DNA of 64,000 nucleotides, from NCBI RefSeq assembly GCF_964355755.1, contig NC_092674.1, forward strand, positions 11,723,001 through 11,787,000, in the 5' to 3' direction. Below the pieces are notes generated by a model. It worked only from the letters and a program-made list of their open reading frames with translations, did no database searches and was not told where the DNA came from. The DNA comes from Antedon mediterranea. Lineage: Eukaryota; Echinodermata; Crinoidea; Comatulida; Antedonidae. Shown piece by piece: positions 1 to 64,000 of the stretch; position 1 is the first letter of the stretch; each line of letters begins with the position of its first letter. The position numbers and the translations under genes were made by a program.

Positions 1-1304
1 ACTTGTATTTGGTAAAATACAACAATAGAGCATTTCCAACAAATAGTAGGCTTACTAAACAAACAGGCGATGAGAGAAAGCCACTACGAATAATACTGTG
101 TCTTAAAGTAGAGTTGATCACGCCATAACGTTGATGTTATTGCTGTTCGATTTATAAAGCGCTTAGCCTATACAATCGAAAGATTGTCACAAAGCGCTGA
201 GAGAAAAAACAGAAAGAAATTACAGAGAAAAAAGATAGATTTTTAAGAGTGTTTTGAAAACTATGATAGAGGATGCATTTTTAATAGTTTTTTATAATAA
301 TAAAATAATTAATAATAATAATCAAATTTTCTTTTCCCAAAGTCATTGGCAACAGGCCATACCATATTACTATTTAAAATGGATAACTGACATGATAAAT
401 ATTTGGCAAACCCAACATTTATTTGAGCGAGCAGCTCCTGAAATTGAAAAGCAAAACTGGGACAAAATTATAAAAAAAAATTGTAATGGATTTTCATTTA
501 CATCCACATGCACATGTTATAGGCCAGACTCTTAACCATACGTATGCCCTAGAGTATAGTTATCGTAGAACTGTGAAATATCGTCTGATTTCAGTGTATT
601 TCGTTTATTCTCAAAATACGAAAATCCTAATATATTCTAATTTTCGAAGGAAATGTTCTTTGAGTCAATTTTATTACTTTACTAGTGGTATAGATTTGTT
701 TTCCTTCAGAGACAACATAATCTACAAAATAGTAATAATATCCTTGCGCTGTACACAAACACGATTAATGATACATTAGTCGCATACTATACTTTGTTCT
801 ACAGATTGGTATTACGATTTCTAACACGAAGTTAATTCATACATTCATATTCCAGGCAATGCTGCCTGCCTTTAATTATAATTATATTTAGGCCACGGGC
901 ACGTAGATTCACAAATATATTACAGTACATACCGGTATGTGGATTCTCTTATTTAACGATACAAATAAATGCTTTGACAGATAAACGTAAGCACAATAAT
1001 TTGTTAGTAACTTAAATAACTTTGAAAAAGAAGGATTGCGCTAATATAGGGACTCAGTAAGGTTTCCCATTCTGTCTTATAAGCCAGACATACAAGACAA
1101 GCGTGATGTGCCTACTCGTCATTCAATGACTCATCATTAATGTTTACATTACAATACAATACTCACATAGATATATTGAATTCTTCTACAATACACCGGC
1201 GCCATTACAAATTTACGTAGAGACTGTAGAAATAAACAATGGATATTTACAAAAATAGTGACAACTCATCAACAAAATAAACGAATATAGGCCCCTATAC
1301 GTTA
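1..1304. repeat. Dispersed repeat A, copy 1, left part
   Basis: This stretch aligns with 37080-38289 over its whole length, with scattered substitutions and short indels. Both copies carry the same landmarks: a segment reading AGCGCTTA near the start, the motif ACATGCACAT near 510, and a closing TCAACAAAATAAACGAATAT. The first 60 bases also occur inverted at 14554-14640. Short open frames inside (for example 254-535) are not conserved in the second copy, so I read the repeat as non-coding. The family is not one I can name. Confidence 0.8.
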
Positions 1305-1835
1305 CCTAGATAAGATAAGATAAGATAACTTTTATTGATCCTCAAAAAGGAAATTCATTGCTCGTCATAATAACAAAGAAAACACTATAAAATCAAATAT
1401 AGCATAAAACCATTCATATAAAAACATCTAAAAAAATTACAATATAAAATTATCTTCTTGACTTCCTGCTGTACTGGATGATACCGGAGGGAATAAAAGA
1501 TTTAGCAAATCGATTTGTTTTCACACTGAGGAGCCTCAATCTACCACTTGGATTAAGTTGGTCTATGATCACTTTGTGGAGAGGATGAGAGGCATCCGAC
1601 TCAATGCGTTCGAAATCTTTCTCGAGGTGTTCTAGGTGCACATCGGTAAAGGAAGGCAGTTCCAGACCAATCATTTTACCAGCCCGACGGATGACAGTTT
1701 CAAGGCGTCCTTTATTCCCTCCGGTAACATTACCAGCCCAACAGGAGAGGCAATACGTCCAAACACTACATATAACGGATCTATAGAACGAAAGTAACAT
1801 CAAATCACAGGAGTTAAATTTATATAAAGTTCTCT
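1305..1835 (-). mobile_element. LINE 3' fragment (RT C-terminus and tail), 5'-truncated
   Basis: On the minus strand 1450-1835 encodes the end of a non-LTR retrotransposon polymerase. The pattern FYRSVICSVWTY, then a Cys-rich CWAGN block, then DASHPLH and a Ser-Gly-Arg segment before the stop is typical of Rex/L2/CR1-type LINEs. The 3' untranslated end reads GGATCAATAAAAGTTATC and closes in a TATC microsatellite at about 1310-1330, the usual tail of such elements. It interrupts repeat A, because the second copy at 38289 lacks it. Only about 0.5 kb remains, so it is a dead 5'-truncated copy. Confidence 0.75.
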
Positions 1836-2311
1836 ATTTTGTATCATAGTATTATATCAAATTAACAATAAACTGTTACCTCTAAAACCGAAAATACAGT
1901 GGACTCATTACCTTTACCTATCTTGATCTTGGTGTGTGTTAACTATACGTCATAAGACGTTTCGTCAGTCGGAAAATTATTCACTTTGTTCGGAAGCTTA
2001 TTGACTTTGTGAAGTCATGTCTTTCAAATAAATTATACGGAGGCATGTTAGTGACATATTCGTCAACACATTCTTCATACTATAATATTTTTTTAACTGT
2101 TGCAATTGCCATAATCCATTATTTTTTTTTAATTCTAGGGTTAAAAACCGTCAGTACAGTACTGTTTTTATTGTAGTATAGTCATTAATGTATGGTCCTT
2201 GAATAGTTATTGTGTAAATAACAACGCAGAATAATTACATTTACAGATTTGGCATTTTCCAAAAAAAATCCAATAATAATATAAATTGATCTGTCCCTGC
2301 ACTAATTTACG
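1836..2311. repeat. Dispersed repeat A, copy 1, right part
   Basis: Resumes the alignment with repeat A copy 2 (38735-39355) after the LINE insertion. Shared landmarks include ACCTCTAAAA(C/T)CGAAAATA near 1880, TTATACGGAGGC near 2035, and a shared end AATTGATCTGTCCCTGCACT. The two copies part just after this, where copy 1 meets the 60-bp tandem array. No coding frame is conserved. Confidence 0.75.
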
Positions 2312-2388
2312 GAAGCGTTAAAGTGCCATTCACTTGGCGACTTGTCGAGATATTTTATCTTGTCAAGTCGACATAAATGTATGACTAT
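2312..2388. repeat. 60-bp tandem array, left remnant before the BEL insertion
   Basis: Contains GCCATTCACTTGGCGACTTG and TTGTCAAGTCGACATAAATG, matching units at about 9785-9850 on the far side of the BEL element. The array was therefore split by the BEL insertion. The last five bases (2384-2388, ACTAT) are the target-site duplication. Confidence 0.75.
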
Positions 2389-3082
2389 TGTGTTGCTCCT
2401 ATTTTAGCTGCATCTTGCCTTTCCGAGAGAGGGCGTATGTAATTAGGATCCATGTTATAAGTTTCGCATTGACTACATGTGTTCTAGAATTCGGCTTCTA
2501 AATGTCTTATTGTGCCGAGATAGTGTGTAATTTACTAAACTAGTAGGCCGCACATTGCTTGTAAGTTGTTAGAGTATTATATTACAATAATTAGAATTAT
2601 ATAAACCACAGTAGTGGCCTAGATTATTAATGCTATACTACATTGTCGTAGGCCTATGCCTGCGTAGATTGATTTATGAATCGTATACGATCGCTCGAAC
2701 AGCATGGCGATAAACACGAGTCTCCGTGTAGAGGGCGGTGTTCTATTTTGTATGCCGTATCTATAGAAGTAGTCACGTCCATATGAGAGCGCTGTTGATT
2801 ATTTGATATCTTTATTTACTATGTTCTTTAGGCATGTACACCTCCGTAAGAGGGCGCTACGTTTGATCTGTTTTGCAGATAGTTTTATATTTATGTTATG
2901 TTTATTATTACTATTTGGAGCTGGATTTAAGTATGCTTAATTTCAGTTCACCCTGTTTATGGCTGAATTTGCTGTATTAAAGAGTCAGTCAACAAGTGAT
3001 TGTGTTGCAGTATTTTTTGTCGTGGATTGGGTTTATCTACTGAATAGCGAGTTTGACGGTTCAAGCTTGTGAGGTCAGCACA
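2389..3082 (+). repeat. BEL/Pao 5' LTR
   Basis: 694 bp, beginning TGTGTTGC and ending CAGCACA. It is about 99% identical to the 3' LTR. Small differences: A/G near 2486, T/A near 2544, two 3-bp gaps (near 2580 and 2645), T/G near 2696, A/G near 2788 and T/C near 3068. The gag frame opens only 10 bp downstream. No TGG-starting primer-binding site sits directly after the LTR; a TGG at 3119 is the nearest candidate and is weak. Confidence 0.93.
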
Positions 3083-3092
3083 GTGAAAAGCA

Positions 3093-3341
3093 ATGTCGAC
3101 TTCTAGTAGAAGACGTGATGGTGCGAGAGATGAAGCAAGATCAATAGGGTCAAGGAGCCATAGATCGAAGGCTTCATCGCAGTCAGTGTCATCATTAGAG
3201 GTATCTGCTGCACAAGCTCGTGCTGATGCTGCTGTAGCAAAGGCTCGTGTTACATTTGCAAAGAAGAAGAGTGCCGCCAAGTTAGAGGCGTTGAAAGCTG
3301 AAATGGAAGCAGCTAAAGCCATGTTAGACATAGACGAATAG
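3093..3341 (+). pseudogene. BEL gag, N-terminal piece
   Basis: An 82-residue open frame begins 10 bp after the 5' LTR. It starts with a Ser/Arg-rich stretch and continues into an Ala/Lys/Glu-rich coiled-coil-like segment (about residues 37-80), the usual N-terminal organisation of BEL Gag. It stops at 3341 and the same protein resumes in another frame at 3356, so a frameshift lies between them in a purine-rich AGAAAGAAGAAGAAA tract. Gag would form the cytoplasmic capsid shell that packages the element RNA. The start at 3093 is the first ATG after the LTR, and no other is available upstream inside the internal region. Confidence 0.8.
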
Positions 3342-3355
3342 AGAAAGAAGAAGAA

Positions 3356-4156
3356 ATGGCTGCAGCACAGGCTAGAGCCAATGTCCCTCAAGCAGAATTG
3401 CAACATATGTCTTTTGAAGATATTGAGGAAGAGCTTTCACAGTTAGAAAGCAATAATCAGATGGAAGATGTGCAAGGCGCACCCCAAGATACAGTACCCA
3501 GTCAAAGAATGGCAGAGGTGCTAAAAGAACTTCCTAAGATGGAACCCAGTCAGCGGATAGAGAATTATCTAAACAATGCTGTAGAGGTACCAATGTCTAC
3601 TCTTAATCCTGGAGCTAGACCTTACGAACCAAATCATATGCAGGAGTACATTCGAATACTGGCACGTCAGCGATTACCCTTGCAAGAACCGGATATTTAC
3701 TCTGGGGATCCTATAATGTTTCTACCGTGGAAAAGATCCTTTGAAGCTATGGTGAAAACAGCCTGTGTGGACACTGTTGAAAAGCTGTCATTCCTGTGTA
3801 AATATACTACTGGCGAAGCAAAAGTTTTGGTTGATCGATTCAGACTAAGGCATGTTGAAGATGTTGACAAGGCCTATCATGAGGCCTGGACTGAGCTAGA
3901 AGACAGGTTCGGGAACCAAACCTTAATATCAGCTGAAATCATCCTGAGACTTACCAAATACAGAAGATTCAAAACAGGTGATTTGACCGCACTCCAAGAA
4001 CTGGCTGATTTGTGTGGAGACGCAGTTGCTCAAATGCAGGAGCTACCCCATCTGATTACGTTAAACACTCCTCATGGTATTAAACCAATTGTAAAGAAGT
4101 TACCACACTTCATAATAAATGGAGAGAAAAGGTCGCAAAACACAAAAGCAAAATGA
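3356..4156 (+). pseudogene. BEL gag, central piece
   Basis: A 266-residue frame continuing the coiled coil and then the capsid-like region. Around residues 118-130 the pattern LPxxEPDIYSGDPIxFxxW, and later a conserved LxxRFG motif, are the capsid signature of BEL and Ty3-type Gag. It ends in an A-rich tract near 4100-4156. The following piece begins at 4153 in a different frame, so the break is a short indel, plausibly at a homopolymer. Nothing but retroelement sequence surrounds it. Confidence 0.85.
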
Positions 4157-5853
4157 AAACGTTCCCAAATTTCAGCATTTTCACAGAGTTTCTAAGTGAG
4201 ATGGCTCACATTCAACGTGATCCTGATGTCCCAAGAGGAACTGTCGATGAGGTCAAAACTGATACACCTGGAAATTACCGTACACAGACAGGTTACCGTC
4301 CTAAGGCCACGCAACGTTCAACTGTAAATGTGAGAATGACTGAGGTGAATAAATCTGAAGGGATGTGTCCGCTACACAATGGTCAGCATCCGTTGGTAGA
4401 CTGTAGAAACTTTCTGGCCAAGACTTATGCTGCCAAGAAGTCATTCCTTAAGGAAAACCAAGTATGTTTCCGATGTCTCTCATCTACATCACACATGGCT
4501 AGGAATTGTGATAGAAATTTCAGGTGTGGAGAATGCGGTAGTGATCGTCACCCGACTGCATTCCATGGTGACCGTCCGCAGAAGGCGAATGGCGGGGAAC
4601 AAGTAAAAGCGGAGCAAAAGGCGAATGGCGGGGAGCAAGCAAATGTGGAGCAAAATAAGGCGAAAGGCGAGGAGCAAATGGAAGTACAGCAGAAGGAAAA
4701 TGTCGGGGAGCAGGGGAAAGAGTCGCTGAAGGCGAAGGATAAAAATAAAGTAGTAAGTACTACAGGTACGGATGTCTGCGGTGGAATTGGGCTGAGCCGA
4801 TCGTGTGCTAAAATTTGTTTAGCAAAAATATATTTAGAAGACAATCCTAACACTTTCATAAAAACCTACATTATACTAGACGACCAAAGCAATCGCTCGT
4901 TGGCCAAGAGTGAGGTATTCGACCTTTTTAACATCAATGCAAGACTTACATCGTATACTTTGAAGACCTGTTCGGGAGCGGCTGAAGTTCAAGGCCGAAA
5001 ACTGGAGAAGCTGATAATTGAGTCCATGGATGGTAAAACAAGAATAGCAGCCCCATTGCTACTTGAATGTAATGACATACCTGGGAACAAGGCAGAAATT
5101 CCCACTCCAGAGACAGCCAGCAATTTTCCTCACTTGAAGGATATTGCGGACAAGATACCACCCTTGGATGAGAATGCAAATATTACCATACTGCTGGGCC
5201 GAGATGCTGCTCAAGCTCATAAAGTCCGAGAAGTACGCAATGGACCAAATAACTCTCCATGGGGCCAACGACTTGATCTAGGCTGGATGGTTATTGGCGA
5301 CGTCTGCTTAGGGGGAGCCCACCAAAAGAATGTTGTCACCACCAACAGAAACCATATAAAGGTTTTGAGAAATGGTAGGCCATCCGCCATGTTTACAACT
5401 TGTAAAGGAATGATCAGTGCGAAGGAAATAACCCTGCAACGCAGCTGTGACGTACTCGGTGGTAATGTATTCCAACAGAAAGAAGATGACGAGCAGTATG
5501 GAATGTCCAGAGAAAATGTGGAGTTCGTGCAACTTATGGGAAAAGAGATGAAACGAGGTGAACAAGGAAATTGGATAGCCCCACTTCCTTTTCGAGAAGA
5601 AAGAAAAAGGTTACCCAACAACAAGCAGCAAGCATTGAATCGTATGCAGTCTCTTATTCGCACACTGGATAAGAAGCCAGAGATGAAAGCTCACTACTTA
5701 GCGTTCATGGAGAAAGTATTCTCAAAGCAACATGCTGAGCTCGTCGAAGATGAAAGTCATGATGAAGAGTGCTGGTATTTACCACACTTTGGTGTGTACC
5801 ATCCACAAAAGCCAGGGAAGATCCGGGTGCTTTTTGATTCCAGTGCGCAATAA
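4153..5853 (+). pseudogene. BEL gag C-terminus, protease and start of RT
   Basis: A 566-residue frame. A CCHC zinc knuckle lies at residues 105-119 (C-x2-C-x5-H-x4-C), preceded by the Cys/His-containing CPLHNGQHP block, typical of BEL. Residues 142-190 are a low-complexity tract built from repeated ANGGEQ-like units. The retropepsin-like (DUF1758-type) protease follows, with ILDDQS at 241-246 as the likely active-site loop. The frame then enters the RT with HFGVYHP and FDSSAQ at the end, where an in-frame TAA (5851-5853) stops it. The same reading frame resumes directly afterwards, so the break is either a nonsense change or a 3-bp insertion. In the family this is one continuous Gag-Pol frame. 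Confidence 0.9.
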
Positions 5854-5877
5854 TTCCAAGATACATCACTTAACAAC

Positions 5878-6063
5878 GTGTTAATGAGTGGACCAGATCT
5901 GGTATATGGGTTGCTTGGTGTATTGATACGGTTCAGGCAGGATCTTGTGGCGTTTGTAGCAGACATTGAGCAAATGTTCTACTCATTTCAAGTCGTGGAA
6001 GAACACATAGATTATCTTCGGTTCCTGTGGTTCGAAAAAACAACGACCCCAGCAAAGTATTGA
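5878..6063 (+). pseudogene. BEL reverse transcriptase, fingers/palm segment
   Basis: A 61-residue segment in the same frame as the preceding piece, beyond the TAA at 5851. It contains GPDLVYGLLGVL and FVADIEQMFYSF, the RT motif with the first catalytic aspartate. After the LRFLWFEK segment the true protein moves to another frame at an A6 run (about 6037-6042), which suggests a one-base homopolymer shift. Confidence 0.88.
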
Positions 6064-7418
6064 GAACGTACCGGATGAAAGTTCACATCTTCGGAAACAA
6101 ACCTTCTCCAGCTGTTGCTACGCTAGGACTGAGAAAGACTGCACAAGAAAGAGAGAGCGAGTTTGGCGCAGATGCAAGAGAGTTCGTGGAGAAGAATTTG
6201 TATGTCGATGATGGGCTGAAGTCTTTAGCTACTTCAGATGAGACGATCGACCTGCTCAAGCGCACACAAGCCATATTAGCCACAGCTAATTTACGGTTAC
6301 ACAAGATTGTCTCAAACGATGCAAAAGTGATAGCTGCTTTCTCACCTCAAAATGTAGCAAGTAACATGTGCAACCTCGATCTCGGATCTGACACCCCTCT
6401 TATGCAAAGGTCATTAGGGGTACTGTGGGATGTCAAGTCAGATGCTTTTAATTTCTCTATTACGGAGGTTAGCAGCAAGGCATTCACTAAGCGAGAAGTG
6501 CTGTCAGAAATCAACAGCATATATGACCCAATTGGCTTTGCGTCACCCGTCATTATAGAGGGAAGAAGGCTGTTAAGGGAAATGACAAGAGATCAATTCA
6601 TAGATTGGGATGAGCCATTACCGAAACAGCTACATGATTCATGGCAGAAGTGGCGGAGCTCCATAGTTCAACTGTCAGATGTTCTGATCCCTCGTCCTTA
6701 TACATCATTTCCATCAAACCAGTCCATCCAGAGAGAACTCCACACATTCTCTGATGCTTCTAACACAGCCATTGGCGCTGTGTCTTACCTCAGAATTACT
6801 GTTAAAGTGGGAGAAGTTCACTTGAGTTTTGTTGTTGGAAAGGCAAAGCTAGCACCTAAAGCTGCGACATCAATACCTCGCTTAGAGTTGTGCGGAGCAG
6901 TACTTGCCGCAGAAGTCGCAACATGTGTTAAGACTGAATTGGATTTTAACTTGGATGCCACACATTTTTACACCGATAGCAAGGTCGTTCTCGGTTATAT
7001 CAGAAATAAAACCCATAGGTTCTACATGTACGTGGCGAACAGAGTGGAACAGATTCTTCAGTCGACCAAACCAGAACAATGGAAATATGTTAAAACAGAC
7101 ATAAACCCAACCGATCAAGCTACAAGATCCATCAAGGCTAAAGACTTACAGAACTCGGCATGGATTCAAGGACCAAGATTCTTACTTAATACGAACTCGT
7201 GTGAGAGAAACACAACGGTCTGGGACATCAGTGAAATTGAAGAGGATCCTGAAGTAAGACCTGTCGTAGCTGCCAGTGCTACAGAAGTTCAGTCAGCCAA
7301 ATCATTGGGATCCGAGCGATTTAGCAGATTTTCAAATTGGGGAAATCTTGTGCGAGCAATTGGGAAGTCTTGTGCATATTGCTTGTACATTCATAGAAAC
7401 CGAGAAAAAAGACTGTAG
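6027..7418 (+). pseudogene. BEL reverse transcriptase palm and RNase H
   Basis: A 463-residue frame, the longest intact Pol piece. SPAVATLGLRKTA opens it and YVDDG at residues 59-63 gives the two catalytic aspartates of the RT. The connection domain contains YDPIGFASP (166-174), a hallmark of BEL/Pao Pol. RNase H follows, with FSDAS at 241-245, the RLELCGA block near 285-291 and FYTDSK near 314-319 as acidic active-site positions. The real protein leaves this frame between about 7350 and 7400, where the overlapping frame at 7276-8025 takes over. It would copy RNA to DNA and degrade the RNA strand in the capsid. Confidence 0.92.
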
Positions 7419-8025
7419 TGGGTGGCATGTATGCATGATTCCACCACCTGTATTGATCAAGGCAAAACAGATTGTAGTAAAATGTACTGAACTTGATGAA
7501 TTCACAGATGAAATCAATCACATAAAGAATGGGATGCATCTTCCTAAGACAAGTACGCTAGTAAAGCTTACACCCTATTTGGATAACGAGGGAGTTCTGC
7601 GAGTTGGAGGACGTTTAGGAATTGTACTAGCCGAAGAAAGAGCGCATCCCATGATTCTTCCTAAACATCACCATGTCACAACATTAATCATCCGCCACTA
7701 CCACCAACAAGTTCAACACCAAGGCAGACACCTAACACATGGCAGAATACGTAGTGAAGGCTTCTGGATAATTGGTGGCAAGAGGTCAATCTCAAAGGAG
7801 ATTGGAAAATGTGTAGTTTGCAAGAAACAAAGAGGAAAGCAAGAGACGCAGAAAATGGCTGATCTACCCAAGGAACGCTTAACATCAGCTCCCCCATTCA
7901 CATATGTAGGGCTTGACGTATTCGGTCCTTGGATGGTACGAACACGGCGCACAAGGGGTGGACAAGCAAACGGAAACGATGGGCCATTTTGTTTACTTGC
8001 ATATGTAGTCGGGCTGTCCATATAG
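7276..8025 (+). pseudogene. BEL integrase, zinc-binding domain and core start
   Basis: Used from about 7390 onward; the first third is out of frame with the real protein. It carries VLRVGGRL, then the HHCC zinc-binding module (HYHQQVQHQGR followed by CVVCK near residues 178-182), then GLDVFGPW, which holds the first catalytic Asp of the DDE core. Frame is lost near 7930-8000, where the reading continues in the 7929-8501 frame. The protein would insert the double-stranded DNA copy into the genome. Confidence 0.9.
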
Positions 8026-8501
8026 AGGTGATAGAGTGTATGGATACCTCAAGCTGCTTGAACGCCCTTAGAAGATTCTTTACGAAAAGAGGTCCTGCGA
8101 AACAACCACGGTCAGATTGTGGGACGAATTTTGTTGGTGCGTGCAATATCTTGGGTGAAAGTATTCAGAAAGAAGGACAAGATAAAATTAAACGCTATCG
8201 ATTGACCCGTGAATGTGAGTGGGTGTTCAACCCGCCTCATGCTTCCCATATGGGAGGAAGTTGGGAACGTATGATTGGAGTAGCAAGGAAGATTATAGAT
8301 GGTATGTTTAGAGATCTTGGAGAAACCAAGTTAACCCACGAAGTCCTGGTAACACTAATGGAAGAAGTATCAGGAATTATTAATGCACGACCCTTAGTAG
8401 AAGTCTCTACTGATCCTGAATCACCACAAATAATATCAACAAACACTCTACTTACTCAAAAGTCTCAACCATTCGCAGCACCTCCTGGAGCGTTTTTTTA
8501 A
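7929..8501 (+). pseudogene. BEL integrase catalytic core
   Basis: A 190-residue frame. SRAVHIEV, then SDCGTNFVGA (second catalytic Asp), then HMGGSWERMIG (catalytic Glu region) and INARPL follow in the normal BEL order. It ends in a T7 run at 8491-8497, and the remaining protein continues in the 8509 frame, so a homopolymer slip is the probable cause of the break. Confidence 0.92.
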
Positions 8502-8508
8502 TGCTGAT

Positions 8509-8826
8509 TTGTATGGTAAGCAGTGGCGAACGGTACAGCACTTGGCTAACAAATTTTGGTCAAAATGGAAAAGAGACTATATCCCTACACTTCAGAACAG
8601 GAGCAAGTGGCAACAGGAAAAGAGGAATATAAAGGAAGGAGATATTGTTCTTCTAAAGGAGAAAGACACCGTCAGAAATGATTGGCCTATGGGACGAATC
8701 GTTAAAGCAATTGAAGGATCAGACGGACGAGTTAGGAGAGTAGAAGTGACTGTTTATAGAGGTGGAGAACTGAAAACCTTTGCAAGACCGATCAGTGAAT
8801 TGGTGCTGATAATGCCGACTCATTAA
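8509..8826 (+). pseudogene. BEL Pol C-terminal domain (DUF5641-type)
   Basis: A 105-residue terminal piece beginning with WRTVQHLANKFWSKWKRDY and continuing into GDIVLLKEKD and VYRGGELKTFARP. This is the small beta-rich domain that closes BEL/Pao polyproteins after the integrase. It ends at 8826, about 116 bp before the 3' LTR. The preceding integrase piece is separated by a shift at the T7 run. Confidence 0.9.
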
Positions 8827-8932
8827 GACTGTTACATTGAACATTTTTGTTATAATGATTATTAATTATGTCATATTATTTTGTATTCTTTATGTTTTAA
8901 CTTTTTGATATAAATGGTATCTTTTAGATACC

Positions 8933-8942
8933 AGACGGGGAG
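8933..8942 (+). other. BEL polypurine tract
   Basis: AGACGGGGAG lies directly against the 3' LTR, where plus-strand DNA synthesis would be primed. Confidence 0.75.
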
Positions 8943-9642
8943 TGTGTTGCTCCTATTTTAGCTGCATCTTGCCTTTCCGAGAGAGGGCGTATGTAATTAG
9001 GATCCATGTTATAAGTTTCGCATTGACTACATGTGTTCTAGAGTTCGGCTTCTAAATGTCTTATTGTGCCGAGATAGTGTGTAATTTACTAAACTAGAAG
9101 GCCGCACATTGCTTGTAAGTTGTTAGAGTATTATATTATTACAATAATTAGAATTATATAAACCACAGTAGTGGCCTAGATTATTAATGCTATACTACAT
9201 TGTGGTCGTAGGCCTATGCCTGCGTAGATTGATTTATGAATCGTATACGATCGCGCGAACAGCATGGCGATAAACACGAGTCTCCGTGTAGAGGGCGGTG
9301 TTCTATTTTGTATGCCGTATCTATAGAAGTAGTCACGTCCATATGAGGGCGCTGTTGATTATTTGATATCTTTATTTACTATGTTCTTTAGGCATGTACA
9401 CCTCCGTAAGAGGGCGCTACGTTTGATCTGTTTTGCAGATAGTTTTATATTTATGTTATGTTTATTATTACTATTTGGAGCTGGATTTAAGTATGCTTAA
9501 TTTCAGTTCACCCTGTTTATGGCTGAATTTGCTGTATTAAAGAGTCAGTCAACAAGTGATTGTGTTGCAGTATTTTTTGTCGTGGATTGGGTTTATCTAC
9601 TGAATAGCGAGTTTGACGGTTCAAGCTCGTGAGGTCAGCACA
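8943..9642 (+). repeat. BEL/Pao 3' LTR
   Basis: 700 bp, TG...CA, about 99% identical to the 5' LTR. It is followed at once by the second copy of the ACTAT target duplication (9643-9647). Confidence 0.93.
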
Positions 9643-9647
9643 ACTAT

Positions 9648-10060
9648 TATGTCGACATAGTAACCATTATATGTCTATATGGCGAGATAGTTTATCTTGC
9701 CAAGTTGACTTCCTAATAACTACATGTTGACTAGACTAGATAGATTAACTTGCCAAGTTGACTATACTTCGACGCTTGGAGCGTCCAAGTGCCATTCATT
9801 TCGCGACTTGTCGAGATCATTTATCTTGTCAAGTCGACATAAATGTATGGCTATTATGTCGACATAATAACCATTATATGTCGACATGACGAGATACATT
9901 ATCTTGCCAAGTTGATTTCCTCATAAATACATGTCCACATGACGACTACTACATTATCTTACCAAGTTGACTTTTCCAAAGAGTTTATGTCGACATGACA
10001 TGCTAGACAATCTTGCTAAGTCGACTTCACACAAGAGTGTATATCGACATAGGTATAGAA
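9648..10060. repeat. Degenerate 60-bp tandem array
   Basis: Repeated units contain GTCGACAT, a GAGATA block, and TTATCTTGCCAAGTTGACTT about every 55-65 bp. About six to seven units can be followed, with decay towards 10060. It continues the array seen at 2312-2388. The TCGACATA/TATGTCGAC halves make each unit partly palindromic. No coding frame runs through it. Confidence 0.75.
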
Positions 10061-10182
10061 ACAACAGCAGAATAAAGATACATTGCCGCCTGCCAGGCAG
10101 AACATGTCTTGGCAAGTTGATGCTCAACGCGCGACACACGTGGGGAAATATTTTTACTCGCCACCACATTGACAACCAACCA

Positions 10183-10504
10183 GGGTGTGTAGAAAGCGAC
10201 GACCTCGAATTGGACGACCCCAACGACCCGGGCGACCTCGAATTGGACGACCTAGAATTGGACGACCCATAACACGAAACCGACGACCCCTATAATAGCC
10301 TAGCCTAGCCTAGGCCTAAGTATGGTATAACATCCCGAAGCCGAACATAACCAAAGATCTTTAAACCATACCTTATATAATACTCGCAAGCAAGCAATTG
10401 ATTGAAAAAATACAGAAATATCGCCATTTGATACTGAATGTGTCGACACGAACAAACGAACAGATATGGAACGCCAAGAGTGCATCATTAAAACTGCATT
10501 CGAC
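10183..10504 (+). repeat. Left inverted repeat of the foldback-like element
   Basis: Begins GGGTGTGTAGAAAGCGACGA, runs through the GACGACC repeats and TAGCCTAGCCTAGGCCTAAG, and ends at GCATTCGAC. Its reverse complement is at 13881-14202. Confidence 0.9.
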
Positions 10505-10614
10505 TCGATTAGCACACGAAATATCATAAACATGGCAAACCAGGCCCCTTTTTCAGCGGCAGGTAAGGTTTGACCATGGAGGTACTCCATGGTTTGACCA
10601 GCTCCATGGTTTGA

Positions 10615-10650
10615 CCATGGAGGTATAAAAATATTTTTATACCTCCATGG
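10615..10650. repeat. Perfect 36-bp palindrome
   Basis: The 18-base arms CCATGGAGGTATAAAAAT and ATTTTTATACCTCCATGG are exact reverse complements with no spacer. Upstream, at 10573-10614, the unit CCATGGTTTGACC is repeated in both orientations. Similar CCATGG(AGGTATACCT) motifs occur at 33443-33470, 13818-13832 and 49031. Confidence 0.9.
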
Positions 10651-13600
10651 TTTGACCGTATACAATGCATGTGTGAAAACGTTATTTTCTATGGAACGCC
10701 AAATGCTTACTTTCGCCGGTGCTCGTTTCTATTTAATAGAAGTTCTATTTATATTAATTATTAGATATAACGATGTATATTCCAAAGTTTATATATCAAG
10801 GTTTTTAGTATATATTATTAAATATTATAATTAAAGAGAAATAATTATGAATATCTGACTTGTAGATTCCAAAATATAAGGCCTAAAACATGACCGAAAA
10901 TGATCGTTTTTAGCCAAAAATGACGTAAACATGTTGCCCCCTCAGGCGGCAGTTGAAGTAAAATAATTGCATAAAATCACCGTTTTTTAGTAAAATATTT
11001 TGTGTATTAATTACGGGATTAATTAACATTGTAAAATTCAATAAAATATGATATTAAAAGATAGTAAATAAAAAATAATAATTATTTAACCTCATTCGAA
11101 GAATATCAATACTCTATTAGTCCTGAGAGACAACGTGATTTTACGTGGTAGGCATACACGCGAGAAAAATATTATGGAGTGCACTGCATTTTTACCTTGA
11201 AAGATTAAAAACAATTAAATTATTAAATATGACTACTTTCCTTTGCTGTTTCAAACCAACAAAATTGTAGTACTGTAATTATTATTTATTTTCATGACAC
11301 AATAAACCTAAAGACCATGAACTTATGTAGGGCCTACTAGGACACCACTCTATCACTACGCGAAATATCGTAAAAGACGCACTGGCCGTTTCATAGAAAT
11401 TACCGGCGGCTCAACTTGTCGGCGGCCCAACCGGTCATATCCCCACATGCACATGTTACACATCCACGTCAAACAGCGAAAATGGGACATTAAGTGTTCC
11501 GAGAGCCGTTTTCATTGTTTAAGTTAGCCGGAGCCTTTTTCGATTGGCTATAAATAGAAAGTTACCGAGCATTTCGAGCGACGCGAGTTCTGACTTCCGT
11601 GTTTTATAGGCTGTCTAAATTTCCCTTTTAACGGGTTTATATTAAATTATATTGTTGTTTGATTTATTTCTGTTTATAAAGAACATTTATATTAAACAAA
11701 AACCACAACAATAGCAATTTTAGTTGATTATGGATTAATTTATTCGAATTCTAAGATAAACGTCTAAGCCAAGTGTAAACGTAAACAAAGCGAGTCATAC
11801 GGCGAAAACAAAAAAGTGAAAACTAACTAATTTGTTAAAATAGCTAACATTAATTTGCAATTTTTAAATGAAATTCTGAAAACGCTATAATATAGTCTTA
11901 TATGCATTTTCAAAGATTTCCAAATATAAGCTTGGGGTTATTTTTCAAACAAATTCTATAAGGAGTTGAAGATAGTGTATTTTGAGCGAAAGTGCGGTGC
12001 GCGTAGGCCTAGGAAGACACGGCAGGGCTGGAATACTCGTTTCCTTAGGCGACGAGAACGACGGAAGATGCGCTCCATCACTGTGCTCTCAATTTTAGTT
12101 CTTGTTAAGTGGATGATGCAGAATCTTATAATATGGGCTTATAAATTTTAAAATAAAGTGCTCAACTTTCATTTTTCTTAAAATTATGAAGATTAGTGTG
12201 AAGTGGGGACTGTCTGCATGCCTGAACAGCTGACTTGGTAAAATACTGAAAAATCAGTCAATTAGTTAGGCCTAGGCTAATTAATTAATGTACAGTATAT
12301 AATGTCATATTTTTATGAATAGAGCTAAATCTACTAGTAGGCTTACTAGTAATCTCATAATAAATCTGTTAATGTCACCTGTCACTAACATATGATTGAT
12401 TTAAGTATATGCTGAAAATGTTTACTTTTTATCGGAGCTAAAATGAAATTTCGCAGTTCCCTGCTTTTTATTATAATAATGGAGCAATAAATGAAATACA
12501 AATACACACCAATTAACATTTTAACTTTTAATATTATCACAAATTTCACCTTAAAAATCAGACAAGTTTTCTACATCAACTTAGCTAACATTTGTACTAA
12601 GCCTAATCTTCAATAGATTTACTATTACTGTAGTAGGCCTATTACCATTATTTATTTGCCAATTTGAAATGTACATTTAAACTTTATTAAACTACTGCAC
12701 AACAACCAACTGCCACTTGAACCTTTAAATAAGTAAATTAGGATAAGTTAAAGTTTTTACAAAATAAATGTCTTTTTGGCAATACATCTATAGATATCCA
12801 TAATTACAGTATTAATAGTGCTTTTTCAAATTATATGCCAGAAGTAAATTAATATGACTCATAAGAAATTGTTGTTGATTTAATGCTATTTGTATTGAAG
12901 TATGTAGAACAATCCTCTGTGGTCTGTAAAAAAACAACAACATTCAATTAATAATAATCATTATTTAATTATATTTGTATATTTATTCTTATTTTCTTAG
13001 GCCTATAAACAACACGCGCCTGACAATGAACACGCGCCAATAATGCACGCACTACCCCACTATTATAGGCTAAAGCCTGGCTCTCCTACTGTACTACTAG
13101 GCCTAGACTATATTGATTTATAAATAAAACAAAGAGGCTTTGTAGAGTTTTATGATTTAAAACAGCTTTCCTATATATTATATGTTTCCCTTATTAATTT
13201 ACAAAACCACATTTCTTATCTTATGGCGTAAAAAATGATTTTAGCTACAACCATGTGTTCCATTTTCGATAGTGAAATACCCAAGAAGGCACATGTTTAA
13301 GCAGCCATTAAAAAAAAATAAAAAATAACCCCAACGAGATTTTTTTATTAACTACTATTGAAAAATCAAATATTCAGAAACTATAAAACCCACCTTCTCA
13401 AAAAATTGCGTTGTTTTATTACAGCCTCAACAAATTAGACGAAATTTTAACATTCGAATAGCCTAAAATTGTTTAAAAAACATCGGTGTAATTCACCCTT
13501 GTTTCATAAAAATATAATGGGTTCGTCGATTAAAAAACAATATCACGTGGTTCGTAGATGCCTTGTCAAAGGTTTTCATGAATTATTCATTAGTAAATAA

Positions 13601-13880
13601 ATCCAAAAGTTCCAATTGGCCAGTTTGCAAAAACCTAAGATTTACTTTTCAAAACAAAGTTGCTTCCGGGTAATTGTCAACGCTGTCTCGTGTGCAAAAA
13701 CGATTCGCTGCCGATAGAGGGCTCACTACTTTTTGTCCCTGGTGAATTGAGTGTGGTTACGCTGCTTGGTAGGCCTATAGTGTTCGTTATAAGACTTAGA
13801 CGAGATGTAATTATACGTCCATGGTTTAACCATGTACAGTATTGTATAATATTTATTTCTTTTTAATTTATTTTTAATAT
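10651..13880. other. Interior of the foldback-like element, no gene seen
   Basis: About 3.2 kb of AT-rich sequence. The longest frames are about 60 residues; 11966-12151 gives an Arg-rich peptide I do not recognise. A TATA-type promoter motif is marked separately at 11542. AGGCCT-containing motifs are frequent (12003, 12268, 12634, 12998, 13098, 13770). No transposase motif and no splice-consistent coding exons were found. Confidence 0.6.
11542..11556 (+). promoter_or_regulatory. Possible CCAAT/TATA core promoter
   Basis: GATTGG (an inverted CCAAT box) is followed at once by CTATAAATAG, in a locally GC-richer stretch (11390-11600). Transcription would be expected to start near 11580, where GCGACGCGAGTTCTGACTTC follows. 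No convincing gene lies downstream, so it may serve the surrounding element or be fortuitous. Confidence 0.35.
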
Positions 13881-14202
13881 GTCGAATGCAGTTTTAATGA
13901 TGCACTCTTGGCGTTCCATATCTTTTCGTTTGTTCGTGTCGACACAATCCGTATCAAATGGCGATTTTTCTGTATTTTTTCAATCAATTGCTTGCTTGCG
14001 AGTATTATATAATAAGGTATAGTTTAAAGATCGTTGGCTATGTTCGGCTTTGGGATGTTATACCACACTTAGGCCTAGGCTAGGCTAGGCTATAGGGGTC
14101 GTCGGTTTCGTGTTATGGGTCGTTCAATTCGAGGTCGTTCAATTCGAGGTCGCCCGGGTCGTTGGGGTCGTCCAATTCGAGGTCGTCGCTTTCTACACAC
14201 CC
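13881..14202 (-). repeat. Right inverted repeat of the foldback-like element
   Basis: Reverse complement of 10183-10504, ending CTACACACCC. Its outer edge abuts the sialyltransferase-locus fragment exactly at 14203. Confidence 0.9.
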
Positions 14203-14553
14203 AAATTCAAACGTATCCGTATACGTGTTGTGACACTGATAGGTATTCGTATACGTGAGTTTGCCCAAACTCTCTAGCAATAATATTATTAGGTATACAC
14301 ATGGAGAATTCTCCATGGTATACAGATATCCGTGAATGGTTGGAAATAAAATGGCCCTATTAGGACTTTCGTCTTCGAAGCAACACAGCTAATATTGGAA
14401 CGTAATACATCAACACTATTTATTATAGTTCATAATCGTATTGTGTGAACATTGTTATTTGAATAGTGATTAGAAGTATAATGGACAAGTGCTAAAACAC
14501 TTCTAGATTATGGACTTATCAGTCTCGGTAGTGTGTTACCTGCACAAATCTTC
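14203..14553 (-). pseudogene. Fragment of the ST6GalNAc-like locus (intron plus 14 bp of motif S exon)
   Basis: Aligns with 40914-41232, the intron between the last two exons of sialyltransferase copy 2, with few changes. Shared landmarks are GTATACGTGTTGTGACACTG and TTTCGTCTTCGAAGCAACAC. It continues through the conserved donor GTTAC into the first 14 bases of the motif S exon (14540-14553) and then breaks. The left edge coincides with the end of the foldback-like element and the right edge with inverted repeat A. It is a captured or rearranged gene fragment with no coding capacity. Confidence 0.8.
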
Positions 14554-14640
14554 TTGTTTAGTAAGCCTACTATTTGTTGGAAATGGTCTATTGTTGTATT
14601 TTACAAAAGACAAGTCATGGAAAATACTTTTGAATTTAAG
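14554..14640 (-). repeat. Inverted fragment of repeat A
   Basis: Reverse complement of the left end of repeat A (window bases 1-60 and about 37040-37130), including TTGTTTAGTAAGCCTACT and TATTGTTGTATTTTACAAAA. Confidence 0.8.
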
Positions 14641-14744
14641 ACAACGAATACTGTATTCATAGCACAAAGACCAAATATTGTTTGATTTCTTTCCAAATCT
14701 CTAAAAAAACAGGTGCGGATCCCGGATTTTTAAATAGGTGGCCC

Positions 14745-15185
14745 AGATACTAAGTATTTGAGGCCACAGAGGTTGTGGTCTCTTAAAAAAGGTGGTCACT
14801 TACGAGAGGTGTGGTCGTTAAAAGAGGTGGTCGCTTACGAGAGATGGTCGATTATGACAAGCGATCCCTTACGAGAGTCGTTGATCCTTTAAAAGAGGTG
14901 TTCACTTACGAGAGGTGTGGTCGTTAAGAAAGGTGGTCGCTTACGAGAGGTTATCGATTATGAGAAGCGGTTCCTTATGAGAGTAGGTGATCACTAACGA
15001 GAGGTGGTCGCTTACGAGAGATGGTCGATTATGAAAAGCGATCCCTTACGAGTGTTGGTGGTCCTTTACAAGAGGTGGTCACTTACGAGAGGTGGTCGAT
15101 TATGAAAAGCGGTCCCTTACAAGAGTTTGGTTGTCCTTCAAAAGAGGTGGTCACTTAAGAGAGGTGGTCCTTTAAAGAAGTAGTA
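14745..15185. repeat. Minisatellite of GTGGTCGCTTACGAGAG units
   Basis: About 17-bp units such as GGTGGTCACTTACGAGAG and GGTCGATTATGAAAAGCG alternate in a recurring order. This gives a higher-order period of roughly 90-107 bp repeated about four times. Related TTACGAGAGGTGGTC repeats are common in marine invertebrate DNA. No coding frame is seen. Confidence 0.8.
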
Positions 15186-16229
15186 ACTGGAAACTCACGT
15201 TTTGTATATCAATATCGTTGTTAAATCGTATATGAATGCTAATTCCAGGTAAATATTATTCGTAAAATCCACAATGTAATAGTATATTTTAGTAATTTTA
15301 GTCTGGACTTTCTAGGGAAATTTAAAATACGTTCAAGCTTGACGCCACCAACGACCAAGTTGGTGCAATGGTGCATGAAAAAGCCATCACGAATAATACT
15401 GCTTGTGACAAATGGTTCTCACAAAAACACAGAAATGAATATAGTGTCAAATGTCATTTTATTCAATAATGACGCAAAATAGGGAAGCACCCAATTCTAA
15501 ATTACATCTAAAAATATGAGAGTATTGTGCCGTCCCTACAAAAGGCGAGTCACTCTCTACATTAACATAGTACAATATAATAATAATAATAATCCTAAAA
15601 CCAACCATAGGTGCAATGCTACAAAAGTGAACCATAGTGGGATTTTTCGAATTCTCGTGTTTTAAGGCACACTATAAAACTTAATTGAATATTTTTTGAT
15701 AAAAATGAAATCATTCGACACTATGCACACATTTTCAGCAATAACTTTAGATTCAGCATTAGAATCAGAAAAGATAATTTTATAATTCACCTTAAGGGTT
15801 TCTCCATAAGGAAAACCAAGCACTAAACCATACATAGGGGTAACTTCTTATATTTCACCTTATGGGAGAATATATGAAATATAATTGCTAAGTGGAAATT
15901 ATATGATTTTTATCAGAAATCAGTTGTCAATCTTTCCAGAATAAGCTATTGAGATACCATAGACAGTAACTGGGTCTACCAACCAGACATTTAGCACACG
16001 TTCAAACTTCCTGAGTTTACCTAGAGTATGGCATGTGAGAGAACAGTGCAGTAGTGGTTTTTTAGAATCACAATAAAGTTAGAACAGTTTAAACATTTTT
16101 GTTGTTTTTTTATTCTTTGAACAATATTATTTTTGTTAATACTTTGGTGAGAAACATTATCCATGGCAATATTATACACAATTATATTACGCATTCATTT
16201 ATGATATTAATGTGTTTGTTCTTTATTAA
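15186..16229. other. No gene seen
   Basis: AT-rich sequence with short inverted segments near 15785-15880 (CTCCATAAGG / CCTTATGGGAG). No conserved frame or element was recognised. A 30-bp stretch at 15366-15395 resembles part of repeat A. Confidence 0.5.
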
Positions 16230-16543
16230 TATGTTTAGGCGAAATGACCTCTTTTTAAGTACAAGTAGTACTTGTAAACATGTAACATTATTACAATACA
16301 ACTTTAATTAAATATGACTTCAACTAATTCATATTGAATTGTATTTCAATTAAATCATAATGATTAACTCTTTCAACATTAATGTGTTAGATCGAATGAC
16401 CTCTTTAAGTACAAGCAGTACTTGTAAACACTTACCATTATTACAATACAATTTTAATTCAATATGATTTCAACAAAATCATATTGAATTAAAATTGTAT
16501 TTCAACTAAATCATAATGATAAACTCTTTCAACATTAATGTGT
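16230..16543. repeat. Two tandem ~155-bp units with a strong hairpin
   Basis: Unit 1 (16230-16384) and unit 2 (16385-16543) share AATGACCTCTTTAAGTACAA, ATTATTACAATACAA and CTCTTTCAACATTAATGTGT. Unit 2 contains a perfect inverted repeat: arms 16446-16470 and 16476-16500 (25 bp each) around the 5-base loop CAACA. Unit 1 has a decayed version of it. Confidence 0.8.
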
Positions 16544-17126
16544 TAGACCAAATGCACTTGTATATAGGCTATCCGCCAAAAGTACTGATCAACATTGCAT
16601 GCGTTCAATGAAATAAAGGACTACATACGATGTTTAGCATTTACATTTGTTACTCATTGGATCATGAATTGTATATGTAGGCCTATGCGAATTATAGACA
16701 TTACGTGTGTTCAATAACTGACCTCTATAGTACTAAAAATTAGTAGATATCCGTGGTACAAACATGTCTACATCCATCCACTAGCAGCGCAAGAACTGAT
16801 GTGTGTGCTCGGACAATAGTTATCCACCCAAAGAACCGATTACCAGTAGATTTATTTTGTATGAATACATGGATTTCTATAGGAATCATGTAAATCCTAT
16901 TTTATATAGGAACCAAAATACGTTTTCATAAATATAAGTAATTTTATCTCAATCCATTATTAGGAATTTGGTTAACTCCTATTTCTTTAGAAGTGGTATG
17001 CAATGTGTTTTATGTGCTTTTTGGTGTCACATTAATGTACTTAAAAAAAAATCATCACTTTACCTTTTAGATAGAAAATACCCATTGTAACCTCTCAAAA
17101 ACGTATACTACCAGATTGCAAATTAA
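16544..17126. other. No gene seen
   Basis: AT-rich sequence before the LTR element. No frame, splice-bounded exon or repeat family was recognised. Confidence 0.5.
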
Positions 17127-17838
17127 TGTAATATAACGATATACTTTTATATTTAAGAAATTGACCTTTGTATTGGAATTCAAATAGGTTCACAAACTTG
17201 ACCCAGAAAGTCCAGAGGAGAGTTTGTCCAGATGTTTTAATGACCATTTAGTTTATAATAGAATCCCTAAAGAAAACACTTAGCTTAACTTTGTGACTGT
17301 TCCCATCGTAAAACAATTAGATATTGACAGTTTTTAGCAGAGATTCGACAGGGCCAATTCATCATTGTAACCTCCCCAGATAAGATCAATCACTCCCACT
17401 TAAACACCCCTGGATCAACTTAGGACCAATCGTTACCCTCACAGATTACGTAGTGACATATGCAAATGAACCGAGGGCCAATATACTCCCAAGTTTCAGA
17501 AGGAACATCTACACCTTACAGCCACCTCACGGAGCACACACCTCACAGCCACTTCACGGAGCACACACCTCACAGCCACTTCTTCAGAAGAACATCTACA
17601 CCTCACAGCCACTTCTTCAGAAGAACATCTACACCTTACAGCCACTTCTCCAGAAGCAGACCTACACACTTCACACCTCACCGACAGCATCACTGATCCT
17701 CTGTATCCTTATCCTAATGGTATATTGTACCGAATCATTATTGTACTGAAGTATTATACTGAATAAACAATATATGTGTTACGACAGTTAAGCGAGTAAG
17801 AGTCTTTCATTAGTACAACAACGAAACATTATATTACA
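17127..17838 (+). repeat. 5' LTR of the non-autonomous element
   Basis: 712 bp, TG...CA with 9-bp inverted ends (TGTAATATA / TATATTACA). It contains five tandem units of about 27-33 bp at 17519-17672, each including ACAGCCAC, and an AATAAA polyadenylation signal at 17762-17767. Confidence 0.88.
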
Positions 17839-17856
17839 TGGTGGAAGACCCGAATT
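17839..17856 (+). other. Primer-binding site
   Basis: TGGTGGAAGACCCGAATT directly follows the LTR end. The TGG start fits the CCA end of a tRNA. I cannot name the tRNA. Confidence 0.7.
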
Positions 17857-17945
17857 TATAAGGAACAGAGTGAGAAAACAGAATAACAAGAAAACAAGAA
17901 ATAAACACTTAACAAGACACGAAGACGAAGACAAAATAACCATAT

Positions 17946-18152
17946 TTGTTTGAAAGGAGAAAACCAGAAATTTACTTTGACTCAAAAGACAAGCTGAAAT
18001 TATATTTGAATGAGATCGAGACAAGCAGAAATTTTATCAAATTATTACCATTGGATGAAGACAACGAAGATAATCGAGGAAGACACAAAAAAAACAAGCT
18101 GAAATTATATTTGGATGAGATCGAGACAAGCAGAAATTTTATCAAATTATAA
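17946..18152 (+). CDS. Short repeat-built frame in the non-autonomous element
   Basis: A 68-residue frame across a 105-bp tandem duplication (units starting 17991 and 18096). The unit length is a multiple of three, so the peptide repeats as well: KLKLYL(N/D)EIETSRNFIKL occurs twice. The second unit ends in a stop where the first continues. It could be the start of a Gag-like product or a chance frame. No known domain is visible. Confidence 0.35.
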   Translation: MFERRKPEIYFDSKDKLKLYLNEIETSRNFIKLLPLDEDNEDNRGRHKKNKLKLYLDEIETSRNFIKL

Positions 18153-18436
18153 CCATTGGATACAGACAAAGAAGATAATCGAGGAAGACCCAAGAAGAAT
18201 CAAAACAGAAGCAAGCGGACAAGAACTGTTTCGTTTGGACACTTTCAACTTCACGCCGTTTTTTTTTTCGATCGTTTTTTTTAACATTTACTTTTTTGAC
18301 CATTTTGAACATTGATGAACACTTTTAACATTTTTTTTAATTCGTTGTTTGAACATTTAAACATTTTTGAACACTTTTTGCATTCCTTTAATTCATTTTA
18401 ATTGGATCCGAAGCATATGATAGGACACCCACCCAA

Positions 18437-18856
18437 TTGCAATCAGATACCCTTACACATCCAACTAAAGTAGAACCCCTTAACTTGCAACCTTACGTTG
18501 ACTGTGTAGAGAATAACATGGGATTAGCAGCCCCATTCCAAATGAAAGAAGAACAAATAAAGGAACAAACTAATTTAATTATGACAGCACCTAATGATTC
18601 AAATATGACATTAAACCGAGGTAGATTTAAAGCAGGACATTTCCAAGTTTTAGTTTCGTATTCTAAACCGACTTCAGCCAAACGCAACACCGATAAAACA
18701 AAACACGAATCTAATGATCGCAAATTTTGGTGGAATATTGACAGATATAACGATACAGATAAATTAATTAAAGAGATCATTAATGATAAACAGATACCGA
18801 TAAGTGGATCGCCAAAACGATTCATAAAACGTTTGTATAATGCAACGAATTACTGA
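18437..18856 (+). CDS. 139-residue hypothetical frame in the non-autonomous element
   Basis: This is the longest frame in the interior, ATG to TGA. The protein has an acidic N-terminal half and a basic C-terminal half with KFWWNIDRYNDTDKLIKEI followed by SPKRFIKRLYNATNY. No zinc knuckle, protease or other motif is visible and I do not recognise the family. It could be a degenerate Gag or an element-specific nucleic-acid-binding protein. The downstream 0.8 kb to the polypurine tract has no frame. Confidence 0.4.
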   Translation: MQSDTLTHPTKVEPLNLQPYVDCVENNMGLAAPFQMKEEQIKEQTNLIMTAPNDSNMTLNRGRFKAGHFQVLVSYSKPTSAKRNTDKTKHESNDRKFWWNIDRYNDTDKLIKEIINDKQIPISGSPKRFIKRLYNATNY

Positions 18857-19682
18857 TTTATTTTTTTTTGGAAGATTATTTTTAAATTACGACATTTGCT
18901 AAATTAATGATAGCATAGTCTACGTATTTGATGAGATTTGTTTAGTAATGATGTGATTTCAGTTAAAAGAGAATTGAATTTATGTTTAAGTATTGATTTG
19001 TAACGAGTTTTTTTTTTTGATAAAGATTAATTTTGAATTTTGATGATCGATATATTGAGATATTGAAAAGAACGACAATCATTTTGTAACAAATATTTTG
19101 TTTAACCTTTGAGTCGTTAATCTCAAGCATTAATTAATTGATATACAATAACAGGAGAGTACAAAAGTCGAATTTGTCGACCGATTGAAATCGTAATTAC
19201 CTGTGAATATAAATGCTTAAATCGATAAAGTTGTGACGATAACGATATATTGTGGATAAGTTTGTGTCAACGGGACATACACATTTGTTTCTTTAAAGCT
19301 TTAAGTGATTAAGTTTGATATTTCGATTTTAGACTTATGAGCCACAGTTTCTTGAGTTTTATGTTTTAATTTGATTGATTTATATTTGAAGACCATTAGA
19401 ACGCGATGAGTGTATGTTCAATGTAACATACTATTTTTAAGTTTTGTATTTTTATTTTCAACTGATTTATGTTTGATTTACGCGAATTTTATACCAAATT
19501 CATTCTTAATTTCATTTTTTTAAGAGAGAGAAGAGAGAGAGTGAAAGTGATAAGGTTACACTTCAGAGTCAATGGTTTTGGCTAACTCAATTTTTGCTTA
19601 TATGTATAATAATTTTTTTTTTCTTTTATATAACTTTAATTTTGCATGCCACTATTATAACCATTTTTATATTTAAAATAGA

Positions 19683-19713
19683 TTAGAAGAAAAAAAAAAG
19701 GGAAACAGAGGGA
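19683..19713 (+). other. Polypurine tract
   Basis: An almost pure purine run (TTAGAAG, then a long A run, GGGAAACAGAGGGA) ends exactly where the 3' LTR begins. Confidence 0.8.
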
Positions 19714-20265
19714 TGTAATATAACGATATACTTTTATATTTAAGAAATTGACCTTTGTATCGGAATTCAAATAGGTTCACAAACTTGACCCAGAAAGTCC
19801 AGAGGAGAGTTTGTCCAGATGTTTTAATGACCATTTAGTTTATAATAGAATCCATAAAGAAAACACTTAGCTTAACTTTGTGACTGTTCCCATCGTAAAA
19901 CAATTAGATATTGACAGTTTTTAGCAGAGATTTGACAGGGCCAATTCATCATTGTAACCTCCCCAGATAAGATCAATCACTCCCACTTAAACACCCCTGG
20001 ATCAACTTAGGACCAATCGTTACCCTCACAGATTACGTAGTGACATATGCAAATGAACCAAGGGCCAATATACTCCCAAGTTTCAGAAGGAACATCTACA
20101 CCTTACAGCCACCTCACGGAGCACACACCTCACAGCCACTTCACGGAGCACACACCTCACAGCCACTTCTTCAGAAGAACATCTACACCTCACAGCCACT
20201 TCTTCAGAAGAACATCTACACCTTACAGCCACTTCTCCAGAAGCAGACCTACACACTTCATACCT
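19714..20265 (+). repeat. 3' LTR, truncated
   Basis: Matches the first 552 bp of the 5' LTR at about 99%, including the internal tandem units. It then leaves the alignment after CACTTCATACCT, so it lacks the polyadenylation signal. Confidence 0.88.
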
Positions 20266-20761
20266 AGAGCTCAGTACCTACCTGTAAAAACAAATATTAG
20301 AGGTTTAATATCAGTTTTTTGTTTTGAGAGAATTGAATTTTGATTTTAAAAAAATGTATAGCAGTGTTTAATTTTCTTTCCAATTATCCATGCTTTTTAT
20401 TTGCTGCCTGTCTCTTTTCATGACTTTGTTCATTTTACTTGTTTACTTGTTTCCCGTACACTTTCGTCTACGGGATCGAGGCAAAACACTTGGTGCTTAA
20501 AAGCCCCTCTTAGCGATAAAATCATATTCAATATAAGGTGAAAACTTCAGCGGGTGGTTGGACCATGCGAAGTTAAGTTTCGCTTTGAACGAGTTCACCG
20601 TGGCACATGAAACTACTGTACATCCGTAGGCAGAGCATTCCGTAAGAGAATAACTCTCCTGGAGAACGTGTCCCGGCCCTCCTAATATTAAGACGAGAGC
20701 TTTTAAACTTGAGTTTATATGGGTGTCCACGGGTCCTAGATTCTAGATCAAATTAAAAAAA

Positions 20762-20995
20762 TCAAAAAATCCTAAAAACTTGGATAATATCCGCTCTCTG
20801 CCTACAATATCTCATGGTAGGAAGACCAAGAATTCTCAAACGTTGTTCATAAGGGATGTTACGGTACCCAGGAATCAATCTTGTTGCTCTTTGCTGAACC
20901 TTCTCTATTAAATCCTGATCTCGCTTTCTAATAGGATTATAAACAGTATTACAATATTCAAGCGTTGGCCTGACAATAGACTTATATAGCTTCAA
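20762..20995 (-). pseudogene. CR1-type reverse transcriptase, thumb piece
   Basis: A 77-residue frame: YKSIVRPTLEYCNTVYNP, then VQQRATRLIPGYRN, PYEQRLRILGLPTM and RADIIQVFRI. This is the conserved region after the RT palm in CR1/Jockey-type LINEs. It is frameshifted against its neighbours. Confidence 0.88.
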
Positions 20996-21100
20996 AAATC
21001 ATCTTTATTCAAGAATTGAAATGATCTATAAATCATTCCTAATTTCTTATTAGCCCTTTTACAAATATCCGCTACATGCAAATTAAAGATTAAACCAGGA

Positions 21101-21487
21101 TCAAAGGTCACCTAGATCTTTCTCCTGCTTTACCTCATATAATAAATTACCAGCCACTGAATACAAGAAATTGGGATTATCACGACCATAATGAAATACC
21201 TTACACTTAGTGTCATTAAATGGCAATTGCCAAAAATTAGACCAATGGGAAGCACTGTCAATGTCCCTCTGAAATAAATCCGCATCATCAATGTTATTGA
21301 CCACTCTATACAACTTTGTGTCGTCAGCAAATAAACGAATACTAGACTCAACAAAATCAGGTAAATCGTTAATGAAGATTGAGAATAAAATTGGGCACAC
21401 AGCACTACCCTGTGGAATTCCACTTAATACTGGAGCCTGTGATGATAATTGATCATTAACACTAACTCGTTGTGTTCTATTCGACAA
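21101..21487 (-). pseudogene. CR1-type reverse transcriptase, catalytic core piece
   Basis: A 128-residue frame with SGIPQGSAVCPILFSIFIND and the catalytic FADDTK block, then a WQLPFNDTKC segment typical of CR1 polymerases. Upstream motifs (21490-21990) are in other frames and interrupted by stops. The thumb is in the separate frame 20762-20995. Confidence 0.88.
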
Positions 21488-22104
21488 ATAATTAGAGAAT
21501 CAACCTAGTAGATTTCCCGTAATACCAAAACCTTTCAATGGTGTGGCAAACTATCAAAAGCCTTTTTATAGTGTAAATAGACACAATTAAAACTATCAAG
21601 GTTATCCAAGTTAGTAGTACAATTCTCAAGGACATCAAGTAGTTGTAATGCACATACCTTGTCTGAATCCAAATTGTTCGTTGCACAAAAGACCATTACT
21701 CTCAAGATACATTACAAGTTTATTCCTAATAATCCTTTCCATCATTTTCCCTATAACTGACGTTAAACTAACCGGTCTGTAGTTAGCCGGGTCCTTCTTT
21801 TTACCTTTTTAAAAGATAGGTATTACAGTTGCCACCTTCCATGATAGAGCAATTTGATCCTTTAATTCAATCAAAACCCGTGGGTGACAGCCATCAGGGC
21901 CAGCTTACTTATCCATAACTAATTTAGACAACAGCTTTTTAATATCTTAAACTCAATATCTGACAAAGAAGCCTCAATCTTTTTATCAAGATTCATAACT
22001 TTTATGTGAACCGTTTTCCAGTTGTTTCGAAAATCTGTGTTTTGAGTACTGATGAATTCCTCCACTTCCTTCTTTCCTGCAATAAAAAAAAAGTAGTCAT
22101 GTTA

Positions 22105-22680
22105 AATTTAGCTGTTTTTAATTTTATATTTGACTTGTTGTTACTTAAAAGTCAAGTTATAAGCCAAAATACGTTTAAAATGGCGGCCATCTTGGATTTC
22201 AACATGGCGGCTGAAATAGAATATTTACAACTTCTTAATAACAAGATATTTAGAATCCTCAGTATCACAAACATAGGTATAGAGATCATTTTTAACTTGC
22301 TATGTTACTTAAAAGTCAATTTAATAAGCCAAAATATGTTTTTAAATGGCGGCCATCTTGGATTTCAACATGGCGGCTGAAAAAGAATATTTACAACTTT
22401 AATAACAATATATTTGGAATCCTCAGTATCACAAACATAGGTATAGAAACCATTTTTAACTTGCTATGTCACTTAAAAGTCAAGTTATAAACCAAAATAC
22501 GTTTCAAATGGCAGCCGAAATAGAATATTTGCAACTTTAATAACCATATATTTGGAATCTTCACTATCACAAACATAGGTATAGACACCATTTTTAACTT
22601 GCTACGTCATTTAAAAGTCAAGTTATAAGCCAAAATAAGGCTGAAATGGCGGCCATTTTGTTTTTCACATTTTAAGAGTG
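22105..22680. repeat. ~164-bp satellite, about 3.5 units
   Basis: Units begin near 22139, 22303, 22465 and 22604 with ACTTAAAAGTCAA(G/T)TTATA. They contain ATGGCGGCCATCTTGGATTT, and all but the last end in ATAGGTATAGA. The third unit is shortened by loss of part of the GGCGGCCATC block. No coding frame is seen. Confidence 0.85.
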
Positions 22681-22981
22681 AAGATCTAAAAATTGAGCCG
22701 GGTAAACAGCAGATTTGAATTCAGCACCCCAAAATTCCCTAAAACACCTGTTTTTTCACTTTAACACGAAATGCCTACAGCATTTCATTTTTCTCAAATC
22801 TGGACCAGTATAGTCTATTACAAGAGCGAGACGCGAAACTTTAAGATACTTAATTCTATTTGGTCTAGCATATTTTCAGGCGCAGCTATTGATAGTAAAC
22901 CAAATTGATTATACAGTGCTAACCCTAACCCCTCCATACAATGCTAAATAACACCCCCCCCCCCAATTTGACTACTGTAAA
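22681..22981. other. No gene seen; C10 run at 22957
   Basis: Unassigned AT-rich sequence with a CCCCCCCCCC homopolymer near 22957-22966. Confidence 0.5.
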
Positions 22982-23075
22982 GTGTAACATTGTATGGGGC
23001 AGATGCAATAAACATCTAAATCATAAACTTCAAGTGCTTCAAAATAGGGCAGCAACATTAAAACCCAAATTCACA
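22982..23075 (+). mobile_element. Small LINE RT fragment
   Basis: Plus-strand translation gives CNIVWGRCNKHLNHKLQVLQ followed by NRAATL. This matches the conserved block (VWG...NKLQxLQNRAAR) near the end of CR1/L2-type polymerases. Only about 30 codons are recognisable. Confidence 0.65.
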
Positions 23076-23821
23076 TTCCAGTTTTGAATCTTAACCACAA
23101 CTTCAAGTTAATTCCTGTTGACATCTGTAACCTTCTTCGGAGGTTTTAAGAATACACTTCTATATATAAATTTACGTAAGGGCAAAATTCGGTAAATCGC
23201 GCCTTACTTTTAGAATTTTTACTCGATGGTATGTAAAGTTGGTTCGTACTTTCGGTACTGATTTTAACAACCTGATGTAACCCTGTTTACTAATTAAATT
23301 AAGTTAGATAATTAGTTATTGACGATTAAAACGAATTTAGGTTCAACGATTTTCCCCAGATAGGGGTGTTTTCCGATCGTGGTATACACTGTCTAATGGA
23401 TGTCCATCTTGAAAAATACCCGCCACAAAAATGCGAGGAGGTTTCGCATTTTCCTATCTCCTCCTACGATAATTGTTTTTAATAGCTGAAAACCGGTTGA
23501 ACAGCTCGAGTACAGTATCATAATTACTCTAGTAGCTAGATCAACTTTCGTATGCACTTTGAGGTCCAGAGAATTTGACTTCAGAAATTGGTTTAGGGCG
23601 GTCAAACAATCATTTTTGGCTTGGTTACAAATTTTGAAAATGTGGCGAAAGGTCAAAAGGTCAGGGTGAAAGGTCATAAGACCAAACACCAATATGTCCT
23701 TAAATCTCAACAACCAGTGGTCAGAGCGAAGTAATTTTGATTTGCGATGAATGGAACATTCCAATTTCTGTGTCGTTCCACAAGTGTCTATTCCCTCAGG
23801 CGTCGTAAAGGAAAGTACTGT

Positions 23822-24224
23822 TGTCATATTATTTATGTTGTGATTCTCTGTGTTTAGAGAAGGATGCTTTAGACCAGGTCCGCCTTATTATTAGCCAATC
23901 AAAATTGTATAATTTTTGGAGGGAAAATGTTATCCTCCTCTGAAGCCTAAAATTTGCATATCCAGTATAAAAGTAGAATGTAATAGATATTAGAAGAGAA
24001 GAGAGAATAAGATCAAAGTAGATGTACGGAAAGATGATAAAGAAAATATTAAAGCTTGACTGGTAGTGGTAGAAAGATGTATTAATCGAATTACAAGGAA
24101 TAAAAGTTCTAGTTGAGTTAAATATACTTTTTGTATGAGTTATCATTCAGTGACAGCAGTGTACGTCGCGTGGAAATATATACGCCTGAGAAAGCTCGGA
24201 ACCAACTAAGATAAATTCACTACA
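23822..24224. mobile_element. Solo LTR with 5-bp target duplication
   Basis: A 403-bp insertion, TGTCATATT...TTCACTACA, is flanked by ACTGT on both sides (23817-23821 and 24225-24229). The other copy of element B at about 48650-48660 shows the uninterrupted site with a single ACTGT, so the insertion limits are certain. It contains a TATA-type motif CAGTATAAAAG near 23963. Plain TG...CA ends, size and 5-bp duplication fit a solo LTR of a Ty3- or BEL-type element. It matches neither LTR family elsewhere in the window. Confidence 0.85.
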
Positions 24225-24877
24225 ACTGTATACTCATAACAGAAATTTGATCCATTTTTTTTTCAATCTGTGCTGCAGAGGTTGGATATAATTTTTTTTA
24301 AACGGATAATGAGCTAGCGTTTTCAGTCGCCGTAATATTTATTACCGATTAAATCGAATTTATGATTTGCCCCGAATAGAGGTGGTTTTCACAAATTGTT
24401 TAACATTATATATAAACATACGTCGTAGTGTATCGTTACATGTAGGCCTACTGCACTATATCAATCGACTACGACGGTGATAGTTTCAACAAAGTATTAC
24501 ATCGCAATGTTTTACTGTGTTTAGTGGTATATTATTTGTAAAACATGTTAATTAAAATTTCGTTACAAAATAAAGAATATATTTTAAAATGTTTCCTCTT
24601 TGCACCCATCCTCTTCCCCATCTCTCAACCATAATGTTACATACAAAACACAAATTAAGTTTGTTTAAATTTGACTTAAACAATTGGTCTCATTGACAAC
24701 TTTCTCTTTCGGAAGTAATTCCCAGTGTGCTAATTTTAGTTGAGTACATAAATCACAGTGTCTATAATCGTTCCTGTAAACGACATATATTATTGTCCTG
24801 CATTATTGTACATTTGAAATCGCCAGTTTTTTAACGCTGAAATTACTGTGTATTCGAGAACCATCTGTGGGCACGAC

Positions 24878-24914
24878 CTAGATGGTACGCGAGCGAAGCG
24901 AGCGTACCATCTAG
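24878..24914. repeat. Palindromic terminus with GCGAGCGAAGCGAGCG core
   Basis: Arms CTAGATGGTACGC and GCGTACCATCTAG (13 bp) surround GAGCGAAGCGA. The same terminus stands at 47393-47429 in the other full copy, and a shorter one at 30802-30829. Confidence 0.9.
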
Positions 24915-25139
24915 TCTTAATAAATTTTGTTTATTCAACTTTATTAAAAATGGTATTTGAGAAACTATACTTATAAATATTATATTTGAATTAATATTTT
25001 AAATTATTGGGAAAGTTAGTTTAATGTTTGTGTATAAGCACAGATATGTATGCAAAATGGGTCCCATATATTATACATCAGCTTGCCAATATGTTCAGCA
25101 GATGGGAACAATTATATGAACTTGTCTATTATGTATTTT
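24915..25139. other. No gene seen
   Basis: AT-rich spacer; satellite-like words appear from about 25060. Confidence 0.5.
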
Positions 25140-25460
25140 AGCCCAGATGTTTGGCAGATGGAACCCATATAGATTAGATATGGGCTTACTCATTATGTAT
25201 TAGCCCAGATGTTTGGCAGCTGGGTCCCATATAGATCATATATGAGCTTGCCCATATGTATTACCCCAGATTTTTGGCAGATGGGTCCCATATAGATTAT
25301 GTATGAGCTTGCCCATATTTTTGGTAGATGGGTCCCATATATATTAGATATGGGCTTACCCATATGTATTAGCCTAGATTTGTGGCAGCTGGGTCCCATC
25401 TAGATTAGGTACGGGCTTGCCCTTATATATTACCCCAGATGTTTGGCAGATGGGTCCCAT
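25140..25460. repeat. ~61-bp satellite, left block
   Basis: Units of about 61 bp contain TTTGGCAGATGGGTCCCATA followed by GCTTGCCCATATGTATTA. Unit marks lie at 25152, 25213, 25275, 25322, 25382 and 25443. The array is split by a LINE insertion and resumes at 25894. Confidence 0.88.
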
Positions 25461-25893
25461 ATTATTATTATTATTATTATTCTTTATTTCATATAAAACA
25501 TCAAAAACATTAGACACCACCATGCCACAAGTTACCACTAGTGGCCAAAGGCCAGATTGTGGGTAACTTTTACATGCATGTACTTAGACCAATAAAAATA
25601 TACAAAATTGAAACATACAAAATAATAAATTATACAAAAATGAGTGAAAATCAGGCGTTAAGCAGGCGGATAAAATAAGGGATTGGGCTGTTACTGAAAC
25701 GGGCGGTTCTGGATGGTAATTGTGAAATGTTATTACTATTACGGAGCAACCTCCCATGACTTTCAAACCGTGTCACCGGTAAAAGATCAGCAGAATGAAC
25801 CGTCTGAGATATTCCCTTGGCAAATTTGAGACTGTGAGCTATTCTCCTTTCAGTAAGGGATGAGATGTTACAGACCTTTAGAGCTTTGTCATA
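25461..25893 (-). mobile_element. 5'-truncated LINE inserted in the satellite
   Basis: On the minus strand a short C-terminal RT stretch reads VHSADLLPVTRFESHG and ends FIRLLNA at 25651, the pattern of L2-type LINE C-termini. The 3' untranslated region ends in an AATAAAG signal and an (ATT/AAT)n tail at 25461-25485. Upstream codons in the same frame come from satellite sequence. Confidence 0.8.
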
Positions 25894-26110
25894 GATTTTA
25901 TGGGCTTGCCCGTATGTATTACCCCAGATGTTTGGCAGATGGGTCGCATATAGAATATATATAGGCTTGCCCATATGTATCAGTCCAGATTTTTGGCAGA
26001 TGGGTGCCACATGGGTTTATCATGGGGAAAACCCATCTGGGATATCCCATAAGGGGTCTTTATTTTTTGAAATATGGGATGGCCCAGATATTTAAGTCAT
26101 GGGCCCCATG
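25894..26110. repeat. ~61-bp satellite, right block
   Basis: Further units with TTTGGCAGATGGGT at 25932 and 25995, decaying into a CCCATGGGCC-containing edge near 26100. Confidence 0.82.
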
Positions 26111-26194
26111 GGCCTGTCTTTGGGATCGGTATAAACAGGCAACATTTTGTGATTAAAACATTCAAATGAATATTCCACCCACCCTTATGTCTTA

Positions 26195-26640
26195 TAATGT
26201 AAAATTCTTCTTTCTGAAACAAGAATTCTATACAAATAAAATCCGTAAATCCTTACTTATTTTAAGAAAAATATTGCTTAAAATAAGAATTTTATTAAAA
26301 CAAAAATTGAAAATTTTTAATTATTTAAAGAAAAATATTGCTTGAAATAAAAATTCTATAAAACAAAAATCGATAATTTTATACCTATTTTAAGAAAAAT
26401 ATTGCTTAAAAATATAATTCAATAAAATAAAAATGGTAAATTTTTACTTATTTTAAGAAAAATAAGGCTTGAAACAAGAATTCTATAAAACAAAAATCTG
26501 ATTTTGTAACTTATTTTAAGAAAGTTTTGCTTGAAACAAGAATTCTATAAAATAAAATCGGCAAATTCTTTCTTATTTCAAGAAAAATATTGCTTGAAAT
26601 AAGAATTTAAATAAACAATTAAATTCTTGGTAAGAATAAT
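26195..26640. repeat. ~64-bp AT-rich tandem array
   Basis: About seven units of AAGAATTCTATAAAA...TCTTACTTATTTTAAGAAAA, closing in shorter TTCTTGGTAAGAAT repeats (26625-26690). Confidence 0.85.
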
Positions 26641-26690
26641 TTTCTTGATAAGAATGTTTGCGATTCTTGGTAAGAATTTTACGATTCTTG

Positions 26691-26989
26691 GTAAGCCAAA
26701 AAGTATTGAAATACGGACGACCAATTAGGGTACTCGCACCCAACGAGCGCATGTTTTGAAAATGAAAATAAAAGAATCAATAAAAATAAGAAAACATGGT
26801 AACACTATGAACAAAGACCCAAAATTGTACAACAACTTACTAAAGAGGAGGCCCCGACAATCCCATTTGGGAAAACCTGAACGATCTATAGATGGCGCTA
26901 TACCATATACGAGATCTAATGGTAACAAGTTCAAGTCACAGAGACTCACTCATGATTAAGCTGCGTCGTTGACCAGCGAAAGCTAGAGT
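26691..26989. other. Unassigned; one 67-residue frame
   Basis: A plus-strand frame at 26756-26959 gives a Lys/Arg-rich peptide with no recognisable domain and no splice or promoter context. TAGATGGCGCTAT at 26890 resembles a word common in dispersed repeats. I do not call a gene. Confidence 0.4.
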
Positions 26990-28030
26990 AAAAAACGTAA
27001 GTTTACGAATTTTATTCGACTTTGGATCATCCAAAAGAAAATTTACTATTTAATATAATAGAATTATCTTTAACAACACAACTATTAAAAAGAAGACAAA
27101 TACGTGAGATAAATCCATTATTGGTAGCATTGACACGACAATACGGCACATAAAGAAGATTACATTTAGAATTACGAGTACGATAACCAACAGCTTTAAC
27201 ATGAAAGGAAAACAAGGAGATAACATTAAAATTGAAACGTGAATTCATACATTTATACAAAAACTGAAGATCGAACATGGAACGACGAGAGACAAGAGAA
27301 GGGAGAGAGACAGATAAAGGAGGGCAGTGACAAGAAGAATACACAAGACGGGTACTATGAGCAGACGTAAACGAATTAGACACGCCAGGATAGTGTTCTG
27401 CGCTTTTTCTCTGCTTGTTGTTGTTCTATGTAATTTATGCTTTTTGTATTGTTTTTGTTTTATTTTTTCTGGATAATAAATGAATATGAATATGAATATA
27501 ACACTACAGTATTCAAGATGGGGACGGACAAGTGAAACATATAAATGAATTAAAGTATTAGAATTTTTAAAACACCAGCAATTACGACGAATCATGCCCA
27601 ACATTATGTTTGCTTTATCAGCAGCATCAACTTGAGGAATAACATTTAAGTTACAGTAGATAATAATACCAAGATCTTTATGACGGTCAATTCTTTCCAA
27701 AACATGATTATTAATGCTGTAATCATATTTGATATATTGTCTTTTCTTTATAATCGTCATAATTTTGCATTTTGGTAAGTTTAAACTCAGCTTCCAGGTG
27801 GTGGTCCATCTGAAGAGAGTACAAAGGTCATATTGAAGGGAAACAGTATCATTAGGGCCATTGATAGTATTAAAGAGTTTAAGGTCATCCGCAAAAAGTA
27901 AGTAAGAAGAAGAAAGATTAGAAGGGAGGTCATTGATAAAGATATTAAATAATACGGTACAAGGATCGAGCTCTGGGGGACTCCAGACAAAACAGCTAGT
28001 AACACAATGCTTGTAATTTTGTATCAAAAT
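26990..28030 (-). mobile_element. CR1/Jockey-type LINE, decayed, minus strand
   Basis: RT palm with LFNIFINDLPSN and LLFADDLKLFN (about 27860-27960), then YVSLVRPHLEYCSV near 27500, and C-terminal residues LQFLYKCMNSRF near 27240. A polyadenylation motif CGAATAAAATTC lies at about 27010. The frame is interrupted at about 27385-27497 by a short foreign segment ending (plus strand) in AATAAATGAATATGAATATG, probably the tail of another LINE or SINE. It is truncated at the 5' end near 28030 and inactive. Confidence 0.8.
27245..28027 (-). pseudogene. LINE reverse transcriptase piece
   Basis: A 260-codon frame. The first 170 residues are RT: FADD near residues 47-50, then DLCTLFRWTTTWKLSLNLPK and HKDLGIIIY. 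The rest is read through the inserted tail and out of frame. The proper C-terminus is in the overlapping frame 27027-27383. Confidence 0.82.
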
Positions 28031-28149
28031 TCAGCGGCTTCGAGTTGAGCTCATTTTGTTATGTGTTACTGTATATTTAACATTATTCTATAATGTCATA
28101 GAAAAATGTTCAATACTATTTATTAGTATTGTTTACAATCTATGCTTGG

Positions 28150-28471
28150 TTACTGGTGCTTTTCCTTCTTTCTTGTTCCTGTTATGTGTTTAAGATTAGT
28201 ACCATGTTGTTTTCTGCGCCGCCACTTAGATCCCCGACGTCTTCTCATTTTATCCAAAAATGTTGTATGTACTGTTCCATTTTCTATTTTTCTTTCTGGC
28301 CATGTTGGGTATCTAAAAGTAATGTTTCTGTAGGTTGACCACCGACGGAAAATAGCCTTTTCAGTAATAAAGAGATGACCACCATGCTTTCTGTACTCAC
28401 TAATATTATAATAGCTGCATTCTAGCGTACTATCCTCATAATAGTGATATGGCACACTAGAGTTTGTAGAA
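28150..28471 (-). CDS. st6galnac-like: ST6GalNAc-like copy 1: motif III/VS terminal exon
   Basis: 322 bp, acceptor CTAATTTAG. PYHYYED gives motif [18 protein letters not shown] contains the motif VS H-x4-E pair; NITFRYPTW follows. Family members usually end near here. This one adds about 45 residues rich in Arg/Lys ([14 protein letters not shown]) before the stop at 28150. Confidence 0.9.
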
Positions 28472-30663
28472 CTAAATTAGAAAATATGTATACAATTTTA
28501 GAATTTGTATTTTTAACATAATGCAGTACCACATTTCAAACCATTTTAAAAGTTATCTGTAACACAACTCACATGAATGGGTATGTAAAATGTATTAAAG
28601 AGGAGAATAAAAATGAATGAAGCTTATGATAGCCACACTGCTATTTACGATGCTATTATTTATGTACTGATTGATATTTATGTATTGTCTGTATGTATGT
28701 ATGTATGTATTATTATTATTGTTGTTGTTGTTGTTGTTTAACATATAATTATTTCAGAGCTTCTACTCTTTACACATTACTAAGACGATAATACGATGGC
28801 ATTAAATAATGAAAACGCACAGAAAACTAGTGTTTTCCAATGAAATGTTTGCTGTATTGCGTTACCTGCAAAAATCCTCATATGCCATCCCGTATACAGT
28901 CATACTAGGGCAGAATTCCATAGCATGCACCATTGTATACCATCCGGTTGTCAGCATAGTTTGAGATTCTTCTCTGTTGTAACAACAATAATATTATTGA
29001 TGATTAAAAATATTGATGATAATTAAATAATAATACAAATGATAGGTAGAAAATAGCAAGAACTGGCTTTTGAAATCAAGAGAATCCACAGAGCAAAAGT
29101 TAGAGTGGTCTTGGAACAATTTAAAAAAAATGCAAAACCATGGCATGAAAAGTTAAATGTACCAGACATTGTATATAGGGAGCGCTCAAATGTCGGCCAT
29201 CCTGGGACCAGCACACATATTGAGGAAGGTGTTATGTCTCTAAGCTGTGGGAAGCGGCAACAACAACAACAAAACACTGGGCATAAACAAAATCAAATTA
29301 AAATATTCATACAAACATCTCTTAGGCCTAATGTTCTAAAGTAAACTTGATTAATCCTATGCTTCCATATTGAATCAATGTCGATTAGGTGAGAGGCAAA
29401 ATGCCAGTGGCTCGGTTATATATGGCGCATTATATTATACAGTACAGGCTTTTTTTTAAACAAGCAAAAGTCATCAACCATATTTCTCAAAGTGCTTACA
29501 AAAAGTTGAACGTATAATAGAACCATTTTAATATAACAATTAAACGTTTGTCATGCAGTAGAACTAATACTTTACTTACATGATACACACTTAACCACAC
29601 AGTAAGGACACATTATGTAGAAGTAATAGTAATAATAATTTTGCCATTTTTTTGCCAGTAATAATGTAGTACCTTGTAAATCCCGTTTCTTGTTTAAATA
29701 GGTCTTCAGCTAAAACCATTCTGGCGGGTAGAGCAGAGTATATTTTAACATTTTGGTAAAGGTTGGCTAGAAGAAAGGCGTAGCGGTATTCTTCGTTTGT
29801 GAGCTTCGGGACTTCTTCAGTCATACTCATCCAACTAATGATACTCATCTGAGTTCGAGTTGTGTTGTTTACTAAGAGCTCTCGCCGTACGGTCTCACTG
29901 CTCAGACCCTTGTTAAAGTTACGGTGGCCCACAACCCTGATGGTCGTGCGAGTGCCCACATCATGTTCAAAGCCAACCACAGAGGCTAGATTCATTCGTA
30001 TGACACAGTGATGTTGATCAATCTCTCTTCCAGCGTTTGATCCTAATAAATGACCAGAGCTTGTCACAACAGCACAGTCATTGCAAATAAGGCGAAGACT
30101 CTAAGAATAATGATCAATAATTAATATTAAATTTAATTTATTATGTTTAATTATTTCGGGTTTTAATCTTCAAAACTTCAATTTCAATTTAATTTATATC
30201 CACAATATAATAACATATAATTATACAGGATAATAAAAGCAATGAAGTAATGTTTTGAAATGTTTTATATCCGGAAGTATGTTAATGACATGAATCACAT
30301 GAGGAAAGTAGGTTAGTGTGGGATCAAACTCTGCCTACAAACAGAGAACATGATCTGTTATAAGATGGTGATGTAGTTTGAAGGTTTTCATGGCGAAATC
30401 AACATGTTGAGATAAAGTTTGAGGTAAAAAAAACTGTTGAGTTTCTCAAATTTATATATTTCCTTATAAGTAGCCAGATAACATCATAAACAATTACCAA
30501 TTAATACCTTATTAGCAGCTAGACTAACATATCCAGGAAATTTTTTACTTATGAGTGATTTTACTCCGAGGGTTAACGTACCATTAAAGAAAGTTAACGT
30601 AAACAACGCCGTCATCACACATGAGTAACAGATTACAAGCAGAAATGGTATTGTTGAATGTTT
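28150..30663 (-). CDS. st6galnac-like: ST6GalNAc-like sialyltransferase, copy 1 (four exons, apparently intact)
   Basis: A GT29 sialyltransferase, a Golgi type II membrane enzyme that moves sialic acid from CMP-sialic acid to a GalNAc-linked acceptor. Exons on the minus strand are 30508-30663, 29673-30100, 28866-28973 and 28150-28471. All introns are GT-AG, and exon phases (0/0, 0/2, 2/2, 2/stop) join into one 337-residue frame, the normal family length. In order it has a hydrophobic anchor (about residues 5-26), a short stem, sialylmotif L ([15 protein letters not shown]...), sialylmotif S ([15 protein letters not shown]), motif III (YHYY) and motif VS (H-x4-E in HLFITE). The motif III/VS region (TEKAIFRRW, then P-x-W) points to the ST6GalNAc III-VI group. 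No ATG lies in frame before the anchor, so a small upstream exon with the start codon is expected. The C-terminal tail is basic. AATAAA at 28119-28124 is a possible poly(A) signal. Confidence 0.88.
28472..28865 (-). other. Intron 3 of copy 1 with microsatellite
   Basis: Contains (GTAT)n, (ATT)n and (GTT)n runs at 28689-28739. GT-AG ends are present on the minus strand. Confidence 0.7.
28866..28973 (-). CDS. st6galnac-like: ST6GalNAc-like copy 1: sialylmotif S exon
   Basis: 108 bp, acceptor ACAACAG and donor TTTTGCAG|GTAAC. Too short to stand out as an open frame. It encodes [20 protein letters not shown] and YGMAYEDFC: motif S with the second conserved Cys that pairs with the motif L Cys. 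Confidence 0.93.
29673..30100 (-). CDS. st6galnac-like: ST6GalNAc-like copy 1: sialylmotif L exon
   Basis: 428 bp, acceptor ATTCTTAG and donor ACAAG|GTACTA. It encodes motif L with the conserved Cys (NDCAVV), [12 protein letters not shown] and FEHDVGTRT, which bind the donor nucleotide. It continues to EDLFKQETG before the splice. Confidence 0.93.
30508..30663 (-). CDS. st6galnac-like: ST6GalNAc-like copy 1: membrane anchor and stem exon
   Basis: 156 bp (52 codons), acceptor TTTCTACTAG and donor AAG|GTATTA. It encodes the hydrophobic segment [20 protein letters not shown] and ends [11 protein letters not shown], the start of the catalytic region in this family. The equivalent exon of copy 2 (42956-43183) is homologous and has an acceptor at the same place, which supports the call. 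Confidence 0.75.
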
Positions 30664-31041
30664 CTAGTAGAAATATAATGATAATAATAATCAGTTCTTC
30701 AAAAAAGATGAGTAAATATAATCGATATCGAATATTTATAACATTCTGTTTCTACTACTTCCATCTTCTTTCTATACAATAACATAATTATATATTATTA
30801 AATGGTATGCTCGCTTCGCTCGCGTACCAGGGGTCTCCACAGATGGTTCTCGAATTCAATAGAACCCACGGGGATATTATTGGGACACTAAACAAAAACG
30901 GAAGTGTCCCCTTAATTGGGGTATTCGGAAATAAAGACAAAATAACGAATACTGGATACCATAAAGAACAATTCATTGATGTGGACGAAACTTGGAGAAA
31001 TTGAGGAGAAATGGAAATTTAACTACGGGGATTGGGCGGTA
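30664..31041. repeat. Fragments of dispersed repeats upstream of copy 1
   Basis: 30802-30829 (ATGGTATGCTCGCTTCGCTC...) is the element B-type palindromic terminus. 30875-30935 carries GTGTCCCCTTAATTGGGGTA, a repeat word common in marine invertebrate genomes. A 65-residue frame at 30807-31004 runs through these repeats and is not a gene. The start codon exon of copy 1 could lie in or beyond this stretch but I could not find it. Confidence 0.55.
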
Positions 31042-31379
31042 CGCGAAATTTTCTTTACTCGTCAGAAAAGGCAGAAATCATGAATAATTCATTACCTTAA
31101 TTATTTTCTATTATAAAGAATTGCAAGATAGCTGATCTACTTCCTAAATATACTAAACCTAACCCTCTAAATAATCTCTCTCAACTATTTAAAAAAAACA
31201 TGTTCTTGAAAGACCTCGAAACGAGGGCTCCAGCGTAATAGGTTAAAGCCTTTACCACTAGACCAAACATTTCGGTTGGCAAACGCTGTTTACACAAATT
31301 ATTTAATATCTCTGCAAGCTTATATAGCGCCCTCTCTAATGTGGCATATTATTATCTGACGAGTAAAGAAAATTTCGCG
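31042..31379. mobile_element. MITE with 24-bp perfect inverted ends
   Basis: CGCGAAATTTTCTTTACTCG(TCAG) at 31042-31065 is exactly inverted at 31356-31379. The 338-bp unit has no coding frame. GGCGG occurs just outside both ends and may be a target duplication, but this is uncertain. Confidence 0.8.
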
Positions 31380-32084
31380 GGCGGCACGGGGTGGTGATGA
31401 TGGAACCGCAGTCATAAAGTTGATTGTATTTATACAGTATAAGAGAACCACACTAAATAAATACAGTAAGACATTCGACGATCGGAGCATGTTTATGTTA
31501 TGTTGTGTTCCGTTATGTTTTCACCATTGGCAGCCATTGGAGTGGAGATGTATCATGGAGGTTGGTGTTTGCCTTCCAATCCCAAGGTCCGGAGTTCAAT
31601 CTTGACTTAGTGCCATATATGGTTATAACTCACACTCTTTCATCTGCACTTTCCTAAGCCTCAAATGAGACTTAGTTTAACTGCATGATGCCTATTATAT
31701 ACTCTACGATAGAACCATTTGATTTCATAAATTTTTATTTGATGTTGTATGAGTAGGTCTAATAAAGTGTATTTTGTATTCTTGTTAGTGTAACCATGTA
31801 CACATCAGTAGGCCTTATAATTCGCTGGTTGGATGGTGACCGAAAACGTGAGCTATAGCCGCAAAAATGACCTAGTTTAGTTCTTATAAGCCTAACTACA
31901 CTCCCAGTTCGATGAATCTTCATGAATCGGTCGTGGATCTAAAATTATCCGAAAGCCACTCTTAGTGTTAAATAAGTTTACTGTTCTGTATACAACACCC
32001 GACACTATTTCTAATCTAAGCATTTGTCGAAATAATGCTCCCTCTATTTACCAAGCAATTTGAAGCTTCAAATACAGATTGGAA
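31380..32084. other. No gene seen; possible tRNA-derived SINE at 31540-31620
   Basis: 31548-31612 reads TGTATCATGGAGGTTGGTGT, then CCAAGGTCCGGAGTTCAATC, which weakly fits a tRNA A box and B box as in SINEs. No tail repeat or target duplication is clear. The rest is unassigned. Confidence 0.35.
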
Positions 32085-32704
32085 TATGTTCCATTCATCG
32101 CAAATCAATACATTTGTATAAACGTATATTAAATTTGAAACCAAATTTTCGTTTATATTGAAGGACAAAACTACGTTGAAACTTACTCAACGTTTCATGC
32201 ATTTTCACCGCACTTTTTCAAGGTAGTGATGTCAGCTTGTTTTGCCCACACTGATCATGGCATAGTCACGTGATGTTATTGTGACATGCGCCCTCTATTA
32301 ACGTATATTAAATCTATCAAAAGGGTACTTTTTTTTTAGAAAATCGGCATGTCTTCAACATTATGATGCTGTACTCGAGCGGTTCAACCAGTTTTCAGCT
32401 ATTAAAAACAATTATTGTAGGAGGAGATAGGAAAATGCGAAGCATCCTCGCATTATTGTGTGCGGGTATTTTTCAATTGTATTAGGCAATGTATACCACG
32501 ATCGAAAAACACCCTATTTGGGGCAAATCGTTGAATCTAAATTCGTTTAAATTGTCAATAACTAATTATCTATCTCAATTTAATTAGTAAACAGGGTTAC
32601 ATCAGGTGGTTAAAATCATTACCCAAAGTACGAACCAACTTTATATACCATCGAGTAAAAATTCTAGAAGTAAGGCATGATTTACCGAATTTTCCCTAAC
32701 GTAA
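32085..32704 (+). repeat. Element B, partial copy, with a 165-bp insertion
   Basis: Aligns with 49055-49514 (GTTCCATTCATCGCAAATCA ... CGTAAATGTATATATAG). It is interrupted at 32135-32299 by a 165-bp sequence flanked by the 14-bp direct repeat AACGTATATTAAAT (32121-32134 and 32300-32313). The copy at 49091 shows the uninterrupted site. Confidence 0.82.
32135..32299. mobile_element. 165-bp SINE-like insertion with 14-bp target duplication
   Basis: Ends TTGAAACCAAATTTTCG and GCGCCCTCTATT, with CACGTGATG near the right side. The 14-bp duplication fits LINE-machinery retrotransposition. No tRNA promoter boxes are evident. Confidence 0.7.
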
Positions 32705-33745
32705 ATGTATATATAGACTAGATGGACATTCTCGAATAAACAGTAATTTCAGCGAAACAAAACTGGCGATTTCAAATGTACGTACCGCAGGACTATAATA
32801 CATTGTCGTTAACAGAAACGAATAAATAGACACGATGATGTATGCAGTCAACTAAAATTAGTACCCTGGGAATTACTTACCGAAAGAGAAACCAAATTTT
32901 TGATTTTTGGACTCATTTAAACAAACCCAATTTGTGTTTTGTATGTAACATTAAGGTTGAGGGAAGGTACAAAGAGGAACAATTTTTAAACATATTCTTT
33001 TTCCACTCAGCAACGAAATATTTTTGTTCATGTTTTATAGGCCTATAAATAATATACCACTAAATACAGTAAAATATTTGCGATTTAACACTTTGTTAAA
33101 ACTGTCATAGTCGATTGAAAGAGTAAAGTACGTTTATATTTTTTTGTAATTACTAATTAATACAAACGTTGAGAAGCAACTGTTAGTAATATAGTTTATT
33201 TGTATATTATGTGTTTATAATCTAACAGTAGGGCTTCCCACACTCACAGTAATACAGTTTATTTGTATATATGTTGATATTATATCTAACAGTACAAACA
33301 CTCACAGTAAGAAATTTGCGATTCAAATGGCGACCAAAAGTGGTTAATAAGTATTTACAGTATTGTATAGTATTGCAATACTCTATCTTTTGGTTTTAAG
33401 TTTATTCTCTAAGGGACTATAGATTTACCTACCTTTGTTAAACCATGGAGGTATACCTCCATTAAACCGAATAAGTTGGAATGTTTTTCAGCCATTAAAA
33501 ACAATTATCGTAGGAGGAGATAGGAAAATGCGAAGCATCCTCGTATTATTGTGTGCGGGTATTTTTCAAGATGGACATCCATTAGAGAGTGTATACCACG
33601 ATCGGAAAACACACCTATCTGGGGCAAATCGGGTGGTTAAAATCAGTACTGAAAGTACGAACCAACTTTATATACCATCGAGTAAACATAATAGAAATAA
33701 CGCGCGATTTACCGAATTTTGCCCTTACGTAAATTTATATATAGA
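32705..33745 (+). repeat. Element B, copy 3 (internally deleted)
   Basis: Starts ACTAGATGG, directly after the end of the preceding partial copy, so the two lie head to tail. Collinear with 47393-49514 but lacking the inner half of the palindromic terminus and a block near 33130. Ends TTTATATATAGAT. 33443-33470 holds an inverted AACCATGGAGGTATACCTCC motif. Confidence 0.8.
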
Positions 33746-34114
33746 TTATCTCCTTCCTTATTTCTAATTATATCCCAGTGCCAGATTTAGTATGCCCGTA
33801 GACCTACTAATAATTTTCTAAAGTTTTGATATTATTGTTTAGTTTTGTTTTCTCTTTTGTAGCTTGAACCAACACTTTTTTCATTTATTTTTCATTCAAT
33901 CACTTAAGTGTTAATCAGTAATATTTTTGAGTTGTTAAAAATCTAGGTTTTTCATAACTTTCGTATATAACTTTTATATATATTATAACGAACCTTATGT
34001 AAAAGAAACAAATATCAAATTGTTTAGTATAATTAAGATCCAGATAATTACAAAATGATCGGGCTCAAACTACATTTAAATGTTACTCAATCTCTTTCAT
34101 AAAATATGAATTAG

Positions 34115-34735
34115 CTGATTTACAAAAAAGAGGCATAATATCATTAATTATTAAGAACAATTGGAGACCAATTAAATATCTATTATAAAATCATTGCTAA
34201 TGCTGTTGCAAACAGATTAAAACCCAGAATTGGTAAATTAATAGATACAGACCAAAAAGGTGTACATCAAAGGGAGATTTGCCGGAGAGAATGTTCGGCT
34301 TGTTGAAGACATTTCAGAATATACACTGATAAGCAGAATAAGGAAGGGGTTCTTGCTTTTTTAGATTTTTCGAAGGCATTCGATTCAATTGATAAATATT
34401 TTTTAATGAAGTAATTGTCAAAATTTGGTTGTGGTAAAGATGGGTGAAAACCCTATATTGTAAAAGTAAGTCTATTACTACAAATAATGACTGGTTATCA
34501 AACGTTTTAATACGAATAGTCGGATTAGAAAAGGATGTCTTCTATCTTCATTACTTTTTTATTAGCTGTTGTTCTAATGACATAGTGAGCTATTGGGTTG
34601 AAAAGGTAAATATGTTTGAAAAAATTAAAAAAAAAAAAAAGAAAAGAAATCTAACTCTATTTGGTAAAGTAACCGTAACAAAAATATAGCATTGTTAAAA
34701 TGAATCTATATAATGCCAGCATTATTGACGTTCCA
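34115..34735 (+). mobile_element. Tx1/L1-type LINE fragment
   Basis: Plus-strand RT blocks in shifting frames: NWRPI, NRLKPRIGKLIDTDQKG (about 34208-34262), KEGVLAFLDFSKAFDSID (34345-34395) and, near the end, KRNLTLFGKVTVTK (34640-34688). Wording matches the LINE at 60505-64000 closely, so they belong to the same or a sister family. Many stops and an internal deletion make it inactive. Confidence 0.8.
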
Positions 34736-34740
34736 AAGCA

Positions 34741-36055
34741 TAATATAATTTACGTCAGGGCAAAATTCGGTAAATTGCGCGTTACTTCTAGAATGTTTAT
34801 TCGATGGTATATAAAGTTGGTTCCTACTTTCGGTGCTGATTTTAAACACCTGATGTAGCCCTGTTTACTAATAAAATTGAGTTAGATAGTTATTGACAAC
34901 TGAAACGAATTTAGGTTCAACGATTTGCCCTAAATAGGGGTGTTTTTCGATCGTGGTATACATTGTCTAATGGATGTCAATCTTGACAAATACCCGCACA
35001 CAATAATACGAGGATGCTTCGCATTTATCTATCTCTTCTACGATAATTGTGTTTAATAGCTCAAAACCGATTGAACAGCTCGAGTACAGCATCATAATGT
35101 TGAACACTATTTTGATAGATTTAATATATACATTTATACAAATGTATTGATTTGCGATGAATGGAATATTCCAATCTCTCAGTCTCTCCTAGTATAATTA
35201 TTTGGTTTAACACAAGCCCTTGGAGGATACAAATAAAACCTTTATATAATATATAGTATTTCAATACTGTAAATACGTATTAACCATTTTTGGTCGCCAT
35301 TTCAATCGCACATTTCTTACTGTGAGTGTGGGTAGATGTAAACACATATACAAATAAATGTATTACAGTGAGTGTGGATACTGTAATCACCTGTAATCAC
35401 CTGTCTTGTCGGGCTCGTAAGTAGACCATACATTTCTGTATGGTACATGTCATGCCCTCCCAATTTCATCAAGTCATCACTGCATGGTTTGTTTTTTTTT
35501 TGGTTTGTTTTTTTTTTTCATTCGTTTCCTTGATTTAAATTCTTATGCAATACACTTTATCCCATAAAAGTAAATTTGTTGTATTTTCTTTCAATGAATT
35601 TATCAAGTTTATTTTTAAAGGCGTTTACTGTGGTGGTGTTAACGGCTTCCTCTGGTAGACTATTCCATAGGTTAACAATTCTGTAAGAAAAATTGTACTT
35701 GCGGATATCCAGTTTAGGTCGTCGCTTATATATGGTGTATCTATGTCTTCTTAGGTTTCTCTCGTATGTTTTCATAGGGAAGAAGTTACGCATTCCACTA
35801 CCACTTAGGCCTGTCACCATTTTAAAAACTTGAATCATATCTCCTCGTAATCTTCTAAAGGCCAATGTTGGTAGATTTAGTCGTTTTAGGCGTTCTGTAT
35901 AATCCAAGTCTTTTAATGATACTGATAGATGTATAAAGGCATAATATACAAATGAACTTTATTACTGACAGTTGCTTCTCAACGCTTGTATTAATTAATA
36001 ATTACTCAAAATATAAACGTCGTAGTGGTGTATCTTTACATGTACTTTACTATTT
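34741..36055 (-). repeat. Element B, copy 4 (with LINE insertion)
   Basis: Reverse-oriented relative to 47393-49514: begins AATTTACGTCAGGGCAAAAT, passes GATCGTGGTATACA, and ends in the CAATCGAGTAACTG region, without the palindromic terminus. Interrupted by a LINE at 35384-35917. Confidence 0.8.
35384..35917 (-). mobile_element. 5'-truncated CR1-type LINE with 7-bp target duplication
   Basis: The 116-codon minus-strand frame 35557-35907 is the RT C-terminus: ERLKRLNLPTLAFRRLRGDM, then RIVNLWNSLPEEAV and FKNKLDKF. The 3' end (plus-strand left edge) has direct repeats of ATCACCTGTA. GATACTG flanks both sides (35377-35383 and 35918-35924), and element B elsewhere lacks the insertion. Confidence 0.88.
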
Positions 36056-37024
36056 CAATCGAGTAACTGACACGTGCCACTTTTTCGTATTCACGTACAG
36101 CAATTTTTATGAAAATAAGGAATAATTAACTTAAAACTAGTTGCATCTATCATTCCGTCGGATCAATTTTTCCATTGAAATATACATCCAACCAATCGTG
36201 ATCAATGCATCTAGCGCGCACATTTCGAACAGCCGGGGCCGGTATTGTCTTCTTACGCCAAGATATAGTTACAAGTTCTTTTGTGCGTTTGAGTGTTAGT
36301 TTTGTGGTATGATGTCTCCCGCGTGATTATGGATGATCGGGCATGTTATAAACGCTATTGTAGTAAACGCCAGCAATGTCGAAACAACTGCAGTAATTCA
36401 CCAGTAATGTAGTAAAACATCCAGCTAATGTAGAAACACCAACAGCTTATGTAGTAAATAACATGGCCACAATTTATACTTAATGTGTATAAAATATAAT
36501 ACCATAAGAAAATTATAATTATGTTCGTGTAAAAAGAAAGTGTTAAAGAAATGCTATGAACATATTTAAAGTATAATTGTCATTAATAATTGGTATTAAT
36601 TAAAATTATAATTGGTTTGTTATGGCTATTTGAGTATTAAATACTTGTAAATAGTTATGAAAATGTAATTTTGTTTTATAATTATTATTATTATAATTAT
36701 TATATCTTAATGTATGTATAAGTAAAAATTATAAACATCTGTATTAATTGAGTAGAGTAGAGAAACAAGTATTAATGAAAACTGTGCATATAAAGATAAA
36801 TATTATTTAAGAAATAAAAGTGGGTAAAATCCCCACAAAAGAGTGAAAAGAAATAAGATTATGAATTTGAATGAATTTAACCCATAAGTACGTTTACATG
36901 CTAATTAAAAATCCATCATGCAACTGGTTTCCCTAGGCTAAAAATTCATTTATGAATTGAAAATGACGCACAGTTTTTGTTTGAACTACGACTAAAGTTT
37001 GACGTAAGGTTAATTGTGCTATGT
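36056..37024. other. No gene seen; weak 25-27-bp repeats
   Basis: At 36350-36470 the phrase CAGCAATGT(C/A)G(T/A)A(A/G)AA recurs about five times with drift. The rest is AT-rich and unassigned. Confidence 0.5.
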
Positions 37025-38289
37025 TACATTATTCGTTTTCTTATATTCAAAAGTATTTTCCATGACTTGTCTTTTGTAAAATACAACAATAGAGCATTTC
37101 CAACAAACAGTAGGCTTACTAAACAAACAGGCGTATACAATGAGAAAAAGACACCACGAATAATACGGTGTATTAAAGTAGAGTTGATGTTATTGTTGTT
37201 CGATTTATAAAGCGCTTATACAATCGAAAGATTGTCCCAAAGCGCTGAGAAAAAAAAAAGAAAGAAATTACAAAGAAAAAAGATGGGTTTTTAAGAGTGT
37301 TTTGAAAACTATGGTAGAGGATGCATTTTTAATATTTTTTTTAAAATAATAAAATAATTAATAATAATAATCAACTTTTCTTTTCCCAAAGTCATTGGCA
37401 ACCGGCCATACCCATATTACTATTTACAATGGATAACTGACATGATAAATATTTGGCAAACCAAAAATTTATTTGAGCGAGCAGTTCCTGAAATTGAAAA
37501 GCAAACCGGGACAAAAGTATGAAGAAAAAGTGTAATAGATTTTCATTTAGATCCACATGCACATATTATAGGCCAGACTTTTAACCATACGTATGCCCTA
37601 CAGTATAGTTATTGTAGAATTGTGAAATATCGTCTGATTTAAGTGTATTTCGTTTATTCTCAAAATACGAAACTCCTAATATATTCTAATTTCCGAAGGA
37701 AATATTCTTTGAGTCAATTTTATTACTTTACTAGTGGTATAGATTTGTTTTCATTCAGAGACAACAGAATGTACAAAATAATAATAATATCTTTGCGCTG
37801 TACACAAACACGATCAAGTGATGCATTAGTCCCATACTATACTTTGTTCTACAGATTGGGATTTCTAACACGAAGTAAATTCCTACATTCGTATTCCAGG
37901 CAATGCCTGCCTTTAATTATAATTATATTTAGGCCACAGGCACATAGATTCACAAATATATTACAGTACATACCGGTACGTGGATTCACTTATTCAACGA
38001 TACAAAATAAATGCTTTGAGAGATTAACGTAAGCACATTAATTTGTTAGTAACTTTGAAAAATAGGGATTGCGCTAATATTAAGGACTCAGTAAGGTTTT
38101 GTCTTATAAGTCAGACAAACAAGACAAATATTTACATTACAATAGTGAATAGATATACTCACATATGTATTTTGAATTCTTCTACAATACACCGGCGCCA
38201 TTGCAAAGTTACGTAAAGACTGTAGAAACAAACAATGGATATTTACAAAAATAGTGATAACTCATCAACAAAATAAACGAATATATACC
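37025..38289. repeat. Dispersed repeat A, copy 2, left part
   Basis: Aligns with 1-1304, and its first 100 bases with the inverted piece at 14554-14640. Extends further left than copy 1, which is cut by the window start. Confidence 0.8.
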
Positions 38290-38718
38290 TTGATATATGT
38301 AGTTCTTTGAGAGTAAACCAGTTATGTAAATAAAACTTACGTTTGCAAGACAGTTTCGTCTAGCTGTCAGCTTGACTTCCTCAGTTGCTATGCGTTATGA
38401 CGTGGATTTATCTCCTTTCCATCTACTGGATGTTTTTGGTGTATAGGGGACCAGTTGTCGTCAGTAGCTGATCATAAATATGAGATAGTTGGTGCGCGCC
38501 TTCGTCTCTATTCATCTTTTTATTTTTATTTTGCTTTCTTATACTGATGCTTTCTTTAATTTACATCTATATTATCCCAGTTCGGTATGTGATTATGTTT
38601 GATCATAATATGGTCCGTGATCGCTGATTTATGTACAATGGAGGACGAAACTTTCCGCGATGCGCGTGTCTGGATGTTCTGTGTGTTTTCCTCAACATAT
38701 TTCTTGTGTTCTTTAATT
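38290..38718 (-). mobile_element. Penelope-like element 3' end (GIY-YIG endonuclease tail)
   Basis: On the minus strand, 38711 down to 38556 reads EHKKYVEENTQNIQTRASRK, then SAITDHIMIKHNHIPNWDNI. After a shift comes NRDEGAHQLSHIYDQLL. These are the conserved end of the endonuclease domain of Penelope-like retroelements. The following GAGGAAGTCAAGCTGACAGC segment is the typical 3' untranslated part. It interrupts repeat A; copy 1 lacks it. One frameshift and loss of everything upstream make it inactive. Confidence 0.8.
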
Positions 38719-39355
38719 CTGGTTAATTAATTCATTATTAACAATAAACTATTTAGGCTAAATGTTACCTCTAAAATCGAAAATACAGTGGGCTCATTAC
38801 CTTTATCTTGAGGTCAAGTATACTTGGTGTGTATTAACCATACGGCATAATAAGTTTAATCGTCAGTCGGAACATAGAGATGTGCACCCGATTCTCGTAC
38901 TGTACTGTGTCTAGAGACAATAAACTGCATGGCTGTTTAGCGTTAAGTGATTATAGTCCCACTATAATATCCCTATGGTCAGAAGCTTATTGACTTTGTG
39001 TAGTCATGCCTTTCAAATAATTTATACGGAGGCCTGTTAGTGCCATATTCGACTACACATTCTTCATACTATAATATTTTGTTAACTGTTTCACAAGTGC
39101 CATATTCAGTTATTTTTTTCAAATTATGGGGCTATAGTTAAACATTGACTCTACATCAAATTTAAGTAATTAAATTATCACATCTGACTGAGTACAGTAA
39201 GACAATGTTTGTACTGTAGTATAGTCATTACTGTAGGTCCATGAATAGTTATTGTGTAAATAACACGCAGACTGAGTAATTACATTTATAGATTTGGCAT
39301 TTTCCCAAAAAAATTCAAAAAATAATATAAATTGATCTGTCCCTGCACTAATTAC
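38719..39355. repeat. Dispersed repeat A, copy 2, right part
   Basis: Aligns with 1860-2311, ending at AATTGATCTGTCCCTGCACT. Confidence 0.8.
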
Positions 39356-39942
39356 AATATAAAACGAAACAAATAGTTTAAAAAGCTTTATTCAAATACT
39401 AGAGTATAATAAATAGTGCATAGAAAACGATAATGTGAATAAGAAAGACAGATTGATAATGTTATTTCTTCTTTCGTATCAACCTGTTTATAAATAGGGA
39501 CAGTAGTAACACAATTAAATTAAATTTTATTATAGGACCTACTACTAAAATATACTTGTTTCCCCAATCTCGAAAGGCTGTTCCAAACTTAAAAGCTCCA
39601 GTGTACTGTCCATGTGGCTCGTGTTAACCCAGTTCATCTGGGGGTTACGCTAGTGTATTGGTCCATCTCAGCCCATGTCGTTGTGGACAGCAGACGAACG
39701 AGCGCCGTTTGATGGAAACAAATTCGTCTTGTGGAAAATCGACTTTAGGGGAGAAGAAAGTTGTTGTTCACAAGTCGCAGGTTATTCACTCAACAATCGT
39801 TGCATTAAATCAAATAACATGCTAAAAACACGTAGTCTTGTTTGCCTCGATATGTTCTCATTTGCCAATACAGATACCATTATTATTAAACATGGACATT
39901 CTATTATGAAGTTCAGGCGTAAATACATAGCTAAATTCTAAA
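39356..39942 (-). other. Sequence downstream of sialyltransferase copy 2, possible 3' UTR
   Basis: An AATAAA signal on the minus strand at 39386-39391 could end the transcript of copy 2. An 88-residue plus-strand frame (39675-39941) shows no domain and is not called. Confidence 0.4.
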
Positions 39943-40486
39943 TTAAGTATTTCTTATATTACCCTTTCTCGTCAGTCTTTTTTTTTTACGTTTTTTCTTT
40001 AATTTATTATTTACCGAAACATTATGCTGCTGTTTAGATAATAAGATATTGCTTTGTAAATTATTACTTTGTTTATATTCATTCAAAGCAGGCCAATGTT
40101 CAAGACTTAAATTTTCTTCGGTAATATTGCTTAACGGCTTATGTCCTTTAACTCTAGTTTTATTCCTTTTACCTTGTTTTTTTAATATTTGACGATTTAC
40201 ACCATGTTGATCTGTTACCTTTTTCCGATGTTGACTTAACTCTTTTCTTTTGGAGTTAAACTTGTCCAAAAACGGAGTATGTAAAGTTCCATTTTCCTTC
40301 TTAACTTTCTTTGGCCACACAGGATGTCTAAAAGTAATGTTTTTGTAGGTTGACCACCGACGAAAAATTGCCTTCTCAGTGATGAAGAGATGGCCACCCC
40401 GTTGTTTATTTTCACTCTTATTATAATAGGTACATTCTGATATTGTCTTATCGTAATAGTGATATGGGACCCGAGTATTCGTAGAA
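39943..40486 (-). pseudogene. st6galnac-like: ST6GalNAc-like copy 2: terminal exon with long basic tail
   Basis: 544 bp after acceptor [31 protein letters not shown] and NITFRHPVW match copy 1. The frame then stays open for about 120 more residues, rich in Lys/Gln/Asn and ending LKKKRKKKRLTRKGNIRNT. It has no internal break, unlike the upstream exons. Confidence 0.88.
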
Positions 40487-41218
40487 CTATAAGATATCAA
40501 AATAAATAATAATGATTATTATTAACATTGAGTTTCTAAGCGTGTTTTGAAGCGGTGAAGGCAGTTTGGGCAACTGCCGTATCCGTATACGTATATGGGT
40601 AAAACGTGTGTACTACGTCACACATTCTATGTAGCTTGACATCATACCGTACGTACATGAAACCGGTTTTTGATGCCTTCGACGTGCGGATTGCACACGT
40701 TTATTCATTGAACATTTATTTGTTAAACGTGGCACAGTATGATCACATTTTTACCAGCAACACTTAAACATAAATTATTCAAGAAATTCAGAGTTTTGAT
40801 TTAAAAATGTTCCAAGAAAACGAAAACAAAAAAATGTTGGCTATGCTTACATTCCTTTAGCCCTGTAACGATACGTAAAATGATTTTGTCCAAATAAAAA
40901 CAACGCTATAAATTCAAACGTATCTGTATACGTGTTGTGACACTGATAGGTATTCGTATACGTGAGTTTGCCCAAACTCTCTAGCAGTAATATTATTAGG
41001 TATGCAGATATCTGTGAATGGATGGAAATAAAATGACCCTATTAGAACTTTCGTCTTCGAAGCAACACAGCTAATATTGGAACGTAATACATCAACACTA
41101 TTTATTATAGTTCATAATCTTATTGTGTCAACATTGTTTTTTTAATAGTGATTAGAAGTATAATGGACAAGTGTTAAAACACTTCTAGATCATGGACTTA
41201 TCAGTCTCGGTGTGTTAC

Positions 41219-41326
41219 CTGCAAAAATCTTCATATACCATCCAGTATACAGTCATACTAGGACAGAATTCCATAGCATGCACCATTGTATACCATCCGG
41301 TTGTCAACATTGTGCTTACCTCTTTT
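41219..41326 (-). pseudogene. st6galnac-like: ST6GalNAc-like copy 2: sialylmotif S exon
   Basis: 108 bp, the same length as in copy 1, with acceptor TTTAACAG and a good donor TTTTGCAG|GTAAC. Encodes [20 protein letters not shown] and YWMVYEDFC; the Gly after Tyr in copy 1 is Trp here. Confidence 0.9.
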
Positions 41327-41909
41327 CTGTTAAATTATAATACATATTATTATCTATAAGATTAATCATTTCGATGGTTGATTGTAAGCAACCTTTGAAA
41401 TTCAAACGAGATAGGTTTTAGATATTTTTTATAAATAAATAAAGCAGTAACAAGAATTCGTATGGTCGATAATAGATTATTTTACTACACGATTAATTAG
41501 AAATAATTTAAAATAAGCCGATACCACAAAACAACAACAACAGGCCTATACCAAGAATGCACTGGTAAGACATTACATAACCTGTTATATTAACCTGCCA
41601 TTTTAACCCCAATAATAACAATTCCGGTAGTACTGGAAAAATGATTACTAAAATCTACCAAAAATATAAAATTATGACGTGGTCACCATTAGAATTCGAT
41701 AATAATTATAAGATCTACTGTATATATTAAAACCATTTTTTCCGATTATGAAGCACTAACACGGTCCTGATAACAAAACAAACACACACACCCACACACA
41801 CAAAACCCAAAATCAAAGGAGGTCTGAGTTACAGGCCAACACTAATTAAATTAGTATTGTTTTTTAGAAGCCTAATATTTAAGTAAACGCACACATATGC
41901 TTGTGTTAA

Positions 41910-42338
41910 CTTGTATAACCAGTTTGGTTTTTAAAGAGGTCCTCAGCTAACACTATTCGGTCTGGTAGAGATGAGTATATTGGAACATCTTTGTAAATGT
42001 TTCCTAGAAGAAAGGCGTAGCGGTATTCTTCATTGGTTAACTTAGGAACCTGTTTGATTATATTCATCCAACTGATAATAATCATTTCTGTCCGTGTTTT
42101 TTTTGTTTACAAGGACCTCTCGTAGCACACTCTTTTTACTTAGACCTTTGTTAAAGTTCCGATGGCCCACGACTCGTATAGTCGTGCGAGTGCCAACATC
42201 ATGTTCAAAGCCAACCACAGAGGCTAGATTCATTCGTATGACACAGTGGTGTTGATCAATCTCTCTTCCAGCATTTGATCCTAATAAGTGTCCAGAGCTT
42301 GCCACAACAGTACAGTCATTGCACGCAAGATGGAGTTT
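41910..42338 (-). pseudogene. st6galnac-like: ST6GalNAc-like copy 2: sialylmotif L exon
   Basis: 429 bp, one more than copy 1, because of the A8 run. Motif L is intact before the shift; the original frame then stops at 42042. After the shift the sequence still aligns to copy 1 codon by codon up to EDLFKNQTG. The donor reads ACAAG|TTAAC. Confidence 0.88.
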
Positions 42339-42433
42339 CTTAAAAGAATATTATTTATAATGAATTATTTAAAAAAAGAAAATGCTTTAATGTATTTGTT
42401 TTTAATACATTATTTCAGATGAAATAACAAGCG

Positions 42434-42814
42434 CAGTAGAGCCCCTATTAATAAGACATATTCTGGACCCAACACATTGTCCCATTAATATGGGTTTTTG
42501 TGGGAAACATATATACCAAAATAAACAATTTCAGATATTTTTACCACCTGTTAGATTTTTATTAATAATATAAATGTACATAATTATTTTGTATTACATG
42601 TTGTTTTTGAGATGAAGTAAATAATTATTTTGATTTGATTTGATTGAATCAACCATTGGCACACTCAAACTTGTCTTTTTCCCCTTAATATGGGTGTCCC
42701 CTGAGTAGGGAGTTCACCTTAGCGTTAAAACATGTATTGCCCCTCGTTTCACAAGAAAGTGCCCTTTAAAGGAGTGCCCGCTAAACGGGGATGTCCCAAA
42801 AAGGGATTCTACTG
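42434..42814. mobile_element. MITE of the GTGTCCCC type in intron 1 of copy 2
   Basis: Left end CAGTAGAGCCCCTATTAA, right end inverted as CAGTAGAATCCCTTTTT. Interior words such as GGTGTCCCCTGAGTAGGG and AGTGCCCGCTAAACGGGGAT are typical of a repeat family widespread in marine invertebrates. It contains a LINE 3' tail at about 42560-42648 ending in GATTTGATTTGATT. Confidence 0.7.
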
Positions 42815-42955
42815 TATTTTATTTGCTAACGACATTGATATTTTTATGCAATTAAAATGTGAAATTGTGAATGCTTTTAATTTTCCTTTTCTTTCTTTGT
42901 AGGTTCATTTTTATAATCTGTAAAAGATTGATATTGTTACATAAAATGATAATAA

Positions 42956-43183
42956 CTTGTTGGTTGCCAGGCTAACGTATCCAGGAAATAGACCAACGTC
43001 GTCATCATCATTCGCCCTGAATGTGATTGGTTGTCTTGATGTTGGATTCTAAACGTCACGTGTTGGTATTGGCGTTGTATTTCTAATTGTTCGTTTGATA
43101 GTGGTGTTACCAAATTTGAAGATGAGCACGAAAGTTAACACGGAGGAGTAAATAATTGTCAGCCAGAATGCCTTTGAAATATT
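42956..43183 (-). pseudogene. st6galnac-like: ST6GalNAc-like copy 2: anchor and stem exon
   Basis: 228 bp after acceptor TTACTACTAG. Encodes FWLTIIYSSVLTFVLIF (anchor), a stem 24 codons longer than in copy 1 with an acidic NDDDD stretch, and [11 protein letters not shown] at the end. An in-frame TAG lies at 43049-43051. The donor position reads AAG|TTATT. Confidence 0.75.
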
Positions 43184-43283
43184 CTAGTAGTAAAATAGAG
43201 AGACAACTTTATTTACGATTTTGTTTGACCTATAACAACATTACATAACAACTGTCCCTATATTACTAATAGTAGTAGTAATA

Positions 43284-43770
43284 GGGAGGTTTTGCAATCT
43301 TACGAATACAATAACGAAAACGGATACGTCACGCACACGTATTCGTTTTTGTAAGCCAGTAAAAATCTGTTTCGCATGGCAAAGAACTATTGAGGGCGCC
43401 GTCCAAAATATGACTGCGGTAAATTTGAGCGAAGCGCAGGTACGTGTTGCTTGGTGCTTGGCTGCCTAGGCCTAGCGTAACATCAAAGCGAGTGAGGACT
43501 TTAAAAACTATGAAAATTGACCTGGCATTTTAGTAAATTACTTTCAGTAAAAGTATAATTATATTATAATCATGAATCATTCCTGAATCAAATGCAAAAT
43601 GTGCAAAATACATCAAAAACTATACTCATTTTGTAGTTACGAATATGACTGGTGATATTCGTCAACACGAATACGCTTAAAGAATATGAAATGGGGATCA
43701 GCTCAAAAGTTTCACAAATTTGTGACGTATCCGTTTTCGTTATCGTATTCGTAAGGTTGCGAAACCTCCC
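43284..43770. mobile_element. MITE with 49-bp inverted ends
   Basis: GGGAGGTTTTGCAATCTTAC... at 43284-43332 is inverted at 43722-43770 with three mismatches in 49. TAATA flanks both sides (43279-43283 and 43771-43775), a likely target duplication. The interior has no coding frame. It lies about 100 bp upstream of the anchor exon of copy 2, in the expected promoter or 5' region. Confidence 0.88.
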
Positions 43771-43775
43771 TAATA

Positions 43776-44899
43776 ACAACTGGTGGAGATACGTTTTACA
43801 TAATGGTAACGGTATCGGTAAAAAAGAAAAACATATTTCAGAGTTAAAACGTAAAGCCTACAGTTTTCCATATAATCGCCACGATTTCACAAATTGCTCT
43901 ATAAGTGTTAGCGTCGCCGACGCCGATTTGCCGCAGACAAAAAAAATCAACAAAGCTGTATGGTAATTAGATACACAATGATATCTATGCATTATATAAT
44001 AAATCCAATAGTTCGAATGTCGATCATGTAGGCCAAAATTGTAAGTATCTACAACTCATTAGCTCTCATTTATTCTAAAAAGTATTATCCTTGTTTTTTG
44101 TTGTTTTACAAATTTTTTCAACATTAGCTCAATATTTTAAATTTGCAGTGAATAGAATTTATTGCATAGGGTATTAAAAAATCACACCGAAATTACACTG
44201 AGCTGTTGTATAGCTTTGTAGTTCATAATTATTTTCCATAAGAGATTTCTTTACAGTTCTTTTTTTTTCTTGCAACATGTGAAAATTATAGTTGCATAGG
44301 ACAACTCCGTCATTATGACTGATAATACTTCTCCCAATGAAGTGGTTCACTACTTGGGGGTCAAAGCAAACATACTTAATTGTATTTTAATGTCAGCATA
44401 CGTTGTGTGCCAGATAACATTATTTTATTCCACCTTATCATCACTTAAAAGAGTTATCAAATAGACGAATATAACACGAGCTAATAACATAGTACTGTAA
44501 TTCATATGGAAGTATTTCTAACGCATATTTTTTTTTTCAATGTAAAAGACATTTATTTACGTCCAAAAGACAAAAAAAAAAAAAAAAAAACAGTAATGAC
44601 AGATTGAGATTGTAGGAAAAATAGACGAAGGCGGGATCCCAAAAAATATGAAAATCTTGATTGCCTTGACAAATTAATAATTGATAATATGAAAAATATA
44701 AATAATAAATAAATTAAAAATAATGATATTTAAAAATAAAAACTGTTATACCAGTAGATAAAACTTTAAAAAATAAAGTAAATCTGATGAGCTGCTGATA
44801 GGAGGGCATAACGAATAAGATGACGAAATTAATCAATTAATCTAGCTAGTCACGAAACATGAAACAACGACCATATCGAACACAGCGATTTAGTAACGT
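43776..44899. other. No gene seen; A18 run at 44573
   Basis: AT-rich, unassigned sequence with long homopolymers (for example near 44573-44590). No exon with recognisable protein similarity. Confidence 0.5.
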
Positions 44900-46100
44900 G
44901 ACCAAAAGTGGTTTTTAAATTTTCTTGGAGAATGAGTAGTGGGTGGTAGTACAAGAAATTGAAGGGGGTAAATTGTTATACATGATTGGCCCAGAATATC
45001 TAATACTATGTTGAAAATAGTTGGTTTTGTGGTTGAAAATATAAATGTTATTTATTTTTTTAATGTCATATTTATGAACGATATTATTCGGAGCGAAGAG
45101 GTCGTTAAGATGGCATGGGACAATAGACGGGGTAGCCGAAAAAACAAAAACACCTTTCCGGGAATGTCCGTAAGTTTGTAAAATAAATGGGAGGAATGTG
45201 TCAGTGGATGAGCGCCAGTTATAGTCCTGATGGCTTTTTTGTAGAATAGAGAGTTTATTGATGTTTGTTGGGTAAGTGTTGGCCCAGACAAAATTACCAT
45301 AGCTCATTTAAGAAAGAATGAGAGTTCTATATTGGGTTTTGAGAATACTAATTGGATTCTTGGACACTTTGTTGTCAGTTTCTTGGATATGGGGTGTCAA
45401 TGGTAACGCCAAGAAATGTAATAGTCTTTACAGAGGGGATTTCATGATTATCAATAAAGATAAAGAAGTGGGGACACATCAATACCTTAATACCTCAGTC
45501 AACTGTGGGGTTCCAATGATGTAGCTAAATTTTTTTGATTGAGGTTGAGCTAGTTTGTCAGCAGCAAAGTATTGGGACAAGGGGATAACGTTGGTATTAA
45601 AGGTGTAAAAAAGAATATTTTTGATGGCATAACAAGCTGTAGTGTCATCAGCATAAAGGAACATATTTAGAAAGTTTGAGGTACGGTGGACAACATTAAT
45701 GTAAAGTGTGAACAGCTCAGGAGAGGGCCAAGTAAAGGAGCCCTGGGAGACGTCAACAATTGGAAATAGAGTTCAAATACTTAGTGCATTGGGAGCGAGA
45801 AGTGAGATAGCCTTAAAACGTTTAATGCGGGCCCTCGGATTCCATAATGAGAACATTTAAACATTAGAATAATTATTAAGGTCAATGGTGTCAAAAGCCT
45901 TGGAAAGATCGACGAAAATTACGATTCCAAATTGATGAATTTTGAATGCATGAATAATATTGCTAGTAAGATTGGTCAGCGCCATGAATGTGTTATGTCC
46001 TTTTCTAAAGCCATATTGCCTCTTGAAGAGAATGTTTGTTGATTAATGAAAATGTATCATAAATCTATAATAAAAAAGGCGTTCGAGAATATTGACAGGA
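44900..46100 (-). mobile_element. Jockey/CR1-type LINE, decayed, minus strand
   Basis: Minus-strand RT blocks: IVIFVDLSKAFDTIDLNN near 45940-45875, LYADDTTACYAI at about 45620-45660, SYGNFVWANTYPTNINKLSI near 45307-45240, and the C-terminus to 44915 (SGPIMYNNLPPSI). The order and wording resemble the LINE at 55560-58302 but with many shifts and stops. The endonuclease half is absent. Confidence 0.82.
44915..45307 (-). pseudogene. LINE RT C-terminal piece
   Basis: A 130-codon frame: VWANTYPTNINKLSILQK, then out-of-frame thumb sequence continued in the overlapping frame 45052-45300 (KKAIRTITGAHPLTHSSHLF), and back again near HLNDLF. It is clearly broken. Confidence 0.8.
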
Positions 46101-47392
46101 TGGAAATAGGACCGTAGGGCAATATTTGTAAAGGGTAACGCGCGCCATCTTGAACTTATTTGAAAAACATCTTTGCAGAGGATTTTGATAGCGAAGTTAA
46201 GTTTATTACGGTAGGCTTATATTTAATTTCATTGGCAGGAGAAGGGCGGTAAAGAAACTGATTTGAATTGGGTCGAAAGATAATTAAAACACGTCGAATC
46301 AATTCAGAAAATAACACTATTATTGCTGTCGACAATTCGTGATTTATTGAATACAAAACAACCTCAAAGTCATTCTTTTAGAGTTATTGTGGTCTATTGG
46401 ATTTACATTGTGGTTTTGCTTTGGACGTAGAACAAAGACCGAATCGATATGTTTTGAACAGATTTTTGGAAGGACCAATATAACTTACAAAGACACAAGA
46501 AACTCTGTCGAACAAGTACACACTTCACATAATTTGAACTTTCCTGTACATAAATGTAAATTTGTAAACTTCTAACTATATTCTTTGTAGACAACATATT
46601 ATAAAGATTATGACGTTATTTTGAATCTTAAAAGCATATTGTATGACCAATTCATTAACAATAATAATGATAACATTTAATAAGTAGCCTAAATTATATG
46701 CAGTTTTTCGAAACTTTTATTTAAACCGACAATCACGATTTATTTCAATTCAATTGCCTAACATTACCCTGCCCTCCTTACTCAATATTTGGTAATACAG
46801 AATTTCATATTATATGTATCACATGTGGTGCCTGAATCAACTCCCATAATATTTTCACCAAGCAAAATAAAGTTTAGGTTATGGAATATAATAATTTGAG
46901 ATACATATTACTATGAGACTAAACAAATCTAGATACAGTACCGATAATCATGTGCACTTCATGTTAACGATCGATTAATGTTGTAATGACCCCAATGCTA
47001 CCTTGTGGTACGTACGCCTGCGCTAGTATTGCAAACCTAGGATAAATCTACGTGTTTAAACATAACATTGGTACGTATACTTCCTGTAGGCTAGGCCTAT
47101 TACAGTTCATAAATAACTTAAGTCTTAGTATACTTACGGAATGTAAACGCCCATAGCAACTCATTTAGGGTATTTCGTATTGTGTTAGACGGCGGCAATG
47201 CAATGATGCTTCTTGCTTTCGTCGGTAGCATAAAAGGCCATGGAGAAAAAGAATATGGTATTTCTTCAGTCAAGTTATATATTATTATACGTTGAAGAAC
47301 ACAGATCTACTTACGCAATGTTGAATTGAACTTTACGAAGTCATCATTCGTGCTGTGCCGTATCATTATGTAAACAGATAAAGTTATAGATA
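46101..47392. other. No gene seen
   Basis: Frames up to about 66 residues, none with a recognisable domain. AGGCCT at 47092. Confidence 0.5.
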
Positions 47393-49514
47393 CTAGATGG
47401 TACGCTCGCTTCGCTCGCGTACCATCTAGGTCGTTCCCACAGATGGGTCTCGAATACATAATAATTTCAGCGTTAAAAAACTGGAGATTTCAAATGTACG
47501 TACCGCAGAATAATACATGTCGTTTACAGCCTACAGGAACGAATAAATAGACACTGTGATTTATGTACTCAACTAAAATTAGCACCATGGGAATTACTTC
47601 CGAAAGAGAAACTTGTCACAAAATGAGACCAATTGTTTAAGACAAATTTAAACAAACTTAAATTTGTGTTTTGTATGTAACATTAGGGTTGAGGGATGGA
47701 GAAGAGGAGGGATGGGGAAGAGGATGGGTGCAAAGAAGAACAATTTTTAAATATTATTCTTTATCCATTTAGTAACGAAATATTAATTGAACTTATTCAA
47801 CCTTATGTTCCTAAGCAGTCTCTGAGATCTAGATCTGAGTCTCTTCTTGCCCATATATTTCATCCTTCCACTAAGTTTTATGGAAATCGTTCATTTTCTT
47901 CGGCATCCGTTTCTCTATGGAATGCGTTGCCTATTGAAATCCGTCAGTCTACTTCCACCAGTGTCTTCAAATCTCTCCTCAAAACCCACTTTTTAATTTG
48001 TAAATTTCTAAATTGTTCTGTCTTTGTAAAGCGCATTGAGGCTTTCAGCATAATGCGATATATCAAGTACCAGTTATTATTATTATTATTGTTTTCATGT
48101 TTTACAAATAATATAGGCCTACCACTAAACACAGTCAAACATTGCGATGTAATACTTTGTTGAAACTATCACCGTCCTAGTCGATTGAAATAGTACAGTA
48201 CATGTAACGATACATCACTACGACGTGTATATGTTTATATAATGTAAAACAATTTGTGAAAACCACCTCTATTCGGAGAAAATCATAAATTCGATTTAAT
48301 CGTCAATAAATATTAAATTATCTAACTCAACTTAATTAGTAGGCCTAATGGTTTTCAATTGTTTCTTAGAGCCAATTCATACTTAAGTTGGTTCCTACCC
48401 TACCCACCAAAGTTGTTCTGCGTTTAGGGCATGTGATGTACCGTAGGCCTATCCTCTACTGGTTTTACAACGCTACTCATGCCAGTGAGGGAAGGGTGAT
48501 GATGTGGGTGGTTTAACTGCAATAATAAAGATTTATACATAGTATACGGCGAGTGAAAACGCTAGCTCTTTATCCGTTAAAAAAAATGTATATCCAACCT
48601 CTGCAGCACAGATTGAAAAAAAAAATGGATCGAATTTCTGTTATGAGTATACAGTACTTGCCTTTACGACGCCTGAGGGAATAGACACTTGTGGAACAGA
48701 GATGGGAATATTCCATTCATCGCAAATCAATACATTTGTAAAAACGTACGACGTTTATATATTTTTAAATTATTAATTAATACAAACGTTGAGAAGCAAC
48801 TGTCAGTAATAACGTTTATTTATTTGTATATTATATGTTTATAATCTAACAGTAGGGCCTACCCACACTCACAGTAATAAAGTTTATTTGTATATTTGTT
48901 TATATCATATCTAACAGTACCAAGACTCACAGTAAGAAATTTGCGATTCAAATAGCGATCAAAAGTGGTTAATACCTTAACAGTATTGTACAGCATTGCA
49001 ATACTATTTATGTTTATTCTCCAAGGGGGCCCATGGTTAAACCAAATAATTTGGAATGTTCCATTCATCACAAATCGATACATTTGTAAAAACGTATATT
49101 ACATGTATCAAAATAGCATTTTTTAAAGAAAATCGGCCTGTCTTCAACATTATGATGCTGTACTCGAACTGTTCAACCGGTTTTCAGCTATTAAAAACAA
49201 TTATCGTAGGAGGAGATAGGAAAATGCGAAGTGTCCTCGTTTTATTGTGTGCGGGTATTCTTCTAATTGGACATCCATTAGACAGTGTATACCACGATCG
49301 GAAAACACCCCTATTTGGGGCAAATCGTTGAACCTAAATTCGTTTTAATCGTCAATAACTAATTATCGAATTCAATTTAATTAGTAAACAGGGTTACATC
49401 AGGTGGTTAAAATCAGTACCGAAAGTACGAACCAACTTTACATACCATCGAGTAAACATTCTAGAAATAACGCGTGATTTACCGAATTTTGCCCTTACGT
49501 AAATTTATATATAG
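47393..49514 (+). repeat. Element B, copy 2 (most complete; LINE inserted)
   Basis: Starts with the palindrome CTAGATGGTACGC...GCGTACCATCTAG (47393-47429) and ends ACGTAAATTTATATATAG. It shares all blocks with the copies at 23161, 32085, 32705 and 34741. Excluding the LINE fragment (47780-48090) it is about 1.8 kb. No conserved coding frame exists, so it must be mobilised, if at all, by foreign enzymes. Confidence 0.82.
47780..48090 (+). mobile_element. L2-type LINE 3' fragment inside element B
   Basis: In the plus-strand frame 47696-48163, residues LIELIQPYVPKQSLRS, then FSSASVSLWNALPIEIRQST and FKSLLKTHF, are the C-terminus of an L2/CR1-type polymerase. The 3' end GCGATATATCAAGTACCAG followed by (TTA)n at 48073-48090 is the classical L2-type tail. 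Other element B copies lack it. Confidence 0.85.
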
Positions 49515-50994
49515 ATACAGTTTATATAAAACAAACATATTTAAGCCAGTATTAAACTACAATATGTATTCTGTGTTGTTACGCCTGTTATTAGATCAAG
49601 CTATTACATTCAATTAAATATAAAGCAGAAAATAGTTATCCTTTTTTGATTTTCGTCGAATAGATCGAAGCGGAAGTGCTTCGGTCATGGTCCGCAAATT
49701 ATATGATACGCCTTGTGTGCCAAAATGTTTTTACTGCTTTTAGTTGAATCCCCGCGTGTACAGTTAAAACCAATAGATTGTGCTGCAGTGCAGATTGTCT
49801 GTACAGTAATGTGGGCTGTCTGCTTGGGGGTCTGTCTATCAAGGTACAACATTTCAACGAAGCCAATTTAATATTTTCATTCTGTTTTAATATCTGTAGA
49901 ATGCGTTGTCATTTATTCTGAAGCTTATACTGTAGGGCTATATACCGTAATCAGGCGGTATTATTAAGGCTAGCTCACGTACAGCAGAATTCACGTAGAA
50001 TTATGTGGTGTTGTTGCTTGATTGTAAATTGCCCAGATTCTTCATTAGAAAAGAACTGATCAATTTGAATTGAATTAAGGTTAATTCTAGAACTGATATA
50101 AGGAGTCTTTAGAACAGATATTAAGATGTCCTCTATAAACGGAGTCCTCACAAACTCATATAAGAGGTCCTCTTGTAAAATCAGGTTCTCGTCGAATTTA
50201 TTTTAGATAAGTAACTATATTATCATGGATTTCGTACCCCCCATTCCATCGATAGCTTTTTTTTTCTCTTTTGTGGCGCAAACACCACTTTTATCCACAT
50301 TAATAATATTATTATCTCATATCATTACATAAAATCATATTACTTAACACATTTGTTAATTCCCAATGTCGTTACAATTCATTAGTAACATTTTTACATT
50401 TATGAATTCCGTATTGCCTCCTATTTTCATTAATGTTCTTCGTTTTAAAATATTTTACACATAAAGAATATGTGAGATTTTCAATTGTTTGTTTTAATTT
50501 TACAACCCGGATTATACAATGTATTTATACAAGATAAAACGAATTAAATCAGATCAGCACCACCTGTAACTCGTATCACAGTGAATTCTTTTCTGATAAT
50601 CGAGCAAATTAGAATTTATATTAACATAATAGTATTTCTTAAAGCTACCCATTTTTCTATACTTGTTTCTTTATTTTTATATCTTTTACATTCAATGTTA
50701 AGCTTATTGCTTTCCCTTTGAATGAATTCCATAAAGATTTACCCACTGGCTTATTTAATGCTGATTTATTCTATAAATAGTGAAGGCTGCAAATGTGTAA
50801 ATATAGGCCTAATCTACTATTCCATCGATATAGCTAATTAAATTACTGTATGTCAATAAATAAAAAATATTAACTTACAGTAGCATCCCATTCTCATCAC
50901 CCCACAAAGTATAAAAGTGCATGCATGTTCCATATTATGTACGACGTATGAATTGATGGAACGAACAATCGAGATGAAAATAACGCATGCAATC
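49515..50994. other. No gene seen
   Basis: AT-rich sequence with no frames of note and no recognised element. Confidence 0.5.
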
Positions 50995-52020
50995 TCCATT
51001 GCAAAATTAGGTTCCATTTAAGTATAAATTCTAATATTCCCGACCTCAAAATAATTAGTGTTATAACTTCCTAGAATTTCGTCCACCCCTCCGAACATGT
51101 TTTCAACATCGTATGAACAAACAAGGTGACCGACTTCATTGCAAAATTAGGTTCCATTGCATTATTGCGAATTTAAGGTTGTTTCCGACTTCGAAGTAAT
51201 ACTTACTTAGAATTTCGCTCACCACCCCATTCCCATCCAAACTTGTTTCCCACATCGTAATATGAACAAACGAGATGACGACTTTATTGCAAAATTACGT
51301 TCAATTATTTGCGTATTCACGTTGTGTTCCAAACCTTAAAATAACTGTATCATGTATTTAGCTTGCTTAGAATTTCGCTCACCACATTCCCATCCAAACT
51401 GTTTCTCACATCGATATGAACAAATGAGATGACAACTTCATTGCACAATTATGATCCATTATTGCGAATTTATGTTCAAATGTTTCCGACATCAAGGTAA
51501 AAAGTACCAGCTGAATAAAATATCTAACATATTGCAAAATTAGTCTCTATATTATTGGGAATGTTTCCGACATCAAATATTGTTCAAACTTGATGAAAAT
51601 GCTGAACTAATTAGGTACCATTATTTATTTATTGTGATATGCATGTTCAACTGTTACATTCTATTACGGTACGTGACATGAAAAGATTGATAACAAAAGA
51701 GAACAAGGCAATATCTCATCTTTTAACATTTAGATAATGGAACCAAATTTTGCAATAAAGACTTTATTGCAAAATTTGGTTCCATTATCTAAATGTTTCC
51801 GACCTTATGAGTTATTGTTTTGATAAAACAATTTGATGAATTTCCCCTCGACTACCTTTAGGCCTACCATCCATTATTTATTTATTATAGGTCACACACA
51901 CATGTGTAACAAATGAGATGATGAAATTATAACGAATATCCAACTAACAATTTGCGACTTAGGTTCGCCATAGTATTGCAAATTTATGTTTTAATGTTTC
52001 AGACATCAAAGGAAATATAG
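50995..52020. repeat. Degenerate 120-150-bp tandem repeats
   Basis: Recurring phrases, in order: TTGCAAAATTAGGTTCCATT, TTTCCGAC(A/T)TC, CTTAGAATTTCGCTCACCAC, CCCATCCAAACT and ATATGAACAAA(C/T)GAGATGA. Five to six units can be followed before the pattern fades near 52020. A 73-bp palindrome lies inside. Confidence 0.78.
51725..51797. repeat. 73-bp palindrome (36-bp perfect arms, 1-base centre)
   Basis: Arms 51725-51760 and 51762-51797 are exact reverse complements around A51761. Each arm contains AATGGAACCAAATTTTGCAA or its complement, the satellite phrase, so two inverted units meet here. Confidence 0.92.
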
Positions 52021-52375
52021 TGTTATACTGTAGGTATAATAAGTGACAAAAATGTGATCATGTAACTAATATTTTTAAAGAACTTATAAATAAAAAACAT
52101 AGGCCTAAATAACATTGGTCATATACATTTAAAAAAACGGAATTGATTAAATAGTAAGCAATGTTAAACAAAAAAATATATATAATAATCAGTAAAATAA
52201 CAGGATACATTCATATTCAACAAATAATCATTTTAATTTGAAAACATAAACATAGAAATTCATAAAACCGAACAAAATAATAACGGGAATCATGTACCGA
52301 CGAAAGGAACGTCAAATCAAAATATTACTAGAAAATAATGCAGCAATAGCGTCCCATAACTCAAACACTAAACGC

Positions 52376-52457
52376 TTTAGCGCCAAAGGCAAATTGTCCC
52401 AGACCATGTCCGCATAACATGCAGACGTGACTTCAGACACTTTCCTTTGGCGCTAAA
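52376..52457. repeat. Inverted repeat TTTAGCGCCAAAGG
   Basis: Exact 14-bp arms at 52376-52389 and 52444-52457 around 54 bases. It could be a short hairpin-forming element; no flanking duplication was seen. Confidence 0.6.
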
Positions 52458-55400
52458 ACGAGTAGTCTTCTTTTCCAGCTGCTTAGAAAGGGGTCGGTAG
52501 GCTTCCCATCATGCATTTCAAGTTTTCTAGATTTTTCGATGAACAGTGCCTTTCGTTTTTTACACTAAAATAGTAAATTTTCGTCGTATGTTTCAGTTAT
52601 AATGGTTTAATTTCATACAATGAGTAAAGGTTATTAGGTTAGAAATACTCCGGTTAATAATTTTCAGTTTGTGTTTATTTGGAAATAAGTAATATCAATA
52701 TTTATAACACGATTAGCTCGCCAGAAACGTGCTGCCAAATTAAGTGACCTAGCCTTGTGCGATACAGGCCATGCGAACCTCATTTGGCAATGTCACTTCA
52801 TTTGGCGTTACAGGGCTAACAATATTAAACATAACATTCCATTAAAACGTATAGTTTTTAACTCCCGAACCTCCCAACACTCCTGAAAAAGGAAATCTCG
52901 ATAGAGCCTATAAACATTTATAATTTCTACTACTCTTGATAGAGAACAGAAAACATACAAATAGTGATCTGTAAGATGTTTATAATCAATGCGTTGTTTA
53001 ATAATTGAAATGAGTTGGCGCCACAATGCCCGCCTTGGTAATATATTATATAATTATATATTATATAATATTTATAGATTTCTTTTAATAGCGCCCTCCT
53101 AGTTTAATATTGTTTTGTATAGCGCCCTCTTTAGTTTGGATAAGCTTTCATACAAAACCTCCCGATATTTTATTTTCCGATTTGGTCTGTTACGTTTAAA
53201 TGTTGGTAAAACGTTTGTTTAAATTGTCCATGTGCAAGCAATCGTCCCATTTAACAATTACCGGGGGTTACCTTGGTAAAATGTACTTGAACTAAACAAA
53301 GATTAATGCATGAAAAAAGAAAGTAAAATAAAAGTAAAGTTTAATTAAGTTAGATTGGTATACACATAATTGTGCTATTGCTAAATAATATTTCGAAATA
53401 AAAATTAGATGTATAGAATTAAGATACACCTTGAGAAATGTTAAGCTATTAATTTTATGATATGTTTAAAAAAAAATAAAAAAAGGTGATTAATGAAGTA
53501 ATAATACACCTGAAGAGTAAGCAATGAATTTAAAAAAATTATAATTAAAAAAATAAAATAAATACTAATAAAAAGTGTAGAGACAGATTTTTGAAACAAA
53601 AAATATATAAAATTGTTATTATTATTAAGTAATGTTGTAAGATTATAAAATATAAATAAAGAAAATTTAGTTTTTGAGTTTTAGTTAGATGCTAGTAGCA
53701 TACTAGCCGAATTTTATATATTATAAGGGAATTTTACAATTTTAATGCTGTTTTCTTCCTCAATATTTTATCTATTGTGTCAGGTATACACTACACAGCA
53801 CACTGCAATTAAAAAAACAAACTTCAAAATATTTCTTCACATTGAGTTTTAATAATACAAAAATCCAATTCTTTCCTTAATAGTAACTATACATAGATTT
53901 AATTAAGATTTTAAATAATAATGTACACCAAGAATGATTTGTCGACTTCCCACATGTCTGAAATCTAAGCATATTATTGCTAACCCCCTATCACAGTCTA
54001 ATACTATTTGTCTCGATTCCACTGCGTATTACCAGGTAAGAGTGAAATATCTTCCTTGGTAGGCCGATTACACAGTTAGCAAATAATATAAATATTATGA
54101 AGTATTATAGTCCAAGCTATTTTTTAAACGTTTAACAACTAAACTTGTTTTTAATTAATTAATTAATTGTTATTAATTGTTTAAAAGTCTCAAATAATAA
54201 GTAGGCACAATATTATTATTTTCAATGGCTAAATTGTTACAAAGTAATAATGATACAAATAAAACGAAAGTATTTTTACAAACTTGAGCCTGATGATTTT
54301 GAGTAAGATAAGTCGAATTGGTTAATTTTCTATAAGTGAGGGAGACATTGTGTTACACCAGATCATACAATTACTAATCAGGAAAATGAATATGTTTGCA
54401 CCCCTGACCCAAGGGGCATGTTAGGCTGACATTATTTAAACAAAAATAGAAATATCACAAACATTCTAACCACTTTTCAATACATTCCGAGTTAGTCCTC
54501 GAAACTCTATATGACTGATCATATACTTTATAATTATGGTACTAAGATATTACATGTTGTGCAATTAATACGTTTCTCTTAGAATTTTGTGCAATTTGTA
54601 CATTTGTTTTAACATTTTGATTTTTCTTAGTAATAAAGTTTGATTGAAATCAGCCCAATCGTTATAATGAGAAGACTTTTACTCCAATGATCAATCACTA
54701 ACCCTTATCATTTAAAATTCTCACAAAATATGATCTTGGTTAACATCACTGTGGAAATGATAATGCTATTACCATGGTATTATGTTATCAAGTCAATTAT
54801 AACTACTACCGAACTCTTTTGAGATGATCTAGGTGAAGCAATTCCGTTTTCGATTTTTTTTCTTTGATTACTATAATTATTTCAATCTTTTAGAATAAAC
54901 CAAATCACTTAACATACTTGTTGTTATATTTTTAGTATCAGTTCATTGATGATTGAAACAAGAATAAATAATATGCATTATGAACAAGATAACATTTTAA
55001 CATTACAATTAACATTGTCATTTATATAGCGTCTTTATAATGATCAAAGACCTTTACAATAACCGATCATCTGGTGTATATTATTTATAGGAAAACAGTG
55101 TGTTTTTAATTTTTTTGTTAAATGTGTCACTGTGTCACTGTGTCACTAGTAAGAGTAAGATTATTCCACATGTTAGGGCCTAGATTTGAAAACAAACATA
55201 AAGTTTAGAAACACACCTAAGACCAGTACGTTTACAATATTGCACTTACTGACTAGCTCACATATTAGACAGGCGCAAGGCCATTTACCACAATTATAAA
55301 TTAAACCAAAAGTTTACTCTTTGCAAAACTGGCAACCAATGTAATTCCTTCAAAAGGGGACTACTGTAGTATGAGTACTCCATGGTACACCGAATACAAA

Positions 55401-55559
55401 TCTTGCAGAACGATTTTGAAGGTTTTTAATATTAATATTTTCTTTGGACACTCTGGCAATGAGTGAATGGCAGTTAAAACAAAAGAGCAGCATTGAACAT
55501 CTATTTTTTCTTCCATGTACTTACGAATTTCCATGAAGGTACACCGAGCTCAGTAATAT
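52458..55559. other. No gene seen; AT-rich
   Basis: Includes a near-palindromic TA run at 53040-53075, a TGTCACTG triplication at 55125-55147, and at 55020-55490 a sequence with TTATATAGCGTCTT and AACTGGCAACCAATGT that looks like a dispersed repeat I cannot name. No exon was recognised. Confidence 0.5.
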
Positions 55560-55626
55560 CAAAACGTTCCTCAAAAAGTTTCCGAGCATATTTGATAGAA
55601 TTGATGATGATGAATTAACATGTGTA

Positions 55627-55938
55627 ATGCAAATGATTAATCTAGAAAAAAAGAAAGCTTACCTTGTGGGAGACTATAACATAAACTTACTCCAACAATC
55701 TACCGACAACACTATCCAATCACACTTAGACACAATATTTTCTCAGTCATTTCAGCCAATCATAAAAAGTCCTACTAGAATATCCGATAATTGTGCTTCA
55801 ATAATTGATAACATTTATTGCAACATCGATTCTTTTACTACGTCCCTTAAAAGTGGAATACTTATTACTGATATTTCTGATCACTTCCCAATATTCTGTG
55901 TAGATACTTTGGAAAAACATAATAAGCAATATCCTTGA
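55627..55938 (+). pseudogene. LINE endonuclease (APE-type), C-terminal part
   Basis: A 103-codon frame. LVGDYNINLL carries the conserved Asp/Asn pair and SDHFPIF the catalytic SDH triad of the APE-type nuclease that nicks the target DNA. In-frame codons continue upstream to about 55560 (FLKKFPSIFDRIDDDEL) without an ATG, so the piece is truncated by insertion, not by a start. It ends at the TGA 55936-55938; the RT continues in the same frame. Confidence 0.85.
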
Positions 55939-55983
55939 TTTGTATACAAACGACAATACTCTCCTCAACAAACGGAGTATTTT

Positions 55984-58104
55984 TTGCAAGAATTACAAAG
56001 TAATCAGTGGAATGATGTGCTATTCTCAAATAATGCGAATGTTGCTTATCAAAATTTTACAAACACTTTAAATAAAACAATTGATAATTGTTTCCCTTTA
56101 AAACGAATTAGAAATAAGGCGAACAAGTTAAAATCTCCTTGGATCACAGCTGAAATTGCCAGAGCTATCTCTCAAAAACATAAATTATATAAAAAGTACA
56201 AACAAAATAACACCACTACTAATAAAAGTACGTACATAAATTTTAGAAACAAGTTAACCACTACTATTAGAAATCGGAAAAAAGAATATTATATGGTCCA
56301 GTTTGAACGAAATAAACAAGATATTAAAAAAACGTGGACAATCCTAAATGATATAATGGGTAGGAAAAAGACTACCAATTTGCCTACAAAAATAAAATTG
56401 GGTACTGAGACTTTCTCTGATAATGATGAGAAAGCTGATGCATTCAACTCTTTTTTTATTAATATTGGAGAAAAACTAAATAATAAATTTAGGCATGAAC
56501 CTCAAAATGAAGAAATCACCCACAGAACTTTCTTAAAGGGAAATTTTACCTCTTCAATGTTTTTTAAGCCTGTTACTGAACATGAACTTAACCACTATAT
56601 TAAAAACACAAAGAATACTTCTCCTGGCCATGATGGTATAAGTGCCCAACTCATAAAATCTGCTTCCCCGTTTATTTTAAAACCTTTATTGCATATTATT
56701 AATACGTCATTATCATCGGGCTGTGTCCCGGCTGATATAAAAATTGCTAAAGTTATCCCGGTATTTAAGAATGGTGACATCTCCGATATAAATAATTATC
56801 GGCCTATTTCCATTTTACCCTTTTTTTCCAAAATATTTGAGAGGATTGTGTATGATCAAACGATTTGTTACCTCTCAAAATATAACGTACTGAGTAAAAC
56901 ACAGTATGGATTTAGACAACACCATTCAACTAGTCATGCTTTAATACAATCGATTGAAAAAATCACAAACGCTATTGAGAATAAAGAGTTCACACTAGGA
57001 GTTTTCCTTGATTTATCAAAAGCGTTTGATACAATCGATCATGATATATTATTAGATAAGTTAAGATTTTATGGTATAAGAGGAGTTCCGCTAAACTGGT
57101 TCTCAAACTATCTTAAAAAAAGACTACAATACACATTAATTGTTAATACTGCATCTAGTAAAATGACAGTAAACACTGGAGTTCCTCAGGGATCCATATT
57201 GGGTCCATTATTATTTCTTATATTCATTAATGATATTAGTCTAGCATGTAACCATGTAGACATGATTATGTATGCAGATGACACAAATGTGTTTTATAGT
57301 CACAATGATGTTACTCAAGCTTTTGATACAATGAACCAGGAGTTATCTATACTTTCGGACTGGTTTATTGCTAACAAATTAACGCTAAATGTAAACAAAT
57401 CAAAATATGTTATATTTAAGGCTAGAAATAAGTCAGCTGACACTACCTCACTAGAATTGAGGATGGGAAATGAATGTATAGTAAAAGCTACTGAAGTTAA
57501 ATTTCTAGGCTTATTTCTGGATGAAACTTTATCGTTTAATTTTCATGTAAATGAGGTAGCAAACAGTATTTCTAGAATAATTGGTGTCTTAAACAAAGTG
57601 AAGTCTATGTTATCAAGTAAAATCTTGTTAACGGTATACAATGCACTTATATTACCTAGAATAACGTATGCTATCACAGTATGGGGTGCTACTTCTGCTA
57701 CAAACTTAAACCGTATACATATTCTCCAGAAAAAAGCACTTAGAAATATTTGTCATGTTCATTTTATGCATCCTTCTCATCCACTTTTTATTTCAACCCA
57801 AACATTAAATATTTTTGACCTTTATACGAAACACACTGCTATATTTATGTATCAATATAAACATAATCTATTACCTGAATCATTTAATAACTTATTTAGT
57901 ACATCTGCCTCATTCCATAATTACTCAACTAGAAACAGGTCAAACTACTGTCCACAACTAAAACGCACCAAAGTCGGACAGCAATGTATTTCCTACCAAG
58001 GAACACATATTTGGAACAATTTAACAGACTATATAAAACAATCCCCCACTTTAAGTTTGTTTAAACAGAGATTAAAGCAATATTATAACAATAGAAATAT
58101 TTAA
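55984..58104 (+). CDS. LINE reverse transcriptase, open over 706 codons
   Basis: Full RT with all core blocks: SPGHDGISAQLIK, NNYRPISILPFFSKIFERIV, QYGFRQHHSTSHA, FLDLSKAFDTIDH, NTGVPQGSILGPLLF and the catalytic YADD at 57271-57282 (residues 430-433). The thumb (VYNALILPRITYAITVWGA) and the C-terminus ending FKQRLKQYYNN follow. The frame is the same as that of the upstream endonuclease piece, so the ATG at 55984 is probably internal. It would copy the element RNA onto nicked DNA in the nucleus. Without the full endonuclease and because of the TGA, this copy is not autonomous. Confidence 0.9.
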   Translation: MQELQSNQWNDVLFSNNANVAYQNFTNTLNKTIDNCFPLKRIRNKANKLKSPWITAEIARAISQKHKLYKKYKQNNTTTNKSTYINFRNKLTTTIRNRKKEYYMVQFERNKQDIKKTWTILNDIMGRKKTTNLPTKIKLGTETFSDNDEKADAFNSFFINIGEKLNNKFRHEPQNEEITHRTFLKGNFTSSMFFKPVTEHELNHYIKNTKNTSPGHDGISAQLIKSASPFILKPLLHIINTSLSSGCVPADIKIAKVIPVFKNGDISDINNYRPISILPFFSKIFERIVYDQTICYLSKYNVLSKTQYGFRQHHSTSHALIQSIEKITNAIENKEFTLGVFLDLSKAFDTIDHDILLDKLRFYGIRGVPLNWFSNYLKKRLQYTLIVNTASSKMTVNTGVPQGSILGPLLFLIFINDISLACNHVDMIMYADDTNVFYSHNDVTQAFDTMNQELSILSDWFIANKLTLNVNKSKYVIFKARNKSADTTSLELRMGNECIVKATEVKFLGLFLDETLSFNFHVNEVANSISRIIGVLNKVKSMLSSKILLTVYNALILPRITYAITVWGATSATNLNRIHILQKKALRNICHVHFMHPSHPLFISTQTLNIFDLYTKHTAIFMYQYKHNLLPESFNNLFSTSASFHNYSTRNRSNYCPQLKRTKVGQQCISYQGTHIWNNLTDYIKQSPTLSLFKQRLKQYYNNRNI

Positions 58105-58302
58105 GTTAAGTAAATCACATTATGTTATTTTGGTTTGTTCTTTTTGTTTGTACTAATTGTTTGATCTTTTTGTTAGGGTTACATGCTTAAAGCACTTGTG
58201 CTTATTTTGTATCCCATTCCATTATCTTATTATTTGTATTGTATTTGTATATGTTTTTATTTTGATTATGGAATAAAAATGTCGATGAATTGAATTGAAT
58301 TG

Positions 58303-60504
58303 TTTCATTGCAGGACCATATTGAAAAAACAGATATTTTGTGATCTTTTATTTTCTGAATTATGTTATCCTGCCTAAATATGTTTTAATAAATAAATAAA
58401 TAATAGTCAACATCCGGATGTAATTTTCCATATATTACGAAAGGTTACGCAAAATAAAAGACATTGTCCTGTATGACTATACAGAGCTAAACAGATAAAC
58501 ACGTATGTATTAATCATAAATGAACTAAATGAATGCAACATCGCGACAGGAGAGTCTTGGGTTAATGCGCTCATCGGTTTCGGGATATTGTTGAACATCC
58601 ACGATAATTAACGTCAATTCTTAGAAATGAACGCACAGTCACCCCTGGTCTGGTGTATTCTGTGGCTAATATTGCGGATAATACAATGGTTAAATGTCTG
58701 TTATTAGTCGCGTACAAACGTAACTCTATAGCTTACTATGTCAGTCAGAATTGGTCGGTCGGTCGGTAAAAACCAACTAAAATTTGCGCACGCGACTGGG
58801 CCAGCCATATATATGGCCTTGTTATTGATGATTAAAGGTACAGCTATTTTGTGTTCATAAAATTTGAATAATTTTTATTCTTTCTAATTTCATAACTCTA
58901 CATTTAATGACACATGTATAATACTATCTCACAGTCAAGATTATTATAATGTATACAGATTACTTGATTGTACGTTTCTGGTAATGTTCAACATAAAACT
59001 CGAAGAAAACTTTTTTTGGCGCACTATAAAATCAAATTCGAGAAGGCCTACAATATGCGTAGTAACACATTAATGAAACAAATAGAACAACTTTTGATAT
59101 TGAACACCATATTTTATTTTTATACTTATTTCCCTTTAAAGGTATATTATCCCCATGAAAAAATAAATGTTTTTGTTGAATATGCCATTTTAATGGCGCG
59201 TAATAGGTATTCACTTTGACCAAAAATCCATTGGATCGAAAAAAAAAAACCGCCAAAAAATTGTCATATTGACTGGAAGTCAATGGGTTTTTCGTTGAAT
59301 GTAATCGTTTATTTATCGTTTTATAAGTGCAAACATTCTTTCTTTTTATTGTTTTTTTCCTACGGAAGTGAATAACTTGATAAAACCGCGGAATGGCCCA
59401 TTCAAACTTTTTTAGATTAATCTTAATTGTTCATGTTTTTGGGGCCAATACATATTTAATATGTCATGCAAAAGATTGTTCAAGGGTCATGGAATTTTGG
59501 CTAGAAATTATTGTATGAACCCTGTATTACATAAAATACGGCAACCTAGATCATGCAATAGTATATTGCTTAAAAATATATCTACTGTACAACAATTACA
59601 AAATCTTATCTGATAATTCAATAAGTGACGATTATCTTTCGCAGAAATAACTTACTAAATGTCATAATGTTGATCGTCAACAAAAAAATGAAGTTTCATT
59701 TTATGTAGGCCCAATTTTGTAGTTAAGGAATTTAGTCATAGGCGTACCATTTGAAACTGTTTTCTAACATCGGATGTTTATTATTTTGCATTAGGCCTAA
59801 TTTATTTTACTATTAGTATTTTTATATTTCAATTATCTGGTTGATAGTTGGTAGAGTAACTACAAATGAGGAGGATATATTTTTTCTAAGCCGGATCGAA
59901 GCTAACTTATTATAATCAGTAACAATCGTAACAGCAACGTTATATTTTATTATAGATTCTTTCATTCAGGCCTAAATTGCTATTTGACAAAGTTTAAACA
60001 TTTTAAACAGTTATTGTACTTGCGTCACTGTTTAATAAACACTGATTGTTATTAAATGCTTTTTAACTGCGTATTACTGACTGTCTACTCCCTGTCTTCA
60101 ATTATTAACCACAAATCAACAATATGTACGAAGCAATATGTAAAGAATTAAAACTGTATATACTCGATGATAAAAGGTAAGTTTTACTATCTTGACATTG
60201 CGCTTATCTATCAGGAACATCAGATGCAATATCAATTTGTGTTTATTGTGATTGGAATTATAATTTTATGCGACGAACACGAAACAAATCGTTCCCTCAA
60301 GACAGTGTTCAGTTATAAGAATAACATATTAATATTAAATCTACTTATATGATGTAATGCTGTAAAAGGTAATACTCGTGGCTGTAAAATCATAATTGTT
60401 AACTTCGTCTATTCGTCCGAAATTGTTCTATATTTTCATTATCAAAATCGTTTTCTCCATATACTTTAGTCTGGCTAGCATTTTTATCAAAATTATTATT
60501 TGAC
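58303..60504. other. No gene seen
   Basis: AT-rich spacer. Contains (GGTC)n at 58752-58768 and A/T homopolymers near 59239. TTAAAGGTA at 58834 and CTTTAAAGG near 59136 hint at a small TTAA element but do not establish one. Confidence 0.5.
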
Positions 60505-60621
60505 AAAGCAAATATTAATGTTTATAATAACATTTGGAAAAGAAAATCTTGTAATAGTTTTGGAAAAACAAATAGCAGGGGTGTATCCATTCTATTTAAG
60601 CCAGGCTTAGATTTAGAAGAT

Positions 60622-61206
60622 TTGAACATAAAATATGTTGACGCAGAATTCAGAATACTTATTGTAAGCTTTAAACACAAAAGTACTGTTTTAAATTTAA
60701 TTAATGTTTATACACAAAACAATTATAAAGAAAAAATTTTATTTTTCACAAAGCTTGAGAAGAAAATAAATTCTTTATGCAATGTAAAAAATCAGTATAT
60801 AGTAATGGGAGGAGATATGAACTGCATATTAGAACGTACTATTGACCAAAAAAACAGTGCAAATAATTTTGACAATTCACCAATTGTATTAAAAAATTGT
60901 ATGTATAAACACAACCTCATAGATATAGGGATAAATAATAATATTGGTAAATCTCAATATACATGGAGACGGAAAAATGTTTATAGAAGGCTAGATTTTT
61001 GGTGCATTTCAAACTCCATGTGCAAAAATGGTGAAATAGTTAGCACTGATATCAGACCACCTGCTATTTGTTCTTACCATCTAGCAATATCACTTAAAAT
61101 TCAGACAAATCAAGAAAAAAAGGGTCCTGGAATATGGAAACTTAATAATAGCTTATTAAATGATAAAGAATATGTTAATCAAATTACTAAGATAATAACA
61201 ATTTAA
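60622..61206 (+). pseudogene. Tx1/L1-type endonuclease domain
   Basis: A 194-codon frame covering most of an APE-type nuclease: NLINVYTQNNYKEKILFF, GGDMNCILERTID, then YTWRRKNVYRRLDFW and, at the end, CSYHLAIS, where most family members have SDH. Codons upstream to about 60525 are also in family register, so the ATG is internal. It stops in the short stretch just before the MITE at 61227. Confidence 0.85.
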
Positions 61207-61226
61207 AAAAAATCATTATGATTTAA

Positions 61227-61819
61227 AGCTCAGGTACAGGCATGAATTTTAAATATAATATCGGGTTAATTGTACATAAATCAAATATTTGTAACAGAAA
61301 TCAAGATGAAAAACCATGAATTTCCCCTAATATGGTCAAATACAAAATTTTGCAAAATTCTGACAAAAAAACCAGGAAGACTTTTTTTCAGTAGTTAGGT
61401 AGTTAACATAATGTAATAACATGTCTGGTGACTCCCTAGAAGGTGAAAAAAGATGGTGGATATACGGTGGATAATTTTTGCTATAGCATGAAAATAAAAT
61501 TCTGAAGTTGAATAAAAATACCAGAAATGTAAAATTCAAGTTATATTACCTATATTTAGTCATCTGATAACATTTTTTACCACACCGTTTATTTTTCATA
61601 GCTTTTTGAAATGCCTCTCTATTTTCAAAATTTGTGTACAAAAGAATAGAGATTTTACTGTGTAATTTTAACTATCCCCCCACTGATATGAAAGTGCTAA
61701 TTTTCAAAAAGCTCCTGTAACACAAATAAAATCCCTAAAATTATGAAACATGGGGAAACTATAGATCGATAATTATTGGAATGTATGATCAATAGAAATT
61801 TTTTGCCCGCACCTGGCCT
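61227..61819. mobile_element. piggyBac-type MITE in a TTAA site
   Basis: 593 bp flanked by TTAA on both sides (61223-61226 and 61820-61823). The ends are imperfect inverted repeats: AGCTCAGGTACAGGCA at the left, AGGCCAGGTGCGGGCA inverted at the right. Removing the element with one TTAA brings the LINE linker into one uninterrupted frame, so the limits are exact. No transposase frame is present. Confidence 0.88.
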
Positions 61820-62391
61820 TTAAGTCCAGAATTACTTTGGGAGCACTTGAAAGTAAAAATAAAAGAGTTCTCAAGCAGATACGGAGCAAAAACAAAGCAT
61901 TTGAGAAATAGGGATAAAGAAAAATTGTTAAAATGAAATTTCAGACCTGACAAACAAACTAGAAACTAATTATGATGAGAAAACAGAGAGAATTTTAATT
62001 AATAAAGCAAAAGACATAGAGGATCGACATATATACATTAGAAGCAAAGGGTGCTCAAATAAGATCAAGAATAGAATGGTTTGAAAAGAGTGAAAAAATA
62101 CAATTTTTTTTATAGGTCTAGAAAAAAATAAAGCTAAAAAAAAAATGTATCACGGCAGTCCTAAAAAATAATGGTAAATACACTACCAATACTGATGAAA
62201 TTGTTCGTGAACAAGTACATTATTTTAAAAATTTATACAAAAAGAAAAACTCAAATGAATCACCTGAAACTTTAACTTCAGATATTCTAAATTATCTTAA
62301 TAAAACTAAGGTCAAAGTATTATCTGAAGAACAAAACAAGAAATGTGAAGGGACTATAAAAATAGAAGAATGTAAAAATGCCTTATATAAA

Positions 62392-62967
62392 ATGAGACTT
62401 AATAAGGCTCCAGGCAGTGATGGCTTGTCATTAGAATTTTACCAAACATTTTGGAATTCCATTGACTCATTAGTTTGTGATGCCTTTAATTTTTCATTTA
62501 ATAATAGACAACTGTCAAATTCTCAAAGGAGAGGAGTAGTCTCCTTACTGTACAAAAATGGTAAAAAAGAAGACTTAAAAAATTGGAGACCAATAACTCT
62601 TCTTAATATAGATTACATGATTATGGCAAATGACATAATAAACACTGATCAAAAAGGTTATATTAAAGAAAGGTTTGCCGGTGAAAATATAAGGCTTGTT
62701 AAAGATGTACTAGAATACACAAATAAATTTAATAAAGAAGGTGCTATAATATTTTTAGATTTTGCTAAAGCGTTTGACAAAATAGATAGAATGTTTTTAA
62801 TCAAATCACTGAAAAGATTTGGTTTTGGTCAGGATCTAATACAATGGGTTAAGACTTTTTATTTCAATACTGAGTCAGTTACTACAATTAATGGATGGGT
62901 ATCAGGAAGTTTTAAGATGAATAATGGTATTAGACAAGGATGCCCTCTTTCGGCATTACTTTTCTGA
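62392..62967 (+). pseudogene. Tx1/L1-type reverse transcriptase, main piece
   Basis: 191 codons with NKAPGSDGLSLEFYQ, NWRPITLLNIDY, the KGYIKERFAGENIR block, IIFLDFAKAFDKIDR and RQGCPLSALLF. About 15-20 residues usually found between NIDY and TDQKG are missing, an internal deletion. A one-base shift at 62966-62970 moves the rest to another frame, where the LADD motif occurs near 63080. Confidence 0.88.
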
Positions 62968-63115
62968 TAGCTGTAGAGCCAATGGCTATCAATATAAGAA
63001 ACATTATTCATTGTAAAGGTATTATACTGCCTGGCCTTCGAAAGGGTATAATGATGAACAGGAAGTAAAAATTGCTCAGTTAGCAGACGATACTATAATT
63101 TTTGTTAGGGATGAA

Positions 63116-63394
63116 ATGAGTATTGAAGCTTGTTTAAATACAGTAGACTTGTTTTGTAAGGTTGCAGGAAAGTCACTTAACAAAATGAAAACAAACGGTA
63201 TGTGGATAGGATCTTCAAAAAACAACGTTCATAAACCTTTTGCAATACAATGGGTTGATGAGCCTGTCAAATTCTTAGGTGTTTTTGTTGGTTATGATAA
63301 AACAAAATGCCACAAAAAAAACTGGGTTGAAAAGGACAAAAAGTTAACAGTATTATTTTTAAGTTCATTTGGAATGGAAAAGAAGAAAAAATAA
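63116..63394 (+). pseudogene. Tx1/L1-type RT palm end and thumb
   Basis: The frame includes, upstream of its ATG, the catalytic LADDTIIF block (about 63078-63101). The following CLNTVDLFCKVAGKSLNKMK and VKFLGVFVGYDK segments are the conserved continuation in L1/Tx1 polymerases. An A-rich shift near 63380-63390 ends it. Further C-terminal sequence continues with several stops to the window end. Confidence 0.82.
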
Positions 63395-64000
63395 AAAGAG
63401 ATATTATGTTTCAAGAAATTAAACACGGAGGTATAAAACTAACTGATTTTAATGTAGTTGTAAAATCATTAAAATTAAACTGAATAAAACGGTTACTTAG
63501 CCCTGATCCAGGAAAGTGGAAGTGTATTCCATTATTCTATAAAGAAATTATATCAATGTGTACATAATATAATAATTGTTTTTACACTGAACCACAAGGT
63601 ATAGATGAAATTAATAAACAGATTTTGTGGGGCAACAAATATATTGTGCTAAACAATAAATCTTTATATAATCAAAACTGAATTGATTCTGGAATTACAC
63701 AAATTAGTGATATTGTTAATGAAAACACTTTAAAGTCTTCACAAGAAATTGTTGATAAACTTAAGACATCAAAAAACTGGATTGTTGAATATTTTTGTTT
63801 AAAACAAGCAATTCCCAGACATTTGAAAAACAAACTTTTTAATGTTAAAGATAATATTCAGGAAATAGAAGTGGAAAAATATGATTTATATGGCAAAAAC
63901 GCTTCAGTAAAAACTTTTTACAAACAATTTTTGGTGAATAAATCCAGTGAACCAAATGTTCAAACGAAATGGGAAAGAGATCTTAATTTAGAATTTTTAG

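Follow-up and report, generated by a model that had tools for sequence, protein, structure and literature searches.

GT29 sialyltransferase genes in a crinoid tandem array: an apparently intact copy and a probable duplicated pseudogene

Introduction

Does the crinoid Antedon mediterranea carry, side by side on one strand, a working GT29 sialyltransferase gene and the remains of another? The question is raised by two loci, copy 1 and copy 2, in a 64,000-nucleotide window of its genome (NC_092674.1, positions 11,723,001 to 11,787,000), which an earlier sequence-only reading took for a tandem pair of ST6GalNAc-like genes. In vertebrates, ST6GalNAc III-VI sialylate gangliosides and O-glycans in alpha2,6 linkage. 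Our analysis indicates that the two loci are very probably members of a crinoid GT29 tandem array shaped by growth and decay through segmental duplication, in which copy 1 likely encodes an enzyme and copy 2 is a pseudogene.

Results

The tandem arrangement proposed earlier stood, except that the two loci are not a pair alone but belong to five tandem GT29 genes (A, B, copy 1, copy 2 and E; C5, 11.683-11.831 Mb). The five formed a single clade in the tree (100/100), with copy 1 paired with B and copy 2 with E, and each pair shares a block of DNA:

28112..31867, minus strand: block common to copy 1 and gene B (copy 1 duplication unit), 80-97% DNA identity in pieces
39800..46556, minus strand: block common to copy 2 and gene E (copy 2 duplication unit), 84-95% DNA identity in pieces

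The second block is 91% identical across the 3.5 kb containing the gene and may extend further; copy 2 and its intact sister E are about 65 kb apart. That copy 1 and copy 2 are minus-strand GT29 genes with matching exon plans was borne out almost base for base by Pfam family PF00777 and by comparison with paralogues. The exons of copy 1 (28150-30663, minus strand) are as follows, a slash marking the exon border:

30508..30663, minus strand: anchor exon, 156 nt, encoding the transmembrane segment and a short stem, phase 0 (acceptor ctactag/AAA, donor AAG/gtatta)
29673..30100, minus strand: sialylmotif L exon, 428 nt, PF00777 (ttag/AGT ... ACAAG/gtacta)
28866..28973, minus strand: sialylmotif S exon, 108 nt (acag/AGA ... 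TTGCAG/gtaacg)
28150..28471, minus strand: last exon, 322 nt including the stop (ttag/TTC ... CACCAGTAA)

Joined, these exons give an uninterrupted frame of 337 codons and a stop, with GT-AG introns throughout, in line with the consistent splice sites, phases and four sialylmotifs (L, S, III and VS) previously read from this copy; motifs III (HYYE) and VS (HLFITE) both lie in the last exon. The membrane segment reaches a hydropathy peak of 2.2, and the anchor exon is shared with gene B, its acceptor and N-terminal residues being conserved. When the proposed Pfam search was run on the joined exons, PF00777 (GT29) matched at 118 bits (E 5.2e-34), compared to a curated cut-off of 23 bits. A search with copy 1 matched paralogues at E values as low as 1e-86, well outside what chance would give. 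The exon plan and phases of the catalytic part agree between copy 1 and its paralogues, which argues that the gene model is sound: wherever the motif S exon could be placed in a related locus, its length was exactly 108 nt and its phases were unchanged, and the motif L exon is 428 nt in genes A, B and E as well. Copy 1 retains C9, C164, Y187-H188-Y189, H211 and E216 (paralogue alignment numbering), which include the paired cysteines and the VS histidine, and 49 of the 52 residues that nine paralogues outside the array share without exception; genes A and E also retain 49 of 52, departing mostly where copy 1 does. Its C-terminal tail is rich in Lys and Arg (68 letters past TEKA, with 21 K/R versus 4 D/E). 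Judged by its sequence, copy 1 is apparently an intact GT29 gene.

All four exons of the plan reported earlier were confirmed, but the gene does not begin with the anchor exon. This exon opens at a conserved splice acceptor, the AG of which lies within an in-frame TAG, and the sister genes have no Met ahead of the membrane segment; an upstream exon with the start codon must therefore exist, and the four exons seen are probably four of five in the full gene plan. The upstream DNA of copy 1, copy 2, B and E was scanned for ATG-open-GT exons in phase 0, including ones conserved between sister genes, but it yielded no convincing start-codon exon for any array gene, and no cytoplasmic tail was found. 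A 59-bp upstream island common to copy 1 and B was rejected as the start exon, being AT-rich and without coding sense.

Copy 2 follows the same plan:

42956..43183, minus strand: anchor exon, 228 nt, with the stem stop, matched by alignment to its 228-nt counterpart in sister E, which is intact
41910..42338, minus strand: motif L exon, 429 nt (the E version is 1 base shorter)
41219..41326, minus strand: motif S exon, 108 nt
39943..40486, minus strand: last exon, 544 nt, motifs III and VS and a long Lys/Arg-rich tail, frame open

Comparison with E revealed five lesions:

43049..43051, minus strand: TAG in the stem (TTG in E)
42097..42104, minus strand: A8 run with +1 frameshift (A7 in E)
42955, minus strand: anchor exon donor, +1 G>T (AAG/GTATTA in E, AAG/TTATTA in copy 2)
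41909, minus strand: motif L exon donor, +1 G>T (AAG/GTAACA in E, AAG/TTAACA in copy 2)
41242..41244, minus strand: motif S Gly (GGG) to Trp (TGG) through base 41244, VYGM becoming VYWM

The stop, the frameshift and the two donors without GT had been noted before, and each is present and departs from the sequence of the intact gene E. The accompanying claim that copy 2 keeps its motifs needs correction for motif S, which is harmed by the GGG>TGG change: genes A, B, copy 1 and E all have the affected Gly, which is invariant across 12 aligned sequences. The motif L exon piece by itself still matched PF00777 at 75 bits, and the last exon differs from that of E by 5 substitutions over 180 codons. 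Since E is free of all five lesions, copy 2 broke after the duplication. Its retained introns, together with disabling lesions that the intact sister lacks, make copy 2 on sequence criteria an unprocessed (duplicated) pseudogene, and we infer that it has no functional product.

The exons of copy 2 and E are 2.3% different (1 indel), compared to 7.8% and 31 indels in their introns, which indicates that copy 2 was disabled recently. The earlier description of this copy as decaying thus agrees with both the intact sister and the exon-intron divergence. Polarised changes that bear on relaxed constraint since the disablement were few: 6 synonymous and 6 nonsynonymous on the copy 2 branch, and 4 and 2 on the E branch. 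Older array pairs gave dN/dS values of 0.17-0.28 in the catalytic exons. For the recent pair of copy 1 and B, dN/dS was about 0.6 and not clearly below 1 (Fisher p 0.067), suggesting that copy 1 may be under weak constraint; the copy 1 branch has 5 synonymous and 11 nonsynonymous changes. Exonic indels between copy 1 and B measure 63, 3 and 3, with one 2-base change in the last tail residues, while 16 of the 20 intronic indels have lengths not divisible by three.

Discussion

In the history we propose, the array gains and loses genes through segmental duplication. Copy 2 and E would have been born by a duplication spanning some 7 kb at least. Copy 2 was then presumably constrained as a coding sequence during most of its existence, until its recent disablement by the stop, the frameshift, the loss of two donors and the missense change in motif S. 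The product of copy 1 is most likely a type II sialyltransferase of the Golgi, similar in kind to ST6GalNAc III-VI, with a predicted membrane anchor, a very short stem, a CMP-sialic-acid-dependent catalytic domain in which the motif VS histidine would act as base, and a variable Lys/Arg-rich tail that is expected to be luminal. The enzyme activity, linkage and acceptor of copy 1 are in this sense predictions from sequence.

The subfamily was approached through solved GT29 structures, of which ST6Gal I matched copy 1 best (45.7 bits), followed by ST3Gal I (42.3), ST8Sia III (42.1) and, weakest of the four, ST6GalNAc II (33), although these matches contain no ST6GalNAc III-VI and the scores cannot settle the subfamily. 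Membership in ST6GalNAc I-II found no support in this comparison, ST6GalNAc II not being the closest solved reference. The ST6Gal I score would favour placing the array in another, ST6Gal-like branch of GT29, a placement that we regard as unlikely. The C-terminal half (ETG-x-x-R, TGW, YHYYE, TEKA-[IV]-F-x-x-W, P-x-W), which we take to be ST6GalNAc III-VI-like, speaks against it as a lead rather than a test. In addition, the deep split of the family groups ST6Gal with ST6GalNAc III-VI (PMC10225777), so the ST6Gal I score does not separate the two. ST6GalNAc III-VI is thus a plausible label for the array.

Could copy 1 also be dying, with no disabling mutation acquired yet? The dN/dS of the copy 1/B pair, the 11 nonsynonymous against 5 synonymous changes on its branch and the start exon missed by the upstream scan all lean that way, but the open frame, the intact splice sites and the exonic indels, set against the mostly out-of-frame intronic ones, make this quite unlikely. 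For copy 2, a product could conceivably arise through other splicing, for instance at the GT one base upstream of each broken donor (both read AA/GTTA), and exon 4 is nearly as in E; donors at -1 would break the frame, the stem TAG remains and the frame-shifted motif L exon runs into a stop, so that we consider such a product very improbable. Even less probable is that copy 2 is intact and its lesions are assembly or base-calling errors. One of them does lie in an A8 homopolymer, a common site of error, and 31 exonic differences from E are few; however, one gene carries five separate lesions, of which four are simple substitutions away from long homopolymers, and the modelled exons of A, B, copy 1 and E are free of lesions. 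The reading of an enzyme gene and a pseudogene in one array accordingly remains our preferred one.

Like vertebrate ST6GalNAc III-VI, the window genes show the four sialylmotifs, the paired L/S cysteines and the VS histidine, and in copy 1 a short stem after the membrane segment; unlike them, they stand in a tandem array and carry Lys/Arg-rich C-terminal tails. The ST8Sia EX genes of amphioxus and sea urchin are also tandem-multiplied GT29 genes of invertebrate deuterostomes, but of another GT29 branch (PMC2564942). Non-functional GT29 copies such as copy 2 have counterparts in human pseudogenes, e.g. ST6GALNAC4P1, which were possibly retrotransposed (PMC10225777), whereas copy 2 has introns and an intact sister nearby. 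An array that holds both a pseudogene and its intact sister offers a view of the turnover of sialylation repertoires, and the copy 2/E pair cautions that gene finders may call a broken copy a gene when its last exon is nearly perfect.

The crinoid identity of the genome is supported by a single exact match to the crinoid L-type SALMFamide GLRFHKGAPF, with GKR directly after it; a search of the assembly for COX1 gave no match. Humans have 20 GT29 genes; in the crinoid genome at least 94 GT29 motif-L loci were counted, and 14 clusters account for 62 of these. No description of crinoid GT29 genes was found in the literature searched, and the expansion is large and apparently previously undescribed. 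It is this family size that is noteworthy, the copy 1/copy 2 pair being ordinary gene birth and death.

Among the other loci, the C6 relatives have a hydrophobic C-terminal segment besides the N-terminal one. The gangliosides of echinoderms contain linkages and cores that are seldom seen in mammals (PMC4393008), and the literature searched contained no description of transferases for alpha2,11-linked sialic acid or sialylated inositolphosphoceramides. The crinoid GT29 radiation, in which the window array is one cluster, might supply the enzymes for these unusual sialoglycans, and the doubly hydrophobic C6 relatives would represent a new membrane arrangement among sialyltransferases; we hold the two ideas, taken jointly, to be unlikely. 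The catalogue of at least 94 loci offers candidate enzymes. Its largest cluster (C9) appears ST8Sia-like, judged by ST8Sia III as the closest solved structure, which is not so for the window array.

Gene structure and exon plan of the two window genes

The two GT29 sialyltransferase genes of the window, which spans C5 11723001-11787000 in a 354-Mb genome of 18 contigs, lie on the minus strand as the sequence-only reading had described, with the following exons (anchor, motif L, motif S, last; window coordinates).

30663-30508, 30100-29673, 28973-28866, 28471-28150; minus; copy 1, GT-AG introns
43183-42956, 42338-41910, 41326-41219, 40486-39943; minus; copy 2

The joined exons of copy 1 (1014 nt) gave a single open frame of 337 codons plus stop, in agreement with the splice sites and phases proposed earlier, and the suggested Pfam check on them confirmed GT29 membership (PF00777, E = 5.2e-34). 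Using the joined copy 1 protein as query, related loci were recovered exon by exon, and the three catalytic exons were modelled in four array genes (A, B, copy 1, and E) and in 12 related loci that lie outside the array. Every modelled locus has a motif S exon of exactly 108 nt and a motif L exon of 398-434 nt whose start phase is 0 and whose end phase is 2. Since these phases are kept at roughly 35-78% protein identity, a chance reading is untenable; the predicted copy 1 gene model is sound.

The four exons claimed for each gene are present, but neither gene begins with its anchor exon, making them four of probably five. Copy 1, B, copy 2, and E share a conserved CTACTAG acceptor where their anchor exon begins, its TAG is an in-frame stop, and neither E nor copy 2 has a methionine ahead of the membrane segment, so that a short upstream exon carrying the start codon is predicted and must exist. 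In several relatives, too, the membrane segment closely follows an acceptor. Upstream scans of the array genes found no start-codon exon, and no anchor exon of A was found within about 4.2 kb upstream.

A five-gene tandem array

The array consists of five members on the minus strand of contig C5 (NC_092674.1): A, B, copy 1, copy 2, and E.

About C5 11683228-11686801; minus; array gene A
C5 11714698-11717190; minus; array gene B
About C5 11828037-11831100; minus; array gene E

In the maximum-likelihood tree these genes form one clade (100/100), within which copy 1 pairs with B (95/96) and copy 2 with E (100/100). DNA homology between copy 2 and E extends beyond the gene, from window position 39800 to at least 46556, which indicates segmental duplication and not retroposition. 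The copy 1/copy 2 pair is a case of ordinary birth and death.

Recent damage to copy 2 and loose evolution of copy 1

Relative to E, copy 2 carries the following lesions (minus strand).

43051-43049; minus; stem TTG to TAG
42955; minus; donor +1 G to T after the anchor exon
42104-42097; minus; A7 to A8
41909; minus; donor +1 G to T after the motif L exon
41244; minus; GGG to TGG in motif S, invariant Gly of VYGM to Trp

The stop, the A8 run, and the two donors lacking GT had all been noted from the sequence; the motifs had been thought kept, and the damage to motif S was missed. Between copy 2 and E, 2.3% of exonic sites (30/1306) differ, with one indel, and 7.8% of intronic sites (147/1890), with 31 indels. 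Free drift since the duplication, at roughly half the intron divergence, predicts about 50 exonic changes on the copy 2 branch alone. Since the whole pair shows 30, we infer that copy 2 was under coding constraint for most of the time since duplication. Copy 2 is broken, and recently so. Only 6 synonymous and 6 nonsynonymous changes could be polarised to its branch, too small a number for a test of relaxed constraint. An element of ~497 bp, whose 54-bp inverted terminal repeats are 93% complementary, lies just upstream of copy 2 (window 43279-43775); none is present at the corresponding site of E, and thus it was probably inserted after the duplication.

Of 52 residues that never vary among nine paralogues outside the array, copy 1 retains 49, as do A and E, whose three departures are largely the same. 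Exonic indels between copy 1 and B measure 63, 3, and 3 bases, with a further 2-base indel in the final residues of the tail; of the 20 indels in introns, 16 have lengths not divisible by three. Coding constraint on copy 1 is therefore present. For this pair dN/dS comes to about 0.6, from 47 nonsynonymous and 21 synonymous changes (Fisher p = 0.067), compared to 0.17-0.28 in the catalytic exons of older array pairs. Copy 1 is intact but evolving loosely: measured against synonymous sites, its protein is changing faster than those of the older pairs.

Repeats around the genes

Dense nested inverted and direct repeats lie at window 32086-36011, between copy 1 and copy 2; related copies occur at window 47.4-49.5 kb and near A, and the repeats are probably a transposable element family. 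Pieces of a BEL/Pao-type retrotransposon (DUF1759, Pao peptidase A17) lie at window 3317-8826, where an integrase match is weak and falls short of the curated cut-off. Four reverse transcriptase frames probably derive from non-LTR elements.

Window 21101-21499; reverse transcriptase frame
Window 27245-28030; reverse transcriptase frame, beginning 120 bp beyond the stop of copy 1, match just below the curated cut-off
Window 55939-58104; reverse transcriptase frame
Window 62122-62967; reverse transcriptase frame

Subfamily, family size, and predicted function

Against solved structures, copy 1 scored 45.7 bits with ST6Gal I, 42.3 with ST3Gal I, 42.1 with ST8Sia III, and 33.0 with ST6GalNAc II, and a group profile was equally undecided among subfamilies. 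A presumed specific likeness of the array genes to ST6GalNAc III-VI serves as a lead only. The copy 1 scores are consistent with a published grouping of ST6Gal with ST6GalNAc III-VI, and of ST6GalNAc I-II with ST8Sia and ST3Gal (PMC10225777). Tails after motif VS are Lys/Arg-rich in copy 1, A, B, and E (20-37 K/R versus 3-8 D/E), and that of copy 2 is nearly identical to that of E. The most likely function, judged from sequence, would be Golgi sialyltransferase activity via the usual GT29 mechanism.

A genome scan with PF00777 returned at least 150 exon matches, copy counts including pseudogenes such as copy 2. Among the matches listed, at least 94 are motif L loci (contigs C1-C11), 62 of these 94 lying in 14 tandem clusters, the largest with 14 loci on C9 (6.93-7.21 Mb) and 10 on C7 (20.77-20.89 Mb); nine more match the last motif with no motif L partner nearby. 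Humans have 20 GT29 genes: two ST6GAL, six ST6GALNAC, six ST8SIA, and six ST3GAL (PMC10225777). The closest solved structure to one C9-cluster member is ST8Sia III. As in the crinoid clusters, GT29 genes multiplied in tandem in amphioxus, as ST8Sia EX (PMC2564942); no description of crinoid GT29 genes was found in the literature searched. Echinoderm gangliosides include forms with alpha2,11-linked sialic acid and, among feather stars, forms with inositolphosphoceramide cores (PMC4393008); the enlarged repertoire would be a natural candidate for making them.

Five ST6GalNAc-like relatives on C6 (L046, L047, L051, L052, L053) carry a strongly hydrophobic segment at or near the end of their last exon; its mean hydropathy is 2.1-3.1 in the four that were modelled. 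Three of the five, L046, L052, and L053, have a candidate membrane exon at the N terminus as well. On the reverse strand of L046, about 1226-2230 from the 5′ end, a candidate anchor exon encodes a Lys-rich stem that is unusually long, at about 300 residues. If transcripts bear out both segments, the C6 relatives that have them would be doubly anchored sialyltransferases; this possibility and the family size are of interest beyond an ordinary gene pair.

A neuropeptide identifies the genome as a crinoid's: L-type SALMFamide precursors of crinoids are reported to include a peptide with the C-terminal sequence GLRFHKGAPF-NH2 (PMC9793003). A degenerate DNA pattern for GLRFHKGAPF matched once in this genome and its control not at all; the match reads TRGLRFHKGAPFGKRAYD in frame, including the amidation glycine and a dibasic site.
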